From NCBI GenBank assembly GCA_030068145.1, contig JAPJBO010000073.1:345501-409500 (forward strand): a stretch of 64,000 bases of DNA, in the 5' to 3' direction. A program made the position numbers and the translations under genes. Within the stretch, counting starts at the first letter, position 1. Each line of letters opens with the position of its first letter. The stretch is from Diplonema papillatum (Eukaryota > Euglenozoa > Diplonemea > Diplonemida > Diplonemidae). The notes beneath the pieces are model-generated. The model was not told the DNA's origin. It was given only the letters and a program-made list of their open reading frames with translations, and did no database searches. This document shows, one piece after another, positions 1-64,000 of the stretch.

Positions 1-316
1 AATCCCGACTGTTCAATGCCGGACGCGTCTGGAAAGCGTGGCACAGCTGTGTTTAAAGGTGAGCTGAGAGGCATCGGTTCACTCTGTCGAAAGACCATAC
101 AAACGCTCAGCATTGACTTCTTTTGAGTATATGAACCACATGGATTAGCATGCACTGCTCAGCATGGTGCCGTAGCAGGTGACGGTCTGCCTTTCTTAGT
201 GTCGTAGAACCGTCTCTTCTCGTGTTACCTTTGGGCTTGCATAAGTAGTGTCCTCTGTTCAACTCTTTGTCTTTCCGGCGATCGGAATTTCTCCTTCTTC
301 TTTTTTTTTTTTTTCC

Positions 317-487
317 CCGACGACAACTCGTGTCAGACTAGCCTACCCGAAGGCAGTTGATTTCTTTAGGCAAGGTTTCTCTGCCGGCGGAAGTTGTTTG
401 GGTTAGCGTTTTTTTTTTGTTTTTTTTTTTTTTTTTTTTTTTTTTTTCCTGCCGACAACTCGTGTCAGACTAGCCTACCCGAAGATT
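317..487 (-). repeat. SINE-like poly(A)-tailed repeat, two copies head to tail
   Basis: On the minus strand a unit of about 90 bp (317-405) ends in an A-run, and a partial copy (448-487) ends in another, longer A-run. The same unit recurs at 19348-19432 and 35797-35856, again next to a T-run on the plus strand. A short transcript-like unit with a 3' A-run at several sites suggests a retroposed small RNA. I do not recognise the parent and see no convincing Pol III box A/B pair. Confidence 0.55.
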
Positions 488-654
488 TTTGTCCGCTTTC
501 TTTCCACCTCCTTTCAATGCTCAAGTGGCGACGAAAGGGAAAGGTGTGCTTGATAAAGCAACGTCGAATGGGCAGAGGCGGGAAATAATGTGCGGTGAGT
601 CCATGCAGCAGTGCTTCGTAGCGCACAGCGCGCCGATGCTATTTCAAAATGAAA

Positions 655-880
655 TTGCGAGAAGGGTCGTTGTTCTTGGTGCTGGTTTTGAGGGATAAGG
701 GAAAGGTAAGAAATATTTTTGCGGTGGCCTCCGCCGGTCTGGTAGTTCGTGCTACCTCCGTTCTTTTCCGCTCGTTCTTTTCTCTACTCACTACTGTACG
801 TACTCTTTCACTCTTTTACTCTCTTCGGCTAGCCAAAAAAAAGACTCCTGTGGCCGACACCACGAACACATTCGCAATAC
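655..880 (+). repeat. dispersed repeat family R4, copy 1
   Basis: This roughly 200-bp block recurs at 49090-49215, 49848-50040 and 63322-63430. Shared landmarks are a start like GGTGCTGGTTTTGAGG, a pyrimidine-rich centre (TTCTCTACTCACTACTGTACG), and in the longer copies a GGCTAGCC motif. Two copies lie inside the NDUFA9-like gene's intron, so this is an intron-tolerated repeat and not a gene. Confidence 0.6.
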
Positions 881-894
881 GGGTATGTGGTTGG

Positions 895-1470
895 TCTATA
901 TTTAATAATACGAGCTTATTTAATAATACGAGTATATTTAATAATACGCGCACATTGAGGAACACCCATATGCACCATAGTTTGAGGCCGGAGAGGAGCA
1001 TGTGACACTGACCGGTGGGCCCCAAAAGTGCAGAAATCGCTGAACAGTGAAGACGTAAAACCCGATACAGGTCCAAATCTGGAGAAGGGCGGAGACCAAG
1101 CTAATGCCCTGAACAGACTCACCAAAAACAAAACACATTATGTCACCAGGCAACAAAAATAAAATGGCTGGTGCACCGCCTGAGCTGCCGAACGAGGCTG
1201 AGATGGATTAACAACTCGGTGTCCAATGTGCAGGATCGGATGCCGGTTCCATCGTGGCCCTCGAGACGGCCGAAATGGCTTCTTTCAGAAACGATGACAC
1301 GGCGGGGCGCGCCGATGACCATGCACCAGTACGACGCCAACCCTGACGGGCGGCAACGCCAAAAATGCGCTATTTATTAATACGAGCTATTTAATAATAC
1401 GAGCTATATTCAATAATGCGCGCTATATGTAATAATACGAGCTATTTAATAATACGAGCTATTTAACATT
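895..1470. repeat. block bounded by short AT-rich direct repeats
   Basis: Units of 17-18 bp built on TTTAATAATACGAGC are repeated about three times at 895-955 and five times at 1370-1470. The about 400 bp between them has no gene I recognise. Short repeats at both ends suggest the edges of a small mobile element, but no target duplication is clear. A run of G follows at about 1477. Confidence 0.4.
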
Positions 1471-2068
1471 ATGCGAGGGGGGGGGGGGGGTGATTTTCCG
1501 GCTCCCGCAATCGTCAGCAAGCACAAGCTCCAGAGGTCTCGGCAACCGTTCCTCGCAGGATTTTGCATACGTATCGACAAAAATACGCTCGCCGCTACCC
1601 CGAAGGGGAACAAAAAAGACAGCCGAGGGAAGTACAGTAAGGTGCAAGCGTGAAGAGCGACGTGAAGGATGGGTCGGTAGGAGTATTGTGTTTCCGACGA
1701 TCCCGTATGGGCGTACAGTTTGGTGTCTTTCGACGTTTTGTGGTTCAGCTTTTGTGTGTGGTGTGACAGTGGGTGGGGATTGGGAAGCTTACTGTATCGG
1801 GCTATATTTTTTTTAATAGTGTGTACATCTGTACTGACGGGAACATTTCCGGAACAACGGTTGCACATGAAAGAGAAAACGAAGCCAACAAAAAAATGCT
1901 AATACAGGAAAACCCCCCAGAGCGGTGTATACCCTGTACACGCGAAGAACAAGAAACGTTTGCCTTATCATTTTCATCACCGTTGGACAGTTGATGCTGA
2001 TCGTCCGTTGCTTCGTTTATCAGTGCAAGCCCCAACTCCGGAAATGTTGTCTCTTCCCCCTGGACACT

Positions 2069-2330
2069 AGCTTGGTCTCCGGCCCATTTTCCAATTTGGG
2101 CTTGTTGCGTCCTTACTCAGGAATGGGCTCAACACAGCGCGACGCGACGTATCTTCACGACAATGCTGGGCCCTGAGTGCCTCGGATTGCACACTGACCA
2201 CCTCCGCCGGGGGCCTGGGTGATGGTGCAGTGCTATTTATTTTCTTCTTTTCCCCCGCCGGCTTTTCAGATTTTGGACTGACAGTCCAAATGTGGATATA
2301 GAAGCTAATACCCTGCCCCCTGGAGGCTGC
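2069..2330 (+). repeat. dispersed repeat R6, copy 1
   Basis: About 260 bp closely match 7303-7545, including the stretch around GCGACGTATCTTCACGACAA and the downstream CCGCCGGCTTTTC block. Only these two copies occur in the window. No coding frame is conserved between them. Confidence 0.65.
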
Positions 2331-2584
2331 GACAATCGATTAAGACCGTTTCGTGTTTTTTTTAAGAAAGCCCGGGGAAGGTTTTGTTTTTTACCTCTTT
2401 TGAGAAAGGAAATGGTCGCCGGTTGACCGTTGAGCGGAGGCGGGGATTGCTAGACTCCTTGTCGGAGTGAAAGTTCGCTTGAGAATCCGGGGGTTTTATA
2501 AGGCTCCGTTGTGGCAAAGAAGGTTGTAGTATGGCTAAAGATAAAGTGGTGTCACCTGAGGGGGTAATCCAAGGATGGCAATAA

Positions 2585-2650
2585 TAAAATACACTTGTAT
2601 TTTATTCGTTGTATTTTATTGTATTTTATTGTATTCTATTCTGGAGAATT
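2585..2650 (+). repeat. TGTATTTTAT microsatellite
   Basis: A 10-bp TGTATTTTAT-type repeat in about four imperfect copies. The same motif appears at 4968-5015 beside a C-run inverted-repeat element. Confidence 0.7.
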
Positions 2651-3521
2651 TGTATTTAATACAAGTCTGTATTTGGAATCCCATTTGCCTGTAGTTGACA
2701 TGTCTTTATCTTGCCTGTATCCACCTGGTCCAGACGAAAATATCGAGAAGTATCGGGAAATTCGGGGAAATTCAGGGAGTTTCGGGGTATTTCCTTTGCA
2801 GTGTAAGGACTCGCCATCATCGAAGACAGAGACGTGCACTCCGCGGCGGGTAGCGGTGCAAGATAAGGTACCAGTGGCGACGAGAGGTGGCACGAAGAGG
2901 TAGTCACGAAAGAGAGCAGATGCAGATTATCGCCACAGGCTCTTTGCATGCTAACCCTAACCACCAGGAGCAGGGGCAGTGAAGGTCGAAGACGGCAATT
3001 CGAGCGAGAAGTAAAGTTGATAACCAAAATGAGAGGCATGATGGCCATCCTGAAAGCAGGATTGCAGGATGATGTTTGGCCGAGGATAAAGTTGCTATGA
3101 CTGGGAACGCAAAGATAGAGTGTCCTCCTTATGGGGTGGTCACGCCTTCGCAATTTCAGGGCCTCTACCACCTGCATACGGTCGTCGACTGACCTCCCGA
3201 GACGAGTTGGAATGCGGGTACCAGTTTTCCGGCGATTTCCGGTTCCTTCCGTACTCTACAACACACCACGTAAGTGAACGTGGACTCCGAAGTGTGACAC
3301 TCCTTTCAACCGGGTTAGTTGCCGATATTGACCGGGAAAACAAAGCTGCCGAGGAAACGAAGAAGCGCGAGGAACAGCAGGCTGAAGCCAAGGCAAAAGC
3401 CGTCGATGTAGACCTCGAGAATCAGTGATCATTTAGAGTCAAAGACATGTCAAAAACATCAACTACAAGGCAGCTGCACTGTAGCCTACAGGGTCTGTTT
3501 TTTATTCTGTATTTACCTACC

Positions 3522-3643
3522 CCCCCCCCGTGTTTAAGATCGCGTTTTTCCGTGTTTAAGATCGCCCCCCAAGAAAACCGATCTTATACACGGGGGGGGA
3601 CGATCTTAAACACGGGGGGGGGCAAAAACACCCCAAAAATTTT
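3522..3643. repeat. small inverted-repeat element with C/G-run ends
   Basis: Units of the form C-run + GTGTTTAAGATCG face inverted units CGATCTTA(T/A)ACACG + G-run, so the DNA can fold back. A second arrangement lies at 4866-4965. Both are next to a motif of A-run followed by TTTCCGCTGCGCGGG (about 3635, 4775 and 4830). Probably a MITE-like element. No target duplication is resolvable because of the homopolymers. Confidence 0.5.
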
Positions 3644-3875
3644 TTTTCCGCTGCGCGGGGTCTTGAACCCGTGTGTCCGTGGCTTAGAGGACCGAAACAC
3701 GGCGCAGACGGGACCAGTGCGGTGTTGAGCACATACCCATTCCAAGCACGTTCTTGCAATCCCCCCACCCCCCAGTGCTGATGCTTAGGCCCCAAAACTC
3801 GGCATCGTTGTCAGCCGGACGGTAAGTGGGGTTTTGGGGCTGTTTTGGGGTGTCTCCCAGAGGGGTAAACGTTGC

Positions 3876-4371
3876 TTACGTTTGTTTGGGTTTTCTTTTG
3901 TGAATGTCAGGGTGCAAAGACGAGCCTGCCCACAGAGCACTTTTGAAGGCAGAATCTATGTCTGCATCTGTGATTGCCAAGTATGAGTCCGCGAGCCACT
4001 TGCACACCTCGTCACGGGTTGGCGCACTGTTTTCTGCAACAAGCTGTTGCGAGGACCAGTCTATCCACTTGGAACGAAGAAGTCGTCGCACCTTCAGATT
4101 GCAGGCTCTGGTCGCCAACATTCAAGTGACCTGACGTGTTCGGAGGTATAATGAACACCAGCCAGCCCCGCGATCTCGCCTCCTTCACGACAGGAATGCT
4201 GTAGTGCGACTTGTACCCATCCACCATTACGAGAAGCCCATACTTCCCTGAGGGGAAGCTGGGTAATGTACAGATGTACTCGAGCATTACTTCGTAGTCG
4301 CATCGGATTGCCGAAAGGGAATGCGTGAACATTCCGCAACCCGGATGCAGAGATCTGAAGTGGTGACACAT
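3876..4371 (-). pseudogene. decayed DDE transposase, C-terminal part (pogo/jerky-like)
   Basis: Read on the minus strand, 4371 to about 4100 gives a stretch with VMVDGYKSHYSIP and then IPPNTSGHLNVGDQSLQ. This is the layout of the second and third acidic residues of DDE_1 (pogo/jerky-type) transposases, where an Asp in a D-G-x-x-S-H context is followed by P-P-N/H-T-S and an Asp. After a frameshift near 4100 the next frame (4121-3876) continues plausibly with a basic helical stretch and a WLADSYLAITD segment, typical of the family C-terminus. The frameshift and lack of an intact start mark it as dead. It probably belongs with 5238-6102 upstream on the same strand, split by later insertions. Confidence 0.5.
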
Positions 4372-4439
4372 TGACGATCCTGTTGACCATGTCCACAGGC
4401 CCCGGATGATGCAGTCGTCTCTTTTTGAAGGAAGGGTTG

Positions 4440-5237
4440 ACCCTTGAAACGCTTCACGCGGGGACAGGGTTAACTATCCTGGAAAGCTGCACTTTCTTCG
4501 TGTAGTAGGGTGTCTTGTGGATGTGCATGGAAAAAACAGGGGAGATCTCATTCTCTTGCATCGGGCCGTACCGTTAACCGCAATAGGTCTCCTAGGCTAA
4601 AAGCCTCTGGCCGACAGAACAATGTAGGTAAGGGAAGTCGGCAAACTGGATCCGTAACTTCCCCCGCGGCAGCGTTTAAAAAAGACAAGGTTTTGACCCT
4701 GCATGGTATCTCCCAACTTGGGGGGTCCAAGAGATATTTTTCCCGCCAGAACCTCCCAGAGAAAAAGTACCCCAAAAAAAAAAATTTCCGCTGCGCGGGG
4801 CCAAAAAACCCCCCCACAGTAAAAATGCCCCAAAAAAAAAACTTTCCCGCTGCGCGGGACCCCACCCCACCCCCCCCCCGTGTATAAGATCGCCCTCATT
4901 TCTCAAAAAACCCGATCTTATACACGGGGGGGGGAGGGCGCGATCTTAAACACGGGGGGGGTAGGTTATTGTATTTAATTGTATTTTATTGTATTTTATT
5001 GTATTTTATTATTGAATTTGTATTTACCGTCTTCGGAAAAATATTGGATAGGAAAAATATCCAAATTTTTCTGGGATGGTCATTTTATCCAAAATATTTC
5101 CTATCCAAACATTTTTCCTATCCAAATATTTTTCCGGTCCGATCAAAGTTCAAGGCGATTTTCCGGTTGTTAAGTTTAGAACGTATTCCCCCGCCCTCTA
5201 ACTCTGGTTTCCCCCCCGCGCCTCATGCCACGAAATC
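4440..5237. other. insertions splitting the transposase relic
   Basis: This stretch separates the two halves of the minus-strand transposase relic. It holds two copies of the A-run/CCGCTGCGCGGG motif, a C-run inverted-repeat element (4866-4965), a TGTATTTTAT microsatellite (4968-5015) and repeats of TATCCAAATATTTTTCC (5035-5140) that recur at 6515-6630. No coding sequence is recognisable. Confidence 0.5.
4866..4965. repeat. C/G-run inverted-repeat element, copy 2
   Basis: A C-run followed by GTGTATAAGATCG faces two inverted units (CGATCTTATACACG + G-run and CGATCTTAAACACG + G-run). It matches the element at 3522-3643 in arm sequence and layout. Confidence 0.5.
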
Positions 5238-6102
5238 CTAGGCTGAGAGCGCTTTGGACGCTCCGACCCAGCGGGTCTGGGTCGGTTCGCGGCCGGTCCG
5301 GAAGCAACGGGACGCTGATGGTTCGATTCGCAGAAGGAAAAAGCGCTTACTGATGGAACCGTTTCTTGCGCCCTCACCATCTTTCGCCCACCAGTCGATG
5401 TAATGCTTTGTTGTCGCGGTGTTGGCCGGGTCTAGGTCAAGTGGAACCCCTTCGTGTCTGCGACCTGGGGAATGATCCGGCTCGTTTTCCCCGCCAAGAT
5501 CACTTGGTAGGAAATGGGTATTCCATCCGCAGCCCCACCCGTCACAACAGTAACACTTCGCTTGTCGCCCATAGTCAATGAGTACCTTTCGGGGCGAGTG
5601 TCGCAGTCGGGCTGGGCGTGAAAAGCGCCGCAGCATGGTCGCAGTTCAAGACGCAGCTTTGTGGGATATCGTTACTCCATTAAAGCATGAACAGCTGGCC
5701 GCATCTCTTCTTTCTTTTGTTTCGTCTGGGTTTCATCCAGTACTCTGCTTGTCTTAGTCGTCTGTACGTAGTTGTGCTTCCGACACCACTTCCGAGCCCA
5801 TTCTGTGCTAAGTTCTGATTAGATGACTGGCAACCCAGTAGTTCGGGCGCAAGCACGCTCACGAGCGAGTAAGTGACAGCGGCCCCGTTCGTTCGTTTTC
5901 GCTCGATCAGTTCTAAAGGGATCACGGTCTCCTTTTTTCGTAATGACAATGGACGGCCTCTCTTGGCCTTTTGTTCGTCAACGTCGATCGGTTCACTCCG
6001 ACTTCCGCCTAGAGCGTGTGCAATGGAGTTGTTTTCCCGTACAGCGTACGAGCGCGAGTGGCCGTTGCATGCGAAACCTTTTTGCCTGGCATGCTGTTCC
6101 AC
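5238..6102 (-). pseudogene. decayed transposase, N-terminal and central parts
   Basis: On the minus strand, 6102-5680 contains a segment reading KRGRPLSLRKKE followed by a helical stretch (ELIERKRTNGAAVTYSLVSV). This resembles the GRP-anchored region before the catalytic core in jerky/pogo-type transposases. The next frame (5636-5238) reads VLIDYGRQAK, then CDGWGCGWNTHFLPSDLGG, as expected around the first catalytic block. The two frames do not join and no complete domain survives. Strand and order agree with the C-terminal fragment at 3876-4371, so I infer one dead gene interrupted by repeats. Family assignment is by motif only. Confidence 0.35.
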
Positions 6103-6283
6103 TTCTGCATCCCTCCTGTAGTCCTAGACGGCAACAAGCTCACCTATTCCACCTATTTCAAGGTCTCTTTCCTCCCACGAGCTGTACTCCCGCGCTTTTC
6201 TGCGGAGCGTTCTGCGGTGTTCCTCGTGCGGTATATCTGATTGATATCCCTGGTTCGTTTTCTTCTTATTTGATCATTTCTTA

Positions 6284-6425
6284 CACCCCGGACTTCAGCA
6301 GCCATATGCTAAGTCAATGCGGGAGTGAAAACGTGCGGGAGGCCACTCCCGCGTTGAGGGAGTGAGGCCGACCGCACAAATGACCGCAAACCCACTCCCG
6401 CAATCCGGAGTGGGAGTCCAGGGTG
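6284..6425 (+). mobile_element. MITE-1, most complete copy (142 bp, TA-flanked)
   Basis: The element begins CACCCCGGACTTCAGC and ends GGAGTCCAGGGTG, giving imperfect terminal inverted repeats of about 13 bp, and is flanked on both sides by TA. A TA duplication suggests mobilisation by a Tc1/mariner-like or other TA-targeting transposase. The interior contains GCGGGAGTG-type inverted blocks and GAGGGAGTGAGGCCGACC. Other copies are at 8976-9045, 25136-25275, 45943-46012 and, hugely expanded, 50959-57764. It has no coding capacity. Confidence 0.75.
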
Positions 6426-7302
6426 TACATCAAGAGAGCCGAGCAGAAAATCCCGTCCGGGTAAAGCAGCTACTGCTGTGCGGGCAATCAGAGAAGACAT
6501 AAATTCAAAAAAAAAAAAATTCCGGAAAAATATCCAAATGTTCCGCGGAAGGCCGTTTTATCCAAAATATTTCCTATCCAAATATTATTCCTATCCAAAT
6601 ATTTCCTATCCAATATTTTTCCGAAGACGGTAATTATTTGACCCTTGTATTATACCATCATTGGGGTAATCTCAGGGCCGCCCACGTGATAAGCCGTTAC
6701 GCATTGAGTTCTTTTAAGTACATGAACCACATGGATTAGCATGCACTGCACCATCACCGCCGTTAAGCAGCGGCTGCCGGCTTATCCCGTGACACCTTTA
6801 TATGTACGTTATTGAAAGAGTAGCGGTGGTGTTTCGAGTGAAAGTTCATCGAGAAGTCTTTTTGTGCAATTTGTCAAGAACAAAAACAGATCGATGGCAG
6901 CGTACTATCCTCACTCCCGTTAGATGAACAAAACAGGTTTGAAGGAAGTGCGCACAAACAAAAGCTAAACAATTTTTTTTTTTACATAAGCGCCAGCTTG
7001 AAAGGAAATGCTCGACGATGCTGCCCGACAAAGAACTGCGTAGTTTTGGATTATTCTTTCGAACAGAAGGGATCCCAAGTGCTGTAACTACCGAACCACG
7101 TGTTGGACGGACGTGAGGTCATGCGGGTCTACCCCTACACGACAAATCACACAAACACAACAGGTCAAAAAAGTGGTGTAAGCGAAGAACAAATCAGATT
7201 GTGTTTGTATTGTATTTGCCCCTTACCTCTATATTTCCCCCCTTCCATTCGGAGTCGAAGCAGCTACGTCGAGTATTTTTTTTTGAGGAAGACTTCGGGG
7301 CA

Positions 7303-7545
7303 TTAGCTTGGTCTCCGGCCCATTTTGCAAATTTGGCTCGCTAACGGCCTTTTGTGTCCTCACTCAGGAATGGGCTCAACACAGCGTGATGCGACGTATC
7401 TTCACGACAATGCTGGGCCCTGAGTGCCTCGGATTGCACATTGGCCATCTTTGCCAGGGGGCTGGGTCCATTTCTTCTTTTTCCCCGCCGGCTTTTCCAA
7501 ATTTGGACTGTCAGTCCAAATGCGGATATAGAAGCTAATCCCCTG
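7303..7545 (+). repeat. dispersed repeat R6, copy 2
   Basis: Closely matches 2069-2330 over nearly its whole length, with a small insertion near 7340 and a shorter pyrimidine tract near 7470. Confidence 0.65.
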
Positions 7546-8975
7546 GAAGACTTGCCGAAAACTTGAGAGCCTTCTGAAATCCCTTCCGGTCTCATCTTCC
7601 TGCTCCCCGCCCCCCTCCTGGTTCTCTACAAGAAAATACGGATCCCCCTTAAAGGGGCTCTCCGGTTTCTTTTGCGCGTAAACTGGGGCGGTCCGGCCTA
7701 CAGGCTGCTGGAAGTCAGCGAAGACGACAGCACCTCTTTAGAGCAACGTCACTCAGCGAAAGCCAAGCGCGTTCTTCGGGGTTTCGGGGTTTCGTTCAAC
7801 TGAGTAACTTTTTTTGTATGAGTGGGAGGGGGTGTGGTGTGAGAGAGAGAGAGAGTGGGTGAGTTCTTACTTTTGTCTACACTGGTTCTTGTTTCGATGA
7901 AATCGGTAAATGTTTAGGTCCGATTGACTTGTGAGGCGGGGGAACAGGTTTTCGTTTTTAGACTCTGGCTGGTTTTCTTTTTCGGGAAGCGCAGGATTTT
8001 CTTGGTGGGAAATGGGTGATTCCCCAAGGAAAATGGACCTGCCGGATTGGCCCCCCCTCCCCATGTCACGGCGGAGTTGAGGTTGGAATGCAGAATATCT
8101 GTAGCGATGGCCTGCATTAGCCACTGCGTGACTACCCTCTTCGAGCGTACCGTGTCGTGCCCTGTCACGGCATAGGCGAGGGGAGGGCGGGTTGTCGGAT
8201 GAGACAGTTCGAAAGAGTCTTGGACCACCGCGCGGAAAACGGGCGGCCCGACCCTTCCTCCCTGAATATATGTATGGAAGGATGCTAAAAGGGGGAGGAA
8301 AGGGGATGGGACAGAAAGACGCTGGCAAAGTACGATGCGGTGCACATGTGCAGATTGATTTTCGGGGTTGTCGCAATGCTTGCTTGCGTTGCTGGAAAAT
8401 CCGCGCCCTCCCCTAATCACACAGGGAATACGGTTCAGGGTTTGCTTTTTCCGTGCATTCACCCCATTGGGCGGACGAGTGCGCGGCTGAAAGCTGCAGA
8501 TTTGCGGGGTTGTCCCAGCGCTTGTTTGCGCTGCTGGCTAATGTAGGTGTGCGATCGAACCCGTTCTCTGAGAGCCGAATGGGGGCCCAAATTCTAAGTT
8601 TGCTAAGGGAATTCTGCAAGCAGAGTTGGGTCCCTAACTCACCATGAGCCCAGGTTTGGGTGGAGGCTGGCGGTTTGCTGCATAACTTGCAAGCAACACG
8701 ATGCCCCCCTCGTTAGTATAGTTCCCAGAATTCTCTTTGTTTCCTCTCGTGTTCCAGTATTGGCTCGCGCCGGTTTACTCCTCGTGGTATTCCGCTCACG
8801 CTTCCCGCACAACGGCGCGTAGACGAATTCCCATCCGGGACGCCTTCTTTGCTCAGAAGCCCTGTTTCTCGGGGAGGTCCCTGTTAGTTACAATAGGTCG
8901 CAAACCCCACGTGGAACACCGTACCTTGCCGGAATCCTTCTATTTCCCTCCCCTTTTTTGGCATCGTCTTATGTA

Positions 8976-9045
8976 CACCCCGGACTCCCAATCCGGAATG
9001 CGGGAGTTTTTTGCTGTCGTTTGTGCGGTCGGCCTCACCCCCGCG
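8976..9045 (-). mobile_element. MITE-1 fragment
   Basis: This is the inverted form of the MITE-1 right half. TACACCCCGGACTCCCA is followed by GCGGGAG and GTGCGGTCGGCCTCAC. It then runs into an unrelated repeat (GTTAACAATGCATTGTTGG) that also occurs inverted near 39500-39545, so the far end is lost. Confidence 0.6.
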
Positions 9046-10007
9046 CGTTTTGTGTTAACAATGCATTGTTGGTCCTAGAAATTAGTAGTTGGCAGCGTAC
9101 TACATGAGACTTTCCAAAGCAGGTGAGTTCCGCTCGTGCGCACAAACAAAAGAAAGCGCTACTCAATATGTAGCTCCCGCATTTTTTTGACCATACGGCT
9201 GCTGAAGTCCGAGGTGTATTGAAGTCCTGCCGGCCCTGTCGGCCGGCATCAGGCAGGTGACAGGTGCCCTGCATGTGGTGGGGATGGAGGGAGGAGCGAT
9301 GTTGTAGACGGGAGGAGAAGGGAACGGAATCGTGGCTCAGCAGCGCACGAGAAGAAGAAGAAAAAAAAAACGACAAAAAAAGTATTACAATCCACCCCCG
9401 CGCTCGCCGCTGTGCTTGGTGCCCTTTCTTCGGAGGCTTTCTTCCCGCGCTGGAGATCAAGCGGGGCGAACATCGCCCTTCGCCTTGCATGCTTTCCCCC
9501 AGCGGGGGGGGAGAGAGGGGAAGGTCGAAAGAGAAGCAAGAGTCGCGATTTGTGAACAGAAACACGGGTTCGCGAGTGCCTCTTTTTTCGTACCTTTCCC
9601 ACATTTTTTCTTTCTTTTCTCTTCTTTGCGGTGGGCGCGGTCGTCTGTCTGTTTCTGCACAGCAGCGCGAGCGGGGTGCGCTGTGGCACGAACGCACGCG
9701 GGGCGGGCCAATGCTTGTCAATGCTCGACACCCGTGTCTATATCTGCGCCCGTGGTTCGGTCGGTTAAACCACGGGCACATTAAGACGGCCCTTCGCGAG
9801 GGCGGAACGTGGGCATCTGCAGTCAGGACAGCGACTTTGACCCGGTCCTCCGCGTACACTCTCGTGCGGGAATCAGGTCGGGGAGGAGGGATTGGCGGCT
9901 CCCAGAGGCACCGAGGCCGCGCGACCAAATACATGCTTGCACATGGCTCTCTCGCCATTCGCCGAGAAGGAAAAGAAAAAAAGACAGGCGCTTCGTTTTG
10001 TTTGTGC

Positions 10008-10386
10008 GTGCCGGGACGCAGTCGTCTTTCGACTTGAGCAGCTCAGCCATTTCTAAGATTATTTCTTTGTTGATCGTTTTCCCACTTGTATTTACCCTGT
10101 GTGTATTCAGGTAAGGAATTCTGATCAACCACCAAAACACGCTATGCCTACGTCTTTTTAGCCTGCACAATACATTGAAGGGCAACCCACAAGATTGTTA
10201 GTACTAAAAAGACAGGCGCTTCGTTTTGTTTGTGCGTGCCGGGTGATCGTTTTTCCTACCTTGTATATACCCTGTGTATATTCAGGTAAGGAATTCTGAT
10301 CAAACCACCAAAACACGCTGCCTGCGTCTTTTTAGCCTGCACAATACATTGAAGGGCGACCCGCAAGATTGTTAGTACTAAAAAAA
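10008..10386 (+). repeat. dispersed repeat R2, two direct copies
   Basis: Two adjacent copies of an about 160-170 bp repeat. Landmarks are CGTGCCGGGTGATCG, AGGTAAGGAATTCTGATCAA, a block around TAGCCTGCACAATACATTG, and an end reading GATTGTTAGTACTAAAAA. Further copies are at 17760-17933, where repeat R1 follows directly, and 24428-24583. No protein is encoded. Confidence 0.65.
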
Positions 10387-10714
10387 GAAGACGAGAACGC
10401 AACTGTTGGTGCGATCCGCGCCTTTGCACAGAACCTGGGAAGAGCCCTGGCACAAACCCGGCAAGCTTTGAAACTGATCACTGTGCTGGCACGGCACCCA
10501 ATAACCCGATGTAAGCACACGCGAAGAACGTACGCATTTTCTTCATCGCCTGCGGTTCTCTACTTGCTCTGTGAACCATGCGCACTTTAACCATTTTTGG
10601 AAGGCCTCCCGCCATCTTCGTATCTTTGGCAATCTTGCACGCTCCGATGGAGAAGCAGGTACGCACAAGAAGATGCCCCTTCCAGAGAGTTTCTGACGAT
10701 TAAGAGTCACACTT

Positions 10715-10890
10715 TGTAGCGTTTATTGTGGTTTAGAGGTTCGGTGTTTTAGGGTCTCCGGTTGACCATTGAGGCTGTGAGGCGGGTAGTATGAGGGTAG
10801 TAGGTATGCTTATACACTTTAACTACGGCTAGCCATGTTTGTAAGTGTTGCGACCGACACCAAGAAGAAATTCGCTTTGAATTTAGTCTT
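10715..10890 (+). repeat. dispersed repeat R5, short copy
   Basis: Shares GTTTATTGTG, then TTTAGGGTCTCCGGTTGACC, then ACTACGGCTAGCCA and ACACCAAGAA with the longer copies at 12530-12810 and 20098-20400. No coding frame is conserved. Confidence 0.55.
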
Positions 10891-11487
10891 GGGCCCCCCA
10901 CGCGCATGCATGTTGAGCAGGGGTTGCCACGCAGCTCGTATCGGCCTGTAAGTAGTAGTTTTTTTTGGAGCGAAGGTTCGCCGGGTCACCTTCGTCAATA
11001 TGGGAAGATGTTCTTTGTGCTCTGAGTGTTCTTCGGCGTGGTAGGTACACGAGGTAAGAGAAACGGTGTGTACCTTTGTTGGTCATTGGTACGGTAAGCC
11101 CTCCGCAGTATGGCGCTGTAACTACCCTAACTTTGTTTATCTCATTTGTACACAAAATGAAACTCAAGTGTTCATGCAACAAATCAAAACTGTGTTTGCT
11201 ATCCAGTCCTGGGGTGTTTCCGAGTAAATGTGTTGACTGAATTGGCTTGAATGAACGTCACACAAACGAAGATTGACGGGAAGTAACATATTGACGAATT
11301 ATAGGGACGCAGAACAGAATTCTGAAAGCGGACCTCGTCAAAGAACACGAAGACAGAGTTGAAGACTCTTGCGGGATATTCCGTACACACAACACGTACG
11401 GGCATGTGAATGCGTGCTCACCCCTTCTGAACAGTGCGCTGCTCGGATCCTCCGATGCGATGTTCTTTTTTTTTTTTTCTCTCTCGG

Positions 11488-11765
11488 CAGGTACCAGGGA
11501 AAGCCTGCTACACGGGAGCCAAGCTTCACGTGTTCGGCGGTACTGCAGAGCCACGGGCCTACGGGTCAAGTGGCTACCGATTTCCCAAACTAAAGCATCA
11601 AGGCGTGGCGCACCTTGGGGCTTGGCGCTCGCGCTGAACACAAGCTCGTCGAGACGGTCAGCCGCAGGGCAGAGCGGACGGGGTTGTGGCACTGTGCTGC
11701 CTCCGACTCAAGCTTTGCAAGCTGTGGTTGACCGTCACGTTCCTGGACCAGGAGCGGCCTTTTTC
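11488..11765 (+). repeat. dispersed repeat R3, copy 1
   Basis: About 275 bp that recur almost unchanged at 47168-47435 and 47508-47752, both in the NDUFA9-like gene's second intron, and in part at 17463-17645. Each copy runs from a start near GGGAAAGCCTGCTACACGGG to a pyrimidine-rich run. The apparent open frames over these copies are therefore repeat sequence, not genes. Confidence 0.7.
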
Positions 11766-12529
11766 TCTTTTCTTTTCTTTTCTTCTCTCTCTCGGCAAAG
11801 GACGCGTAGAGGCCGTGGAAGCGTGCACCGGCGGGGAGGGGAAACCCTGCCTCAGAAACGCGGGCGTCTGCGAGGCAGGAGGAGAGGAAATGAGCCAATT
11901 CACCCCCTCTGAACGATCGAATGTTGTCGAGCATCATATGACGTGATCCGGTGGCCTTGCTTGGGTGTACAAGGGGTGTGCTCGGTACGTAGAAATTCGC
12001 GGAAAGTACCCAATGCAAAAAATCGCCAGAAATCGCCTTTTTACCCTACTTGGGGTGTACATGGGGTGTACCGTCGGGAAGTTCTTAGTAAGTTCATGGG
12101 AAGCTAAGACTTCTACTGTGGATCACACCATTATATTATAGTTTTTTCGGGTTAGAATGCAACTAATCTGTGGCGATAATCTGCATCGCCAGCGTCGCGG
12201 TTATCTCTTCGTGACGCGCCATGGTTTTCGCCTCTTCAGCTTGATCGTCGCGCTCAGGCGCGCGCTTGGTGCTTCGCTTCTCCTGAACCTCTCGAATGCA
12301 AGAATCTGCGGCAATAATCTGCACCTGCTTTCTTTCGTGCATTCGAGGGCAGGTGAATTGGCTCAGGAAACATGATCATCGCTGCGGAATGAAGTAAATG
12401 GAGGTGGGAGGATGGGTGGTGTTTGCAAGTGCGGGCTGCGTGCTCAACAACACGTGTCCTCTCAGCGGGCGGACCTCGGTCGTCTTGGTTGACCCACGGC
12501 ACCAGAAAGCAGCTACAAAAAAACTGGTC

Positions 12530-12810
12530 AATAAGGTTCGGTGCCTTAGGGTCTCCGGTTGTGACCGTGGAGGCTGGGAGTTCGGCAGTAAAGGGATGTG
12601 GACATATTGCACACGTTAACTACGGCTAGCCAAGTTTACGGCTATTGAGACCGTTACACCGAGAACAAATTCGCTATGAACTCAGTCTTTCGAGGTACCA
12701 CGGGGAGAGAAAGCGGGGCCAAAAACAGTTTACGCGGTTTGCGGTCCGAAAAGGTTTGTACGGAGGCGGTTGCAAGTCTCCTCTAAGCCACGGACACAGG
12801 CGGACCATCA
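12530..12810 (+). repeat. dispersed repeat R5, long copy
   Basis: Nearly 280 bp shared with 20098-20400. It includes GCTAGCCAAGTTT, GAACAAATTCGCTATG, a TACCACG block, and a terminal part around AAGCCACGGACACAGGCGG. That terminal part also occurs alone in the 42930-43326, 49650-49830 and 59430-59545 repeats. Confidence 0.6.
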
Positions 12811-12871
12811 CCAGCAGGAACCAACCTGTGCGTCCGCAGACATACCAGCGGTGGCGTCTCTGGTTTCTGTC

Positions 12872-13045
12872 GCACGGTGCGGTCCAGCCACAGAAGGCTG
12901 GAGCTAAAGCTGGAGCTGGAAAAGCGGTGGCACACCCCCTTTTGCGTGCGGATGCACACGCGTTTCGGTTGGCAGCACACCGCTTTTCGTGTGACGATGA
13001 CATACCACTCCAGCTTCTGAGGCTGGGCCTCGCCGTGCAGCAGGA
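12872..13045. mobile_element. MITE-2, copy 1
   Basis: Long imperfect terminal inverted repeats. GCACGGTGCGGTCCAGCC plus AGAAGGCTGGAG at the left faces CTCCAGCTTCTGAGGCTGG plus GCCTCGCCGTGC at the right. The copy at 39585-39722 has the same arms with a shorter interior. A one-ended remnant lies at about 13402-13434. Non-coding foldback element. Confidence 0.6.
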
Positions 13046-14090
13046 CCACGCATGCTACGAGAGCACAGGAAAATCGTCTCGGGAGAGAAGTTAATTCGAT
13101 GTTCGCCGACGTGGAGGCGTGGTTACCGGACGCCGCGGTTTGGTTGACTTCTTGTCTTAACCTTTACTTATTACGGGGGAGCAGTAAATGATTTCATTCG
13201 AGAAACACACGCTGAGCAAGGATGCGGTGGACGAGTCCGGACGGGCTACTTGACTGTCCCTGTCCGGATTACACGCCCAGACTGAACTTCTCCCGGATGT
13301 GCGAGTGAGTGTGCAGGGAGTATCTCCCCGGGGAAACACGTCATCGCACTGGAGTTCTGGTGTTAGGCGCGAAAGGAAGTGCCAACATATGCACGCTGCG
13401 CGGCAAGGCTGGGCCTCGCCATGCAGCGGGCTGCCGTCAGGACCACACATGCTACGAGAGCACAGGAGAATCGTCTCGGGGGGAGAAGTTAATTCGATGT
13501 GCACCTATCGTGGAGGCGTGTTTACCGGACGCAGCGGCTTGGTTGACTTCTTGTCTTAACCTTTTACTTATTAGGGGGAGGAGTTATTGATTTCATCCGA
13601 GGAACACACGCTGAGCAAGGATGCCGTGGACGGTGCATACGGGTTTTCCGAGGGAATCTGCGCGGCTTGACGAATCTAAACAAAGGGTGTCTGTTCTTCG
13701 GGGGAAACAATTTGTTTCCCCTCCCACCCGCCCAGTGGCAGGAAGGGCGCGACGCCGGGGTGAATTTGTCATCCGTTTTCCTAGCCCGCAGGGTGTCCAA
13801 AGTATCACTCCATCGTAAGTTGTTTTTCCTCTCGTTGAACGAGACCCGCTGCTGCAATGCACAGCAGCAATGCCTGACTGCAATGCCCAACACTGAGGAT
13901 AGCCGACAGAGATTCCAGACGAGCTACTTGACTGTCCCTGATCCGGAGTACACGCACGCCCAGGCTGAACCTCCTGGATGTGCGAGTGAGTGTGAGTGTG
14001 CAGGGAGTATCTCCCCGGGGAAACACGCCATCGCACTGGAGTTCTGATGTTAGATGCGAAAGGAAGTGCCAACATACTGTCATCCACGCT
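13046..14090 (+). repeat. locally duplicated segments
   Basis: 13046-13230 is repeated at 13440-13630 (TGCTACGAGAGCACAGGA to CACGCTGAGCAAGGATGC). 13248-13390 is repeated at 13930-14080 (around GGGAGTATCTCCCCGGGGAA). The minus-strand frame at 13593-14339 crosses these duplicated blocks and shows no domain, so I do not call it a gene. 14200-14950 holds a short repeat at 14515-14592 that recurs at 30523-30602, and nothing else recognisable. Confidence 0.55.
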
Positions 14091-14959
14091 CCATCGAGGC
14101 TCACGCCAACGACTGGCTTCATGATAACCAGTGCGCGGATTGACTCCCCACCTGGTACACACACAACAGGAGCCGATGCAGGACAACAATCCGCCTTGAA
14201 ATGACCAGTCTAAGTGTAGCTGCTCGTCCCAATGGCAAAAAAAAACGATTCGCGGCCAGATGGATGCAATGACCTGCTGTGCACGCCGTGCCTCCAGCAT
14301 ATCTGTGAAAACTGAGGTGTCGGACTCACCCCACGGCAAGGAGGTGCGCAGGTGCGCAATGTTGCGATCTGTTAAATTCTCCTTAAGAGGCTCATGTCAA
14401 TTTGACCTATGTTTTATGACAGTCCTCCCATTCTCCCAAACAGGGGTTCCTGCCAACTGGTTTCACTTCCTTTAACTGGTTGGCAGAGTGTTGGGACGCG
14501 AGCCATCAAACGAGGACTGCTTCTGTTTGTGTCGAATTGCGAAGCCCGTGAAGGCTTTTATTTGGCCGACATAAAACTCCAGTTATTTTTTTTTTTTCCT
14601 GCCATTGTGTCCCCAGTTCGTGTACACTTTGAAACGCTTGCCTTGGATAGCCGAAGATCGGGATTTTACCTCTTTCTCTCTGCCTCTCTTCCAGTGGTGT
14701 GCTGCCGCGACGGAGCTGGATAGGAAGAAAGGTAGATGAGAGGGAGATCCATGGTTTGGCGCCATGGAATTTAGAGCATTTTGAGGTCGAAAAGACCGGC
14801 CTGTTAGAGTCTCCCGTTGACCGGAGAGGCTTGGGATAAGATGGGGGAGCTTGTGGAGGGATAGAAGAGAATGGAGGGTATTTTGCTCGTTTCGGATGAT
14901 GTGTCACTCCGCCGGGAAACCTTAGTGTGGTCCCTAACGCGTTTTTTTTTTTTTTTTTT

Positions 14960-15640
14960 TTTGGGGGGGGGGGGGGGGCAAGGGTACCTGTAAATCCAGG
15001 GTCTCCGGGGCCCGGGCCCCGGGCCCCGGGTTAGCGCTAGGGTCCAGATAGGGTCCAGGCCCACGGTAATCACGCCATCCAAGGATGGAATCTTCAATAT
15101 TGTAGCTTCCACAGCAAGCGGAGAGCAAGACGAGAAAAAATCAAGAAATAAACTTGATAAAATTTGATGAAAAAAGCTCACAGTCGTGCATTTACCATAT
15201 GGGCTGAGCGGGCGGAGGCTCCAAGGTGAAATGGTCAAAATGCCCTGGAAAAAATGTGGGCAAAAACTTTCCGAATTGCGGAGTTTTAGGGATTCCGGCC
15301 CAAAAAAAAAATTTTTTTTTTCAACGCCCACCTTGCCACCTGTGACCTTGGGTGAGCCGTGGTACCCTTTAGGCAGCCAGCTAGACCTGCCAGAACCTGA
15401 AAACCTCCTTCAGATTTCGTGGCTGTGTCGAAAAATACATTCTGAGGACGTTTTTGAACGCTTTTGAATCCGTTGAGCTCAAGGACAGTCTGGGGCCCTG
15501 GAATGGAATTGTAAACGAATTGCATCTCGTACCAGAGAGTTTTTCCTTTGGTAATCGTTCAGGGCCAAAACCCTGGAAAATTTTCAGGGCCCGGGCCCGG
15601 ATTACAGGTACCCCTGGGGGGGGGGGGGGGGGACCCGGGA
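14960..15640. mobile_element. foldback element with G-run ends
   Basis: The left end is a T-run, a G-run, then AGGGTACCTGTAAATCC and GGGCCCGGGCCC. The right end, inverted, is GGGCCCGGGCCC, GGATTACAGGTACCCC and a G-run. The about 600-bp interior has no convincing gene. Homopolymer-tipped inverted repeats resemble the C/G-run elements near 3.5 and 4.9 kb in design, although the arms are unrelated. Confidence 0.5.
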
Positions 15641-15659
15641 TTGGGTAAGGTGGTGGTCG

Positions 15660-17460
15660 TTCTACTTTAGATTACTTAACCACATGCAGACGAAGAATAG
15701 TATAAGTTGTCACTTAAACGGATAGTTGATCACGAAAGTTCGCGGATGTCTGTGAAGGCCAAAATGTAGTCTCAGGTGGTTGCGGTGTGCCGTATTGAAA
15801 AGAATTGGCACAAATATTTCCAACGCGCCCTTTGTTGGACACGGAATGTTGCTCCAGACGCCAAACGGATGTCAAGGCGAAACCAAGTCAGAAAACGGCG
15901 ACTCGATGTGGCAGCGGTGCCCGTTCAAAACTGAGGTGTATAGTCCGCAACGTTGCCCTCACTCCTGACCCATCGTACGGAAACAGCGCAGTTCAAGGAA
16001 CGCACGCGTTCCAGTCCTTTAACTACCGCCTCGTTCAAGACGGCACTTTTCAAGCAGGACCCCTTACGGGCCACTCCTTTCACAGTGGTATTATCAACCA
16101 CAATGTCCACTCTCCCACTCTAATCGAGGGTGGCAGAGCCAAGACGTATGGAACCCGTTGGATAACAAATTCGAAACCTAATACTCGCAAGGTTTCTGGT
16201 TTGGCTCAAAAAGACGGGTAGTAGAAGATCGCTGTGCCTGACATGAGCCTGCGAGCGTTTAACCACGTCAGGCCAGCGGGAGCAAGGACGTTGTCCGAAG
16301 ACGTCGACACTCACCCTTCGCTGACGATGCCGCGGGTCACCTCCTCAACTCATTCCTATCCTGGTCGATCGACAAAACTGAGTTCAACTAAACCCACACC
16401 CCCGTCCCAAGTGGTTAAGAAGATTCCGCGAGCGTGTTGAACGAGCCGCTAACCCGAGAAAGAGCTGCGTAGTTTTTTTGTGCGGTGGACGATGTACGTC
16501 GTTCTGATGTCTGACAATCCCGCGGGACGTTCACATTGTAATTTTTTTTTTTTTTTTTTTTTTTTTGCTTTGTTGAGAATTGCCGAAGGGGTGTCTGAAG
16601 GGTTCAGCTGCCCCGTCGTGGCTCAAGTTCTCTCTTTGGTCTTTTTTTTCCCCCCCCCCTCATTTTTGTCGATCGAAAAAAGCGTTTCGCCAACTCCTTT
16701 GTGGATGGTTTTGTGCGGTGGACGATTTACGTCGTTATGATGGCGATTCGCTTCTCGTTCTCGTTCTTCGCCTCCCTTTCGGGTGGGGGGGGGTACGCTT
16801 TAGCCCGATTATCATCGCGGATTTCTTCCGGCGGCAACGGGGAAAAGGATACTGGTAAGAAGTGTTCGAAGGGGGGAGCGAGGGGGTGGAAATGGGGGGA
16901 GGGGTGTAGCGCACGCCTTTCTCCAACTAGGTTACTTTTTTTGTCTTTGCCGACGATTTCGTCGTTCCTTCTCTTTTTCGCATCTGGGTGCCCGGAATGT
17001 GTGGCCTTTGTATGGGGTCGGCTACCTCGTCTTCCAGTCTTTGTTCCTGGGCCGGTCAGTGGCGGTCATCACTGTGAAGAAAGTAGCCTCCTTTCGAGGA
17101 TCGTGTATGTCGCCAAGACATCCACCGATAAGTGCAATGTGATGTCACCTTCGATCAACCGCAGTTGAGCTGAGGGGAACAGTGGGTTGCCTTCCCGAAT
17201 GCTCGGGATTTTTGGTTTTCGCCACGATGTATGAATCCTCGGTTCCCAATCTGTTTTGAGAGTCGTTTCCTCCCTCCATTCAGAATCGAAATATTTGGCG
17301 ATGATCGTTTTGGCCAAGGACGAGTATTTTCACCTGCTCCGCAACGGGGAGTCGTGCTTTGTTTCGTGTTTTCCGGCGAGAATCGCTCGGTTTTCTTTTT
17401 CTGGTAGACTTGCAGGTGAGCAGCGACACCTCCCCTTGTTGCGAGCACGTGTACCGGGAA
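15660..17460. other. gene-free region apart from an RNase H relic
   Basis: Other than 15925-16110, no coding sequence is recognisable. 16530-17000 is T-rich, with two related blocks around GTGCGGTGGACGAT (16480 and 16710). The minus-strand frame 17155-17892 crosses repeats R3 and R2 and is not a gene. Confidence 0.5.
15925..16110 (-). pseudogene. RNase H relic of the YR retrotransposon family
   Basis: The minus-strand frame reads VVDNTTVKGVARKGSCLKSA, then VLNEAVV and VRWVRSEGNVAD. Aligned by eye this is the last third of the RNase H domain in the intact element at 52795-57216 (about residues 460-513 there), with the catalytic-type VVDN and N-x-A-D signatures. Frames break on both sides: the intact copy continues into MPSR, here replaced by unrelated residues and a stop. 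I cannot find the rest of the element within 500 bp. It shows the family inserted here before and has decayed. Confidence 0.7.
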
Positions 17461-17462
17461 AA

Positions 17463-17645
17463 CCAAACTAAAAAGCATCAAGGCGTGGCGCACTTTCGGG
17501 CTTGGCGCTTGCGCTGAACACAAGCTCGTAGAGACGGTCAGCCACAGGTCAGGGCGGACGGGGTTGTGGCACTGTGCTGCCTTCGACTCAAGCCTTGCAA
17601 GCTGCGGTTGGCCGTCACGTTCCTGAACCCGGTGCGGCTGTTTTC
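17463..17645 (+). repeat. dispersed repeat R3, partial
   Basis: Right two-thirds of R3 (AAAGCATCAAGGCGTGGCGC to the pyrimidine run), more diverged than the 11.5 and 47 kb copies. Confidence 0.65.
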
Positions 17646-17759
17646 TTTCTTTCTTTTCTTTTTTCTTCTTTTTCTTCTTCTTTCTATTTGGTAGACTTTC
17701 TCGAGTTGTTTTCTTCAGAGACGCTAAAGTAGAGACGCTCAACAAGTAACCTACCGGAC

Positions 17760-18140
17760 GGGCGCTTCGTTTTGTTTGTGCGTGCCGGTTGATCGTTTTC
17801 CCACTTGTAATTACCTTCTGTGTCAATTCCAGGCAAGGAATTCTGATCAACCACCGAAACACGCTACGCCTACGTCTTTTTAGCCTGCACAATGTATTGA
17901 AGGGCGACCCGCAAGATTGTTAGTACTAAAAATACTCGAGGGACTGCCTTGTGCTCATTTCGAAGGAGGCTAGAGGGGGAGAAAACAATACAACGACAAG
18001 GTGGGTCTTTTTGTTGAACGCTTACGCCCGCCACTAAACCCAGATTTACCTGTGTTTCGTGCGGGCTGCAGCACATTTACCTCCTTTGATCTATCGCAAC
18101 TGGCAGTCTCCTCAAGCATTTCCTACAAAGCAGGTACTTA
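17760..18140 (+). repeat. compound repeat R2+R1
   Basis: R2 (17760-17933) runs directly into R1 (17934-18140) across TTAGTACTAAAAATACTCGA, which suggests they may be parts of one larger element that is usually found truncated. R1 recurs at 28719-28935 (inverted), 31906-32100 (calpain intron) and 39073-39415. The block lies just 3' of the fascin-like gene, so it may sit in its 3' flank or in an unrecognised intron. Confidence 0.6.
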
Positions 18141-18198
18141 TACAAAAAAAGAGCGGCGTCGGCCAATGAATTGGGTCTGGATTCGGCGGGGCGATAAT

Positions 18199-19275
18199 TT
18201 ATGCCATGCAAGGGCACGATGCAGCTTGGACGGGCCCGATGTTGCGCCTGGGGCACCACGGCCCTGTGGGGGGGGTGGTGGTGGCGAAGATGGCGAGGAC
18301 TCGGGCGTCGGTGGTAAGGGCGGGGAGGATGACGGTGGTTCGCTTGGTCACGGTGGTGTGGAAGGTCGCCATCGGATACTTCGCGCCTGTCGCGTCCGCG
18401 CGGATGGAAAAGGTCGGGGCGCACGAGGCTGCGTCGAATTCGGCCTCCATCGCAAGCAGGCTGGACGGGAGTCCGCCATTGAAGTAGGCGGCCCGGCACG
18501 TCCTGCACCGGTAGACCGACACAAAAAAGTGGCAGTCCGCATTTCCGCAGCAACGCAGCTCGATCACAGACCCCGTGCTGACCGGCAGCGGAGGCACAAT
18601 CACGAACCCCGACCGGAAGCTCTCCGGGATGTCGTGCACGTCGATCTTCGGCAGGACCTTCACTACTTCCTCTTTGCTCGCCACCTGCACGGGCTGCATC
18701 ACTGCCCCGCTGACCGCAACCTCAAACCCAGTGTAGCAGAAGGGGCAGCTGATGATCTCGATCTCGAGCCCCACATCGATCTGAGTCGCGCTCAGTTCGT
18801 TCACTACGCCGACTGACAACGGGTTGTCTATGTAGCACAAGTAGCACCGCGTCACGAATCGGTCGTTGTCCGCCTGCAACGCGTACGTCGACGGTCCCAA
18901 CTCGTGGACGGTGAGGTGGGTGGTCACATCAGCGAACGAGAGAGAATCCGCCACCCAGGTGCCGTCCTTGTACTTTCCCGTCATGCAGGTAGGGCACCGA
19001 CGGAGGAACCGGCCGTTGCTTGCTTGCAGAGCGATGACGCCGTGCTTGATGTTCTTGATGGCGAAGTACTCTGCCTGCGAAGTGACCGTGGTCGCTGAGA
19101 ACACCGTCGACGTGTACCCGGTTATGACACAGCCGTCGCACACGCTCATGTACACGGCCTTCGCCTCCTCCGGACGCTTGTTCTTCAGCGTGACCATGCA
19201 TCCATCCTGGAACTGCCCCACACACGCAGCGGCACAGAGGACGACGACCAGTAGGCGGGACAGGGTCGGTGTCAT
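18199..19275 (-). CDS. secreted fascin-like beta-trefoil protein, Cys-pair rich
   Basis: A single open frame of 358 residues starts at ATG 19275. The first 20 residues form a classic signal peptide (hydrophobic LLVVVLCAAACVG, likely cleavage before QFQDG), so the product should enter the secretory pathway. Two segments (about residues 72-90 and 127-143) read AIKNIKHGVIALQASNGRF and YALQADNDRFVTRC, the repeated L-Q-A-x-N-x-R-F pattern of fascin/actin-crosslinking-type beta-trefoils. Four CxxC pairs (CPTC, CYLC, CPFC, CRTC) and other Cys suggest disulfides or metal binding. The C-terminal half is not recognised. Whether it binds carbohydrate or protein is unknown. No intron is needed, although repeat R1 sits directly downstream, so a further exon cannot be excluded. 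It is on the same strand as the other host genes. Confidence 0.7.
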   Translation of the reverse strand: MTPTLSRLLVVVLCAAACVGQFQDGCMVTLKNKRPEEAKAVYMSVCDGCVITGYTSTVFSATTVTSQAEYFAIKNIKHGVIALQASNGRFLRRCPTCMTGKYKDGTWVADSLSFADVTTHLTVHELGPSTYALQADNDRFVTRCYLCYIDNPLSVGVVNELSATQIDVGLEIEIISCPFCYTGFEVAVSGAVMQPVQVASKEEVVKVLPKIDVHDIPESFRSGFVIVPPLPVSTGSVIELRCCGNADCHFFVSVYRCRTCRAAYFNGGLPSSLLAMEAEFDAASCAPTFSIRADATGAKYPMATFHTTVTKRTTVILPALTTDARVLAIFATTTPPTGPWCPRRNIGPVQAASCPCMA

Positions 19276-19347
19276 TTTCTGGATGGGGTTCTCCTCGATG
19301 CTGCCCTGCTTTGCTTCGACTTGTTTTTTTTGTTTTTTTTTTTTTTT

Positions 19348-19432
19348 CCGACGACAACTAGTGCCAGACTAGCCTACCCGAAGGCAGTTGATTTATTTAG
19401 GCAAGGTTTCTCTACCGGCGGAAGTTGTGGGT
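19348..19432 (-). repeat. SINE-like repeat, copy
   Basis: About 85 bp matching 317-405, with the same position of the A-run (T-run on the plus strand at 19322-19347). It lies about 75 bp upstream of the fascin-like start codon, in the presumed 5' region of that gene. Confidence 0.55.
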
Positions 19433-19434
19433 TA

Positions 19435-22285
19435 GCGTTCTTGTTTTTTATTTTATTTTTTTGACGTGGCTTTGTGGCTGCTTTGCGCGAGAGTGAAGAT
19501 TTCTTTCGGTTTGTGTTTGTGGAGACAAAAAGGTCGGGCGCGGGTGGGTTGGGGGAACCTGAAAAGGGCGCGGATTTGTCTTCGAAGCACCCGTCAGAGA
19601 CTGTAATACCGAGCTATGTCAGAGTGTAAGTTCACTTAGAGATTCGGGGGCTCTAAAGTCTCCGGGTGACCGTTGTCGTAAAGGTTCCGTGTAAGATATC
19701 GTGTACTAGTGTGCGTATCGTATCTGCGGTAGTGGCAGTACGTTTGTTTGTGTGTGTGTGTGTGATCTCAATAATGGGTAACCCCTGAGCGGAGTCTAGC
19801 CCAGTTGCGCAATGCACTTACGTTACTGCCGATGCACCAGCCGGTCGCTCGTGGTGGTTGCGACGTACACGGAACTGCAGCCTCGACTGGCATTGACTTC
19901 CTTCTTCGTGATTTGCCTGTTGCTTAGAGCTATATCAGTGTCGTCTATTGCCGAGCATTCGACTTGTTTCAGAGCGCGCGCTCACTTCCTAGTGTCTCGT
20001 CATTTCCTTTCCATTTTTACGACCATTGCCTACACGGTAAGACGCGTCGAGAGGTGAACGAGAAAGAAGAGAGCCCGCCGCCTACGTAATTTTCTAGCGT
20101 TTATTGTGTGTAAAGATTCGGTGCTTTAGGGTCACCGGTTGGCCATTGGGGCTGGATGCAAGTAGTGAAAGGGATGTAGACACATTTGCACATTTCAACT
20201 ATGGCTAGCCAAGTTTGTGTCTAATAAGACGGATGCCAAGAACAAATTCGCTATGGGTTTAGCCTTTCGAGATACCACGAAAGAGGAACGGGGTCGAAAA
20301 CAGTGTACGTGACATGCAGTCCAAAAGAGTTGTACGTCGGACGGCGGTGCAAGTCTCCTTTAGGCCACGGACACAGGCGGACCATCATCTCCCGACAAAA
20401 GGATTCTCAGTCTGACATGCAACCACGGTTGTAATAGGGGCGTACGGACGGACAGCGGCACGTTGTACGTCAGATCGGAGAAAAGCTGAGTCGCAGCTGT
20501 GGTTTAATCGGGTAGTTGCCACTGTAGTCACTCCGCCTTCTTCTGGATGTTGCTCGGTATTTGGGTATGCGTATGTCCTCCCCTTGCATGCGTTACTATA
20601 TCAAGAGAGGTCATGTGCGCCTGTGTGTCTGTGTGGTGTCCTTTTCTGGACGAGGGCGCTGCGGCGCAAGCCAAGAGAGACCGACAAGATCAGCAAAGGA
20701 AGCCTGTGAGCAATGGCAAGAGACAGGGGAGGGGCAAGAAGCGGTCGATTCGACTCCGCTCCAGCTGCTCGTCGAAGGACGATGCCGCTGAAAGCGTGGT
20801 GACCAAACGGGATGGCAAGAAACGAAAAGCATGCTGATAAAGTGATGCGCGCCTTTTGTTCTTAGAGTGCAACAAGGGGAGCAGGAGGGTCTGCGCCCCT
20901 TGTTCTTCCAGGCAGGATTTCTACGTATTCTTCCCCAATACGGAACCCACAGTACCATGGTTTCTCTTCCAGTTCACGACATCACGACATGCTGAGCAAT
21001 GGTGTCATAGTATCGCTGCATGTTGTGGTTACTCGCGGTGGCTGGCTCCCACTGGGGGGTGTCGAACATGATGTCACGACATGCCGGGCAATCGTGGAAT
21101 ATTGTCTACGTGTTGTGGCTACTCGTGGCTGGCAGTCATTGGAGCAAGAATCCAACAGTGCTAGCGCACAACTGCAGGTCACCGTGCGAGGGAGATACTA
21201 ACGAGAGTTACCTTGCGACGCGCACGGTCTTCCCCCTGTAGTATACACGACCCGCTACGCTTGCGCCACAGGATCTGTGGCTTGGCGGGGGTTGCAGTCC
21301 CCACCAGGGGGTATTGAGCTCACGGCATCACGACCCTTGCATGTCACAGTTTCACTGAAGGGGTTGGTGCGCCACGAAAGTCGAAAGAGAGAGAGAGAGA
21401 GACGAGTTAGAGTGCAGGGACCATCTCTCCGGGGAGTTTCCGGTCTCCTCACTTCTCTTCGCACTGCTACGGCGGGCGTAAGTCGCTCCGGAGGCGCGCT
21501 GCAGGTTGCGGCTCTGCTACAGTGAGTGGCGGCACCGGAGTTGGTGCTGCAGCAGGCGCTCTGGCCGGCGGGCGAGCTCGTCTCGCGGGGGATCGCCGCC
21601 TTGTAACGCTGCGGGCCCTCTTCTTCCTCGCGACTGCGCGGCCTACGGCGGCGGCTACGTCCTGAGGGTACACGGGTTTGGCGTCATTCCAGCTGTCTTT
21701 GGAGCAAACTGCTACTATGCCGTTTAACATCGCCTCTGTCCTCCGTCCAGCTGCAAAACGTGGACGGTGTGTGAATCCCGGCATTGCCGGCGCACCCAGG
21801 CAGCGTAAAGAGCATACACCCTGACGCCACTTCCCGGGGAAGGCTGAGGCCCCCGTGTCAGCAAAGCTTAGGTCGTTGATGGCTCGTGTTAAATATCCTA
21901 GTCAATATAAGAACCCCACACAGCCTTCGGGGTGGTTGGTTGGAGAAGGTGGTTTGCGCTGGTGATATCAGTTACAAAGACGTGCCCTTCTTCCTTTCTT
22001 TTTGGCAGTTCTCGTCAGTCAACACGAAGTGCAGAAACACATGAGCAATGGTCCCACGGCGTCACGCGTGTTGTGGTCGACTCATGACGACCGGCAACCA
22101 CCAGGGGTGCCATGAAATCCCCCCACGCCCAAGGGCAATGGAATCCCTGTTCTGCAACCCCTTCAACGTCCGCAGATGCTGCTGTTTACGCACCGGGAGA
22201 GAGATCCTTGCCCCCCTTTCGGGGTGTCTGTGAGCCTTTGGTAGCTAACCATCTAGAACGAAGCCGTTGTTGATTGAGCCGACCG
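19435..22285. other. intergenic region with weak coding candidates
   Basis: Contains repeat R5 (20098-20400) and a weak direct repeat at 20985-21140 (ATGTTGTGGTTACTCG-type blocks). Two frames are possible exons but unsupported: 20547-20837 plus, ending in a Lys/Arg-rich tail, and 21467-21784 minus, with an Ala/Pro/Arg-rich tail in GC-rich DNA. Neither has a domain or clear splice sites, so I do not call genes. Confidence 0.4.
20098..20400 (+). repeat. dispersed repeat R5, long copy 2
   Basis: Parallels 12530-12810 over its full length, with scattered substitutions and a longer spacer before GCTAGCCAAGTTTG. Confidence 0.6.
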
Positions 22286-22289
22286 GCGG

Positions 22290-22770
22290 GTGTGCCTGCG
22301 GCTTCTTTGCGCCGCCCTCGTAGTCGGCAAACAAGTCAAAGATGCGCTGTTCGTAAGCCCGCCAGCTGGACTACCTCCGTAGACGAGGATCTCCAGGACA
22401 GCAATGCGCTGTTTCGTACGCCCGTTAACGCAACTGCCCAACTAGGGGTAGAAGAGGGCCTCCGGACAGGAAGGCAATGTGCTGTTTCGTAAGCCCGTTG
22501 CAGCGCAACTGCCCAACTATACGAGCTCAGGAGTAGACGAGGGTCTTCGGACAGGACAGGAATGTGCTGTCTCGTAAGCCCTTCACAGCGCAACTGCCCA
22601 ACTATACGAGCTCAGGAGTAGAAGAGTGCCTTCAAACAGGAAGGCAATGTACTGTTTCGTAAGCCCGTCACAGCGCAACTGCCTAACGATACGAGCTCAG
22701 GAGTGGATGAAGCTCTCCAGACAGGACGGCAATGGGCAGTTCGTAAGCCCGCCACGGTGCGACAACCCCC
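22290..22770 (+). repeat. degenerate tandem repeat, about 81-88 bp unit
   Basis: About five imperfect units, each with a GGACAGGA block, then GTTTCGTAAGCCCG, then GCGCAACTGCCCAAC, then ACGAGCTCAGGAGTAGA. The array ends about 100 bp past the stop of the RRP7-like gene (in that gene's direction), so it may supply its 3' flank. Confidence 0.7.
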
Positions 22771-22872
22771 GACAAATATCAGAGGGTCTGCTGCAGGCAG
22801 GACCGCGGTGCGCTCGGATCCTCGCCAGGTCTTTCAACAGCCAGCGACAGTCGGACTGCCGACAGTCGCAGC

Positions 22873-23376
22873 TCACGCACGGTCGGCGAAGTTCCTGAGG
22901 GACACGGACGTCGCAACCGACTTGCGCGTCTGGGCCTTGAGGAGCGTCTTCTTTATTTTGACCAGCCGGCGAAGGTTCTTCCGAGTCTGCGTGAACGCGT
23001 AGAAGTCGTCTTGCGACGTCTTCGCCTTCTTTTTGCCCATGCGCTCCTGCTTCTGTTTGTAGTCCTTGATGTGTGTGCCCTGCTTGATCTGGCTGGTAGC
23101 CGCGTTTGAGCCGCTGATTTTCGGCACGACCGTCGTCCACCCTTCCTCATCCGGCAGCCTCTTAAGCCGCTTCAGCTTCCTGAGCTGCTGCTTCTCGTGC
23201 ACCCTGAACCCACCCATGTACTTGTCCGCCACCTTCTCCAGGTCGGCCGCGGACTCGAACGTGCCCATGTGCCTCTGCAGGTAGCTCGCGACCCCGAAGG
23301 AGTCGTAGTTGATGGTGCCGGCCGCCGGGATGGCCGACTTGAGGGCCTGCGGCCTTTTCGCGGTGGCCTTGCCCAT
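22873..23376 (-). CDS. RRP7-like ribosome-biogenesis protein
   Basis: One 167-residue frame from ATG 23376. Residues about 45-75 carry a helical segment ending DKYMGGFRVHEKQQ. This is followed by LPDEEGWTTVVPK, the D-x-D/E-G-W-x-T-V signature of the RRP7 C-terminal domain. A Lys-rich linker leads to DDFYAFTQTRKNLRRLVKIK, matching the family's terminal F-Y-x-F-Q-x-R helix. RRP7 proteins act in the nucleolus in early 40S/small-subunit processome assembly. The protein is shorter than fungal or animal RRP7 because the N-terminal RRM-like half is absent. Either it is a reduced version or an upstream exon was missed. Strongly basic, consistent with RNA binding. Assignment rests on motif resemblance, with no alignment run. 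Confidence 0.6.
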   Translation of the reverse strand: MGKATAKRPQALKSAIPAAGTINYDSFGVASYLQRHMGTFESAADLEKVADKYMGGFRVHEKQQLRKLKRLKRLPDEEGWTTVVPKISGSNAATSQIKQGTHIKDYKQKQERMGKKKAKTSQDDFYAFTQTRKNLRRLVKIKKTLLKAQTRKSVATSVSLRNFADRA

Positions 23377-23596
23377 TTCGTTCGCGCGGGTTCGAAGAGA
23401 AGATGCCTCCTTCGAGGATGCCTTGCTGTCTTTTTATTTTCTTTTCTTTTTTCGTGATGATCCTTGAAGAGGTAGGTGTCCAGAGGGTGGCTGTATGTCT
23501 CTGGAATGTCTCTATTTGTGGTGTTTGGTGAGGTGTTGCTCTTGGTCCTTCTTTACCCGTCTTTTAAAAGTCTTCCCATCACTGTACGTGTTCGCC

Positions 23597-24225
23597 ATCG
23601 GCCTCCGTTAGCCTTAGCAGAGGAATGTGCCGATTGGCTCAGCATTGCTAAACTGAGCGACTCGTGCTAGCAAGGAGCTAACCAACATGGTTCGTCGGGG
23701 ATACGGGACGCTCGCCCTCTGTGGGTATCACATTATTGACTTGCCGGCCTCCGTTAGTCTTAGCAGAGGGATGCGTACCGATTGGCTCAGCATTGACAAA
23801 CTGAGCGACTCGTGCTGGCAAGGAGCTAACCAACATGGTTCGTCGGGGATACGGGACGCTCGCCCTCTGTGGGTATCACATTATTGACTTGCCGGCCTCC
23901 GTTAGCCTTAGCAGAGGGATGCCTGCCGATTGGCTCAGCATTGCCAAACTGAGCGACTCGTGCTAGCAAGGAGCTAACCAAACAGGGTTCGTCGAGCATC
24001 CGGAACACCCGCCCTCTTTGGGTACCGCATTCCAGACTTGCCTCGACGCCAGATGTGCCCCCCATGGCCTCCGCTAGCCTTTGCAGAGGGATGCTTGCCG
24101 ATTGGCTCAGCCAATTGCCAAACTGAGCGACTCGTGCTAGCAAGGAGTCAACTAACGTGACTCATCGAGGATCATCACGGGACTCCCGCCCTCTGTCCAG
24201 ACTTACCTCGACCACGCCAGGGGAC
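23597..24225 (+). repeat. tandem repeat, about 145-170 bp unit, four copies
   Basis: Units start near GGCCTCCGTTAGCCTTAGCAG at 23600, 23743, 23893 and 24063, and each holds ACTGAGCGACTCGTGCTAGC and ACATGGTTCGTCGGGGATAC. The last unit is the most diverged. The motif AACATGGCTCGTCGAGGATA also occurs in the 76-bp repeat at 39106-39290, so part of the unit is shared between distant arrays. Confidence 0.75.
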
Positions 24226-24427
24226 GCCAGTTGTGCCCCAAGCAGCTTGCACCACATTCCGGATATCCCGAGAAAATGATTTATAGCTGAGGCACTGCAA
24301 CAAAAGGGAGAAAATGGCGTCGTAATGGTGAACACTGTCAGAATGACGTCCGGTCCGTGTGTATTGAGTTCGAGAGAGGTAGGTTAGGATGTGTCGGGGG
24401 GGTCGAACTTAAGGGGTGATTGGGTGA

Positions 24428-24583
24428 AAGGGGTTTGGTTGTGCGCGTCGGTTGATCGTCTTCCCACTTGTGTCTACCCTGTGTCATTTTCAGGTAAGGG
24501 AATTCTGACCAACCCCCAAAATACGCTGTCTACGTCTTTTCAGCCCAGCACAATGCTTTAGAGGCAACCCGCAAGATTGTTAG
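24428..24583 (+). repeat. dispersed repeat R2, copy
   Basis: Runs from GTGCGCGTCGGTTGATCG through AGGTAAGGGAATTCTGACC to GCAAGATTGTTAG. Somewhat diverged from the 10.0 and 17.8 kb copies. Confidence 0.6.
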
Positions 24584-25135
24584 GGAGAGAGTGGAAACCC
24601 TCCGCCTCCAGCGCGTCCGCATGTTCGGCTCCTCCTCTTCGGATGCTGTGCTGGCATGCTGGTCGGTGTGGTATAGGTATAACTCGAAACGCTGCCAACC
24701 GTCTCTTTTTAGAGTGGAGGCTCGCTTGAAACTCCCTCCGGGGTTTTAAAGTCTCCGGGTGACCTTCGTCAATATGAGTTTGAATAGAGTATCTATTTGG
24801 TATCGGAAAGTAGGTGCGAGATCAGGCAAACCTTGTGCGCTAGCTTCGTTTAACCGTGAATCTAATAATCAGGGCTTACCCCACATTCTCGCTTTCATTT
24901 CACCAACCCTGCGACCTTTATTATTTCACCGTTTCTTCCAGCGCGACCTTTTCCGGGAAGACAACCTTTGTGCTCTGAGTGTCGTAAGAGTGAGGTAAGA
25001 GAATCGGTGGTACCTTCGTTGTTGGTCATTCGTGGTTTCGGCCATTATCCACTTTTTAATGATGACAAACGCGTTCGTTACCATAAAACAAGACGATAGC
25101 CGGTTAGGTAACCAGATGGTTACGAGTAGCGGAGA

Positions 25136-25275
25136 CCTTCTCCCGGACTCCCACTCCGGATCGCGGGAGTGGTTTTGCGGTCGTTTGTGCGGTCGGCCTC
25201 ACTCCCTCAATGCGGGAGTCCCGCACTTTTTCACTCCCGCATTGACTTAGTATATGGCTGCTGAAGTCCGGGGTG
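25136..25275 (-). mobile_element. MITE-1, inverted copy
   Basis: Reads in reverse relative to 6284-6425. The right end is GCTGAAGTCCGGGGTG followed by TA, an intact copy of the left terminus. The other end (CCCGGACTCCCACTCC) has lost its outermost bases. The interior retains the TGCGGGAGT and GTGCGGTCGGCCTCACTCC blocks. Confidence 0.7.
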
Positions 25276-26026
25276 TATGCGACAACGGACCTCGACCAGG
25301 TTCACCTGGCTTTGTCCTACCGGCACAGTTCGCCAGCTTTGGCGACTCGACGGGTCTGTGGGACTCGAATCGAGTTCGAGCTTTTCGGGCTGCGAAAGGC
25401 AAGGGATGTTGAGGTTGGAACGCAGAATATCTGTGGCGATGGCCTGCATTAGCCACTGGATGGCTACCTCTTCGATCGTGCCGCGTCGTGCTTCTGGCGT
25501 TTGCACTCATTCGAATCATCGTCTTCGCGCGGTCGCTTTGCGACTCTTCCCTTCCTTTGCCGGTTTGCATGCTTCTGCGACCCTTGCCTTCGCTTTCACA
25601 AGGCAAGGGAAGACCCGTGTCTGTTGCGCCCCGGGACGCAGCATTACAATGGAGCACAGCCCTGTTTCAGGGTGCGCTCAGAACTCGTACACTGCGTGGA
25701 GCTGGTAATCATCGCTCGGGCACGACACGGTCACCTTGCACTCGGCTCTGCTTCCTGCGTTTTTTTGGGTTCCTTCTTGTGTTTCCGACGATCCCGTGGG
25801 ACGTACAGATTGGTGTCTTTCGACCTTTTGTTTGTTTCGTGAGGTTCAGGTACATGTGGTCGGCGGGCGGCTGGGATAAGAAGCTTTACTGTATCGGGCT
25901 AGACTTTAACTCATGCTTGAGCCAGGATGCCCACTCGGCTGCCTTTCCGCTGGGCTCTTGGTAGCAGACTCGCTCGCATACACTTCGGCGTTGCGCGCTT
26001 TTTTTTTTTTTTTTTGTATAAGCACC

Positions 26027-26873
26027 CAGGGGTTTATATAGCTTTTCTTCCTCTGTAGAAAAGTCCTTTTTCGCGCTCGGGGTCCTGTGTGGGATACAAA
26101 ATTAATTAGAATTGGTGGTCAAGCACTACCATGCCAGCCCAGCCCAACACAACTCAACCTCAGTGTTGGTAATAAGAATCAGACAAAATGGTTAAGCTAA
26201 TTTGTAAGAGAGGGGGGGGTCTGGGGGGCAGCGCCCCCCAGCGCACGGTACGATACAGCGAAGAATTTCCGCACCAGTATTGATTCCAAATTCAATTAGA
26301 ACCGGTAGTCAACGTCTGATGCCAAACCCCAAATCTAATTAGAGCTGGTAGTCAACGTCCAATTTCGAATTCCAAATTTAATTAGAATAGGTAGTCAACG
26401 TTCAATTTTGGATCCAGATTTAATTAGAATTGGTAGTCAACGTCCAATTTCCGATCCCAAATTTAATTAGAATTGGTAGTCAACGTCCAATTTTGAATCC
26501 AAATTTAATTAGAATTGGTAGTCACCAATTTTGAATCCAAATTTAATTAGAATTGGTAGTCAACGTTCAATTTTGGATCCAAATTTAGTTAGACTTGGTA
26601 GTCAACGTCTCGCCTCCCACCACCCCCTTTGGCCCTCCCCTCCTGCCTCCTCTTTCCCCGCCTCCTTTTTACTCTTCCTGCCCCCATGGCTTCGCCATGG
26701 CTCCGTCATGGCTTTCGCCATGGCTTCGCCATGGCTTCCTCCCCTGTGGCTCACCCCCGCTGATCCCGGTTGGTAGTGCCCGGCCCTACCCCAACCCCCA
26801 GCCCAAAATTAATTCAATTTTTTTTTTCGCGCTCGGGGTGGCCCCGAGCCCCAGACCCATATATAAATCACTG
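26027..26873 (+). mobile_element. hAT-like non-autonomous element, unit 1
   Basis: It starts CAGGGGTTTATATAGC and ends ATATATAAATCACTG, so the termini are imperfect inverted repeats beginning CAG, as in many hAT elements. It is preceded by AAGCACC (26020-26026) and followed by TAAGCACCT (26874-26882). Inside are a GGGGGGCAGCGCCCCCC palindrome, about eight copies of a 43-bp repeat (26280-26620), a stretch of GCCATGGCTTC repeats and a terminal CTCGGGGTGGCCCCGAG hairpin. No transposase is encoded. Family placement is inferred from termini and duplication length. Confidence 0.55.
26280..26620 (+). repeat. 43-bp minisatellite, short array
   Basis: About eight units built around AATTTAATTAGAATTGGTAG and TCAACGTCCAATTTC. 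Some units are truncated (26520-26545). Internal to hAT-like unit 1. Confidence 0.8.
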
Positions 26874-26882
26874 TAAGCACCT

Positions 26883-28718
26883 CAGGGATTTATATAGCTT
26901 TTCCTCCTCTGCAGAAAAGTCCTTGTCGCCCTCGGGGTCCTGTGGTGGATCCAAAATTAATTAGAATTGGTAGTCAAGAGGCAAGCACTACCAGGCCAGC
27001 CCAGGCTAACCCACCCAACCTCAGTGTTGGAACAAGAATCAGACGAAATGGTTAACCTAATTTGTAAGAGAGGGGGGTCTGGGGGGCAGCGCCCCCCAGC
27101 GCACGGTACGGTACAGCGAAGAATTTTCGCACCGGTCAACTTCTAGTATTGAATCCAAATTCAGTTAGAACCGGTAGTCAACGTCTGATGCCGAACCCCA
27201 AATCTAATTAGAATCGGTACTCAACGTCCAATTTCCGATTCCAAATTTAATTAGAATTGGTAGTCAACGTCTAGGTTCGGATCCAAAATTAATTAGAATT
27301 GGTAGTCAACGTCTGATGCCAAATCCAAAAATTAATTAGAATTGATAGGCAACGTCCAGTTTCGGATCCCAAATTTAACTACAATTGGTAGTCAACGTCC
27401 AGTTTCGGATTCCAAATTTAATTACAATCGGTAGTCAACGTCTGATGCCAAATCCAAAATTTAATTAGAATTGGTAGTCAACTTCCAATTTCGGATTCCA
27501 AATTTAATTACAATCGGTAGTCAACGTCTGATGGCGTATCCAAATTTAATTAGACTTGGTAGTCAGCGTCCAATTTCGGGTCCCAAATTTAATTAGAAAT
27601 GGTAGTCTACGTCCAATTTCGGATTCCAAATGTAATTACAATCGGTAGTCAACGTCTGATGTCGTATCCAAATTTAATTAGAATTGGTAGTCAACATCCA
27701 ATTTCCGATCCCAAATTTAATTAGAATTGGTAGTCAACGTTCAATTTTGAATCCAGATTTAATTAGAATTGGTAGTCAACGTCCAATTTCCGATCCCAAA
27801 TCTAATTAGAATTGGTAGTCAATGTTCAATTGGATCCAAATTTAACTAGAATTGGTAGTCAACGTTCAATTTTGAATCCAGATTTAATTAGAATTGGTAG
27901 TCAACGTCCAATTTCCGATCCCAAATCTAATTAGAATTGGTAGTCAATGTTCAATTGGATCCAAATTTAATTAGAATTGGTAGTCAACGTTCAATTTCCG
28001 ATCCCAAATTTAATTAGAATTGGTAGTCAACATCCAATTTCGGATTCTGAATTTAATTAGAATTGGTAGTCAACGTTCAATTTTGAATCCAAATTTAATT
28101 AGAATTGGTAGTCAACGTCCAATTTCCGATCCCAAATTTAATTAGAATTGGTAGTCAACGTCCAATTTCGGATCCCAAATTTAATTAGAATTGGTAGTCA
28201 ACGTCCAATTTCCGATCCCAAATTTAATTAGAATTGGTAGTCAACGTTCAATTTTGAATCCAAATTTAATTAGAATTGGTAGTCAACGTCCAATTTCCGA
28301 TCCCAAATTTAATTAGAATTGGTAGTCAACGTTCAATTTTGAATCCAGATTTAATTAGAATTGGTAGTCAACGTTCAATTTCCGATCCCAAATTTAATTA
28401 GACTTGGTAGTCAACGTCTCGCCTCCCACCACCCCCTTTGGCCCTCCGCCCCTGGCCCTCCTGCCTCCTCTTTCCCCGCCTCCGTTTTACTCTTCCTGCC
28501 CCCATGGCTTCGCCATGGCTTTCGCCATGACTTCGCCATGGCTTCGTCCCTCACCCCCGCTGATCCCGGTTGGTATTGACCCGGCCCTACCCCAACCCCC
28601 AGCCCAAAATTAAGGCAATTTTTTTTTTTTTCGCGCTCGGGGTGGCCCCGAGCCCCAGACCCATATATAAATCACTGTCGGGGTGGCCCCGAGCCCCAGA
28701 CCCATATATAAATCACTG
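26883..28718 (+). mobile_element. hAT-like non-autonomous element, unit 2
   Basis: Same architecture and order of internal blocks as unit 1, from CAGGGATTTATATAGC to ATATATAAATCACTG, but twice as long because the 43-bp array is about 30 units. The last 44 bp, including the hairpin, are duplicated at the 3' end (28630-28718). It is followed by AAGCACCT at 28719, the third copy of the short direct repeat. The two units are therefore a tandem dimer inside one target. Confidence 0.6.
27130..28415 (+). repeat. 43-bp minisatellite, long array
   Basis: About 30 units of the same 43-bp repeat as 26280-26620. Two alternating subtypes (GTCTGATGCC and GTCCAATTTC joints) dominate the 5' part. The 3' part is more uniform, as expected for recent local duplication. 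Confidence 0.85.
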
Positions 28719-28935
28719 AAGCACCTGCTTTGTAGGAAATACTTGAGGAGGCTGCCAGTTGCAAAAGATCAAAGGAGGTAAATGTGCTGTAGCCCACACA
28801 AAACACAGGTGAATCTGGGTTCAGTGGCGGGCGTAAGCGTTCAACAAAAAAGACCCATTTTGTAGTTGTATTGTTTCTCCCCCTCTAGCCTCCTTCGAAG
28901 TAAGCACAAGGCAGCCCCTCGAGTATTTTTGCGAC
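28719..28935 (-). repeat. repeat R1, split by the hAT-like insertion
   Basis: Inverted copy of R1 (AGCACCTGCTTTGTAGGAAA to CCCTCGAGTATTTT). Its outermost end, a T-run plus GTATAAGCACC, lies at 26000-26026, on the far side of the hAT-like dimer. Uninterrupted R1 copies at 18115, 32080 and 39395 show the two parts are normally contiguous. Confidence 0.7.
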
Positions 28936-28936
28936 A

Positions 28937-29047
28937 ACCAATTTCTGCTTCCCTGGAGACAGTATTTGTTACAGCTAAAAAGAACGTTGGCAGCGGTTTG
29001 ACCAGAACACATGTAGGCTAAATCGCACAAACAAAAACTGTCTCCAA
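28937..29047 (+). repeat. short dispersed repeat shared with 62795-62885
   Basis: The block with GTTACAGCTAAAAAGAACGT, TGGCAGCGGTTTGACC and AATCGCACAAACAAA recurs in inverted orientation at 62795-62885. Confidence 0.5.
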
Positions 29048-29082
29048 AACTGTTTCGGGCTTCAAAAACCCCTCCCCCCCCC

Positions 29083-29220
29083 TACATCGTGAACGGGCCA
29101 CTCGTAACCCCGACCGGTTCCACTGGATGGATTACGGCTGACGGCTGAACGCCTCTAAGCCAGAGCCCAGTCTATAGGAATGCGTGAGTTACGCAGGGCA
29201 CATCGGATTTTTCGGGCCAC
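29083..29220 (+). rRNA. LSU rRNA 3'-terminal fragment
   Basis: GGATTACGGCTG, a 7-base repetition, then GAACGCCTCTAAGCCAGAGC match the near-universal segment at the 3' end of eukaryotic 25-28S rRNA (usual form ATTATGACTGAACGCC...TAAGTCAGAA). Only about 140 nt are rRNA-like. A C-run and repeat sequence precede it directly, and no upstream LSU domain, 5.8S or SSU is present. It is therefore either an rRNA pseudogene fragment or, less likely, a separately encoded terminal piece as found in Euglena's fragmented LSU. It lies antisense to and downstream of the last calpain exon identified. 29225-29660 is GC-rich and could be attached rDNA spacer. Confidence 0.6.
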
Positions 29221-29972
29221 GACTAGCTTCGGCGAACGGCAACTTCCCAACCGGGTCCATACAAGTCCGAATGGACCGGCGGGCGTAACGCGCTGAGGAG
29301 CCTTGTTGTTTCGAGGGCTTGAGCCTTACGGCCGGTTCCTACGGTTATCTCCTGGTTCGGCTCTTCTTGGGCCAGGTTCTGCCGGGAAGCCTTGAGAGCA
29401 CCCTGGCCCAAGAAAATACGCCACTAAACCAGCCCGACTAGCACCCAACCCCCACGAGTATCCTCACGAATCCCGGAACCCCTGAAGACGTTGCTCAAGA
29501 TCGGTAAAACGGCTGGGAAAGGTCCACCAAAGAGCCAGGACCCCAGAAGGACCGCTGCTGGACACTGTGGAGAAGACCCGGGGGATCGCAATAGCAGCGT
29601 GCCAGGAGCCTCAGAAGGTCGGTGGACGACAAAGGCCGTGCCAGACGGCCTGTACCCCACGTTCACTAAGATTACCTTTTTCTCGAGAGAAAATAGCTTT
29701 TGCCTGAATATTTCTGCTCAAGCCCTACCCCCATCAAACTCGCGGTGTAAAAAAAAAAACCGTAGTGCAAAAGCACCACGCGCTCTTTAAATTGAACATA
29801 CGCGCACGATTCCCCCCGCCCCCTTTGGCATCCGACCAGATAGTCCGCGAGGCCAGAGCTTGAACCCTGACTTACACACGTTGAACCCTGACTTGATTAT
29901 GCTTCCAAGCATTTCGACTGAGAGTTCCGCAGCAAGAAAAATGTAAGACAGACAGAAAAACATTTTACAAAC

Positions 29973-30061
29973 CTGGTGGCTGGAGGGTCGGGACGATGAT
30001 GAAGGAACCCGAGTCGGTGGCTTTGAAGTCCTTCACGATGGCCCGCGCTCGAATGTACGTG
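29973..30061 (-). CDS. calpain-like protein, exon 3
   Basis: An 89-nt exon reading TYIRARAIVKDFKATDSGS and then FIIVPTLQPPG, the end of a calpain domain III (C2-like) unit where I/V-V-P-S/T-x-x-P-G is typical. The acceptor is CAG just above 30061, and the donor GTTTGT follows 29973. One leading base completes the Thr codon left by exon 2 (phase 2 to 1), so the join needs no adjustment. It ends with one base of the next codon, so at least one more exon must lie downstream. I could not find it in 28.9-29.9 kb. Confidence 0.6.
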
Positions 30062-30522
30062 CTGAGGAGAAAGTTGCTATTTATAGAAAGAAAGTTCGCT
30101 TGAAAAGGTTAGGATCGGCCATGGCTTCGCCATTTTCTTAGGCAAGAGCCAGCGCATCGTCGACTTCCGGTGGGTTCCTCTGGGTCTGAAGCATGGGTAG
30201 AACCTCGATGTTCTCCGTTGAAGATCCGCTACCACAACCAAGATCTGCACTCATCCGTGCTTGATCAAGGCTCGCCAGCTGCAGACTATAAAATTAGTTC
30301 CCTGTGCGAATCTCTAACGCCACGGCTCCACTTCCCATGACATACAATGCTCTGCTTCGCGCACGCGTAGCACATGTGCAACTACGTGCGTGACCCGTGT
30401 TTTTGAGATCGGTTTCGCCTAAAAGAAAATAGCGAAGGGTGGGAGGTGGGGTTTTCTTTTTGGAGCAACATACGGCGCTGGACATGTCACTGACATGTCC
30501 AGCGTGTGAACTGAACGAGAAT

Positions 30523-30620
30523 TACTCCTGTTTGTGTCGACTTGCGAAGCCCGCGAAGGCTTTGGTCGCATTTAGCTGGCATAAAACTCCAGTACAAAAA
30601 AGAAAGTTGGCAGCGTTGGA
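30523..30620 (+). repeat. short dispersed repeat shared with 14515-14592
   Basis: CTGTTTGTGTCGACTTGCGA through GCATAAAACTCCAGT recurs at 14515-14592. It sits at the start of the calpain-like gene's second intron and ends with a GTTGGCAGCGTTGG motif that is shared with other short repeats (9090, 28990, 39485). Confidence 0.5.
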
Positions 30621-30659
30621 ACCTGCCGTGTAAAGATACACAACAGGTCCTTCGCACAC

Positions 30660-31630
30660 GTGGATTCGTCGCTGCAGGGGAAAATGAAGTACCTGGTGCA
30701 GACGATCGACGATTCGGGGATGAGGCCGGACAGTCCTTTGCCGTACTGGTCGCCGTTCGCGATGATGAAGAAGAGGATCGAAGGGTCGTCGTGGCCGGAC
30801 ACTTCGAGCTTGACGACGAACTGCTGCCCCGGCACTGGGCACACCAGCTCGAACTGCGGGTTGCCCGTGGCGTCCTGGTACGTCGACGACTTCTCCCACT
30901 TGCCGGCCGCTTCCTTCTGGGACCACATGGGCAGCTCATTGAGGGTCACTTTTGGGACGGAGCAGAGGACGGTGACCGTGCAGGAGGACCGGCTGCCCTC
31001 CGGCTGAAGGCACGGGACTATGACGTAGCGGATGTCCCCACCGGGAAGCATGCAGGAGAGTTGGACGGTCGAGCCGATGAGGTACTTGCTCTTGACGAGG
31101 ACCCGGTCGTCGGGAATGGCACCGAGCACGCGTGACCCGTCACCGGCGCACACGAACACGACGATGCAGTGGTCGTCGTTTTGCTCGAGGTCGACCGTGA
31201 TCAGCAGCCTCGCCGGGTCGGGACTCTCCTGGATGCACAGCTCGAACTGCGGGTGGTCCTCCCCGTTTTGATACTCGCCGCTGGACGTCCACTTCGACGT
31301 GGCAACCGCCTCCCGCCAATAGTTCTCCGCCTTCTCGTGCTGCACCACAAACGGGGTGTCCGCCATGATCCGCGCGTAGTACGCGCCCACCTTCCCGGCG
31401 ACGTACGTGCTCGGCACCAGCCAGTAGATGCCCTGCTCGAGCGTGCCCTCGTACGACACGGAGTCCGTTATCAGGTACGGCGTCTTCACCACGACGTTGT
31501 CCTTGTCGTAGGTGATCGGGTAGTAGTCCGCCTTCAGCAGGTGGAACGCCATCGTGTCGATGTACACATTCGAAAACCGTCGGTCCGGGACGAACAAGTT
31601 GATGAAGAAGTTGCCCGTCTTTTGCACGTT
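30660..31630 (-). CDS. calpain-like protein, exon 2 (domain III repeats)
   Basis: 971 nt on the minus strand. It begins after CACACAG with NVQKTGNFFINLFVPDRRF, completing the first domain III that starts in exon 1, and ends ...YFIFPCSDES before a GTGTGC donor. It encodes further C2-like domain III units, each with an N/H-P-Q-F-E-L strand (DHPQFELCI, GNPQFELVC) and W-x-K/S-x-x-x-Y linkers (KWTSSGEYQ, KWEKSSTYQ). Together with exons 1 and 3 there are three tandem domain III units. These are lipid- or protein-binding beta-sandwiches in conventional calpains. Phase 0 in, phase 2 out, matching both neighbours. Confidence 0.75.
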
Positions 31631-31905
31631 CTGTGTGGAATTCAATGATGGGTGCGGAGAGTAGAGTGTGGCGGTTGGAGGTCCGAAGCGAAGTATGGCC
31701 CGCCTTGCCACGTTCATCAGTCAGTTTTTAAGCTTCTGGCGCGCTGTTTTTGGGTCCCGTGACTCTGATGGGTGAGGCGCGAAGCTTCATGTAGTAAATT
31801 TACACCCCGCCGCCTCCTATGTTTAGAGTTGAAAGTTCGCCTGAGAATGACTTTTTAGACAGTTTCAAATATTAGCGTTATTGTACCAACAAGGCATTGC
31901 GAACA

Positions 31906-32100
31906 CAAAATACTCGAGGGACTGCCCTTGTGCTCATTTCGACGGAGGCTAGAGGGGGAGAAAACAATACAACTACAAAGTGGGTCTTTTTTGTTGAACG
32001 CTTACGCCCGCCACTGAACCCAGATTTACCTGGGTTTCGGGTGGGCTACAGCACATTTACCTCCTCTGCACGTAATTCCTACGAAGCAGGTGCTTATGCA
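31906..32100 (+). repeat. repeat R1 inside a calpain intron
   Basis: R1 (AATACTCGAGGGACTGCCC to GAAGCAGGTGCTTATGC) lies wholly between exon 1 (ends 32170) and exon 2 (starts 31630) of the calpain-like gene, antisense to it. This is the clearest evidence that R1 is tolerated in introns. Confidence 0.75.
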
Positions 32101-32169
32101 ACAAAAGAAATGGGAGGACGCCGACACTGCCTGCCGAAGCCGTGTGCCGAAACGCACGAAAGCGCACAC

Positions 32170-33864
32170 CAGTTTGAAGCGAGGGTTGATGCCCCACGTT
32201 TGCTCGAAGTAGGGTCCGCCCGCAGTGGCCGCGCTCCACTCGCCGGGGATGAGGGTCTGCGCCCAGTTAGGGTACGTCTTGACGATGTGGACGGCCGACA
32301 GGTGCTCTATGAAGGCGGAGTACGGCATCCAAAACGTCGTGTCCGGGTTGTCCCGGGGGAGGGCGTGCCGGATATCAGGGTGTTGGTCCCACAGGGTGCT
32401 GCCAGCGTGCCAAGGACCGAGCCACGTCGTCGACTGGTACGGAGACGACAGCCGCAGGAGCCGATGCCCGTTGATCCCCCGCACGGACAGAATCGAATAC
32501 GCGTGGTCCTCCAACAGCCCAGTTTCCGCCAAGGAGCGGCCGCGGTCGCCGGACGACGAAGTCGTGCCCACCAGCAACGCGCCTTGCCCAGACAGGTCGA
32601 CGAGCTCCGCCCACCAAGCTTCGGAGTCGAAATCGTCTTGGTGCACGTCCCTCGTGATACCCGCACCCCCCGTGAACCCCACGACGGCCGCCGCTACGCA
32701 TGGCGCCTTCTCGCCCGGATGCGTCGAGCGGACCGATTGGTCGATGGCTTGGTACGAGCCGTGGATCTTCGCCATCGCTTTCTCCATCAAGATGATCCAC
32801 AGGGACCCAGCAGCCGGGGTGTCGGCCTTCATGCGCGAGAAAATCGGCCAGCCATCCGCGTCAACCGGGACGTAATCGTCGATCACAACCCACCGCCACT
32901 TCCCGTCGACGAACAGCTTCACAGTGTACACACCGTAGGGCGAAAGAGTTTTGGGCGTGATCATGTCTTCGAGTTTGTCGCCGTCTGCGCCGGTTTCGGA
33001 TAACCCGCGCTTCGCAGCCGCGAGAGACTCCATGAGCCACGTTGTGTTGGCTGCGCCGATCACGCAGTCCGCCGGTTCGATGAACGGGAAGGATGCCGGG
33101 AGCACGGTTGTTTTTTCGAAGACGTTCGGCGCCCTCCGCCAGGACACCACGCCGAAGTCCTTCAGCGCGCTGCGGTGGATCGCCTTCCAGTCGGTCGCGA
33201 ACTGCGGGTCGGCGAATCGCGCCTTGTGCCTCGCGCAGAGGCCGGTGATGCGGTCAATAGGGTTCTCGTCAAAGAGCATCTCGTTCACCGTCACGGGCAG
33301 CACCGACATCAGCCCCACGGCTTCCGCCATCGACACGTCCGCCGCGTCCACGACGTCCAGCGCGCCGCCCGCCGCCTGCTCCGTGTATACCTCCCTATGA
33401 GCCGCCGCGTGGTTCTTCCGCAGCTGTGCCTCCACCGCCCGTAGCTGCATGTCCCTCACAGCAGTGCCGTCGAGCCCGACTTCCTTGATCTGCGTGTTGA
33501 CCCTCACCAATTCGAGGATCGCCTTCCCAGCGCTGATGGTGATCGGATTACTGCTCAAGTCCAGCGAGACAATACCTTTGTGCGCTTGGAGGACGTCTGC
33601 CACATTCGACACGCACTGGTTGGTGAGTTGGTTGTCGCGGAGATCCAGGTGGTGGAGGCAGGGCGACACCTTCACGATCTCGAGCACCGGGAGCAGACCT
33701 TTCGGCCCGACGAAGTTCTTCGAGAGGTCGAGCGACTTCACGAGGGTGAACTTGTCCGGCGCGGAGGGCAGCTCCTTCAGCAGCAGGCTGTTCGCCTTGC
33801 ACCCGAGCTCCTTGCACCGCAGGCGGTAGACGTCTTGCACCGACATCCCGACGTACTCGACCAT
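32170..33864 (-). CDS. LRR-calpain-like protein, exon 1 (inactive protease core)
   Basis: 1695 nt, 565 codons from ATG 33864 (an upstream in-frame GTG is less likely). Residues about 15-150 are leucine-rich repeats (SLDLSKNFVG, HLDLRDNQLTN, SLDLSSNPIT), a layout I associate with kinetoplastid calpain-like proteins. Residues about 200-530 form a CysPc domain: FVDGKWRWVVIDDYVP, then GLLEDHAYSIL with His 454, then FWMPYSAFI. The catalytic Cys position (normally G-D-C-W) reads N-T-T-W (Thr 275) and the Asn of N-P-W is Ser 474, so two of three catalytic residues are missing. This is a pseudoprotease, probably structural or regulatory, perhaps at membrane or cytoskeleton. Residues 535-565 open domain III (GEWSAATAGGPYF), cut at a GTGTGC donor and continued in exon 2. 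Confidence 0.85.
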
Positions 33865-34616
33865 AGTATCCGCGGACCACCACCTCCCCTGCACCTCCTC
33901 TTTGCTTGCTTCTTCAGGAAGGCCCTGGACGGGTTCTTAGGTTTTCATGACTGACGCCTTAAACGAGTTTGAGTGCCTTCTGGCTACCCACCTTGAAGAG
34001 AATCTTATGGACTTGCGTCGTGATGAGGATCGGCGGTTGCTATGTTCTCCTTGAAAATGAGGAATGTCTGGCGGGAGAAACGCTAGCAGCTCGCGCTGAG
34101 TACGTCCCTGCTGAGGTATGCCTAGCAGGAGAATCGCTAGTAGCTTGCGCAGATTACGTCCTTGCTGTGCGGACCCCGTCGTTGCTACCGATTGGCTGTT
34201 GGATAGAGCTTGGGAGACTAGCAAGCTCAGCGGGAACAGCGGGAACAAAACCCTCGCGTAGAGCCTAAGGGTAAAAGCTTGCTCGGCACACGGTCTTCAG
34301 TACCGACCCTCGGTACAGTCTTCAGTGCCGACCCTCGGTGTGAAGGCACGGCCTAACAATCATTTGGTCTCGCTTCATCTTCAAGGGATGAAGCTGTCAG
34401 CGTTGACTTGAGCTCAAAAAAACTCAGTTCTCAGCGAAAAGCATCTCGATAGCCATCGACACATTTTTGGACAGGTCAGGCAAAAAACAAAAATCAGTAT
34501 CCTGTTCGACACCGAGTGCACTTGCTCGTTCGGATGCGCCCCGGTCCGACGAAGCTTTTGGACAACGTCCCGCGTGTCAGGCGTAGATAGCTGGTTCACC
34601 TAAAGTCCCTGGCACC

Positions 34617-34697
34617 TTGACGTCTATGACGTCTAAGACGTCTATTACGTCTAAGACGTCTAAGACGTGTAAGACGTCTAAGACGTCTATGACGTCA
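34617..34697 (+). repeat. 9-bp GACGTC tandem repeat
   Basis: About nine units of TCTAAGACG/TCTATGACG, each creating a GACGTC palindrome, ending in TGACGTCA. Dense palindromic hexamers could bind bZIP-type factors, but no promoter context is visible. Confidence 0.8.
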
Positions 34698-35060
34698 CAG
34701 CGCAGATATTCCGGCGCACGCGTCCAGCTGCCTTGGCGCTGGATGAACTGCGACGGTGCGGCTAGTCTTGTCACAACTCTCGAGAAAGGAACGACAGTAA
34801 TGGTAAGCATACAGGTAACGAAGTGAAGAGGAGCGGGGGGCATTGTGTCAATTAAACCAAGGGTTGTACGACAAACAGAACCAGGAGGGGGATGGATCGG
34901 AGCCGGACACCGAAGTACAATAAGAGAGCACCAAGAGGCCAAGGTGCTTCACGCGACCAGTAGAACAAAATGGGCCGCGAGTTGAAGAGCTTTTCAAGCG
35001 CACGGCCTAAAGAATCAGGTCAGGTGGGAGTGGTCCGGTTGGCCGGACAGTTTCTTCCCG

Positions 35061-35290
35061 GCTTGAGGTGCTCGCCTCGGACTCTGCCTAGGGGCAGGAG
35101 TACCTTTTGGCGGTTAGCAGGCTCGCCTCTGGACGGATCAGGGAAACCTTTGATCAGCCTCCTCAGCAACACTTTGAGGTTGCTGCTCGCCTTGGACTCT
35201 GCCTAGGGGCAGGAGTACCTTTTGGCGGTTAGCAGGTTCGCCTCTGAACGGATCAGGGGATCCTTTGATCAGCCTCCTCAGCAACACTGC
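35061..35290 (+). repeat. tandem duplication, about 115 bp unit
   Basis: 35061-35173 and 35176-35288 are nearly identical, from GAGGTGCTCGCCTCGGACTC (or TTGCTGCTCGCCTTGGACTC) to TTTGATCAGCCTCCTCAGCA. Confidence 0.8.
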
Positions 35291-35796
35291 CAAGGCCCCC
35301 GGTAACAAAGAACTTACCGGAGGATGTGCTGTCAACCGAGAACGGTCTTCCAGCCACCAGCTTCGTTTTCCACCTACTGAACACATATCGGGGTCGCGAG
35401 CACATCCGACCTTAGTGAAACAGTTCATCACCGGGTTTGAGTATGAGTGATTTAGACAAACAAATCCGACGACGATCAGAGGCAAAGGGCCCGAGAATGC
35501 TGGGCAGTGTGCGCGCCAAGCTGTCGATACACGGGGTTCATCCAGGATGAATGTGTGACACCACAGGCTCGGCGGACAATCTCTGCCGCAGAAAGTTTGG
35601 CAATCCTAACCGGCGTCAAACCTCAGGAAGTCCTCATCACCTTGCAGGAAAGTAACGTGCGCGATCTCAAACGAACGACCTGCATCCCCACCAAGGGAAC
35701 AACTCAGTTATAGTTCTCTTCGCTCGGTCGCACACGGCTTGCTCCGCACGGAGCGGCAAAACTCCTACGGCAGCGTTTTTTTTTTTTTTTTTTTTC

Positions 35797-35856
35797 CCCG
35801 ACGACAGCAAGTGTCAGACAAGCCCACCCGAAGGCAGTTGATTTCTTTAGGAGCGT
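35797..35856 (-). repeat. SINE-like repeat, truncated copy
   Basis: Matches the CGACGACA...GTGTCAGAC...GCAGTTGATTTCTTTAGG portion of 317-405. It has a T-run on both sides on the plus strand. Confidence 0.5.
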
Positions 35857-35879
35857 TTTTTTTTTTTTTTTTTTTTTTC

Positions 35880-36765
35880 GGGATGCGGCCCGCCAGGGAT
35901 TTACAAGGGGATTTCGGCCTACAGCAATAGTCCATGTAGATGGACGGGTACCCGTCTTTTGCACCGGGGTGCCGAGCACGTGTTTGTCGACCCCCCAGAC
36001 CCCCCCCCCCCCAGTGGTGGTCCAGCCTGTCCAGCCACCCCAGCCAGCCCTGCAAAGTCGTTGAGGGCCCGAAAATTAGTGCCACCACTGTCCTCCACTG
36101 TGGATCACTATGCACCACCATGCGCTATCGTGTCACTGTGCACACCGCACTAGCGTGGATCACTGTGCATCACCGTGCATCACTGCGCACCGTGTATAGA
36201 TTCCGAGCCAGATGTTCCAGAGGGTGGAGGGTGCAGCAGAGAGGTGGGAGAACCAGCAGTTGTCCGGCAAAGGGCGCGTGAGGGGGAAAACACAGCAGTT
36301 GGGGAGAATAAGGGCATGGGGCGTCGTGCCAACTGGAGGCGGTGGGGTTTCGCTTCGTGAGGCTGGCTGGGTTGCCGTGCACTGTCTCTTCCAGGAGCTG
36401 AACAACGTATGTTGCCCTAGCATGTCCTTCCTTTTCCCCGGCATTGTCCCGGCCCCATCCTGAGTTGGGCGTGATAGAATCCACCACTGCGGTTGGAAGT
36501 TCGGCTGTGTCTCGCCGGGTTGGGCCGCTTGCTCGCCTCCATGACCCCCCCCCCCCTATCACCCCCCTGGGACCCCCTATGGACCCCCCCATGACCCCCC
36601 TATGGACCCCCTATGGGCCCCCCCATGACCCCCTATGACTGCTGTGGTAGCCTACCCACACCCGCCAGCCCGTGGGTTTTTTTTTTTTTTTTTTTTTTTT
36701 TGAGGATGGACGGGTGACCCGCCCATCTAGACCGGCGTATAAATCCCTGGATGCGGCCCTCATGC
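35880..36765. mobile_element. possible foldback element
   Basis: GATGCGGCCCGCCAGGGATT ... GTAGATGGACGGGTACCC at the left (35882-35955) recurs inverted at 36700-36765 (GGATGGACGGGTGACCCGCC ... AAATCCCTGGATGCGGCC). T-runs lie just outside the left arm and beside the right arm. The interior includes CACTGTGCATCACCGTGCAT-type repeats (36100-36190). No gene. Confidence 0.4.
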
Positions 36766-37334
36766 GGGCCTCATCATCCGGCTGCATTGCGGCAACAGGG
36801 CTACTCTCCCCGGGGCAAGGGTGAATGTTGAAAGCAGGCTTGCCTCCAACCCGAGGCAGACGTTGGTCAAGTCGTTGTAAAGAAGTGCGTAGTTTTGCTT
36901 TGCGTTGTCGACAACATTATTTACTTTCAGCGTCTTTTCATGCCTTTTAGTGACGGGAGCGGAGGGACGTGGCAGTCAAACGATTGGCTCACTAAGCGGA
37001 AATCGATGGACACAATATTACGGCGTTCGTTCAAGATTTGCCAGGCAAAACAAGTCTGCCACGATCTGCTTTCTTGTTTGAGCGTTGTTGGCCAGTGGGT
37101 TCAAGAGTGAGAGCAGAGTGGGAGCTCGCTTGACCCACCGGTGTTTTTAAGGCACCGTGGCCCTCACCAACTGAGTTGCCTATCGTGGTGACACGTGGAG
37201 AAAGCGCCGGCGAGCACCTTTGCTGTCGTTCGGTCAATTTCGGCCTCAGGCCTTAGCAGCAAGGCGCCAGGCAGCAGGACGGTCTGCCTACGTTTGACCG
37301 ACAATTCTCCCGTGTGTAACAAACCAATAATTTT

Positions 37335-39060
37335 GCTTTTTGAACGCTCTTAGCAGTTTCGCGCTACTTTGCGGCATACTTGCACGCGTGAAAGGGGAGT
37401 ATCAAGGAACGGGGGGCGCAAAACACTCGTGCCTCTGTTTTCGACGCGGGCTAGATGGGGGGGGACAAACAATACAAGTGGGTCGGTTTTTTTTTGTTGA
37501 ACGCTTGAACCCGGAGCGAAAGAAATGTCTTCCTTTGAAAGAAAAAAAAAACATTCTTGTTTTTTTAGGCTCGCGTCTTTTTAGCTTTACAATGCGTGAG
37601 TGTGGAGTAACCCGAAACTGTTTCGAATGCGGCCTTAGCGTGAGGAATGAGATCGCGGTGGCAAGTGTAGGTTGCTTTGCTTGTCACGATGGCTGGGAAG
37701 ACGGGGGAATCTACCGCGACCGCGACGGGCTACCGCCGTTGACGAGAAAGTCGTGCGTTTCGCGTCGGATCCGCTCCCGGTGGCTATCGACGTCCATCTG
37801 TGTGGGTGGGTTGCCCGTTGCCGCATTCCCGGACCGAAAGCTCCGGTGTGGTAGCCGGCCCTCTCTCATAGATGGCGTCCTAGGACAAAACACCCGACAT
37901 GGGAAACCCGTCTTTCAGGTGCGTTATCAGGTCATCCATGCCTTCGATCCCAGTGTACCGCATCATCTCTGACAGGAGCATCGGTGTCAGAATGCCCAGT
38001 CGTATATTCGGGCGGGGCGGCAGCGCCAACTAGGATAGGAAAGGAGCGAAAGAGCGAGGAAGATCCAGTCGTTGGATGTGCAGAGAGTGCCCACGGTGCA
38101 TTCTGTGTCTATCCTTTCACCTAACCGCAAAAGTCGCGTTTCAGCGTCCTTCGAGGAGCCTACGGCTCAGTTCCAAATTCCTGGACGATGGCCAATGTCG
38201 ACGTGCGACTTCTAGGCGACTTGCAGACTTAGAGGAGGATGCACGTCCCCTAAACGTCATGCTGTTGGGGCCTCGTGCTTTAGAAGTTGCCAATAAGCCG
38301 TTCCAGAGACCTAGTTATCTCTTCGCACGCTCTGGTCGCAGCGCCGCTGCGATAATGATAAGTAGAAGCGAGCCAACTGTCAATGATCTTCGTGTGTTTC
38401 CCACATTTTCTCCGTGGGGCTTCAGGACACGGAAAGCGAGGAGCGGGCACGGTGGTTGAGCCAGTGCGTGGGCGGTTGTGAGGGAGAGTGAGGTCTTGTG
38501 CCACGGTATGCAACAAGCATAGAAAGATCATGCAAGTGCGTGTGTGCGCCACGAACTTCGTGACGCCTCAGGACACTGGACCTGAGGAAAACAGGGGCAC
38601 GGGTGGGTAGGCAAGCGAGGAGTGAATATGCGGTGTTTTTATCCCGGGTTGGCGACGGGGTAATGACCTTGAACAAGTGTCAGTTCTCGTCAGAGTAGTA
38701 TTAATCTTCCGCGATCTTCGATCTTGTACGACTTATAACAATCCGAACGACGGGCTTGCGTCCAGAAAAACGGATGTAGCTTGCTTTCCCTTCCCTTCCC
38801 TTCCCTTCCCTTCCCTTCCCTTCCCTTCCCTTCCCTTCCCTTCCCTTCCCTTCCCTTCCCGCTTGCTTCCCTTTTTCTTCAGAGCTACCGTGGCACTACT
38901 TTTGTGATCAGCAATTTGTTACTTTGACGTAGTAGTGGTAGGTTCGGCTTAGTGTGAGTTTGATCAAAGTAACATCAAGGAAGCCCTTACAAAGACCCGC
39001 CACAGTCTGTAGTAGTAGTAGTTTGAACTAAACGACTTGTTTCTTTGAGGTAGTTGTGGT
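37335..39060. other. gene-free region with a weak reverse-transcriptase-like remnant
   Basis: 37424-37515 is a decayed R1 fragment. On the minus strand, 38027-37880 is an open stretch of about 49 codons ending MRYTGIEGMDDLITHLKDGF then PMSG. The D-L-x-x-x-x-x-x-G-F-P-x-x-G pattern recalls reverse-transcriptase-associated segments of some protist non-LTR elements. This is weak and isolated. 38940-39000 shares a conserved short frame with 46270-46345. Nothing else is recognisable. Confidence 0.3.
38786..38861 (+). repeat. (TTCCC)n microsatellite
   Basis: About 15 uninterrupted TTCCC units. Confidence 0.95.
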
Positions 39061-39072
39061 ACTTTCTTTGAA

Positions 39073-39415
39073 GACAAAATACTCGAGGGGCTGCCGTGTG
39101 CTGGACTCTCAGCAGGAGACTTACATTGACGCCAATTATAGTAGCACAGAGTTATCCAACATGGCTCGTCGAGGATACGGACTCTCAGCAGGAGACTTAC
39201 ATTGACGCCAATTATAGTAGCACAGAGTTATCCAACATGGCTCGTCGAGGATACGGACTCTCAGCAGGAGACTTACATTGACGCCAATTATAGTGAAGAA
39301 ACGATACAACTACGAAAGTGGGACATTTCTTTTGTTGAACGCTTACGCCCGCCACACCACCCAGATTTACCTGTGTTCCTCCTCAAGTATTTCCTACAAA
39401 GCGGGTGCTTAATAC
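39073..39415 (+). repeat. repeat R1 carrying a 76-bp tandem insertion
   Basis: R1 starts at AATACTCGAGGGGCTGCC (39075) and resumes at 39292 (GAAGAAACGATACAACTACG) to 39415. Between them are about 2.5 copies of a 76-bp unit (CTCTCAGCAGGAGACTTACA ... CTCGTCGAGGATACGGA). Probably within an intron of the BILBO1-like gene. Confidence 0.65.
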
Positions 39416-39584
39416 AAACCAAATCCTGGACGTGGTCTATTTGTGCGCACTAACGGAACTCACCTGCTTTGGTAAAATTTGATGCAGTACGCTGCCAACT
39501 ACTAATTTTTAGTACCAACAATGCATTGTTTACGCCAAAGAATTGGCAAAGAACCACGACCAGTTTCCTCACACATTGCACGTG

Positions 39585-39722
39585 CACGGTGAGGTCCAGC
39601 CTCAGAAGCTGGAGTTAATGAGGGTGTGCCACAACCAAAACACGTTTAAGTCCACACCCGAAAAGCGGGTGTGACACCTGCTTGAACTCCAGCTTCCGAG
39701 ACTGGACTCCACCCCCGTGCAA
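39585..39722. mobile_element. MITE-2, copy 2
   Basis: TIRs of about 33 bp: GCACGGTGAGGTCCAGCC plus AGAAGCTGGAGTT at the left, and AACTCCAGCTTCCGAGACTGG plus CCCCGTGC at the right. It lies just downstream of exon 2 of the BILBO1-like gene. Same arms as 12872-13045. Confidence 0.7.
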
Positions 39723-39753
39723 ACACAGAAACGTCGCCGGGTGTGTCCCATAC

Positions 39754-40166
39754 CTGCATCTTCTCCTCCTCTTGCGCCCGCTCCGCCGCGAGGAGCGACT
39801 CGCCCGAGACCATGGGCGACCCCCTGTAGTCCTGGTCCTCCTCCTGCAGCCGCTGGCGGGCGCGCGGCGACCGGTTGACGTCGTCGCGGAGGTCCTGCAG
39901 GGTGCTGTTGTGCCCGTCGCTCGGCGACCGGTACGATCTCTGCGGAGACGCGGCGGGGACGACGATGCGCGACCGCGGCGGCGACGGCTGCGGGATCTCG
40001 CCCTGGTAGTCGGCGCTGCTCTCCTGGAAGCAGTACAGCTGCGCGTACGGCTGCAGCTGCGACGACGACTCCAGGTCCTGCCAGCGGCGGGAGTAGTCGT
40101 TGTACACCTGGAACCGCCTCACCCTAACGTGTTGCAAAGGCTCGCCGGGCGGCCGCTGCACCGTCG
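39754..40166 (-). CDS. BILBO1-like protein, exon 2
   Basis: 413 nt on the minus strand. The acceptor CCGCAG precedes 40166 and the GTATGG donor follows 39754. Exon 1 ends in phase 1 and this exon begins with two bases, giving ATVQRPPGEPLQ across the join. It encodes the second half of a BILBO1-N-terminal-type ubiquitin-like fold (VRRFQVYNDYSRRWQDL, then LYCFQESSADYQGEIP). A Ser/Arg/Pro-rich linker follows (SPPRSRIVVPAASPQRSYRS), then a helical Glu/Arg-rich segment (LAAERAQEEEKMQ). BILBO1 is a kinetoplastid flagellar-pocket-collar scaffold, so a cytoskeletal role is inferred. At least one further exon is needed (phase 0 out) and was not found. The 5' part of this exon is repeated upstream in the 414/423-bp array. 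Confidence 0.7.
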
Positions 40167-42277
40167 CTGCGGAAAGGTTGCGGGGTGATCGATTGGGGCA
40201 GTAAATCGAGGAGGTGGTAGTAGTAACTTGGTGTGATCAGATTCAGGTTTTTCTGGGTTTGCGCCGGCCCTTTTCGGCTTGTCCCGGGTTATTACCGGGT
40301 TTGCCTAGGGGTTTGCCTAGGGGTTTGCCGGGTTTGTGCCGAATTCTTACAGGGTTCTGGACCGCACAGTAGTAGTATACTGGATGAAGAAATCTCCGGG
40401 TCTTGAGATTGTGATAGAGGTAGTCGGCGCTGCTCTCCTGGAAGCAGTACAGCTGCGCGTACGGCTGCAGCTGCGACGACGACCCCAGGTCCTGCCAGCG
40501 GCGGGAATAGTCGTTGTACACCTGGAACCGCCTCACCCTAACGTGTTGCAAAGGCTCGCCGGGCGGCCGCTGCACCGTCGCTGCGGAAAGGTTGCGGGGT
40601 GATCGATTGGGGCAGTAAATCGAGGTGGTAGTAGTACCTTGGTGTGATCAGATTCAGGTTTTTCTGGGTTTGCGCCGGCCCTTTTCGGCTTGTCCCGGGT
40701 TATTACCGGGTTTGCCTAGGGGTTTGCCTAGGGGTTTGCCTAGGGGTTTGCCGGGTTTGTGCCGAATTATTACAGGGTTCTGGACCGCACAGTAGTAGTA
40801 TACTGGATGAAGAAATCTCCGGGTCTTGAGATTGTGATAGAGGTAGTCGGCGCTGCTCTCCTGGAAGCAGTACAGCTGCGTGTACGGCTGCAGCTGCGAC
40901 GACGACTCCAGGTCCTGCCAGCGGCGGGAGTAGTCGTTGTACACCTGGAACCGCCTCACCCTAACGTGTTGCAAAGGCTCGCCGGGCGGCCGCTGCACCG
41001 TCGCTGCGGAAAGGTTGCGGGGTGATCGATTGGGGCAGTAAATCGAGGAGGTGGTAGTAGTAACTTGGTGTGATCAGATTCAGGTTTTTCTGGGTTTGCG
41101 CCGGCCCTTTTCGGCTTGTCCCGGGTTATTACCGGGTTTGCCTAGGGGTTTGCCTAGGGGTTTGCCGGGTTTGTGCCGAATTCTTACAGGGTTCTGGACC
41201 GCACAGTAGTAGTATACTGGATGAAGAAATCTCCGGGTCTTGAGATTGTGATAGAGGTAGTCGGCGCTGCTCTCCTGGAAGCAGTACAGCTGCGCGTACG
41301 GCTGCAGCTGCGACGACGACCCCAGGTCCTGCCAGCGGCGGGAATAGTCGTTGTACACCTGGAACCGCCTCACCCTAACGTGTTGCAAAGGCTCGCCGGG
41401 CGGCCGCTGCACCGTCGCTGCGGAAAGGTTGCGGGGTGATCGATTGGGGCAGTAAATCGAGGTGGTAGTAGTACCTTGGTGTGATCAGATTCAGGTTTTT
41501 CTGGGTTTGCGCCGGCCCTTTTCGGCTTGTCCCGGGTTATTACCGGGTTTGCCTAGGGGTTTGCCTAGGGGTTTGCCTAGGGGTTTGCCGGGTTTGTGCC
41601 GAATTATTACAGGGTTCTGGACCGCACAGTAGTAGTATACTGGATGAAGAAATCTCCGGGTCTTGAGATTGTGATAGAGGTAGTCGGCGCTGCTCTCCTG
41701 GAAGCAGTACAGCTGCGTGTACGGCTGCAGCTGCGACGACGACTCCAGGTCCTGCCAGCGGCGGGAGTAGTCGTTGTACACCTGGAACCGCCTCACCCTA
41801 ACGTGTTGCAAAGGCTCGCCGGGCGGCCGCTGCACCGTCGCTGCGGAAAGGTTGCGGGGTGATCGATTGGGGCAGTAAATCGAGGAGGTGGTAGTAGTAA
41901 CTTGGTGTGATCAGATTCAGGTTTTTCTGGGTTTGCGCCGGCCCTTTTCGGCTTGTCCCGGGGGGTTTGCCTAGGGGTTTGCCGAGGGGTTTGCCGGGTT
42001 TGTGCCGAATTATTACAGGGTTCTGGACCGCACAGTAGTAGTATACTGGATGAAGAAATCTCCGGGCCTTGAGATTGTGATAGAGGTAGTCGGCGCTGCT
42101 CTCCTGGAAGCAGTACAGCTGCGTGTACGGCTGCAGCTGCGACGACGACTCCAGGTCCTGCCAGCGGCGGGAGTAGTCGTTGTACACCTGGAACCGCCTC
42201 ACCCTAACGTGCTGCAGAGGCTCGCCGGGCGGCCGCTGCACCGTCGCTGTGGAAAGGTTGCGGGGCGATCGATTGGC
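40006..42277 (-). repeat. exon-bearing tandem array (414/423 bp units)
   Basis: Units: 40006-40419 (414 bp, overlapping the real exon 2), 40420-40842 (423), 40843-41256 (414), 41257-41679 (423), 41680-42085 (406), then a partial unit to 42277. Each holds the 3' end of an intron, its CAG acceptor, and the first about 160 nt of exon 2 (through SSADY), then jumps to intron-like DNA with CCTAGGGGTTTG minisatellite repeats. Copies 2 and 4 encode identical residues and so do the bodies around units 1 and 3, giving an 837-bp higher-order repeat. The copied exons lack the real donor, so they read on into LYHNLK(T/A)RRFLHP. Confidence 0.85.
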
Positions 42278-42457
42278 CAAAGTGGTGTACCAGGTGGCCT
42301 GCATGGTGGCAAATGGGGGAGGAAGTTGTAACGTGATGTGATCAGATTCAGGTTTTGCCCGGGCTCTTTTCGGTTTTGTCCCGGGTTTGCTGGGTTTGTG
42401 CCGAATTATGAAAGGTCCCGTTTGACTTGGGGTTTCTGAAGAGTGGCGAGGACGTAC

Positions 42458-42587
42458 CTTCGATTTGGAACAAGCTTTCGGCTTTCGACTTCAGCATGGC
42501 AAGCGTTGGCCTTTCCGAGAACTTGACCTCCAGGTTTTCCTTGGTGCCGTACAGGTCGGCCGCAACGTCGAGCACGAAGTCCTCCAT
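42458..42587 (-). CDS. BILBO1-like protein, exon 1
   Basis: 130 nt from ATG 42587 to a GTACGT donor after 42458. It encodes MEDFVLDVAADLYGTKENLE, then VKFSERPTLAMLKSKAES and LFQIE. This resembles the first strand-helix part of the BILBO1 N-terminal domain (hydrophobic V-A-A-D-L/I start, charged strand, P-T/S-x-x-x-L helix). Joined to exon 2 it gives a domain of about 95 residues. Five degenerate copies of exon 2's 5' half lie in the intron that follows, so the spliceosome must choose among six similar acceptors. The upstream 5' region (42590-42730) is purine-rich with no obvious promoter. Confidence 0.7.
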
Positions 42588-42929
42588 TGCAAACCTCGGC
42601 AGCGGCAGCTGTGTCTACCGGTTCAGCACACAGCAGTGCACTCGGGTTGTGCTTTCGGCTTTTCTTTTCTCTTCTTTGCAGAACGCTCTTTCGCTTCGTT
42701 CTCCCTGCCCCGCGCCTGAGAGTATGATTAAATAGCTTCGTGCTCAAAAGCGGAACTTGGAGCAGCATTTTGGGTTCGTGCCGGAAACTTAAGGACGCGG
42801 CGTGATCCCGGTTCATCAGGTTGCTAGCGTTGATCGTGGTGTAAAAAGCCAGTATCGTCGATCCCCGCCGAAGCGGCTTGAGCGCTTGGGGGATTGCAAG
42901 AACGTGCTTGGAATGGGTAAGTGCTCAAC

Positions 42930-43326
42930 ACCGCACTGGTCCCGTCTGCGCCGTGTTTCGGTCCTTCAAGCCACGGACACATAAGGCAGACCATCATTAG
43001 CGTGGAACCTGAGTGTCTGCAGACAGGACTGCGGTGTGAGTCTGGTTTGTCAGGCGGCTGTTCGTAGCTCGTCACAGCCAGGACCACCCGTGCTACTAGA
43101 GCACAGGCGAATCCGTCACGGGGAGAAGCCGCACTGGTCCCGTCTGCGCCGTGTTTCGGTCCTTCAAGCCACGGACACATAAGGCAGACCATCATCAGCG
43201 TGGAACCTGAGTGTCTGCAGACAGGACTGCGGTGTGAGTCTGGTTTGTCAGGCGGCTGTTTGTAGCTCGTCACAGCCAGGACCACCCGTGCTACTAGAGC
43301 ACAGGCGAATCCGTCACGGGGAGAAG
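42930..43326 (+). repeat. tandem duplication, 197 bp unit
   Basis: 42930-43126 and 43127-43326 are almost identical (CCGCACTGGTCCCGTCTGCG to AATCCGTCACGGGGAGAAG). The unit is a dispersed repeat with related copies at 49650-49830, inverted at about 3665-3760, and in part at 12780, 20355 and 59430. Confidence 0.8.
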
Positions 43327-43904
43327 GAGTGCTTGGGGCTGGGGCATATGCAACAACAGCCTCATCTTCGCCGGTATCTTCGCCCTGCAGGACCCTCTCG
43401 GGTTGCGTTCGCGGGGAGGAACCGGCGTGCTGATGACCCTACCGGGGCACCTGCTCGCGACAGTCATTTCTTTCACTACGCCTTCACGGCCAACATCTTT
43501 TTTGTAAACCGGCTGCAATTCGAGCTGTCGTGCCGGACATTTGTGGACAGCATTTACGTCGATGGGTACCGTGCATGAAAATGGAGCGGTCACGGTCGCA
43601 CTCAATTACGTCTTCGGGTCAGACGACCGAACCGCCGGACGCTGAAAAAGAAATGCGAGGATAAGAAGATGGATGGAGAAGGTGTCGCCGGTTGTCGGCC
43701 TTTTTCAACCAGTAGGGGGGGCAACACGGTCTGCGCGGAGAACGGCCGTGAAGGAAAAGGGTTCCTTCGCGCAACAAGGCCGCGACCCCGCACGTTCAAG
43801 CCGGTACGGACGGAGGCATCATTCCGGATGCCATTTCCGCGCCGCAGGGCGGCGCTTCGGTCGAACTACCGCATTGCGTCCAAGTTGTGGGTCGAAATTT
43901 TGGG

Positions 43905-44053
43905 TCCAATTCTGGGTCCAACCTTGAGTTCAATCTTGAGGTCCAATGTTTGGATCCGAATTTTGGGTCCAAGTTTTGGGTCCAAAGGGGTCCCCGGTCC
44001 AAAGTTTGGGTCCAAAGTTTGGGTCCAAAGTTTGGGTCCAAAGTTTGGGTCCA
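43905..44053 (+). repeat. 13-bp TTTGGGTCCAAAG tandem repeat
   Basis: About eleven units, perfect in the last four (43997-44053) and increasingly degenerate toward 43900. Apparent long frames here are repeat translations. Confidence 0.85.
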
Positions 44054-45942
44054 TAGAGCGCCACCACCTGAGAACCTGTGTTGCACTTCTGCGAGACCCA
44101 TCCTAAGCTGCGAACGCGGAGAAAGGGTGGATGATACGGTTCACCCTCTTCCCCCATCTCTTGGCCTCGACGCGTGGTTGTAAAGAAAGCGGACCAAAGC
44201 CACTTTCAGTGGAACAGGGCGCGCAAACTGCGCGGGGAAAAAAGAACGGACAAGCAAGACAAGTAAGAAAGTGAAACAGATAAAAATGGGGAAAAAACGA
44301 AAACGACAAAAAGAAGAACAAAAAAAAAAAAAAATAATAATAATAATGCGATTAGGAAGAACAAGAAGCCGGAGACGGAATAGAGTACACGAATATCGAT
44401 GTGAAAAGCGCATGGAAAGACCCGTAGAGAGTCCCGAATGCCACCGAACGGTGGTAAGGAGAGCGTGCCCCAAAGCAGTTGCGTTGCCAAGCCCCCAGTA
44501 AGAAAGGGACCTTGCCAACCAATAGTCGGGGGGTTGCGGTGCAGCGACACTATACCCCGAAGGGTGATGCGACAGCTGTATGTTTAGCTGCTTCGACAAG
44601 ACAACGGCACGATCATCCCATCCGGCGCTTGGGTTTCCGAGGCCACTGAGTGGCACAAGCAAAGAATAGCAGAAGATTCGTCGTCTTTCAATACAGGACA
44701 TCAACACAGACAGCGGCGGCACTGGGGTTGACTGTGTCGTGACCTCAACAGAAGACGCGAGACAACCCGGGAACCCTCAGCAAACTCGATCCAAGTTGCC
44801 ACCCGCTCCTGCTCAGTCGTTTCACTCAAGGATCCGATGCCGCCCAGCAATCGCTTGGCATATTTTACCTAACCTGAACAAGACTCCGGAGTGAACCAGC
44901 GGCTAGATGGGCTCTTTGGCCATGTATACGCCGGTCCATCCCCTCCTGATAGATGGTGATAGACAGAATGCAGCTCCAGGCAATTCTATGCAGCTCCAGG
45001 GGATAGATATGGACCTGATAGACCGTGGTGGACCTCGATTTCGCTACAATGAACAGCGGCAGGCAACTCGATGCAGTTCCAGGAGATAGGGATGGGCCGG
45101 CTTTGTGTATCCAGCTTTGACGAGCTGACTTGCCCTGAAGTGGGAGGTCAACCGACCCACCTCTATCCCCTGGAGCAGCATTGAATTGTTTGGAGCTGTC
45201 CATCATCGGGAAAATGACGGTCAGACCCGGAGCTGCGTAGAAGTGAGTGACTGGTGCTGGTCTATGACAGTGACGATGAATCGAATGGGTGACAGCGCCC
45301 GAAGCGCCGCACAGCAAGGGCGAAGGGTAGTACGGGCCCTCGATACAGATATTCTGGATGCTAACTTCGAAGACGAACTATCGACGGCGTCCACGGCACA
45401 ACACGGTCGAACAAGAGGGGATGCGCCGGCTCCGAAGTACGCTTGTGGTTGTGTGATGCGCGAATTCTTGCAGTTTACTGAGGGAATAGGAGCAAGACGC
45501 ATGGCTAGATGAGCGCGGCCACCTCGAATCGACACCAGGAGAATCCGGGTGGAGCTGGCTTCTACGACTAGTAATACTCAGGTTAAAAGGTAGCACTCCT
45601 GAACTAGCCCGAACCAACGGGATTCGAAGAATGTCAGTCTCGCCTTCCCGATTATTTTGCTCCAATTCTTCGCGGTCCGGTCCTCTTTTCGCAAGGCGCG
45701 ATGGCGCGCCCTGCGTGCCTTCTCTCGTACGCAGCACGAAGCCCCGTCGCGCGGACAGTTGCCTCGCGTTTGCCAACTGGCAGACAGCGCGTCGTCACGA
45801 ATACGTACTTCGCTGGTGCTGTCCCCGGTCCTGTATTATTCCATCCCCCCCGCCCCTTTCCCCTCTCTCTGAGCCAGACCGGATGGACAAGAAGCTGCTG
45901 CGGGCCCTGAAGGGTTCCGGCCACGCTCGTCACGAAGCTGGA

Positions 45943-46012
45943 TCCCCTCAATGCGGGAGTGGGACCCCCTCAATGCGGGAGTGGGACCCCCTCAATGCGG
46001 GAATGGGACCCG
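45943..46012 (-). repeat. MITE-1-derived 22-bp repeat, three copies
   Basis: Three direct copies of a 22-bp unit (CCCTCAATGCGGGAG + TGGGACC), the inverse of the unit amplified at 51-57.7 kb but with the GCGGG variant instead of GAGGG. It looks like an early stage of the same expansion. Confidence 0.75.
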
Positions 46013-46782
46013 CTTCGCGTATTTCGTATTCGAGAGAGGGGGCGGGGGCGGGTGGACATGAGTACTACATGCCGGGGACGTGCAACACAGCACCGTTTAC
46101 CATATAAACTGAGCATCGTGCTGTTCACCCATGTTGTGCTGAGATGTACCACGACGAACCGTCCAGTTGTAAAGTGAGTCACCAGCGATTTCCTCCATCT
46201 GTTATTGAGAGAGTTCGAGCTAGTAGTAGAACTTGATATGCAGCAACAATCTGTGACGATAGACTGGGCAATAGTTTCAGCTTTTAGTGTGAGGTTGATC
46301 AAAGTACCATCAAGGTAGCCTTTACAAAACCAGCCACAGTTAACGCCGCGTGGGTGCGGGCTTTTGATATTCCTCCGATGCGCGTAACTTGGAAGCACCC
46401 AGCGGGTGTCGGTGGTACAAAGGTCAGGTGCCCGCATCCGTCCGGCAATCAGCTCGCACCGGGGAGGTGACGCTACCCACCTGGACAAGGTGTCCTGCTG
46501 CCCCAATAGTTTTGAACTTGATACGCAACAACATTCTGTGATAGACTGCACAAGCCGGTAGGGGGCAAAAACGGAGCGTGAAGTTTGCAAACAAACGAGT
46601 GACGCCAATCTAAGCGCAACTAGCTCAAGACTAGTAGTCACCTTGCCCGACCATGACAAGAACTAGGCAAGTTGAGAAAGGTGTCAGCACGCTACCTTCC
46701 TCCTTGACGTTTGCCCATCTACAAACTCGTACTTTCATCTTGCCCAGCACAATGCACAGGCAGACCAGCAAGACAGACATAC

Positions 46783-46939
46783 CAGAATGAGATTCCTCGG
46801 GTCGATGCCTATGTCTTCCCAGCCGCAAACGTCTGTGCTGCCAACTTCGTTCGGGATGCTGTTGATACCCATCCGCACGAAGTAGTCTCGCGGCGTGTAT
46901 GTGTTCCAATGAGACATTTCCATCCACGTTCCCCAGGCT
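46783..46939 (-). CDS. NDUFA9: NDUFA9-like complex I subunit, exon (C-terminal)
   Basis: 157 nt encoding AWGTWMEMSHWNTYTPRDYF, then VRMGINSIPNEVGSTDVCGW and EDIGIDPRNLIL. This corresponds to the family's C-terminal region (T-x-D/E-x-V-x-R, then G-L/W-E-D-L/I-G-I-x-P). The acceptor is ATCACAG above 46939 and the donor GTATGT follows 46783. One leading base completes the codon left by the 48233 donor. The final exon is not secured. A candidate begins about 44 nt downstream (46738, MKVRVCRWANVKEE), but such a short intron is unlike the others. Repeat R3 occupies the intron upstream. Confidence 0.65.
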
Positions 46940-47167
46940 CTGTGATGTGTTTCCGACAGTTACGTTCGGCATACTCGCCCGGGTATAGTCCGGTTGTGGG
47001 TGTTCCGAAATCCTGAATCCAAATGAATGAACCCAAATACAAATGAAAATATCTCTTTTGATCAAGTCGGTTTATAGGGGGGTAAAGATTTGAGTATTTT
47101 AAGATCGCGCAACTGACGAAAGTTGATGAAAATGATAAGGCATTTTTTTTGTTCTTTCGCCTGTGGG

Positions 47168-47752
47168 TACCAGGGAAAGCCTGCTACACGGGAGCCAAGC
47201 TCCACGTGTTCGGCGGTACTGCAGAGCCACGGGCCTACGGGTTAAGCTACCGATTTCCCAAACTAAAGCATCAAGGCGTGGCGCACCTTGGGGCTTGGCG
47301 CTTGCGCTGAACACAAGCTCGTCGAGACGGTCAGCCACAGGGCAGAGCGGACGGGGTTGTGGCACTGTGCTGCCTCCGACTCAAGCTTTGCAAGCTGTGG
47401 TTGACCGTCACGTTCCCGGACCAGGAGCGGCCTTTTTCTTCTTCTTCTTCTTCTTTCTTTCGCCTGTCAGTGCAAAGCCAGCCGGAAATATTCTTTTTCA
47501 TGTTGCTTACGGGAGCCAAGCTTCACGTGTTCGGCGGTACTGCAGAGCCACGCATTCAAGTGGCTACCGATTTCCCAAACTAAAGCATCGAGGCGTGGCG
47601 CACCTTGGGGCATGGCGCTCGCGCTGAACACAAGCTCGTCGAAACGGTCAGCCCCAGGGCAGAGCGGACAGGGTAGTAGCACTGTGCTGCCTCCGACTCA
47701 AGCTTTGCAAGCTGCGGTTGACCGTCACGTTACCGGTGCGGCCTTTTTCTTT
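47168..47752 (+). repeat. dispersed repeat R3, two direct copies in an intron
   Basis: 47168-47435 and 47508-47752, each matching 11488-11765, separated by a pyrimidine-rich spacer. They lie between NDUFA9-like exons 48233-48919 and 46783-46939. Downstream, 47865-48110 has a GGTTTC/GAAACC palindromic block (CCGGTTTCTGAAACCGGG) and a TACAGTACAGGTACAGTACTG repeat. Confidence 0.75.
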
Positions 47753-48232
47753 TTAGACTGTCTTGTAGTAAGCGGTCGGTTTTTTGAAGTCTCCTTTTAT
47801 TTTTATCTTTACTTTATTTCTTCTTCATCAGGGGACTTTTGCACTTTGTCTGACCGAGCAAAAAAGCCGGTTTCAGCCAAAACCCCGGTTTTGGGGCTCT
47901 GCGGTGCCTGCGAGTGCCTGTGAGATGTAGGCTTGCGGTGGCGGTGTGCACGTCTATAAAACCACGGAGATGGTACTGTACAGTACAGGTACAGTACTGC
48001 AGGGGCCACTTGAAATCGAATTATATGACATTACTTTTATTTTTATGAAAAACCGAAACCGGAAACCCCCGGTTTCTGAAACCGGGAAACCGGGTTGCTA
48101 AAGTCCCCTGTTCTTCATGTTGCCTAGTTTTCCGTTCATATGAGCCCTTTTATTGCGGTCGACGACATACGTCGTTCTGATGCCTTGCGGCGACTTTGTT
48201 TATTTGCTTGCTTTGGGTTTTGTTTTGCATAC

Positions 48233-48919
48233 TTGCAAACCCCGTACGGCAGCCGGGTGGTGTCCGCGGGGGCCTTCGTGACGCCGGCGATGAAGCGCAG
48301 GAGTTCCCGGTAGGTGACGCGTTGGCGGCCGCCGAGCTCGTAGGTTTTGCCGTGGCACGCCGGGTCCTGCAGCGCGTGCGCCACGGCGACGCCGATGTCG
48401 GCCGCGAAGACCGGGTATGACACCCTGTTGAGCATCTCCTCGTAGCAGATGATCGGCTTGTGCACCATGCGCGCCGCGATGCTCCTCAGGCAGTCGGTGT
48501 ACTGGTTCCCCTGCAAGCTGAACACGTCCGACGGCCGGATGATGATCGCGCCCGGGAACGCCTCCCGAATCTCGATCTCGGCCCGCCCCTTCGCCCGCAG
48601 GACTTCACTCTCACTGTCGACGTCAGCCCCAATCTGCGAGATGTACACGAATCCCTGCTTCCCCTGCTCGTACGCCATCTTCGCCATGTCCACCGGAAGC
48701 AGCCTGTGCACGGCGTCGTACCCCCAAGAAATGTCCCTCCACCGGAGCACTGAGTTGGGCCTCTCGGATCTGCCGATCGCGCACACGACGAAGTCGGCGG
48801 GCTCCATCATTTCCCTGATTTGCGCCGGCCGGTGGAAGTCGGTGCGCATGGGGTGGTAGTTCCAAGGGTCCTGCGCGGCCAGCTGGGACTGTCGGAAATC
48901 GGCCGACTGCGTGCCTCCT
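48233..48919 (-). CDS. NDUFA9: NDUFA9-like complex I subunit, main exon
   Basis: 687 nt on the minus strand. Landmarks of the atypical short-chain dehydrogenase fold of NDUFA9 (39-kDa accessory subunit, NADPH-binding, mitochondrial inner membrane): FVVCAIGRSERPNS (like V-I-N-L-I-G-R), MAYEQGKQGFVYISQIGA, VLRAKGRAEIEIREAFPGA and IIIRPSDVFSLQGNQYTD. It starts after CACACAG at 48919 with one base that completes the Arg codon of the previous exon, and ends at a GTATGC donor after TGCAA, the same donor type as the upstream exon. The subunit is structural and is not itself a redox catalyst. Frame continuity across all three exons makes a functional gene likely. Confidence 0.8.
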
Positions 48920-49089
48920 CTGTGTGGTTGGGTGTTGCGTGAACCTATTTGTATTTTTTATTAGCGAGAGTGCGTCCACGTGTAGGCGGGCGTTAGATTT
49001 CATGTACGGGTAACGCCGTTGGCTTCCTCACGTGCTGCCCGTAGTGACCACGCGCTGTCCGGAACTGTAGCCTCGTTTGACAATGGCTC

Positions 49090-49215
49090 GCTGGTTTTTG
49101 AGGGATAAGGAAAGGCAAGAATTTTGCCGTGGTTCGTCGGATTGGTATTGTGTGTGCTACCTCCGTTCTTTTACACTCGTTCTTTTCTCTACTCACTAAT
49201 GTACGTACTCTATTA
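49090..49215 (+). repeat. repeat R4, copy 2 (intronic)
   Basis: Matches 655-880 (TTTTTGAGGGATAAGG to TTCTCTACTCACT). In the NDUFA9-like intron between 50530 and 48919. Confidence 0.6.
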
Positions 49216-49649
49216 CTCTTGTATCATGTATCCAGGGGGTGGCGCCTTCTTGCACACGGAGCAGCGAGCCGCGTCGTGTTTGGAGGACTTCGCTTTCTTA
49301 TTTCCCGTTCACTTCATTCCTGTTGGCCGTGCGCCAGCTACGTGTAGGTGGGTGTGTGTGGGTGTGTGTAGAAGCTCAGTAATAGGGTAACCCCTGAGCG
49401 GAGCATGGCCCATCTACACAAACGCGTTCATGTTACTGCTGAGACGCCTGCCGGCCGCTCGTGGTGCCCGCGACGTACGCGGTATTGTAGGTTCATTTGG
49501 CTTTGTGGATGTGGGTGTGTGTGAGTAAAAGCGCACGGCTTCAAAAGTGTAAGGGAGACGTCTGACGCGAAGTATAGCCCACGTTCACCAGCCAGTTTTG
49601 AGCTTCCGACATGCTGCCTTTGGGTCGGTGACGCCTCTCCGAAGGCTGG

Positions 49650-49830
49650 CTTGCAAGAACGTGCTTGGAAAGCATATGGATATGTGCTCCACGCCGCACT
49701 GGACCCGTGTTTCGGTCCTTTAAGCCACGGACACATGAGGCGGACCATCAGCGGTGCGGAACCTGGTGTCTGCAGACAGGACAGCGGCTTGAGTCTGGTT
49801 TGTCAAGCGGCTGCTCGTAGCACCGAAGGG
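49650..49830 (+). repeat. copy of the 42930-type repeat (intronic)
   Basis: AACGTGCTTGGAAAGCATAT through TTTCGGTCCTTTAAGCCACG to GTTTGTCAAGCGGCTG. Related to the 197-bp unit at 42930-43326. Confidence 0.65.
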
Positions 49831-49847
49831 TGGGCGGGGCTGCTATT

Positions 49848-50040
49848 AATGGTGCTGGTTTTGAGAAATACGCAAGGAAGATTCTGCGGTGTGGTCTCTG
49901 TTGGACTGGTGATTGCATTCTGTTGCGCTCGTTCTCTTCTCTACTCACTACTGTACGCTCTCTTTCGCTCCTTTGCTCGCTTTGGCTAGCCGAAAAAGGC
50001 TCCTGAACCGACACCACGAGCACATTCGAAGGCTGGCACC
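49848..50040 (+). repeat. repeat R4, copy 3 (intronic)
   Basis: Closest relative of 655-880, including the GGCTAGCC and GACACCACGA blocks. Same intron as the 49090 copy. Confidence 0.6.
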
Positions 50041-50529
50041 AAGAGCTTGGAGCAGCTAGTCAGGCCGAAGTCACTGCACAGTGAGTGAGGTGCGCCGCCT
50101 GTGCAAACACCCAGCTGCCACGACGGGGCCGGAACCCCCGTGCAGTTAGCACCGCAAAGACAAAAACAGAAGCCTCGACTCGAACACCGGATGCTACGCG
50201 TGGTTTCCTTGGTGAGGTTGAGATCCATCACAGCGGAACCTGCGGTGTTTACCAGCTCCGCTTTCCGACTGTCCGCCGTTGATACGACCCCTCTCGCCAC
50301 CGCTTTACGACGGTGCCCTTTCCGACAGCACTATCCGAGCCTCCGGCTCTGCACGTCTTGGAGCGCCAGTCCACGAGCCCTGTTATAGACGACAACCACC
50401 CACGCCATATCCCGAGACCTTGCACCGGGGCTTCTCATGCAGTGAGTGCACTTCAGGCGGTGATGTCAAAATAGAGTCTCGCAGGGAATTTCAGGGGAAA
50501 GCAAGGACGAAGACGTCGACTCTGCATAC

Positions 50530-50623
50530 CTTTGGTACGGCAAGACAAGCAGCATCCCGTGCGACGCGAGAGAGTTCGCGATACCTAAGCCGACGGTACC
50601 ATAGCTGCCGAAGATAGTGGCGA
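50530..50623 (-). CDS. NDUFA9: NDUFA9-like complex I subunit, Rossmann exon
   Basis: A 94-nt exon encoding ATIFGSYGTVGLGIANSLAS and then HGMLLVLPYQ. The G-S-Y-G-T-V-G-L-G stretch corresponds to the glycine-rich dinucleotide-binding loop at the start of NDUFA9 (usual form V-F-G-A-T-G-F-L-G). V-L-P-Y-Q-R matches the end of the second strand. The acceptor is CTTCAG above 50623 and the donor is GTATGC after CCAAAG. Two trailing bases plus one from 48919 make Arg, and the reading continues in frame. One base is owed by a preceding exon that should carry a mitochondrial targeting sequence. It was not found, and could lie in 50640-50950 or beyond the satellite. Confidence 0.75.
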
Positions 50624-51009
50624 CTGAAGGGTAGGTTTTTTGAGTTTTGCAAACGCACGTGTCGTTCCCTTAACATGAGGCGCCAGGAGCTATCTCCTGG
50701 GTGAGTGTTTCTGCTCTTCGTGTTGTGTTCGCTTTGCCCGAAAAGCAGTCGGCGGGCACCGAGGGTGTGCGCGAATCGTACGGGATGTGCCCAACGTAGA
50801 CAATCAGAACTGTCCGAGGGTAGAACCAATTGAGCCAGTCCAGCACAGGCTATCGTAGGCTATCAGGAAATTATAGACGGTACGACGAAGAGGTGGTCTA
50901 ATGCAAGTCTTCGCTACAGATATTCTGCACCTAACCTCAACAATTGTGGTCGAACCCACACCCCGGACTTCAGCAGCCACTAAGCCAATGCGGGAGTGAA
51001 AAAGTGCGG

Positions 51010-52794
51010 GAGTGGCCACTCCCGCATTGAGGGGGTCCCACTCCCTCATTGAGGGGGTCCCACTCCCTCATTGAGGGGGTCCCACTCCCTCATTGAGGGG
51101 GTCCCACTCCCTCATTGAGGGGGTCCCACTCCCGCATTGAGGGGGTCCCACTCCCTCATTGAGGGGGTCCCACTCCCTCATTGAGGGGGTCCCACTCCCT
51201 CATTGAGGGGGTCCCACTCCCTCATTGAGGGGGTCCCACTCCCTCATTGAGGGGGTCCCACTCCCTCATTGAGGGGGTCCCACTCCCTCATTGAGGGGGT
51301 CCCACTCCCTCATTGAGGGGGTCCCACTCCCTCATTGAGGGGGTCCCACTCCCTCATTGAGGGGGTCCCACTCCCTCATTGAGGGGGTCCCACTCCCTCA
51401 TTGAGGGGGTCCCACTCCCTCATTGAGGGGGTCCCACTCCCTCATTGAGGGGGTCCCACTCCCTCATTGAGGGGTCCCACTCCCTCATTGAGGGGGTCCC
51501 ACTCCCTCATTGAGGGGGTCCCACTCCCTCATTGAGGGGGTCCCACTCCCTCATTGAGGGGGTCCCACTCCCTCATTGAGGGGGTCCCACTCCCTCATTG
51601 AGGGGGTCCCACTCCCTCATTGAGGGGGTCCCACTCCCTCATTGAGGGGGTCCCACTCCCTCATTGAGGGGGTCCCACTCCCTCATTGAGGGGGTCCCAC
51701 TCCCTCATTGAGGGGGTCCCACTCCCTCATTGAGGGGGTCCCACTCCCTCATTGAGGGGGTCCCACTCCCTCATTGAGGGGGTCCCACTCCCTCATTGAG
51801 GGGGTCCCACTCCCTCATTGAGGGGGTCCCACTCCCTCATTGAGGGGGTCCCACTCCCTCATTGAGGGGGTCCCACTCCCTCATTGAGGGGGTCCCACTC
51901 CCTCATTGAGGGGGTCCCACTCCCTCATTGAGGGGGTCCCACTCCCTCATTGAGGGGGTCCCACTCCCTCATTGAGGGGGTCCCACTCCCTCATTGAGGG
52001 GGTCCCACTCCCTCATTGAGGGGGTCCCACTCCCTCATTGAGGGGGTCCCACTCCCTCATTGAGGGGGTCCCACTCCCTCATTGAGGGGGTCCCACTCCC
52101 TCATTGAGGGGGTCCCACTCCCTCATTGAGGGGGTCCCACTCCCTCATTGAGGGGGTCCCACTCCCTCATTGAGGGGGTCCCACTCCCTCATTGAGGGGG
52201 TCCCACTCCCTCATTGAGGGGGTCCCACTCCCTCATTGAGGGGGTCCCACTCCCTCATTGAGGGGGTCCCACTCCCTCATTGAGGGGGTCCCACTCCCTC
52301 ATTGAGGGGGTCCCACTCCCTCATTGAGGGGGTCCCACTCCCTCATTGAGGGGGTCCCACTCCCTCATTGAGGGGGTCCCACTCCCTCATTGAGGGGGTC
52401 CCACTCCCTCATTGAGGGGGTCCCACTCCCTCATTGAGGGGGTCCCACTCCCTCATTGAGGGGGTCCCACTCCCTCATTGAGGGGGTCCCACTCCCTCAT
52501 TGAGGGGGTCCCACTCCCTCATTGAGGGGGTCCCACTCCCTCATTGAGGGGGTCCCACTCCCTCATTGAGGGGGTCCCACTCCCTCATTGAGGGGGTCCC
52601 ACTCCCTCATTGAGGGGGTCCCACTCCCTCATTGAGGGGGTCCCACTCCCTCATTGAGGGGGTCCCACTCCCTCATTGAGGGGGTCCCACTCCCTCATTG
52701 AGGGGGTCCCACTCCCTCATTGAGGGGTCCCACTCCCGCATTGGGGGTCCCACTCCCTCATTGAGGGGGTCCCACTCCCTCATTGAGGGGGTCC
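51010..52794 (+). repeat. 22-bp satellite, left block
   Basis: About 80 direct units of 22 bp (CCCTCATTGAGGGGG + TCCCACT), almost all identical. Rare variant units with CCCGCATTGAGGG lie near the edges (51017, 51130, 52735). A one-base shortening (GAGGGG) occurs at 51471 and 52724. It continues at 57217 beyond the retrotransposon. Confidence 0.95.
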
Positions 52795-52914
52795 TGCACT
52801 TCAGTGAGGGAATACTGCCAAGGTTTTCGTAAGTTATAAACCATCATTTCCATTCTTCTTCTTCACCTTCACAAACAAAGGAAGGGGGGACGTGGAGAGG
52901 GTGGCTGTTGCTTT
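52795..52914 (+). repeat. split direct repeat A1
   Basis: 120 bp (TGCACTTCAGTGAGGG to GGTGGCTGTTGCTTT), apparently identical to A2 at 56941-57060. It ends two bases before the GAG start codon, so it presumably contains the promoter and 5' untranslated region. Confidence 0.9.
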
Positions 52915-52915
52915 T

Positions 52916-53956
52916 ATGGCGGAGCAGACGTACTTCTCGAATGTCGGCGCCGGGGCGCCTGTGTATGATTTCGAATTCCCGAGGGGGTTGCAGGGCCTAT
53001 TCAAGGCCAAGATCGGCGAACCCCTCGGGAGGCGGAAAATAAACAAGGCGGACTTGCTGGCTTGGGCCGGCCACCACGTCAGGGCGGTTCCCACCAACCA
53101 ACACGAAGCGGCGTTCAAAGCGGTGATTGCGGGCGCGTTGGGCGTTGAAGACGAGGATCTGGAGGGCATTGCGAGCCCCTATAGACTTGCCGCGATCGCA
53201 CAGGAGATCTGGCAAGTAAAGCCGGAGGCTTTCAAAGGTGAGGCCCTTCGGAAGGGATGCTGGCAAGACGGTGATCCGGTTCCTCTTCCCGCTGATGCGC
53301 AGGGGCCTCGAGACCCACCCACTCCGGTGTCGACCTTGCCTTCATCGACTACTTCGGATGATGACCTCCGTGAACAGGTGAAGCAACTGGCAGCGGCAGT
53401 TTCCATGATGGCGGAAAAGATGGGGAAGTGGGATGAGGCCCCGGCGCGACAGAAGCTGGTCGCACCCGTCGAGCCCCGGGCGAGTTCGACAGCCCCTGGT
53501 GTGCGAAGCCACTACAAGGCCCCGGAAGACCAGAATGATGTCCGGGACTGGGCGGAAGCGATGGACGCTGATGCTGATAGGTTGGTGACGAAACTGCAGA
53601 TGCGTTTTGTGACAGGCAGGGGGCACCTTCCTGGCGGGGAAATCCTCGAGACCCACTTCAGGATGTTGAAGAATTGGGTTCTATCTTCGTCCCAGTTGGA
53701 GGGTTGGCAGGAATGTCCCGAACAGGTGGCCTTGGGCAACGACCTCCTTCTGCAGGTCAAGTTGCAACAGAAGTTTGTTGAGGAAGGCATGAAGAGGAGC
53801 TCGCTTCTCAGCCGTTTGGCGGAAAAAGATGACGACCCTGTTGAAGTCGCTGCGGCGCAGGAAAGGCGGGACGCTAAGAAGCGCTTTCAGTTCAAAGAGC
53901 GGAAGCCGTGGCCAAAGAGGGGGCAGGGAAACGCCAGGGCCGGGGATGCAAAATGA
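52916..53956 (+). CDS. GAG-like protein of the YR retrotransposon
   Basis: 346 codons from ATG 52916 (an in-frame GTG at 52892 lies inside repeat A1 and is unlikely). Position as first ORF, acidic-to-basic layout, a predicted coiled-coil stretch (DDLREQVKQLAAAVSMMAEK, about residues 150-170) and a basic C-terminus (KKRFQFKERKPWPKRG) fit a GAG-type particle or RNA-binding protein. No CCHC zinc knuckle is visible. The frame ends at TGA 53954-53956 and is open again immediately afterwards into the recombinase frame, so readthrough could fuse the two. Sequence similarity to known GAG was not tested. Confidence 0.65.
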   Translation: MAEQTYFSNVGAGAPVYDFEFPRGLQGLFKAKIGEPLGRRKINKADLLAWAGHHVRAVPTNQHEAAFKAVIAGALGVEDEDLEGIASPYRLAAIAQEIWQVKPEAFKGEALRKGCWQDGDPVPLPADAQGPRDPPTPVSTLPSSTTSDDDLREQVKQLAAAVSMMAEKMGKWDEAPARQKLVAPVEPRASSTAPGVRSHYKAPEDQNDVRDWAEAMDADADRLVTKLQMRFVTGRGHLPGGEILETHFRMLKNWVLSSSQLEGWQECPEQVALGNDLLLQVKLQQKFVEEGMKRSSLLSRLAEKDDDPVEVAAAQERRDAKKRFQFKERKPWPKRGQGNARAGDAK

Positions 53957-54013
53957 CTGGCGTTTCCCCGGCCTCCAAGTGTGCCAGTCACAAAAAGCCA
54001 CCCTCACAAAGTG

Positions 54014-55138
54014 ATGCAAAGAAAGGGTGGCAACACGTCAGTGGCAGCAAAAGACAAGCAGTACACAAACCCGAGCTTGGGCGCGATTCATTCCTCCCTT
54101 CCGTCAACCCATACCGTTTTCAAAAACGACGTCAGCGAAAGTCTCGACACCGACGTGCGCATGATCCCGGACAACCCGACGTCCTTGATGGGAAAAACGG
54201 TTCATCGCCTTGTGGCCTCCAAGGTTGGCGACATGAGCCGTACCCGCCCGACACACGAAAGGAATGTCGGTTGGCGGGAGGCGAAGGGCCTATTGTGGCA
54301 GCTGGTCGGGCAGATGTGGGCGGAGTCCACCCTCAACACCCGCCGGAACCTCTGGCGTCGCCTGCACTGGTGGACCAGTTCGCAGGGGATCCCAATCAAT
54401 GCCGACACGGCGGCGCTGTTCGTACTCGCTACGAGCGTGCGCCCACAGGCCCAGTTGGCATACACGAAGGGTCTGTCGGCGGTCTTCGGCAAGATGGGGC
54501 TAGACAACCAGCCATTGTGCGCGCTGGCGTCGGCTTTGCGGGGGATTGGGGGTGCTGTGCCGGAGGTGCAGGCGAGACCCATCGTGAAAGGCGTTTTGAT
54601 GAGCTGGGCGCGTCAGCAGTCCCCCGATTTGCTACTGTGTGCTATGGTGGCATGGAAGACGGCTTCTCGGTGGGGGGACGCCCAGCCGCTCAGTTCGATC
54701 CAGTTTATCTGGGTGGCTTCGGACGAGGTGATCATAGATTGGTTCCAGACTCCGAAGGCCCGCCGCCGGGCACCTTTCAAGAACTCCCGCTTCTCAGTGA
54801 TCCGGGGGGACCTCACCCCGGAGATCGCGGCATTGTTCCGGTCCCTTGCCCCTTTTTCGAAGATTACGGCGATGGGCACAGATGGGCTGGACCGGGAGTG
54901 GGCCAAGTCGGAAGCGATGAGGGACTTCACCGGCCACTCCATCAAGAGGGGAGCGGCAAGCGAGCTGTATCGCCTCGTGGCCCTCGGCACGCAGATTCCT
55001 CTCCACCTAATCGACAGGATCCAGAAGCACGAGGAGGTGTCGGGAGAGAGGTTGGCAGACGTGTCAATCCGGTACGGGGCGGACCCGGTGCTGCTGGCAC
55101 GGGTTTTGAAAACGGGAGAGGTTTCAAAATACCTCTGA
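54014..55138 (+). CDS. tyrosine recombinase (integrase) of the YR retrotransposon
   Basis: 374 codons from ATG 54014; the frame is open back to 53957. Residues about 100-165 form a helical core-binding-like domain (TLNTRRNLWRRLHWWTSSQG). The catalytic domain shows Arg 219 (TASRWGD), Lys 248 (FQTPKARRR), His 308 in GHSIKRGAASEL with Arg 312, His 339 (QKHEEVSG) and a candidate nucleophile Tyr 354 (IRYGAD). In DIRS/Ngaro recombinases the box is usually H-S-F-R-R-G. Here the first Arg is Lys, with Arg next to it. It should integrate the circular cDNA. Location between GAG and RT is the VIPER/TATE order, whereas DIRS and Ngaro place YR last. Confidence 0.85.
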   Translation: MQRKGGNTSVAAKDKQYTNPSLGAIHSSLPSTHTVFKNDVSESLDTDVRMIPDNPTSLMGKTVHRLVASKVGDMSRTRPTHERNVGWREAKGLLWQLVGQMWAESTLNTRRNLWRRLHWWTSSQGIPINADTAALFVLATSVRPQAQLAYTKGLSAVFGKMGLDNQPLCALASALRGIGGAVPEVQARPIVKGVLMSWARQQSPDLLLCAMVAWKTASRWGDAQPLSSIQFIWVASDEVIIDWFQTPKARRRAPFKNSRFSVIRGDLTPEIAALFRSLAPFSKITAMGTDGLDREWAKSEAMRDFTGHSIKRGAASELYRLVALGTQIPLHLIDRIQKHEEVSGERLADVSIRYGADPVLLARVLKTGEVSKYL

Positions 55139-55164
55139 ACCACAACGACTTCCCGTTGTCTCCG

Positions 55165-56805
55165 ATGGATTTCGCGAGGCATTCTATCACCAGGCGCGGG
55201 AAAGCAACGCGGCTCCCTGCTACCGCGGAGGAACGGGCCGCCCCTTTACACATTGCTTCCGTGCCGCCTATGCGGGTCGACTTGCTGCGTTCGAGGATGA
55301 AGGTCGAGGTTCGCGATCGTTTCGACGTGGCTTGGCGGTTTTTGTGCGCCTCTCCTCCCGAAGGCTCGGGCACCGACCCGATCGGAAAGGCAAGTGATTT
55401 TACCTCTGACCATGCACAATTGCTGGCTCGGCACGGGGTGGCGCGGCGGGCTCCCGGTGCGGGGCCGCTCCGGAACGTTCCTTTCACCGTTCTGGAGGAG
55501 AAGGCCTCCGGTCTTCGGCAGCGCTTTATCCTTTGGACGGAAGAGGCCAATGCTTTGGCCAGAGCTGCCGGGTACGAGGCGGAGGTGCCGTTGCATCATG
55601 TTTCTGCCTACTTAAGGGCTGTGAAGCAGCAGTGCGGTTCCACCAGGGATTTCCGCACGGGTTTCTATGCGGTGGAAATTCCGGAAAGTGCGAGGTATTT
55701 GTTTCGCTTTCGAGACAACGAAGGGTCGTGGTGGGAGCTAACCCGACTCCCCATGGGGCATACGTGTGCGCCTGAAATAATGCACACTCTCGCCGCCACG
55801 GCAGCCGGCCATCCGGACTTTGTCCTACCTCAGTTTCGTGCGGGCGACGTTGAAGTCGACGTCTGGGTGGATAACATCCGGTACGCCGGGTCGAAGGTGA
55901 ACGTTCTGCGGGCAACCGAGGCCTTGGATCAGACAGCAAGTGATTGTGCTCTCTCTTGGAAAAATGAGGATACGCATACAGCCGTACCCTCATACGAGTT
56001 TATCGGCGTGCACTGGGACCACCGGAGCAGCAAGGTGTCCGTCGCTCGGAAACTCAGGTCCAAGCTGCTAGCGACGCTGTACGGCCCGTTGGACCAGATG
56101 CCGGCAGGAGAGCTGGAAACCTTGGGGGGGCGCCTGTTGCACGCTTCTGCAGTGGCGGGCGTTTTCCCTGGTAGTTTTTATTTTTCCCTAAAATTCTTAC
56201 GACGTGTAACGAACGCCCTCAACAGGGGGCGGAGACTCCCCGGATCCCTCGTACAGATTCCGCCATCGGTGTCTTGCAGCCTGAAGACTTGGATTGAGGC
56301 CGCGTTAAAGCCGCGCGCCATGTTTTCGGAGTCCTCCGCTCCAGCCATTACGGCTTTCGTGGATGCCAGCACCAAAGGCTGGGGAGGTGTCATCGTGGAC
56401 GGGCAGACCATGGAACTGTCCATCTTGGGTGATTCTTGGTCGCCGGTAGAGCGGTCCCTCCACATAAACGAGTTGGAGGCGTTAGCTCTCATGAAAGTGA
56501 CTCGTGCCTTGCCCTTCGGGGTAAAAGGCAGATCCGTTCACCTAGTCGTGGACAACACCACGGTGAAGGGCGTCGCGCGGAAGGGCGCGTGCTTGAAAAG
56601 CCCGGTGCTCAATGAAGCTGTGGTGTCCTCTCTCGAACATTTGCGGGCGCTAGAGTGCCCGGTTTCTATGAGGTGGGTAAGAAGTGAGGATAACCCGGCG
56701 GACATGCCTTCGCGCGTTCCGTTGACCGACATAGGCGAAAAGGGTGTGCGTGAATTACAACTTGCGGTCGGGCGATTCCTCACTGGCGGTGTGGTAGGCG
56801 GTTGA
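55165..56805 (+). CDS. reverse transcriptase-RNase H of the YR retrotransposon
   Basis: 546 codons from ATG 55165, 26 nt after the recombinase stop. RT: TRDFRTGFYAVEIPE (Asp 162, motif A-like), TRLPMGHTCAPE (195-202) and VDVWVDNIRYAG, where the Y-x-D-D box reads W-V-D-N (Asp 236, Asn 237). RNase H: FVDASTKGWGG (Asp 400), HINELEALAL (Glu 438), VVDNTTVKGVARKG (Asp 463) and EDNPADMPSR (Asp 513), all four acidic positions kept. The Asn in motif C is unusual. The stop codon TGA lies in the first bases of repeat B1. The same frame is open back to 53908 through the whole recombinase gene, so expression by a -1 shift is an alternative to reinitiation. Confidence 0.85.
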   Translation: MDFARHSITRRGKATRLPATAEERAAPLHIASVPPMRVDLLRSRMKVEVRDRFDVAWRFLCASPPEGSGTDPIGKASDFTSDHAQLLARHGVARRAPGAGPLRNVPFTVLEEKASGLRQRFILWTEEANALARAAGYEAEVPLHHVSAYLRAVKQQCGSTRDFRTGFYAVEIPESARYLFRFRDNEGSWWELTRLPMGHTCAPEIMHTLAATAAGHPDFVLPQFRAGDVEVDVWVDNIRYAGSKVNVLRATEALDQTASDCALSWKNEDTHTAVPSYEFIGVHWDHRSSKVSVARKLRSKLLATLYGPLDQMPAGELETLGGRLLHASAVAGVFPGSFYFSLKFLRRVTNALNRGRRLPGSLVQIPPSVSCSLKTWIEAALKPRAMFSESSAPAITAFVDASTKGWGGVIVDGQTMELSILGDSWSPVERSLHINELEALALMKVTRALPFGVKGRSVHLVVDNTTVKGVARKGACLKSPVLNEAVVSSLEHLRALECPVSMRWVRSEDNPADMPSRVPLTDIGEKGVRELQLAVGRFLTGGVVGG

Positions 56806-56940
56806 CCTGGTCACCTGGTCAGGTCAACTTTCTTCCACTACGCGTCGTCAGTTACCGCTTTACTACGAGATGTTTTCACGTTTTCCCTTTGACAGTATTT
56901 TCCCCGAGAGAAACGCAACGAGAACGAAGGCCCGAATTCC
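56803..56940 (+). repeat. split direct repeat B1
   Basis: 138 bp (TGACCTGGTCACCTGGTC to AAGGCCCGAATTCC), matching B2 at 57079-57216. It abuts A2 directly, and the B1/A2 joint GAATTCC-TGCACTTC reproduces the junction expected in a circular intermediate. Confidence 0.9.
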
Positions 56941-57060
56941 TGCACTTCAGTGAGGGAATACTGCCAAGGTTTTCGTAAGTTATAAACCATCATTTCCATT
57001 CTTCTTCTTCACCTTCACAAACAAAGGAAGGGGGGACGTGGAGAGGGTGGCTGTTGCTTT
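56941..57060 (+). repeat. split direct repeat A2
   Basis: 120 bp apparently identical to A1. 18 bp of C-rich sequence (57061-57078) separate it from B2. Confidence 0.9.
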
Positions 57061-57078
57061 CCCACCCGCCCAACCCCC

Positions 57079-57216
57079 TGACCTGGTCACCTGGTCAGGT
57101 CAACTTTCTTCCACTACGCGTCGTCAGTTACCGCTTTACTACGAGATGTTTTCACGTTTTCCCTTTGACAGTATTTTCCCCGAGAGAAACGCAACGAGAA
57201 CGAAGGCCCGAATTCC
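57079..57216 (+). repeat. split direct repeat B2
   Basis: 138 bp copy of B1. It ends GAATTCC at the element/satellite boundary. Confidence 0.9.
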
Positions 57217-57700
57217 CACTCCCTCATTGAGGGGGTCCCACTCCCTCATTGAGGGGGTCCCACTCCCTCATTGAGGGGGTCCCACTCCCTCATTGAGGGG
57301 GTCCCACTCCCTCATTGAGGGGGTCCCACTCCCTCATTGAGGGGGTCCCACTCCCTCATTGAGGGGTCCCACTCCCGCATTGGTCCCTCATTGAGGGGGT
57401 CCCACTCCCTCATTGAGGGGGTCCCACTCCCTCATTGAGGGGGTCCCACTCCCTCATTGAGGGGGTCCCACTCCCTCATTGAGGGGGTCCCACTCCCTCA
57501 TTGAGGGGGTCCCACTCCCTCATTGAGGGGGTCCCACTCCCTCATTGAGGGGGTCCCACTCCCTCATTGAGGGGGTCCCACTCCCTCATTGAGGGGGTCC
57601 CACTCCCTCATTGAGGGGGTCCCACTCCCTCATTGAGGGGGTCCCCACTCCCTCATTGAGGGGGTCCCCACTCCCGCATTGAGGGGGTCCCACTCCCGCA
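57217..57700 (+). repeat. 22-bp satellite, right block
   Basis: About 22 units in phase with the left block. Ancestral GCATTG-type units appear at 57370 and in the last two or three units (57670-57700), next to the MITE-1 right end. Confidence 0.95.
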
Positions 57701-57779
57701 TTGAGGGAGTGAGGCCAACCGCACAAACGGCCGCAAAACCACTCCCGCAGACCGGCGGGGTGCAGTCTATCAGCCGGGG

Positions 57780-59690
57780 GGTCATTAATGCATTGTTAAC
57801 ACAAGAAAAACGGACGGCGGAATATGAAACAATACCTTGACCGTACAAGTTGACGGCCATCAAGTTCGAACCCGCAGGCGCGGTAAGGACTCTTCTCGAC
57901 ATGCTGGAAACAGCACCCCACGCAAGGCCTCCGCCGTCACGTCCTTATGCTTCCTACTCAAGCTGTGAGGGCCCGCCCCACCCCCCCACCGGACCTGGAG
58001 TGTCTTTTTGTGTGAGGCTGGCACGCTCGACGATCCAATACCGAAGGGAGAGACCTGGCGTGCGTCTTCGTAGGCTTATGTTCGGGCAGACTGTATTGCT
58101 CGGGCCCACGCAGGCTCGTTCCTTGTAAGCTCAGCGACTGCAGTCGTGCTGAATATTGGTGTCTCGGTGGGTGTGTGTGGGTGTCTGTGTCTGTTTGGCA
58201 TTTTACTGCCAGTGGTCGGGGGCTGATAGGTATTGAACATCTGTCTGGAATTTGGGCTCACCACTGAGCTGCTGCCAAGTTTCTGGAAGTGCACGCTTCA
58301 CTGCAGAGTATCCTGCCTCACGTTACAAGTGCTACCAGGACTAACAGCAGACTTCGTTCGTGCATCTGCGGTCTTACGGACGGAGAGGGAGGTTGTCCAG
58401 GGCACAAAAAGTTCGATGGGTCGAACTCGAGAGGTTGACGACTCCATAAACCATGGTAAACCTGGTGTTCCTTGGAAAGGTTTCGGAACACATCTCTGTA
58501 CGGCAGCAAACGTTGAACATTTTGACGTGCCTCGTGTCTTCTTCTTGACTCTGGAAGCACAGTGTCCGAACTCCAACTCGGGTCCTGGGTTTTCGACAAA
58601 ACTTCATGTCCCCCGTCTGTAAGGGTCATGTCCCCCGTCTGTAAGGGTCATGTCCCCCGTCTGTAAGGGTTTTGTCCCCCGTCTGTAAGGGTCATGTCCC
58701 CCGTCTGTAAGGGTCATGTCCCCCGTCTGTAAGGGTCATGTCCCCCGTCTGTAAGGGTCATGTCCCCCGTCTGTAAGGGTCATGTCCCCCGTCTGTAAGG
58801 GTCATGTCCCCCGTCTGTAAGGGTCATGTCCCCCGTCTGTAAGGGTCATGTCCCCCGTCTGTAAGGGTCAATTCGCAGAAAGGAGAGCAGGGTCCATCAT
58901 ATTTTACAACCGTGCCCGGCCCCGCAGTGCCGCGCGACAGAAGACCGAGGGAAGTGATGTTGGCTAGCGAATGCCGGCGCTGGCATAGAATGCCAGGGGG
59001 CAAAGGGAAGTGAGTGTGCGTGTGTGAGAGAGAGAGAGAAACGTGATGGTCGTGCGCAGTGCTACACCCTGGTACAAGACACCCCGAGACGAAAACGGAA
59101 GTCTCCTTGTCTGTCTGTACAAGAGTGGTGGCTGCGCAAACGCCCTGTCGGCAGACACGTTTCACAGAATTTTGCGAATCCCGCCTTTCCGATGAGTATC
59201 GCCAGACTTCCAAATGTTAGACGCGCACATCACGCTCTTTTTCACGGGAACTGCGTCAAAGAAAGCTCCCCTTGTGTATTGTGCTTGGATTTGTAATACA
59301 AAGTGTCTCGTCTGTTCGCTCCTTTAATCCGCAGACACACGAACCTCAGCAACACGGAACGTGAGCATCTGCTGCCATGTGGGCCCCTTGCGCAGACTGA
59401 AGGGAATGCGTGGAGGTGAGTGTGCGTGGTTCGGTCCTTTGATCCACAGACACACGGGCCATCATCAGAGCCTGAAAACCTTGAGTGACAGCGAAGCCTG
59501 ATTCGTCAGGTTCGCAGCTCGCCACAGCCAAGAGAGCATAGCATAGCAACTATAGCTGCATGGCTCGAAAGAACGCACGTACACGCCGATGAGAGGAAGG
59601 GGTCGTATTCCTGATACCATACCCAGGGCTAATGGCGTTTTCTCACTCCGTTGTCAACTCCCCGGCTAGGTGCTCTTGGCTTCGTGGTTA
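57780..59690. other. gene-free region
   Basis: No domain or splice-supported exon. 58260-58625 is open on both strands but featureless. 59410-59545 holds a decayed relative of the 42930-type repeat (CGGTCCTTTGATCCACAGAC). Confidence 0.45.
58604..58870 (+). repeat. 23-bp tandem repeat
   Basis: About 11.6 copies of GTCATGTCCCCCGTCTG + TAAGGG. One unit has TTTTGT in place of TCATGT (58668). Almost no divergence, so recent. Confidence 0.95.
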
Positions 59691-59925
59691 GCCGTTCAGA
59701 GCAAGACATGCGGACAACGTCGTCGTCCGACACTGTCGCGGCCAACTCACTGCCCGGCATCCGCTCCCAGTCGTCGTCCGCGGCAGCGAGGCGTTGGCTG
59801 GCGGTCGGCTTGTCAGCTTCGGCGGCGATTCTCGCCTGCTTCTCGAGCAGGCTGCGGCGGCTGCGTTTCCCACCGCGAGCGCTCGCCACTCCGTTCATGG
59901 CTAGCGGCAAGCAAGATCTGAACCT
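59690..59925 (-). pseudogene. third, truncated copy of the PPR-like gene's 3' end
   Basis: The minus strand reads SLLEKQARIAAEADKPTASQ and RLAAADDDWERMPGSELAAT, the last about 60 residues of the 60684-62498 protein, with substitutions, an upstream deletion and altered ending (no proper VEVN stop). Oldest of the three copies. Confidence 0.75.
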
Positions 59926-60096
59926 GTGTCTATCGGTTGACATCGATCGCAACGGCATTTCCAAGATCAGAACAGTAAGACCAAACACATTCGGTCGGCT
60001 GGCACCAACGACAGAGCGTCTCAAGGCGTTCATAGCAGGACATGGAGCCAAAGCAATTGACGTTGACGACCACGTCAAGGTATTCGGAAGCCAAAA

Positions 60097-60565
60097 TCAA
60101 TTGACTTCGACCACAACGTCGTCGTCTGACTCTGTCGCGGCCAGCTCACTGTCCGGCATCCGCTCCCAGTCGTCGTCCGCGGCAGCGAGGCGTTGGCTGG
60201 CGGTCCGCTTGTCGGCTTCGGCGGCGATTCTCGCCTGCTTCTCGAGCAGCTGCGGCGACGGTTTTTCCCACCGCGTGAACTCGGCCTCGCTCTCCCTCTC
60301 CGGCTCCGCCACCTCGACGGGCACCGCCCGCTTGAAGGAAAGCGCCGCCAGAAAGTCGCCGTCCTCCGGCTGCTCGATGGCAAACGACCGGTCCACCTCA
60401 ACGAACTCGTCCTTCACCAGCACGGGGGTGTACCGGTCCCTGCAGAGGAGGTTGACGGACACGCCGAGAGGGGAGGCGACTTCGTTGACGAAGAAGCCGA
60501 CTTCGAAGAGGGCTGCGAGCAGCTGCCGGTTCTCGGTCGTGTTCGACGCGATCTGGGACACTTTC
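60097..60565 (-). pseudogene. second copy of the PPR-like gene's 3' end
   Basis: Nearly identical at the protein level to the last about 155 residues of the gene at 60684-62498 (from SNTTENRQLLAALFEVGFFV to DDDVVVEVN and stop), offset about 593 bp. The 5' two-thirds of the gene are missing and homology begins at a CTTTCCA joint near 60562. Intergenic DNA between copies (GACATCGATCGCAA..., TTCATAGCAGGACATG...) is duplicated too, so this is segmental duplication and not retroposition. Confidence 0.8.
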
Positions 60566-60683
60566 CAAGCAGGATCTGGACCTATCAATTGACATCGATC
60601 GCAATGTCATTCCCGAGATCACAACAGTAAGGACACCAGCGACAGAGCGTCTCGAGACGTTCATAGCAGGACATGAAGCCAAA

Positions 60684-62498
60684 TCAATTGACTTCGACCA
60701 CAATGTCGTCGTCCGACTCCGTCGCGGCCAGCTCACTGTCCGGCATCCGCTCCCAGTCGTCGTCCGCGGCAGCGAGGCGTTGGCTGGCGGTCCGCTTGTC
60801 GGCTTCGGCGGCGATTCTCGCCTGCTTCTCGAGCAGCTGCGGCGACGGTTTTTCCCACCGCGTGAACTCGGCCTCGCTCTCCCTCTCCGGCTCCGCCACC
60901 TCGACGGGCACCGCCCGCTTGAAGGAAAGCGCCGCCAGAAAGTCGCCGTCCTCCGGCTGCTCGATGGCAAACGACCGGTCCACCTCAACGAACTCGTCCT
61001 TCACCAGCACGGGGGTGTACCGGTCCCTGCAGAGGAGGTTGACGGACACGCCGAGAGGGGAGGCGACTTCGTTGACGAAGAAGCCGACTTCGAAGAGGGC
61101 TGCGAGCAGCTGCCGGTTCTCGGTCGTGTTCGACGCGATCCGAGTGACTTTCCACGACGCCGTCAGCAGCTCCTGCCGCTCGTGGGACAGGCTCCGGTGC
61201 GCGATGTCGCTCGCCACCCGCTTCGTGCCGAGCGCCGCCAGCTGCAGCCCCCGGGCCCGGTCCTCCTTCGACGCCACCAGCCAGCGCGGCGGCGGGTACA
61301 AAGCGGGCAGCGCGAGCTGGGTCGCCGTCGCTTTGATGACCAGTTCCTCCCTGAAGTGCAGGATGTGCGCCTGGATCGCGCCCAGCCTGATGCAGGTCAT
61401 CACCTTCACGTGCAGTTCGGGCTCGCGCAGGAGGACGAACGACAGAAGCGTGGAAGGCAGGAGGACTAAGACGGACGGGCCCGTCGGATTTTCCTGCAGG
61501 TAGCGCAAGCCTTTGACGTCGGGTATCACAACGGACCGATACACAGGCAGCGCACTCTGCAGGAACGCGATGAGGTCCACAGTGAACGGTACGGGCGGCC
61601 GCATGGTTTCGACCGGGAACAACGTGTCGTGCACGATCGGGTCGAATTGGTTGAGGGGAAGGTTCTCGACGGTGTTCAACACTTGGCTCGGCGTCGCGAC
61701 GAACGCGCGAAGCAGCGCGACGCAGATAGAAGGAATCAGGACGTCGGCGTCGTCCTTCGCCAGCGACGGCAGCGGGAAGGCCGACAGAACGGCCGTAACC
61801 TCCGTCAGCACGCCGAGGTGCCGGATGTACGCGGCCTGCACCGCAACGCCGCAGTTCACGACCACCTGCTCCCAGACCCGCTGGGCGATGGGCAACGTCG
61901 CGATGCCCCCTAGCTTGACAAGGGTTTTAAAATACCCGGTGGCCAACGTGTCGTTCCGGTGGAAGTCGAAGCGGTCTACGTCCCGGTACCGCATCCAGTA
62001 CCCCTCGGCGGTCTCGACGGACCGTGCCCGTTGGATGAGGATGAGGTACAGCGGCACCTCGTCTGCGTTCTCCGCGAGGATGTCCTCGGCGCGCTGCATG
62101 TTTTCCGCGTTGATCGCGAGAACGAACCGGGCCATTGCCGCGTGCAAGTCGGCGCACGCCGGCCCGGCCCGCTTGAGCATGTCGCCCGCGAACTGGCTCT
62201 TCTGCAGCGCGGCGCAGTACGCGAGCACCGCGAAGACGCCGTCCAGCGGGCCGGCCACGAGCCCGCGCTTGCGGTACGCTTCGAGGCACTCGATGAAGGC
62301 CAGCAGGTGCTTGCCGTCGGCGTCGCCTCCCTTCGAGGTCAGGTGCACGAGCCGCAGGGCCAGCGCCCTCACGTCCACTGGCCGCAGCTTTATCCCGCGG
62401 TGGGTCAGGATGTCCAGGATGCCGGCAGGCGGCGGGCACCGGTCAAGCCGCATCATCTTCGACAGCACGGGTCGCTTCCCCGGCGGGAGTGCGGCCAT
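60684..62498 (-). CDS. PPR-like helical-repeat protein, possible C-terminal PIN-like domain
   Basis: 604 codons from ATG 62498 (an in-frame GTG lies one codon upstream), with no intron needed. The N-terminal two-thirds (about residues 30-280) are paired amphipathic helices in a PPR/TPR-like style (LLAFIECLEAYRKRGLVAGP, DGVFAVLAYCAALQKSQFAG, GYFKTLVKLGGIATLPIAQR), as in euglenozoan organelle RNA-binding proteins. The C-terminal part has VYRSVVIPDVKGLRYLQE, then LLPSTLLSFVLL and SVNLLCRDRYTPVLV, with acidic residues spaced as in PIN-type nucleases. This is suggestive only. The tail (SDDDIVVEVN) is acidic. A role in mitochondrial RNA processing or ribosome assembly is inferred. Partial copies of its 3' end lie downstream. 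Confidence 0.6.
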   Translation of the reverse strand: MAALPPGKRPVLSKMMRLDRCPPPAGILDILTHRGIKLRPVDVRALALRLVHLTSKGGDADGKHLLAFIECLEAYRKRGLVAGPLDGVFAVLAYCAALQKSQFAGDMLKRAGPACADLHAAMARFVLAINAENMQRAEDILAENADEVPLYLILIQRARSVETAEGYWMRYRDVDRFDFHRNDTLATGYFKTLVKLGGIATLPIAQRVWEQVVVNCGVAVQAAYIRHLGVLTEVTAVLSAFPLPSLAKDDADVLIPSICVALLRAFVATPSQVLNTVENLPLNQFDPIVHDTLFPVETMRPPVPFTVDLIAFLQSALPVYRSVVIPDVKGLRYLQENPTGPSVLVLLPSTLLSFVLLREPELHVKVMTCIRLGAIQAHILHFREELVIKATATQLALPALYPPPRWLVASKEDRARGLQLAALGTKRVASDIAHRSLSHERQELLTASWKVTRIASNTTENRQLLAALFEVGFFVNEVASPLGVSVNLLCRDRYTPVLVKDEFVEVDRSFAIEQPEDGDFLAALSFKRAVPVEVAEPERESEAEFTRWEKPSPQLLEKQARIAAEADKRTASQRLAAADDDWERMPDSELAATESDDDIVVEVN

Positions 62499-62499
62499 C

Positions 62500-64000
62500 A
62501 CCTGCCGCGTGTTGTTGTACTACTATAGAACAGCGTTGGCTTGCGAGGGACGGAGTCGATTCCAGTAGTAGCAGGCGCAGGGGGCAGGTCTTGCTTCGAT
62601 TGTCTCTTCATGGAGACCCGCCCCCAGGCAATCCCGACTGTCCAATCACGGTCGCAAAAGGTTTGTGCCCTATAGTGATGAGGTGGTTGACCAGGCCCCA
62701 CAAGGCCTTATACAACACGGCTACAACACGAGGATGCAGCCCTGCTTAGGTCCATCACAGGTGCAATGTGTCATGTCGCCACTCGACCTGAAACATTGAA
62801 ATTTGTTTGTGCGATTTGACTGTACGCGTTCAGGTCAAACCGCTGTCAACGTTCCTTTTTAGCTGTAACGAGTATGCTTTCTAAGGAGGTAGTTACTGGT
62901 TAGCACACTAACCAAACTGCGTGCATCTCTTCCGCTTGGAAGAAATGGGCGCGAGGCTGGTTTGTAACGCTGGTGTGTAACGCACCGTCTGGCACGCGCT
63001 GTGTGCGTTGTCGGCAGAAGGTGGCTGAGCATACCTCTTTGAACGTCGGCAGTCTTCGAAGGGGCTGTGTGCTACATGATCGGACCGAGAGCCACTGCGA
63101 CGCCTTGCCTGGAGACGGGGGAAACCGACAGCGAAGACACGGGAACATCGAAGGTTGCTGGCTAAATAGGCGTGTTTAAAACAGGTGGCCCCGCGCCTCC
63201 GGCTCTCTGGGAGGGAGCAATGCCGGTTTGGAGCTCAGTAGGGTGGGGTGAAGATGTTAGCGAGCGCAGAATCTCGCGGATGTGTTTGACCTTGGAAGGG
63301 GTAGGGGGAACGTTGGTATTTTGGTGCTGGTTTTGGGAAAAGGCAAGAAATCTTTTTGTGGGGGCCTCCATTGGTCTGGTAGTCAGTGCTACCTCCATTC
63401 TGTTACTATCGTTCTCTTCTCTACTCACTTCGAAAGGCCATTCCCTTTAGAAAGGTTGGCCCACATCATGGCTTCTAAAGGCCAGTCCCTTCAGAAAAGT
63501 TGGCCCACGTCAAGGTTCGGCGAAGACGTAGCAAAGGCAAAGGACACTTTGTAGCAAGGGAGAAAAAAAAAAGAACAACAACGAAGACAACGGACGAAGG
63601 CAGCAGCAAAAAAAGAAACCAAAAAAAGAGAACACGTAGAAAAAGCGGCGAAAAAAATCGGGTGGCATGGGGAAGGGTGGGGTTTTTTGAACAGTTGAAA
63701 AAGAAAATGAAGAAGAACAAAAAGAAAACGAGGTGGCGGACACGGTTAAAAAAGGAAGAATGAAGCGCCATACGAGACGGGAACACACAGGGGAAGGCAA
63801 ACCCACAAGACAGAGAGAAGGCGGGCGGGGGATGACGCCGCGAAGAAATGTGAAAAGCGGGGTTTTGCCTGGAGGCGTTTCGTGTTATTCTGCAGATGCT
63901 TTGAGCTATCTTTGTGTCTATGCTTTCAGTCGTCTTCTTAACCATGGTTAAGTGCGCAAATGGTGTCAACCGAAGCTGGTGAAAAAAAGGCGCGATGAAG
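62500..64000. other. gene-free right edge
   Basis: Contains the inverted partner of the 28937 repeat (62795-62885), a copy of R4 (63322-63430) and a small duplication (CTTCTAAAGGCCAGTCCCTT, 63432-63505). 63540-63770 is A/G-rich and yields Lys-rich nonsense frames. No gene seen. Confidence 0.5.
63322..63430 (+). repeat. repeat R4, copy 4
   Basis: TGGTGCTGGTTTTGGG to TCGTTCTCTTCTCTACTCACT. Truncated relative to 655-880. Confidence 0.55.

Follow-up and report, generated by a model that had tools for sequence, protein, structure and literature searches.

To our knowledge, the target choice of tyrosine-recombinase (YR) retrotransposons has been little studied. The closest precedent for insertion into tandem arrays, as far as the accessible parts of its description go, is TATE, a telomere-associated YR retroelement of Leishmania braziliensis that is found in telomeric repeats (PMC6681497). 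The birth of a satellite inside a MITE is an already known kind of phenomenon; according to the accessible parts of the report, the miDNA4/Xstir MITEs of Xenopus have an internal unit that can be a single monomer or a variable array, and they are a source of satellite DNA (PMC12628747). Transposable elements enriched in or beside arrays were likewise described, in the sections available, for Athila in the centromere satellites of Arabidopsis and for microsatellite 'landing pads' (PMC12477314). In the portion of the open-access literature consulted, no account was found of a family of YR retrotransposons that targets tandem arrays of varied kinds.

The window analysed here, a stretch of 64,000 nucleotides from Diplonema papillatum, contains a real three-layer nested structure at 50959-57762, in which a MITE is interrupted by about 100 units of 22 bp and the resulting array is occupied by a YR retrotransposon.

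Results

The two MITE halves around about 100 units of 22 bp, as reported in the initial annotation, were recovered on the forward strand. The left half (50959-51036) carries the terminal inverted repeat CACCCCGGACT and matched MITE positions 1-80 with 87.8% identity in a blastn comparison with the copy at 6284-6425; the right half (57690-57762), which has a short deletion close to its end, matched MITE positions 60-125 at 57690-57755 (89.4%). The array lies between them as a left block (51016-52794; 81.0 copies by TRF) and a right block (57216-57707, about 22 units; 57214-57707 by TRF, in rows of 7.7 and 14.6 copies). The left block starts with a unit of the MITE type (CCCGCATTG), its interior units are mostly CCCTCATTG, and MITE-type units return at the end of the right block. 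The units of the left block are homogenised, with 76 of 82 split pieces being identical. A variant unit of the CCCGCATTGG type was present on either side of the retrotransposon within the window. If the halves belonged to two separate insertions, each could be expected to have its own TA duplication; the outer flank is CA on either side (50957-50958 and 57763-57764), which fits a single MITE insertion, though the dinucleotide is CA and not TA and would match by chance in about 1 of 16 cases.

The retrotransposon was found inside the satellite as claimed, with array blocks on either side. The element (52794-57215, forward strand, 4,422 bp) is inserted without target duplication (GGGGGTC^CCACTCC) and has the layout A1-ORFs-B1-A2-B2, where the split direct repeats A1 (52794-52914) and A2 (56940-57060) are 100% identical, as are B1 (56803-56939) and B2 (57079-57215). 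Split direct repeats and the lack of a target duplication agree with the DIRS order. ORF1 (52892-53956, 354 aa) is gag-like by position only and is 28-32% identical to its counterparts in two relatives. ORF2 (53981-55138, 385 aa) encodes a putative tyrosine recombinase with R230, H319-x-x-R323, H350, and Y365; the residues R, HxxR, H, and Y were invariant in an alignment of three relatives and are presumably the YR catalytic residues. Judging from these residues and from synteny, ORF2 is probably a YR. No Pfam, PHROG, or PDB profile matched it, the matches from the PDB profile search being weak and unconvincing (best E 0.16), and no relatives of the YR were found in phages by tblastn or in viral contigs by one scan. 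An AlphaFold model built from the three-sequence alignment had a pLDDT of 38.5.

ORF3 (55138-56805, within a longest open frame of 53908-56805) encodes reverse transcriptase and RNase H (RT/RH), as in the DIRS order. It matched Pfam RT_RNaseH at 25.1 bits against a cut-off of 24.8; the longer frame fell short of this cut-off (23.7 bits), as did the two relatives (22.4 and 15.7 bits). Its RT domain and motifs were recognised by eye only. The gene order gag, YR, RT/RH was common to the window element and to L097 and L098 of the two relatives; together with the split direct repeats it is VIPER-like, and it differs from the Ngaro order (gag, RT/RH, YR). The full YR protein occurs at 100% identity in 14 genome copies, including the window copy, and this, with the complete identity of A1 to A2 and B1 to B2, suggests that the element family was recently active.

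The complete 142-bp MITE previously noted at 6284-6425 exists as a single-unit copy on the forward strand with TA on both sides; it is not an independent intact MITE, as it rides inside a larger repeat with shared flanks. The MITE is non-coding with 11-bp terminal repeats (CACCCCGGACT/AGTCCGGGGTG), in line with a short Tc1/mariner-type element. All 30 fetched 142-bp copies had TA/TA at their ends, and the terminal repeats were perfect in 25 of the 30 (counted by eye). Their 12-nt flanks were common to all, save for L021 (left side) and single-base differences, and thus the 30 copies represent one MITE insertion multiplied within the larger repeat. For this reason, MITE flanks (0 of 58 in arrays) were rejected as control insertions. 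A TA target duplication of the Tc1/mariner type was seen as TA/TA in L091, in the copy at 8976-9216, and in the carried 142-bp copy; the exceptions were CA/CA at the split MITE and, in L093 and L096, right flanks other than TA.

A three-unit stage of the MITE had been proposed at 45943-46012. Three 22-bp units are present there (45941-46006, reverse strand), but the MITE ends are absent, and the block is thus an orphan fragment rather than a MITE at a three-unit stage. A true intermediate is the locus C3 (L091), where about 10 units lie between the two MITE ends and the flanks are TA/TA. The junction between the array and the right MITE half was counted at 324 genome places (matches with at most 3 mismatches, a minority of them read out), compared with 40 single-unit junction places of the GTGG form. 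Satellites of the 22-bp unit lacking MITE ends, which had been named as evidence against birth in a MITE, do occur in part, as arrays without the left half (L093 and L096) or without both halves (45943-46012). The reading of a satellite inside a MITE holds and extends beyond this locus, given the complete C3 and the 324 junction places.

Insertion sites of the element family were examined for 43 of the 59 copies of the A repeat, of which 16 were internal junctions and 27 were outer ends. Ends were assigned to arrays by periodicity, with a lag identity of at least 0.8. By this test, 25 of 27 outer left ends were in a tandem array and 30 of 30 right ends adjoined one, while 86 of 4000 random points outside the locus passed (about 2%, in one array-rich window and not the whole genome). 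Among distinct 50-nt left flanks, 18 of 20 passed. C381 has one left end outside an array and its right end in an array. The insertions involve seven unit families (31, 21, 22, 11, about 36/71, about 16, and about 10 bp), and none of their 21 pairwise comparisons was clearly above shuffles, the two most extreme scores being reached by 4 and 8 of 100 shuffles. At C183, for which the right flank only was read, the element again occupies a MITE-type 22-bp array, at the same phase (CCACTCCC), and this satellite is very probably a second landing ground. Many copies duplicate each other (C287, C533, and C1783 share flanks, and C495 is a tandem), so independent events are fewer than the copies tabulated. 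At the ends examined, the family was almost entirely confined to tandem arrays, with several kinds of unit among them, and the retrotransposon in the 22-bp array probably did not land by chance.

When left and right flanks were joined, 20 of 22 pairs restored a sequence already present in the arrays (at most 2 mismatches). The flanks of the window element restored a perfect 22-bp unit, and those of C1527 joined only with the loss of one base. All 22 distinct right flanks begin with C, and 18 of the 20 distinct left flanks carry T at −2; insertion is precise, without target duplication, at T-N^C. A fixed 3-bp core TCC was dropped, since most flanks have TC, TT, or TA immediately before the cut, and the core is claimed only as T-N^C. 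Solo A-B forms of 262-277 bp made up 11 of the 22 flank pairs.

Two related subfamilies, with YR about 50% identical, showed a weaker array preference than the window family. Outer left ends were in arrays in 4 of 7 cases for S1 (units of 5, 10, 11, and 31 bp; outer end visible in 7 of 14 stretches read) and in 4 of 7 for S8 (41-bp units; 7 outer ends in 6 of 9 stretches read). The six of 14 that failed the array test were L098, L109, L110, L115 (degenerate), L117, and the second end in L097. These relatives were scored on left ends, with a right end read only for the S8 copy L097.

Discussion

We are confident, short of certainty, that the locus has three layers, of which the last was added in a directed step, that is, a MITE array entered by a YR retrotransposon with a T-N^C target, whose family selects arrays almost regardless of unit sequence. 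The order from MITE to array to retrotransposon stands at this locus, since homogenised units flank the element on both sides and its joined flanks give a perfect unit. The initial annotation had described the array as 'then hit by' the element, which understates the apparent targeting; the colonisation looks like a targeting preference and not like a chance event that dates the array. The earlier interpretation of the locus as a whole is partly supported.

For the inner two layers, a short non-coding MITE (TA target, CACCCCGGACT termini) carries one 22-bp unit, and many family copies have an internal array that would have arisen by slippage or unequal exchange, in the direction of expansion rather than contraction. 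It is possible, if doubtful, that the MITE instead captured a repeat and that the single-unit copies are contractions, the array not having grown from the MITE's own unit; this was proposed for Xenopus miDNA4 in the accessible parts of that report (PMC12628747), and it accords with the excess of array junctions over single-unit ones (324 vs. 40) and with the arrays that lack MITE halves. However, next to each MITE border the units agree with the one in the MITE itself, and most of those in the interior are derived, as expected from growth in place. That the array grew round the element after its insertion, for example by recombination at the element ends, is highly improbable. The CCCGCATTGG-type variant on both sides indicates that blocks of units have been copied; however, MITE arrays free of the element exist at C3, C18, and C138 (L091, L093, and L096, each with the whole array within the stretch), the element is absent from all six fetched array stretches, the flanks join in register, and the units have no evident relation to the element.

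The association of the family with arrays could reflect a plain sequence preference if the YR needed a short motif that happens to recur in arrays, as the conserved T and C at the cut and the repeated use of one phase within an array type might suggest. We regard this as unlikely, because any DNA contains T-N^C too often for it to restrict insertions to arrays and the seven units lack clear pairwise similarity in the shuffle comparison. Insertion anywhere followed by survival only in arrays, with other insertions being harmful or purged, is quite improbable as well; arrays are presumably non-coding, and several ends of the two relatives lie outside them, but the copies are probably too young for strong sorting, given the identical terminal repeats at the window locus and the 14 copies with 100% identical YR. 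Moreover, the 271-Mb genome is presumably mostly non-coding too, yet only C381 of the 27 outer left ends is clearly outside arrays. We see very little room for the possibility that the element entered just one or two arrays and was then copied by array amplification and segmental duplication. The shared flanks of C287, C533, and C1783, the three A ends 424 bp apart in C495, and the solo A-B forms in half of the pairs (11 of 22) point to such copying, which contributes to the numbers; it cannot account for the diversity of the sites, which span seven unit families and 20 distinct left flanks, differ in phase, and include insertions in either direction with respect to the 31-bp unit.

Under the preferred reading of array selection, the YR retrotransposon would make circular DNA with a B-A junction (GAATTC^CTGCAC), as in the known mechanism of the DIRS order, and this junction would recombine with a minimal T-N^C target by YR strand exchange without target duplication. 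The T-N^C core would set only the phase within a unit, and the array itself would most likely be recognised by an integration complex tethered to chromatin or to a DNA structure common to tandem arrays, perhaps through the gag-like ORF1 or the YR N-terminus. The MITE satellite in the window would then be one landing ground of an array-selecting family.

This array-entering third layer is the unexpected part of the locus. With a family that has entered arrays of seven different units precisely and recently, it becomes possible to test which feature distinguishes a tandem array for a mobile element. Two processes that are usually handled apart are also connected here, as transposons spawn satellites and satellites become targets of other transposons.

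Comparison with known systems

The comparisons below follow the accessible parts of the cited reports. The Ngaro elements of Cafeteria burkhardae share split direct repeats of the form A1-[ORFs]-B1A2B2 and a type-dependent target preference with the window element, and neither has a methyltransferase domain as far as seen; they differ in that their ORF1 is gag-like, ORF2 is RT/RH, and ORF3 is YR, and types 1 and 2a prefer integrated virophages and not tandem arrays (PMC8547959). The miDNA4/Xstir MITEs have another sequence and host, and it is in the window locus that a YR retroelement occupies the array (PMC12628747). Athila, an integrase-bearing LTR element, enters one kind of array, at centromeres (PMC12477314). 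TATE is, like the window element, a YR retroelement; its components are listed in the order gag-like, YR, RT/RH, and at least one copy has split direct repeats. The VIPER/TATE gene order used here is the one listed in Table 1 and in the legend of Fig. 2 (PMC6681497). In the same source, TATE is described from telomeric repeats only, whereas the window family occupies several different arrays with a shared T-N^C core. It is an even question whether this YR lineage senses 'tandem-repeatedness' itself, through array chromatin or DNA structure and not sequence, such that mini- and microsatellites of any unit, including MITE-born ones, serve as landing sites genome-wide; if so, the telomeric insertion of TATE would be one particular instance of a broader habit.

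The MITE Locus and Its Internal Array

The locus at 50959-57762 (contig C73 of the 271-Mb, 2,910-contig assembly) shows the nested layers described in the initial annotation: the left (50959-51036) and right (57690-57762) halves of a MITE enclose a 22-bp array, whose left (51016-52794, 81.0 copies) and right (57214-57707, approximately 22 copies) blocks flank a 4,422-bp YR retrotransposon (52794-57215). One identical unit accounted for 76 of the 82 split pieces of the left block. MITE-type G units (CCCGCATTG) were found at both MITE borders and at a few places elsewhere in the array, the remaining interior units being CCCTCATTG. The dinucleotide outside the MITE was CA on either side, which fits a single insertion rather than two. 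A second 22-bp array (58604-58870, unit TCATGTCCCCCGTCTGTAAGGG, approximately 12 copies) lies less than 1 kb away, and its sequence is unlike the MITE unit. The window also contains a minus-strand gene for a calpain-family protease with leucine-rich repeats (30575-33936; Pfam Peptidase_C2, 2.8e-37) and a tandem repeat with a 423-bp period (40005-42276, 5.5 copies).

The copy on C3, the junction counts, and the fetched array stretches show the satellite lying repeatedly within this MITE. The C3 copy (L091) had both ends, TA/TA flanks, and approximately ten internal units, and an array unit followed by the right MITE half was found at 324 places genome-wide (≤3 mismatches). Among six fetched array stretches, both halves were present in L091 alone, the right half in L093, L095, and L096, and part of the left half in L094, while L092 was array from end to end. 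The single-unit form with GTGG occurred at 40 genome places and the two-unit 44-mer 1,261 times. Of the possible directions of array change, growth within the MITE is the more likely. Of 100 listed array-to-MITE junctions, 19 were consecutive in one tandem cluster (C286:40600-43789; spacing 136-140 or 272-273 bp), where the MITE copies themselves are tandemly amplified.

Two details of the earlier reading were revised. The 142-bp MITE copy had been taken as the reference; among 951 candidates, 40 were scored, and all 30 fetched copies had TA/TA and flanks that were alike except in L021 and at single bases, so this copy did not insert independently but is carried inside a larger repeat, and the C3 copy is the better reference. 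The three-unit block at 45943, regarded as an intermediate stage of the MITE, lacks MITE ends. Another MITE copy (8976-9216) retains TA/TA ends, with its interior swapped for approximately 130 bp of other sequence; a stretch of this interior (ATGCATTGTTAACACAA) recurs just right of the locus, at approximately 57788.

Structure and Copies of the Retrotransposon

The element is bounded by split direct repeats A1 (52794-52914), B1 (56803-56939), A2 (56940-57060), and B2 (57079-57215), with 100% identity between A1 and A2 and between B1 and B2. Its genes are ordered gag-YR-RT/RH, comprising a gag-like ORF (52892-53956), the YR ORF (53981-55138), and an RT/RH ORF ending at 56805. The YR assignment is based on R230, H319xxR323, H350, and Y365, which we take to be the catalytic residues and which were invariant across three relatives (48-53% identity when aligned); the profile libraries searched gave no confirmation of the YR, and a structure model was of no use. 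Pfam gives the RNase H narrow support, at 25.1 bits with a cut-off of 24.8; the longer frame (23.7 bits) and the two relatives (22.4 and 15.7 bits) score below it. The full YR occurred in 14 genome copies at 100% identity, including the window copy, and the 107 matches scored of 1,708 candidates included many subfamilies at 48-55%. A remnant of another YR retrotransposon, an RT/RH fragment 73-75% identical to two RTs, was found at 15865-16116 on the minus strand.

Insertion into Tandem Arrays

Of 59 genomic copies of repeat A (≤3 mismatches), 43 were examined, comprising 16 internal B1-A2 junctions and 27 outer ends. Flanks were read in the fetched loci, and periodicity beside the junction (lag identity ≥0.8) was scored as an array. 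The test was passed by 25 of 27 left outer ends and 30 of 30 right ends. The left end on C40 failed at 0.77, with a period of 71 at 0.97 on its opposite side, and the C381 element had no array at its left end and a 31-bp array at its right. The right flank on C35 (L128) is a 21-bp array by eye, one end base short for the scripted test.

Only 86 of 4000 random points in the window outside the locus passed (91, 90, and 44 of 4000 in repeat runs at lengths of 150, 90, and 60), a control drawn from this one window, so that the genome-wide array fraction may differ; in the MITE loci, a non-random sample, 43 of 3000 points passed. Tandem repeats with a period of at least 5 covered 13% of the window outside the locus and 7.3% of the MITE loci. 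Once duplicates were merged, 18 of the 20 left flanks that remained passed (binomial 4e-28 at 2.25% and 2e-14 at 13%, assuming independence, which perhaps does not hold for some). Two regions, C287:565-7582 and C533:140122-147139, share an identical order of elements and flanks with equal spacing, which probably reflects a segmental duplication or an uncollapsed haplotype.

Joining the left and right flanks of 22 pairs, which include the C287/C533 duplicates, matched an existing array stretch (≤2 mismatches) in 20, the exceptions being C1527 (one base short) and C381; the join at the window locus was exact (GGGGGTC^CCACTCC). The element therefore makes no target duplication, an absence on record for this order in the available account of DIRS1. 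Solo A-B forms (262-277 bp) made up 11 of the 22 pairs, and those on C495 were amplified along with the array at a spacing of 424 bp. The sequence flanking the C381 element (L123) on its non-array left side lies uninterrupted on C220 (L122; GGGGTT^CCCACC), an apparent empty site.

The related subfamilies S1 and S8 (YR approximately 50% identical to that of the window element) share the array preference, but it is weaker, or older and blurred. For S1, 14 stretches gave seven outer ends, with four in arrays (5-, 10-, 11-, and 31-bp units) and three outside (L098, L109, and L110). For S8, nine stretches gave seven outer ends, with four in arrays of period 41, two of which (L097 and L112) could stem from a single event; the three that failed were those of L115 (degenerate, with 0.66 at period 41) and L117 and the second L097 end, which adjoins an inverted fragment. 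Both counts are small, and the offsets used missed the end in several stretches. A loose GAGG-x-GTCCCAC-like stretch, seen by eye in several arrays among those of S8 (L097, L113, L114, and L119) and the 22-bp MITE array, could be due to chance or common origin.

Probable Targeting and Comparison with Known Elements

Entry of the retrotransposon into the MITE array looks like a targeted step, and three other explanations fit less well. The insertion sites share a core, with C directly right of the cut in all 22 distinct right flanks and T at -2 in 18 of the 20 distinct left ones, but this core is too short to restrict the element to arrays. Survivorship, in which array insertions alone persist, is unlikely and fits poorly with identical, recent copies. 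Multiplication of a few insertions by duplication cannot yield the seven unit families that host element ends: a 31-bp unit (CGGACG..., both orientations), a 21-bp unit (GGGGGAGAGGTCC...), the 22-bp MITE unit (C73, and C183 with one side read), an 11-bp unit (GGGGTCATAT), and units of approximately 36/71 bp (C40), 16 bp (C971), and 10 bp (C212). No clear relation among these units emerged from 21 pairwise comparisons: for the closest pairs (21/16 and 21/22), 4 and 8 out of 100 shuffles scored at least as high.

For such targeting, a gag-linked tether that would guide the element to arrays is a fair guess, because two Ngaro types of Cafeteria have lost ORF1 and target preference together, according to the available text of PMC8547959. 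MITE-internal satellites of the same kind as the Diplonema array are already known in Xenopus (Xstir and miDNA4), as far as the accessible part of PMC12628747 describes them. The open-access literature searched yielded no account of a YR family that inserts into arrays of different kinds. Ngaro, in the descriptions available, differs in gene order from the gag-YR-RT/RH of the Diplonema element, whereas the listed order of VIPER and TATE is the same. TATE, which shares this order and sits at a fixed place within telomeric hexamers in the portion of PMC6681497 available, is the nearest precedent for insertion into arrays.
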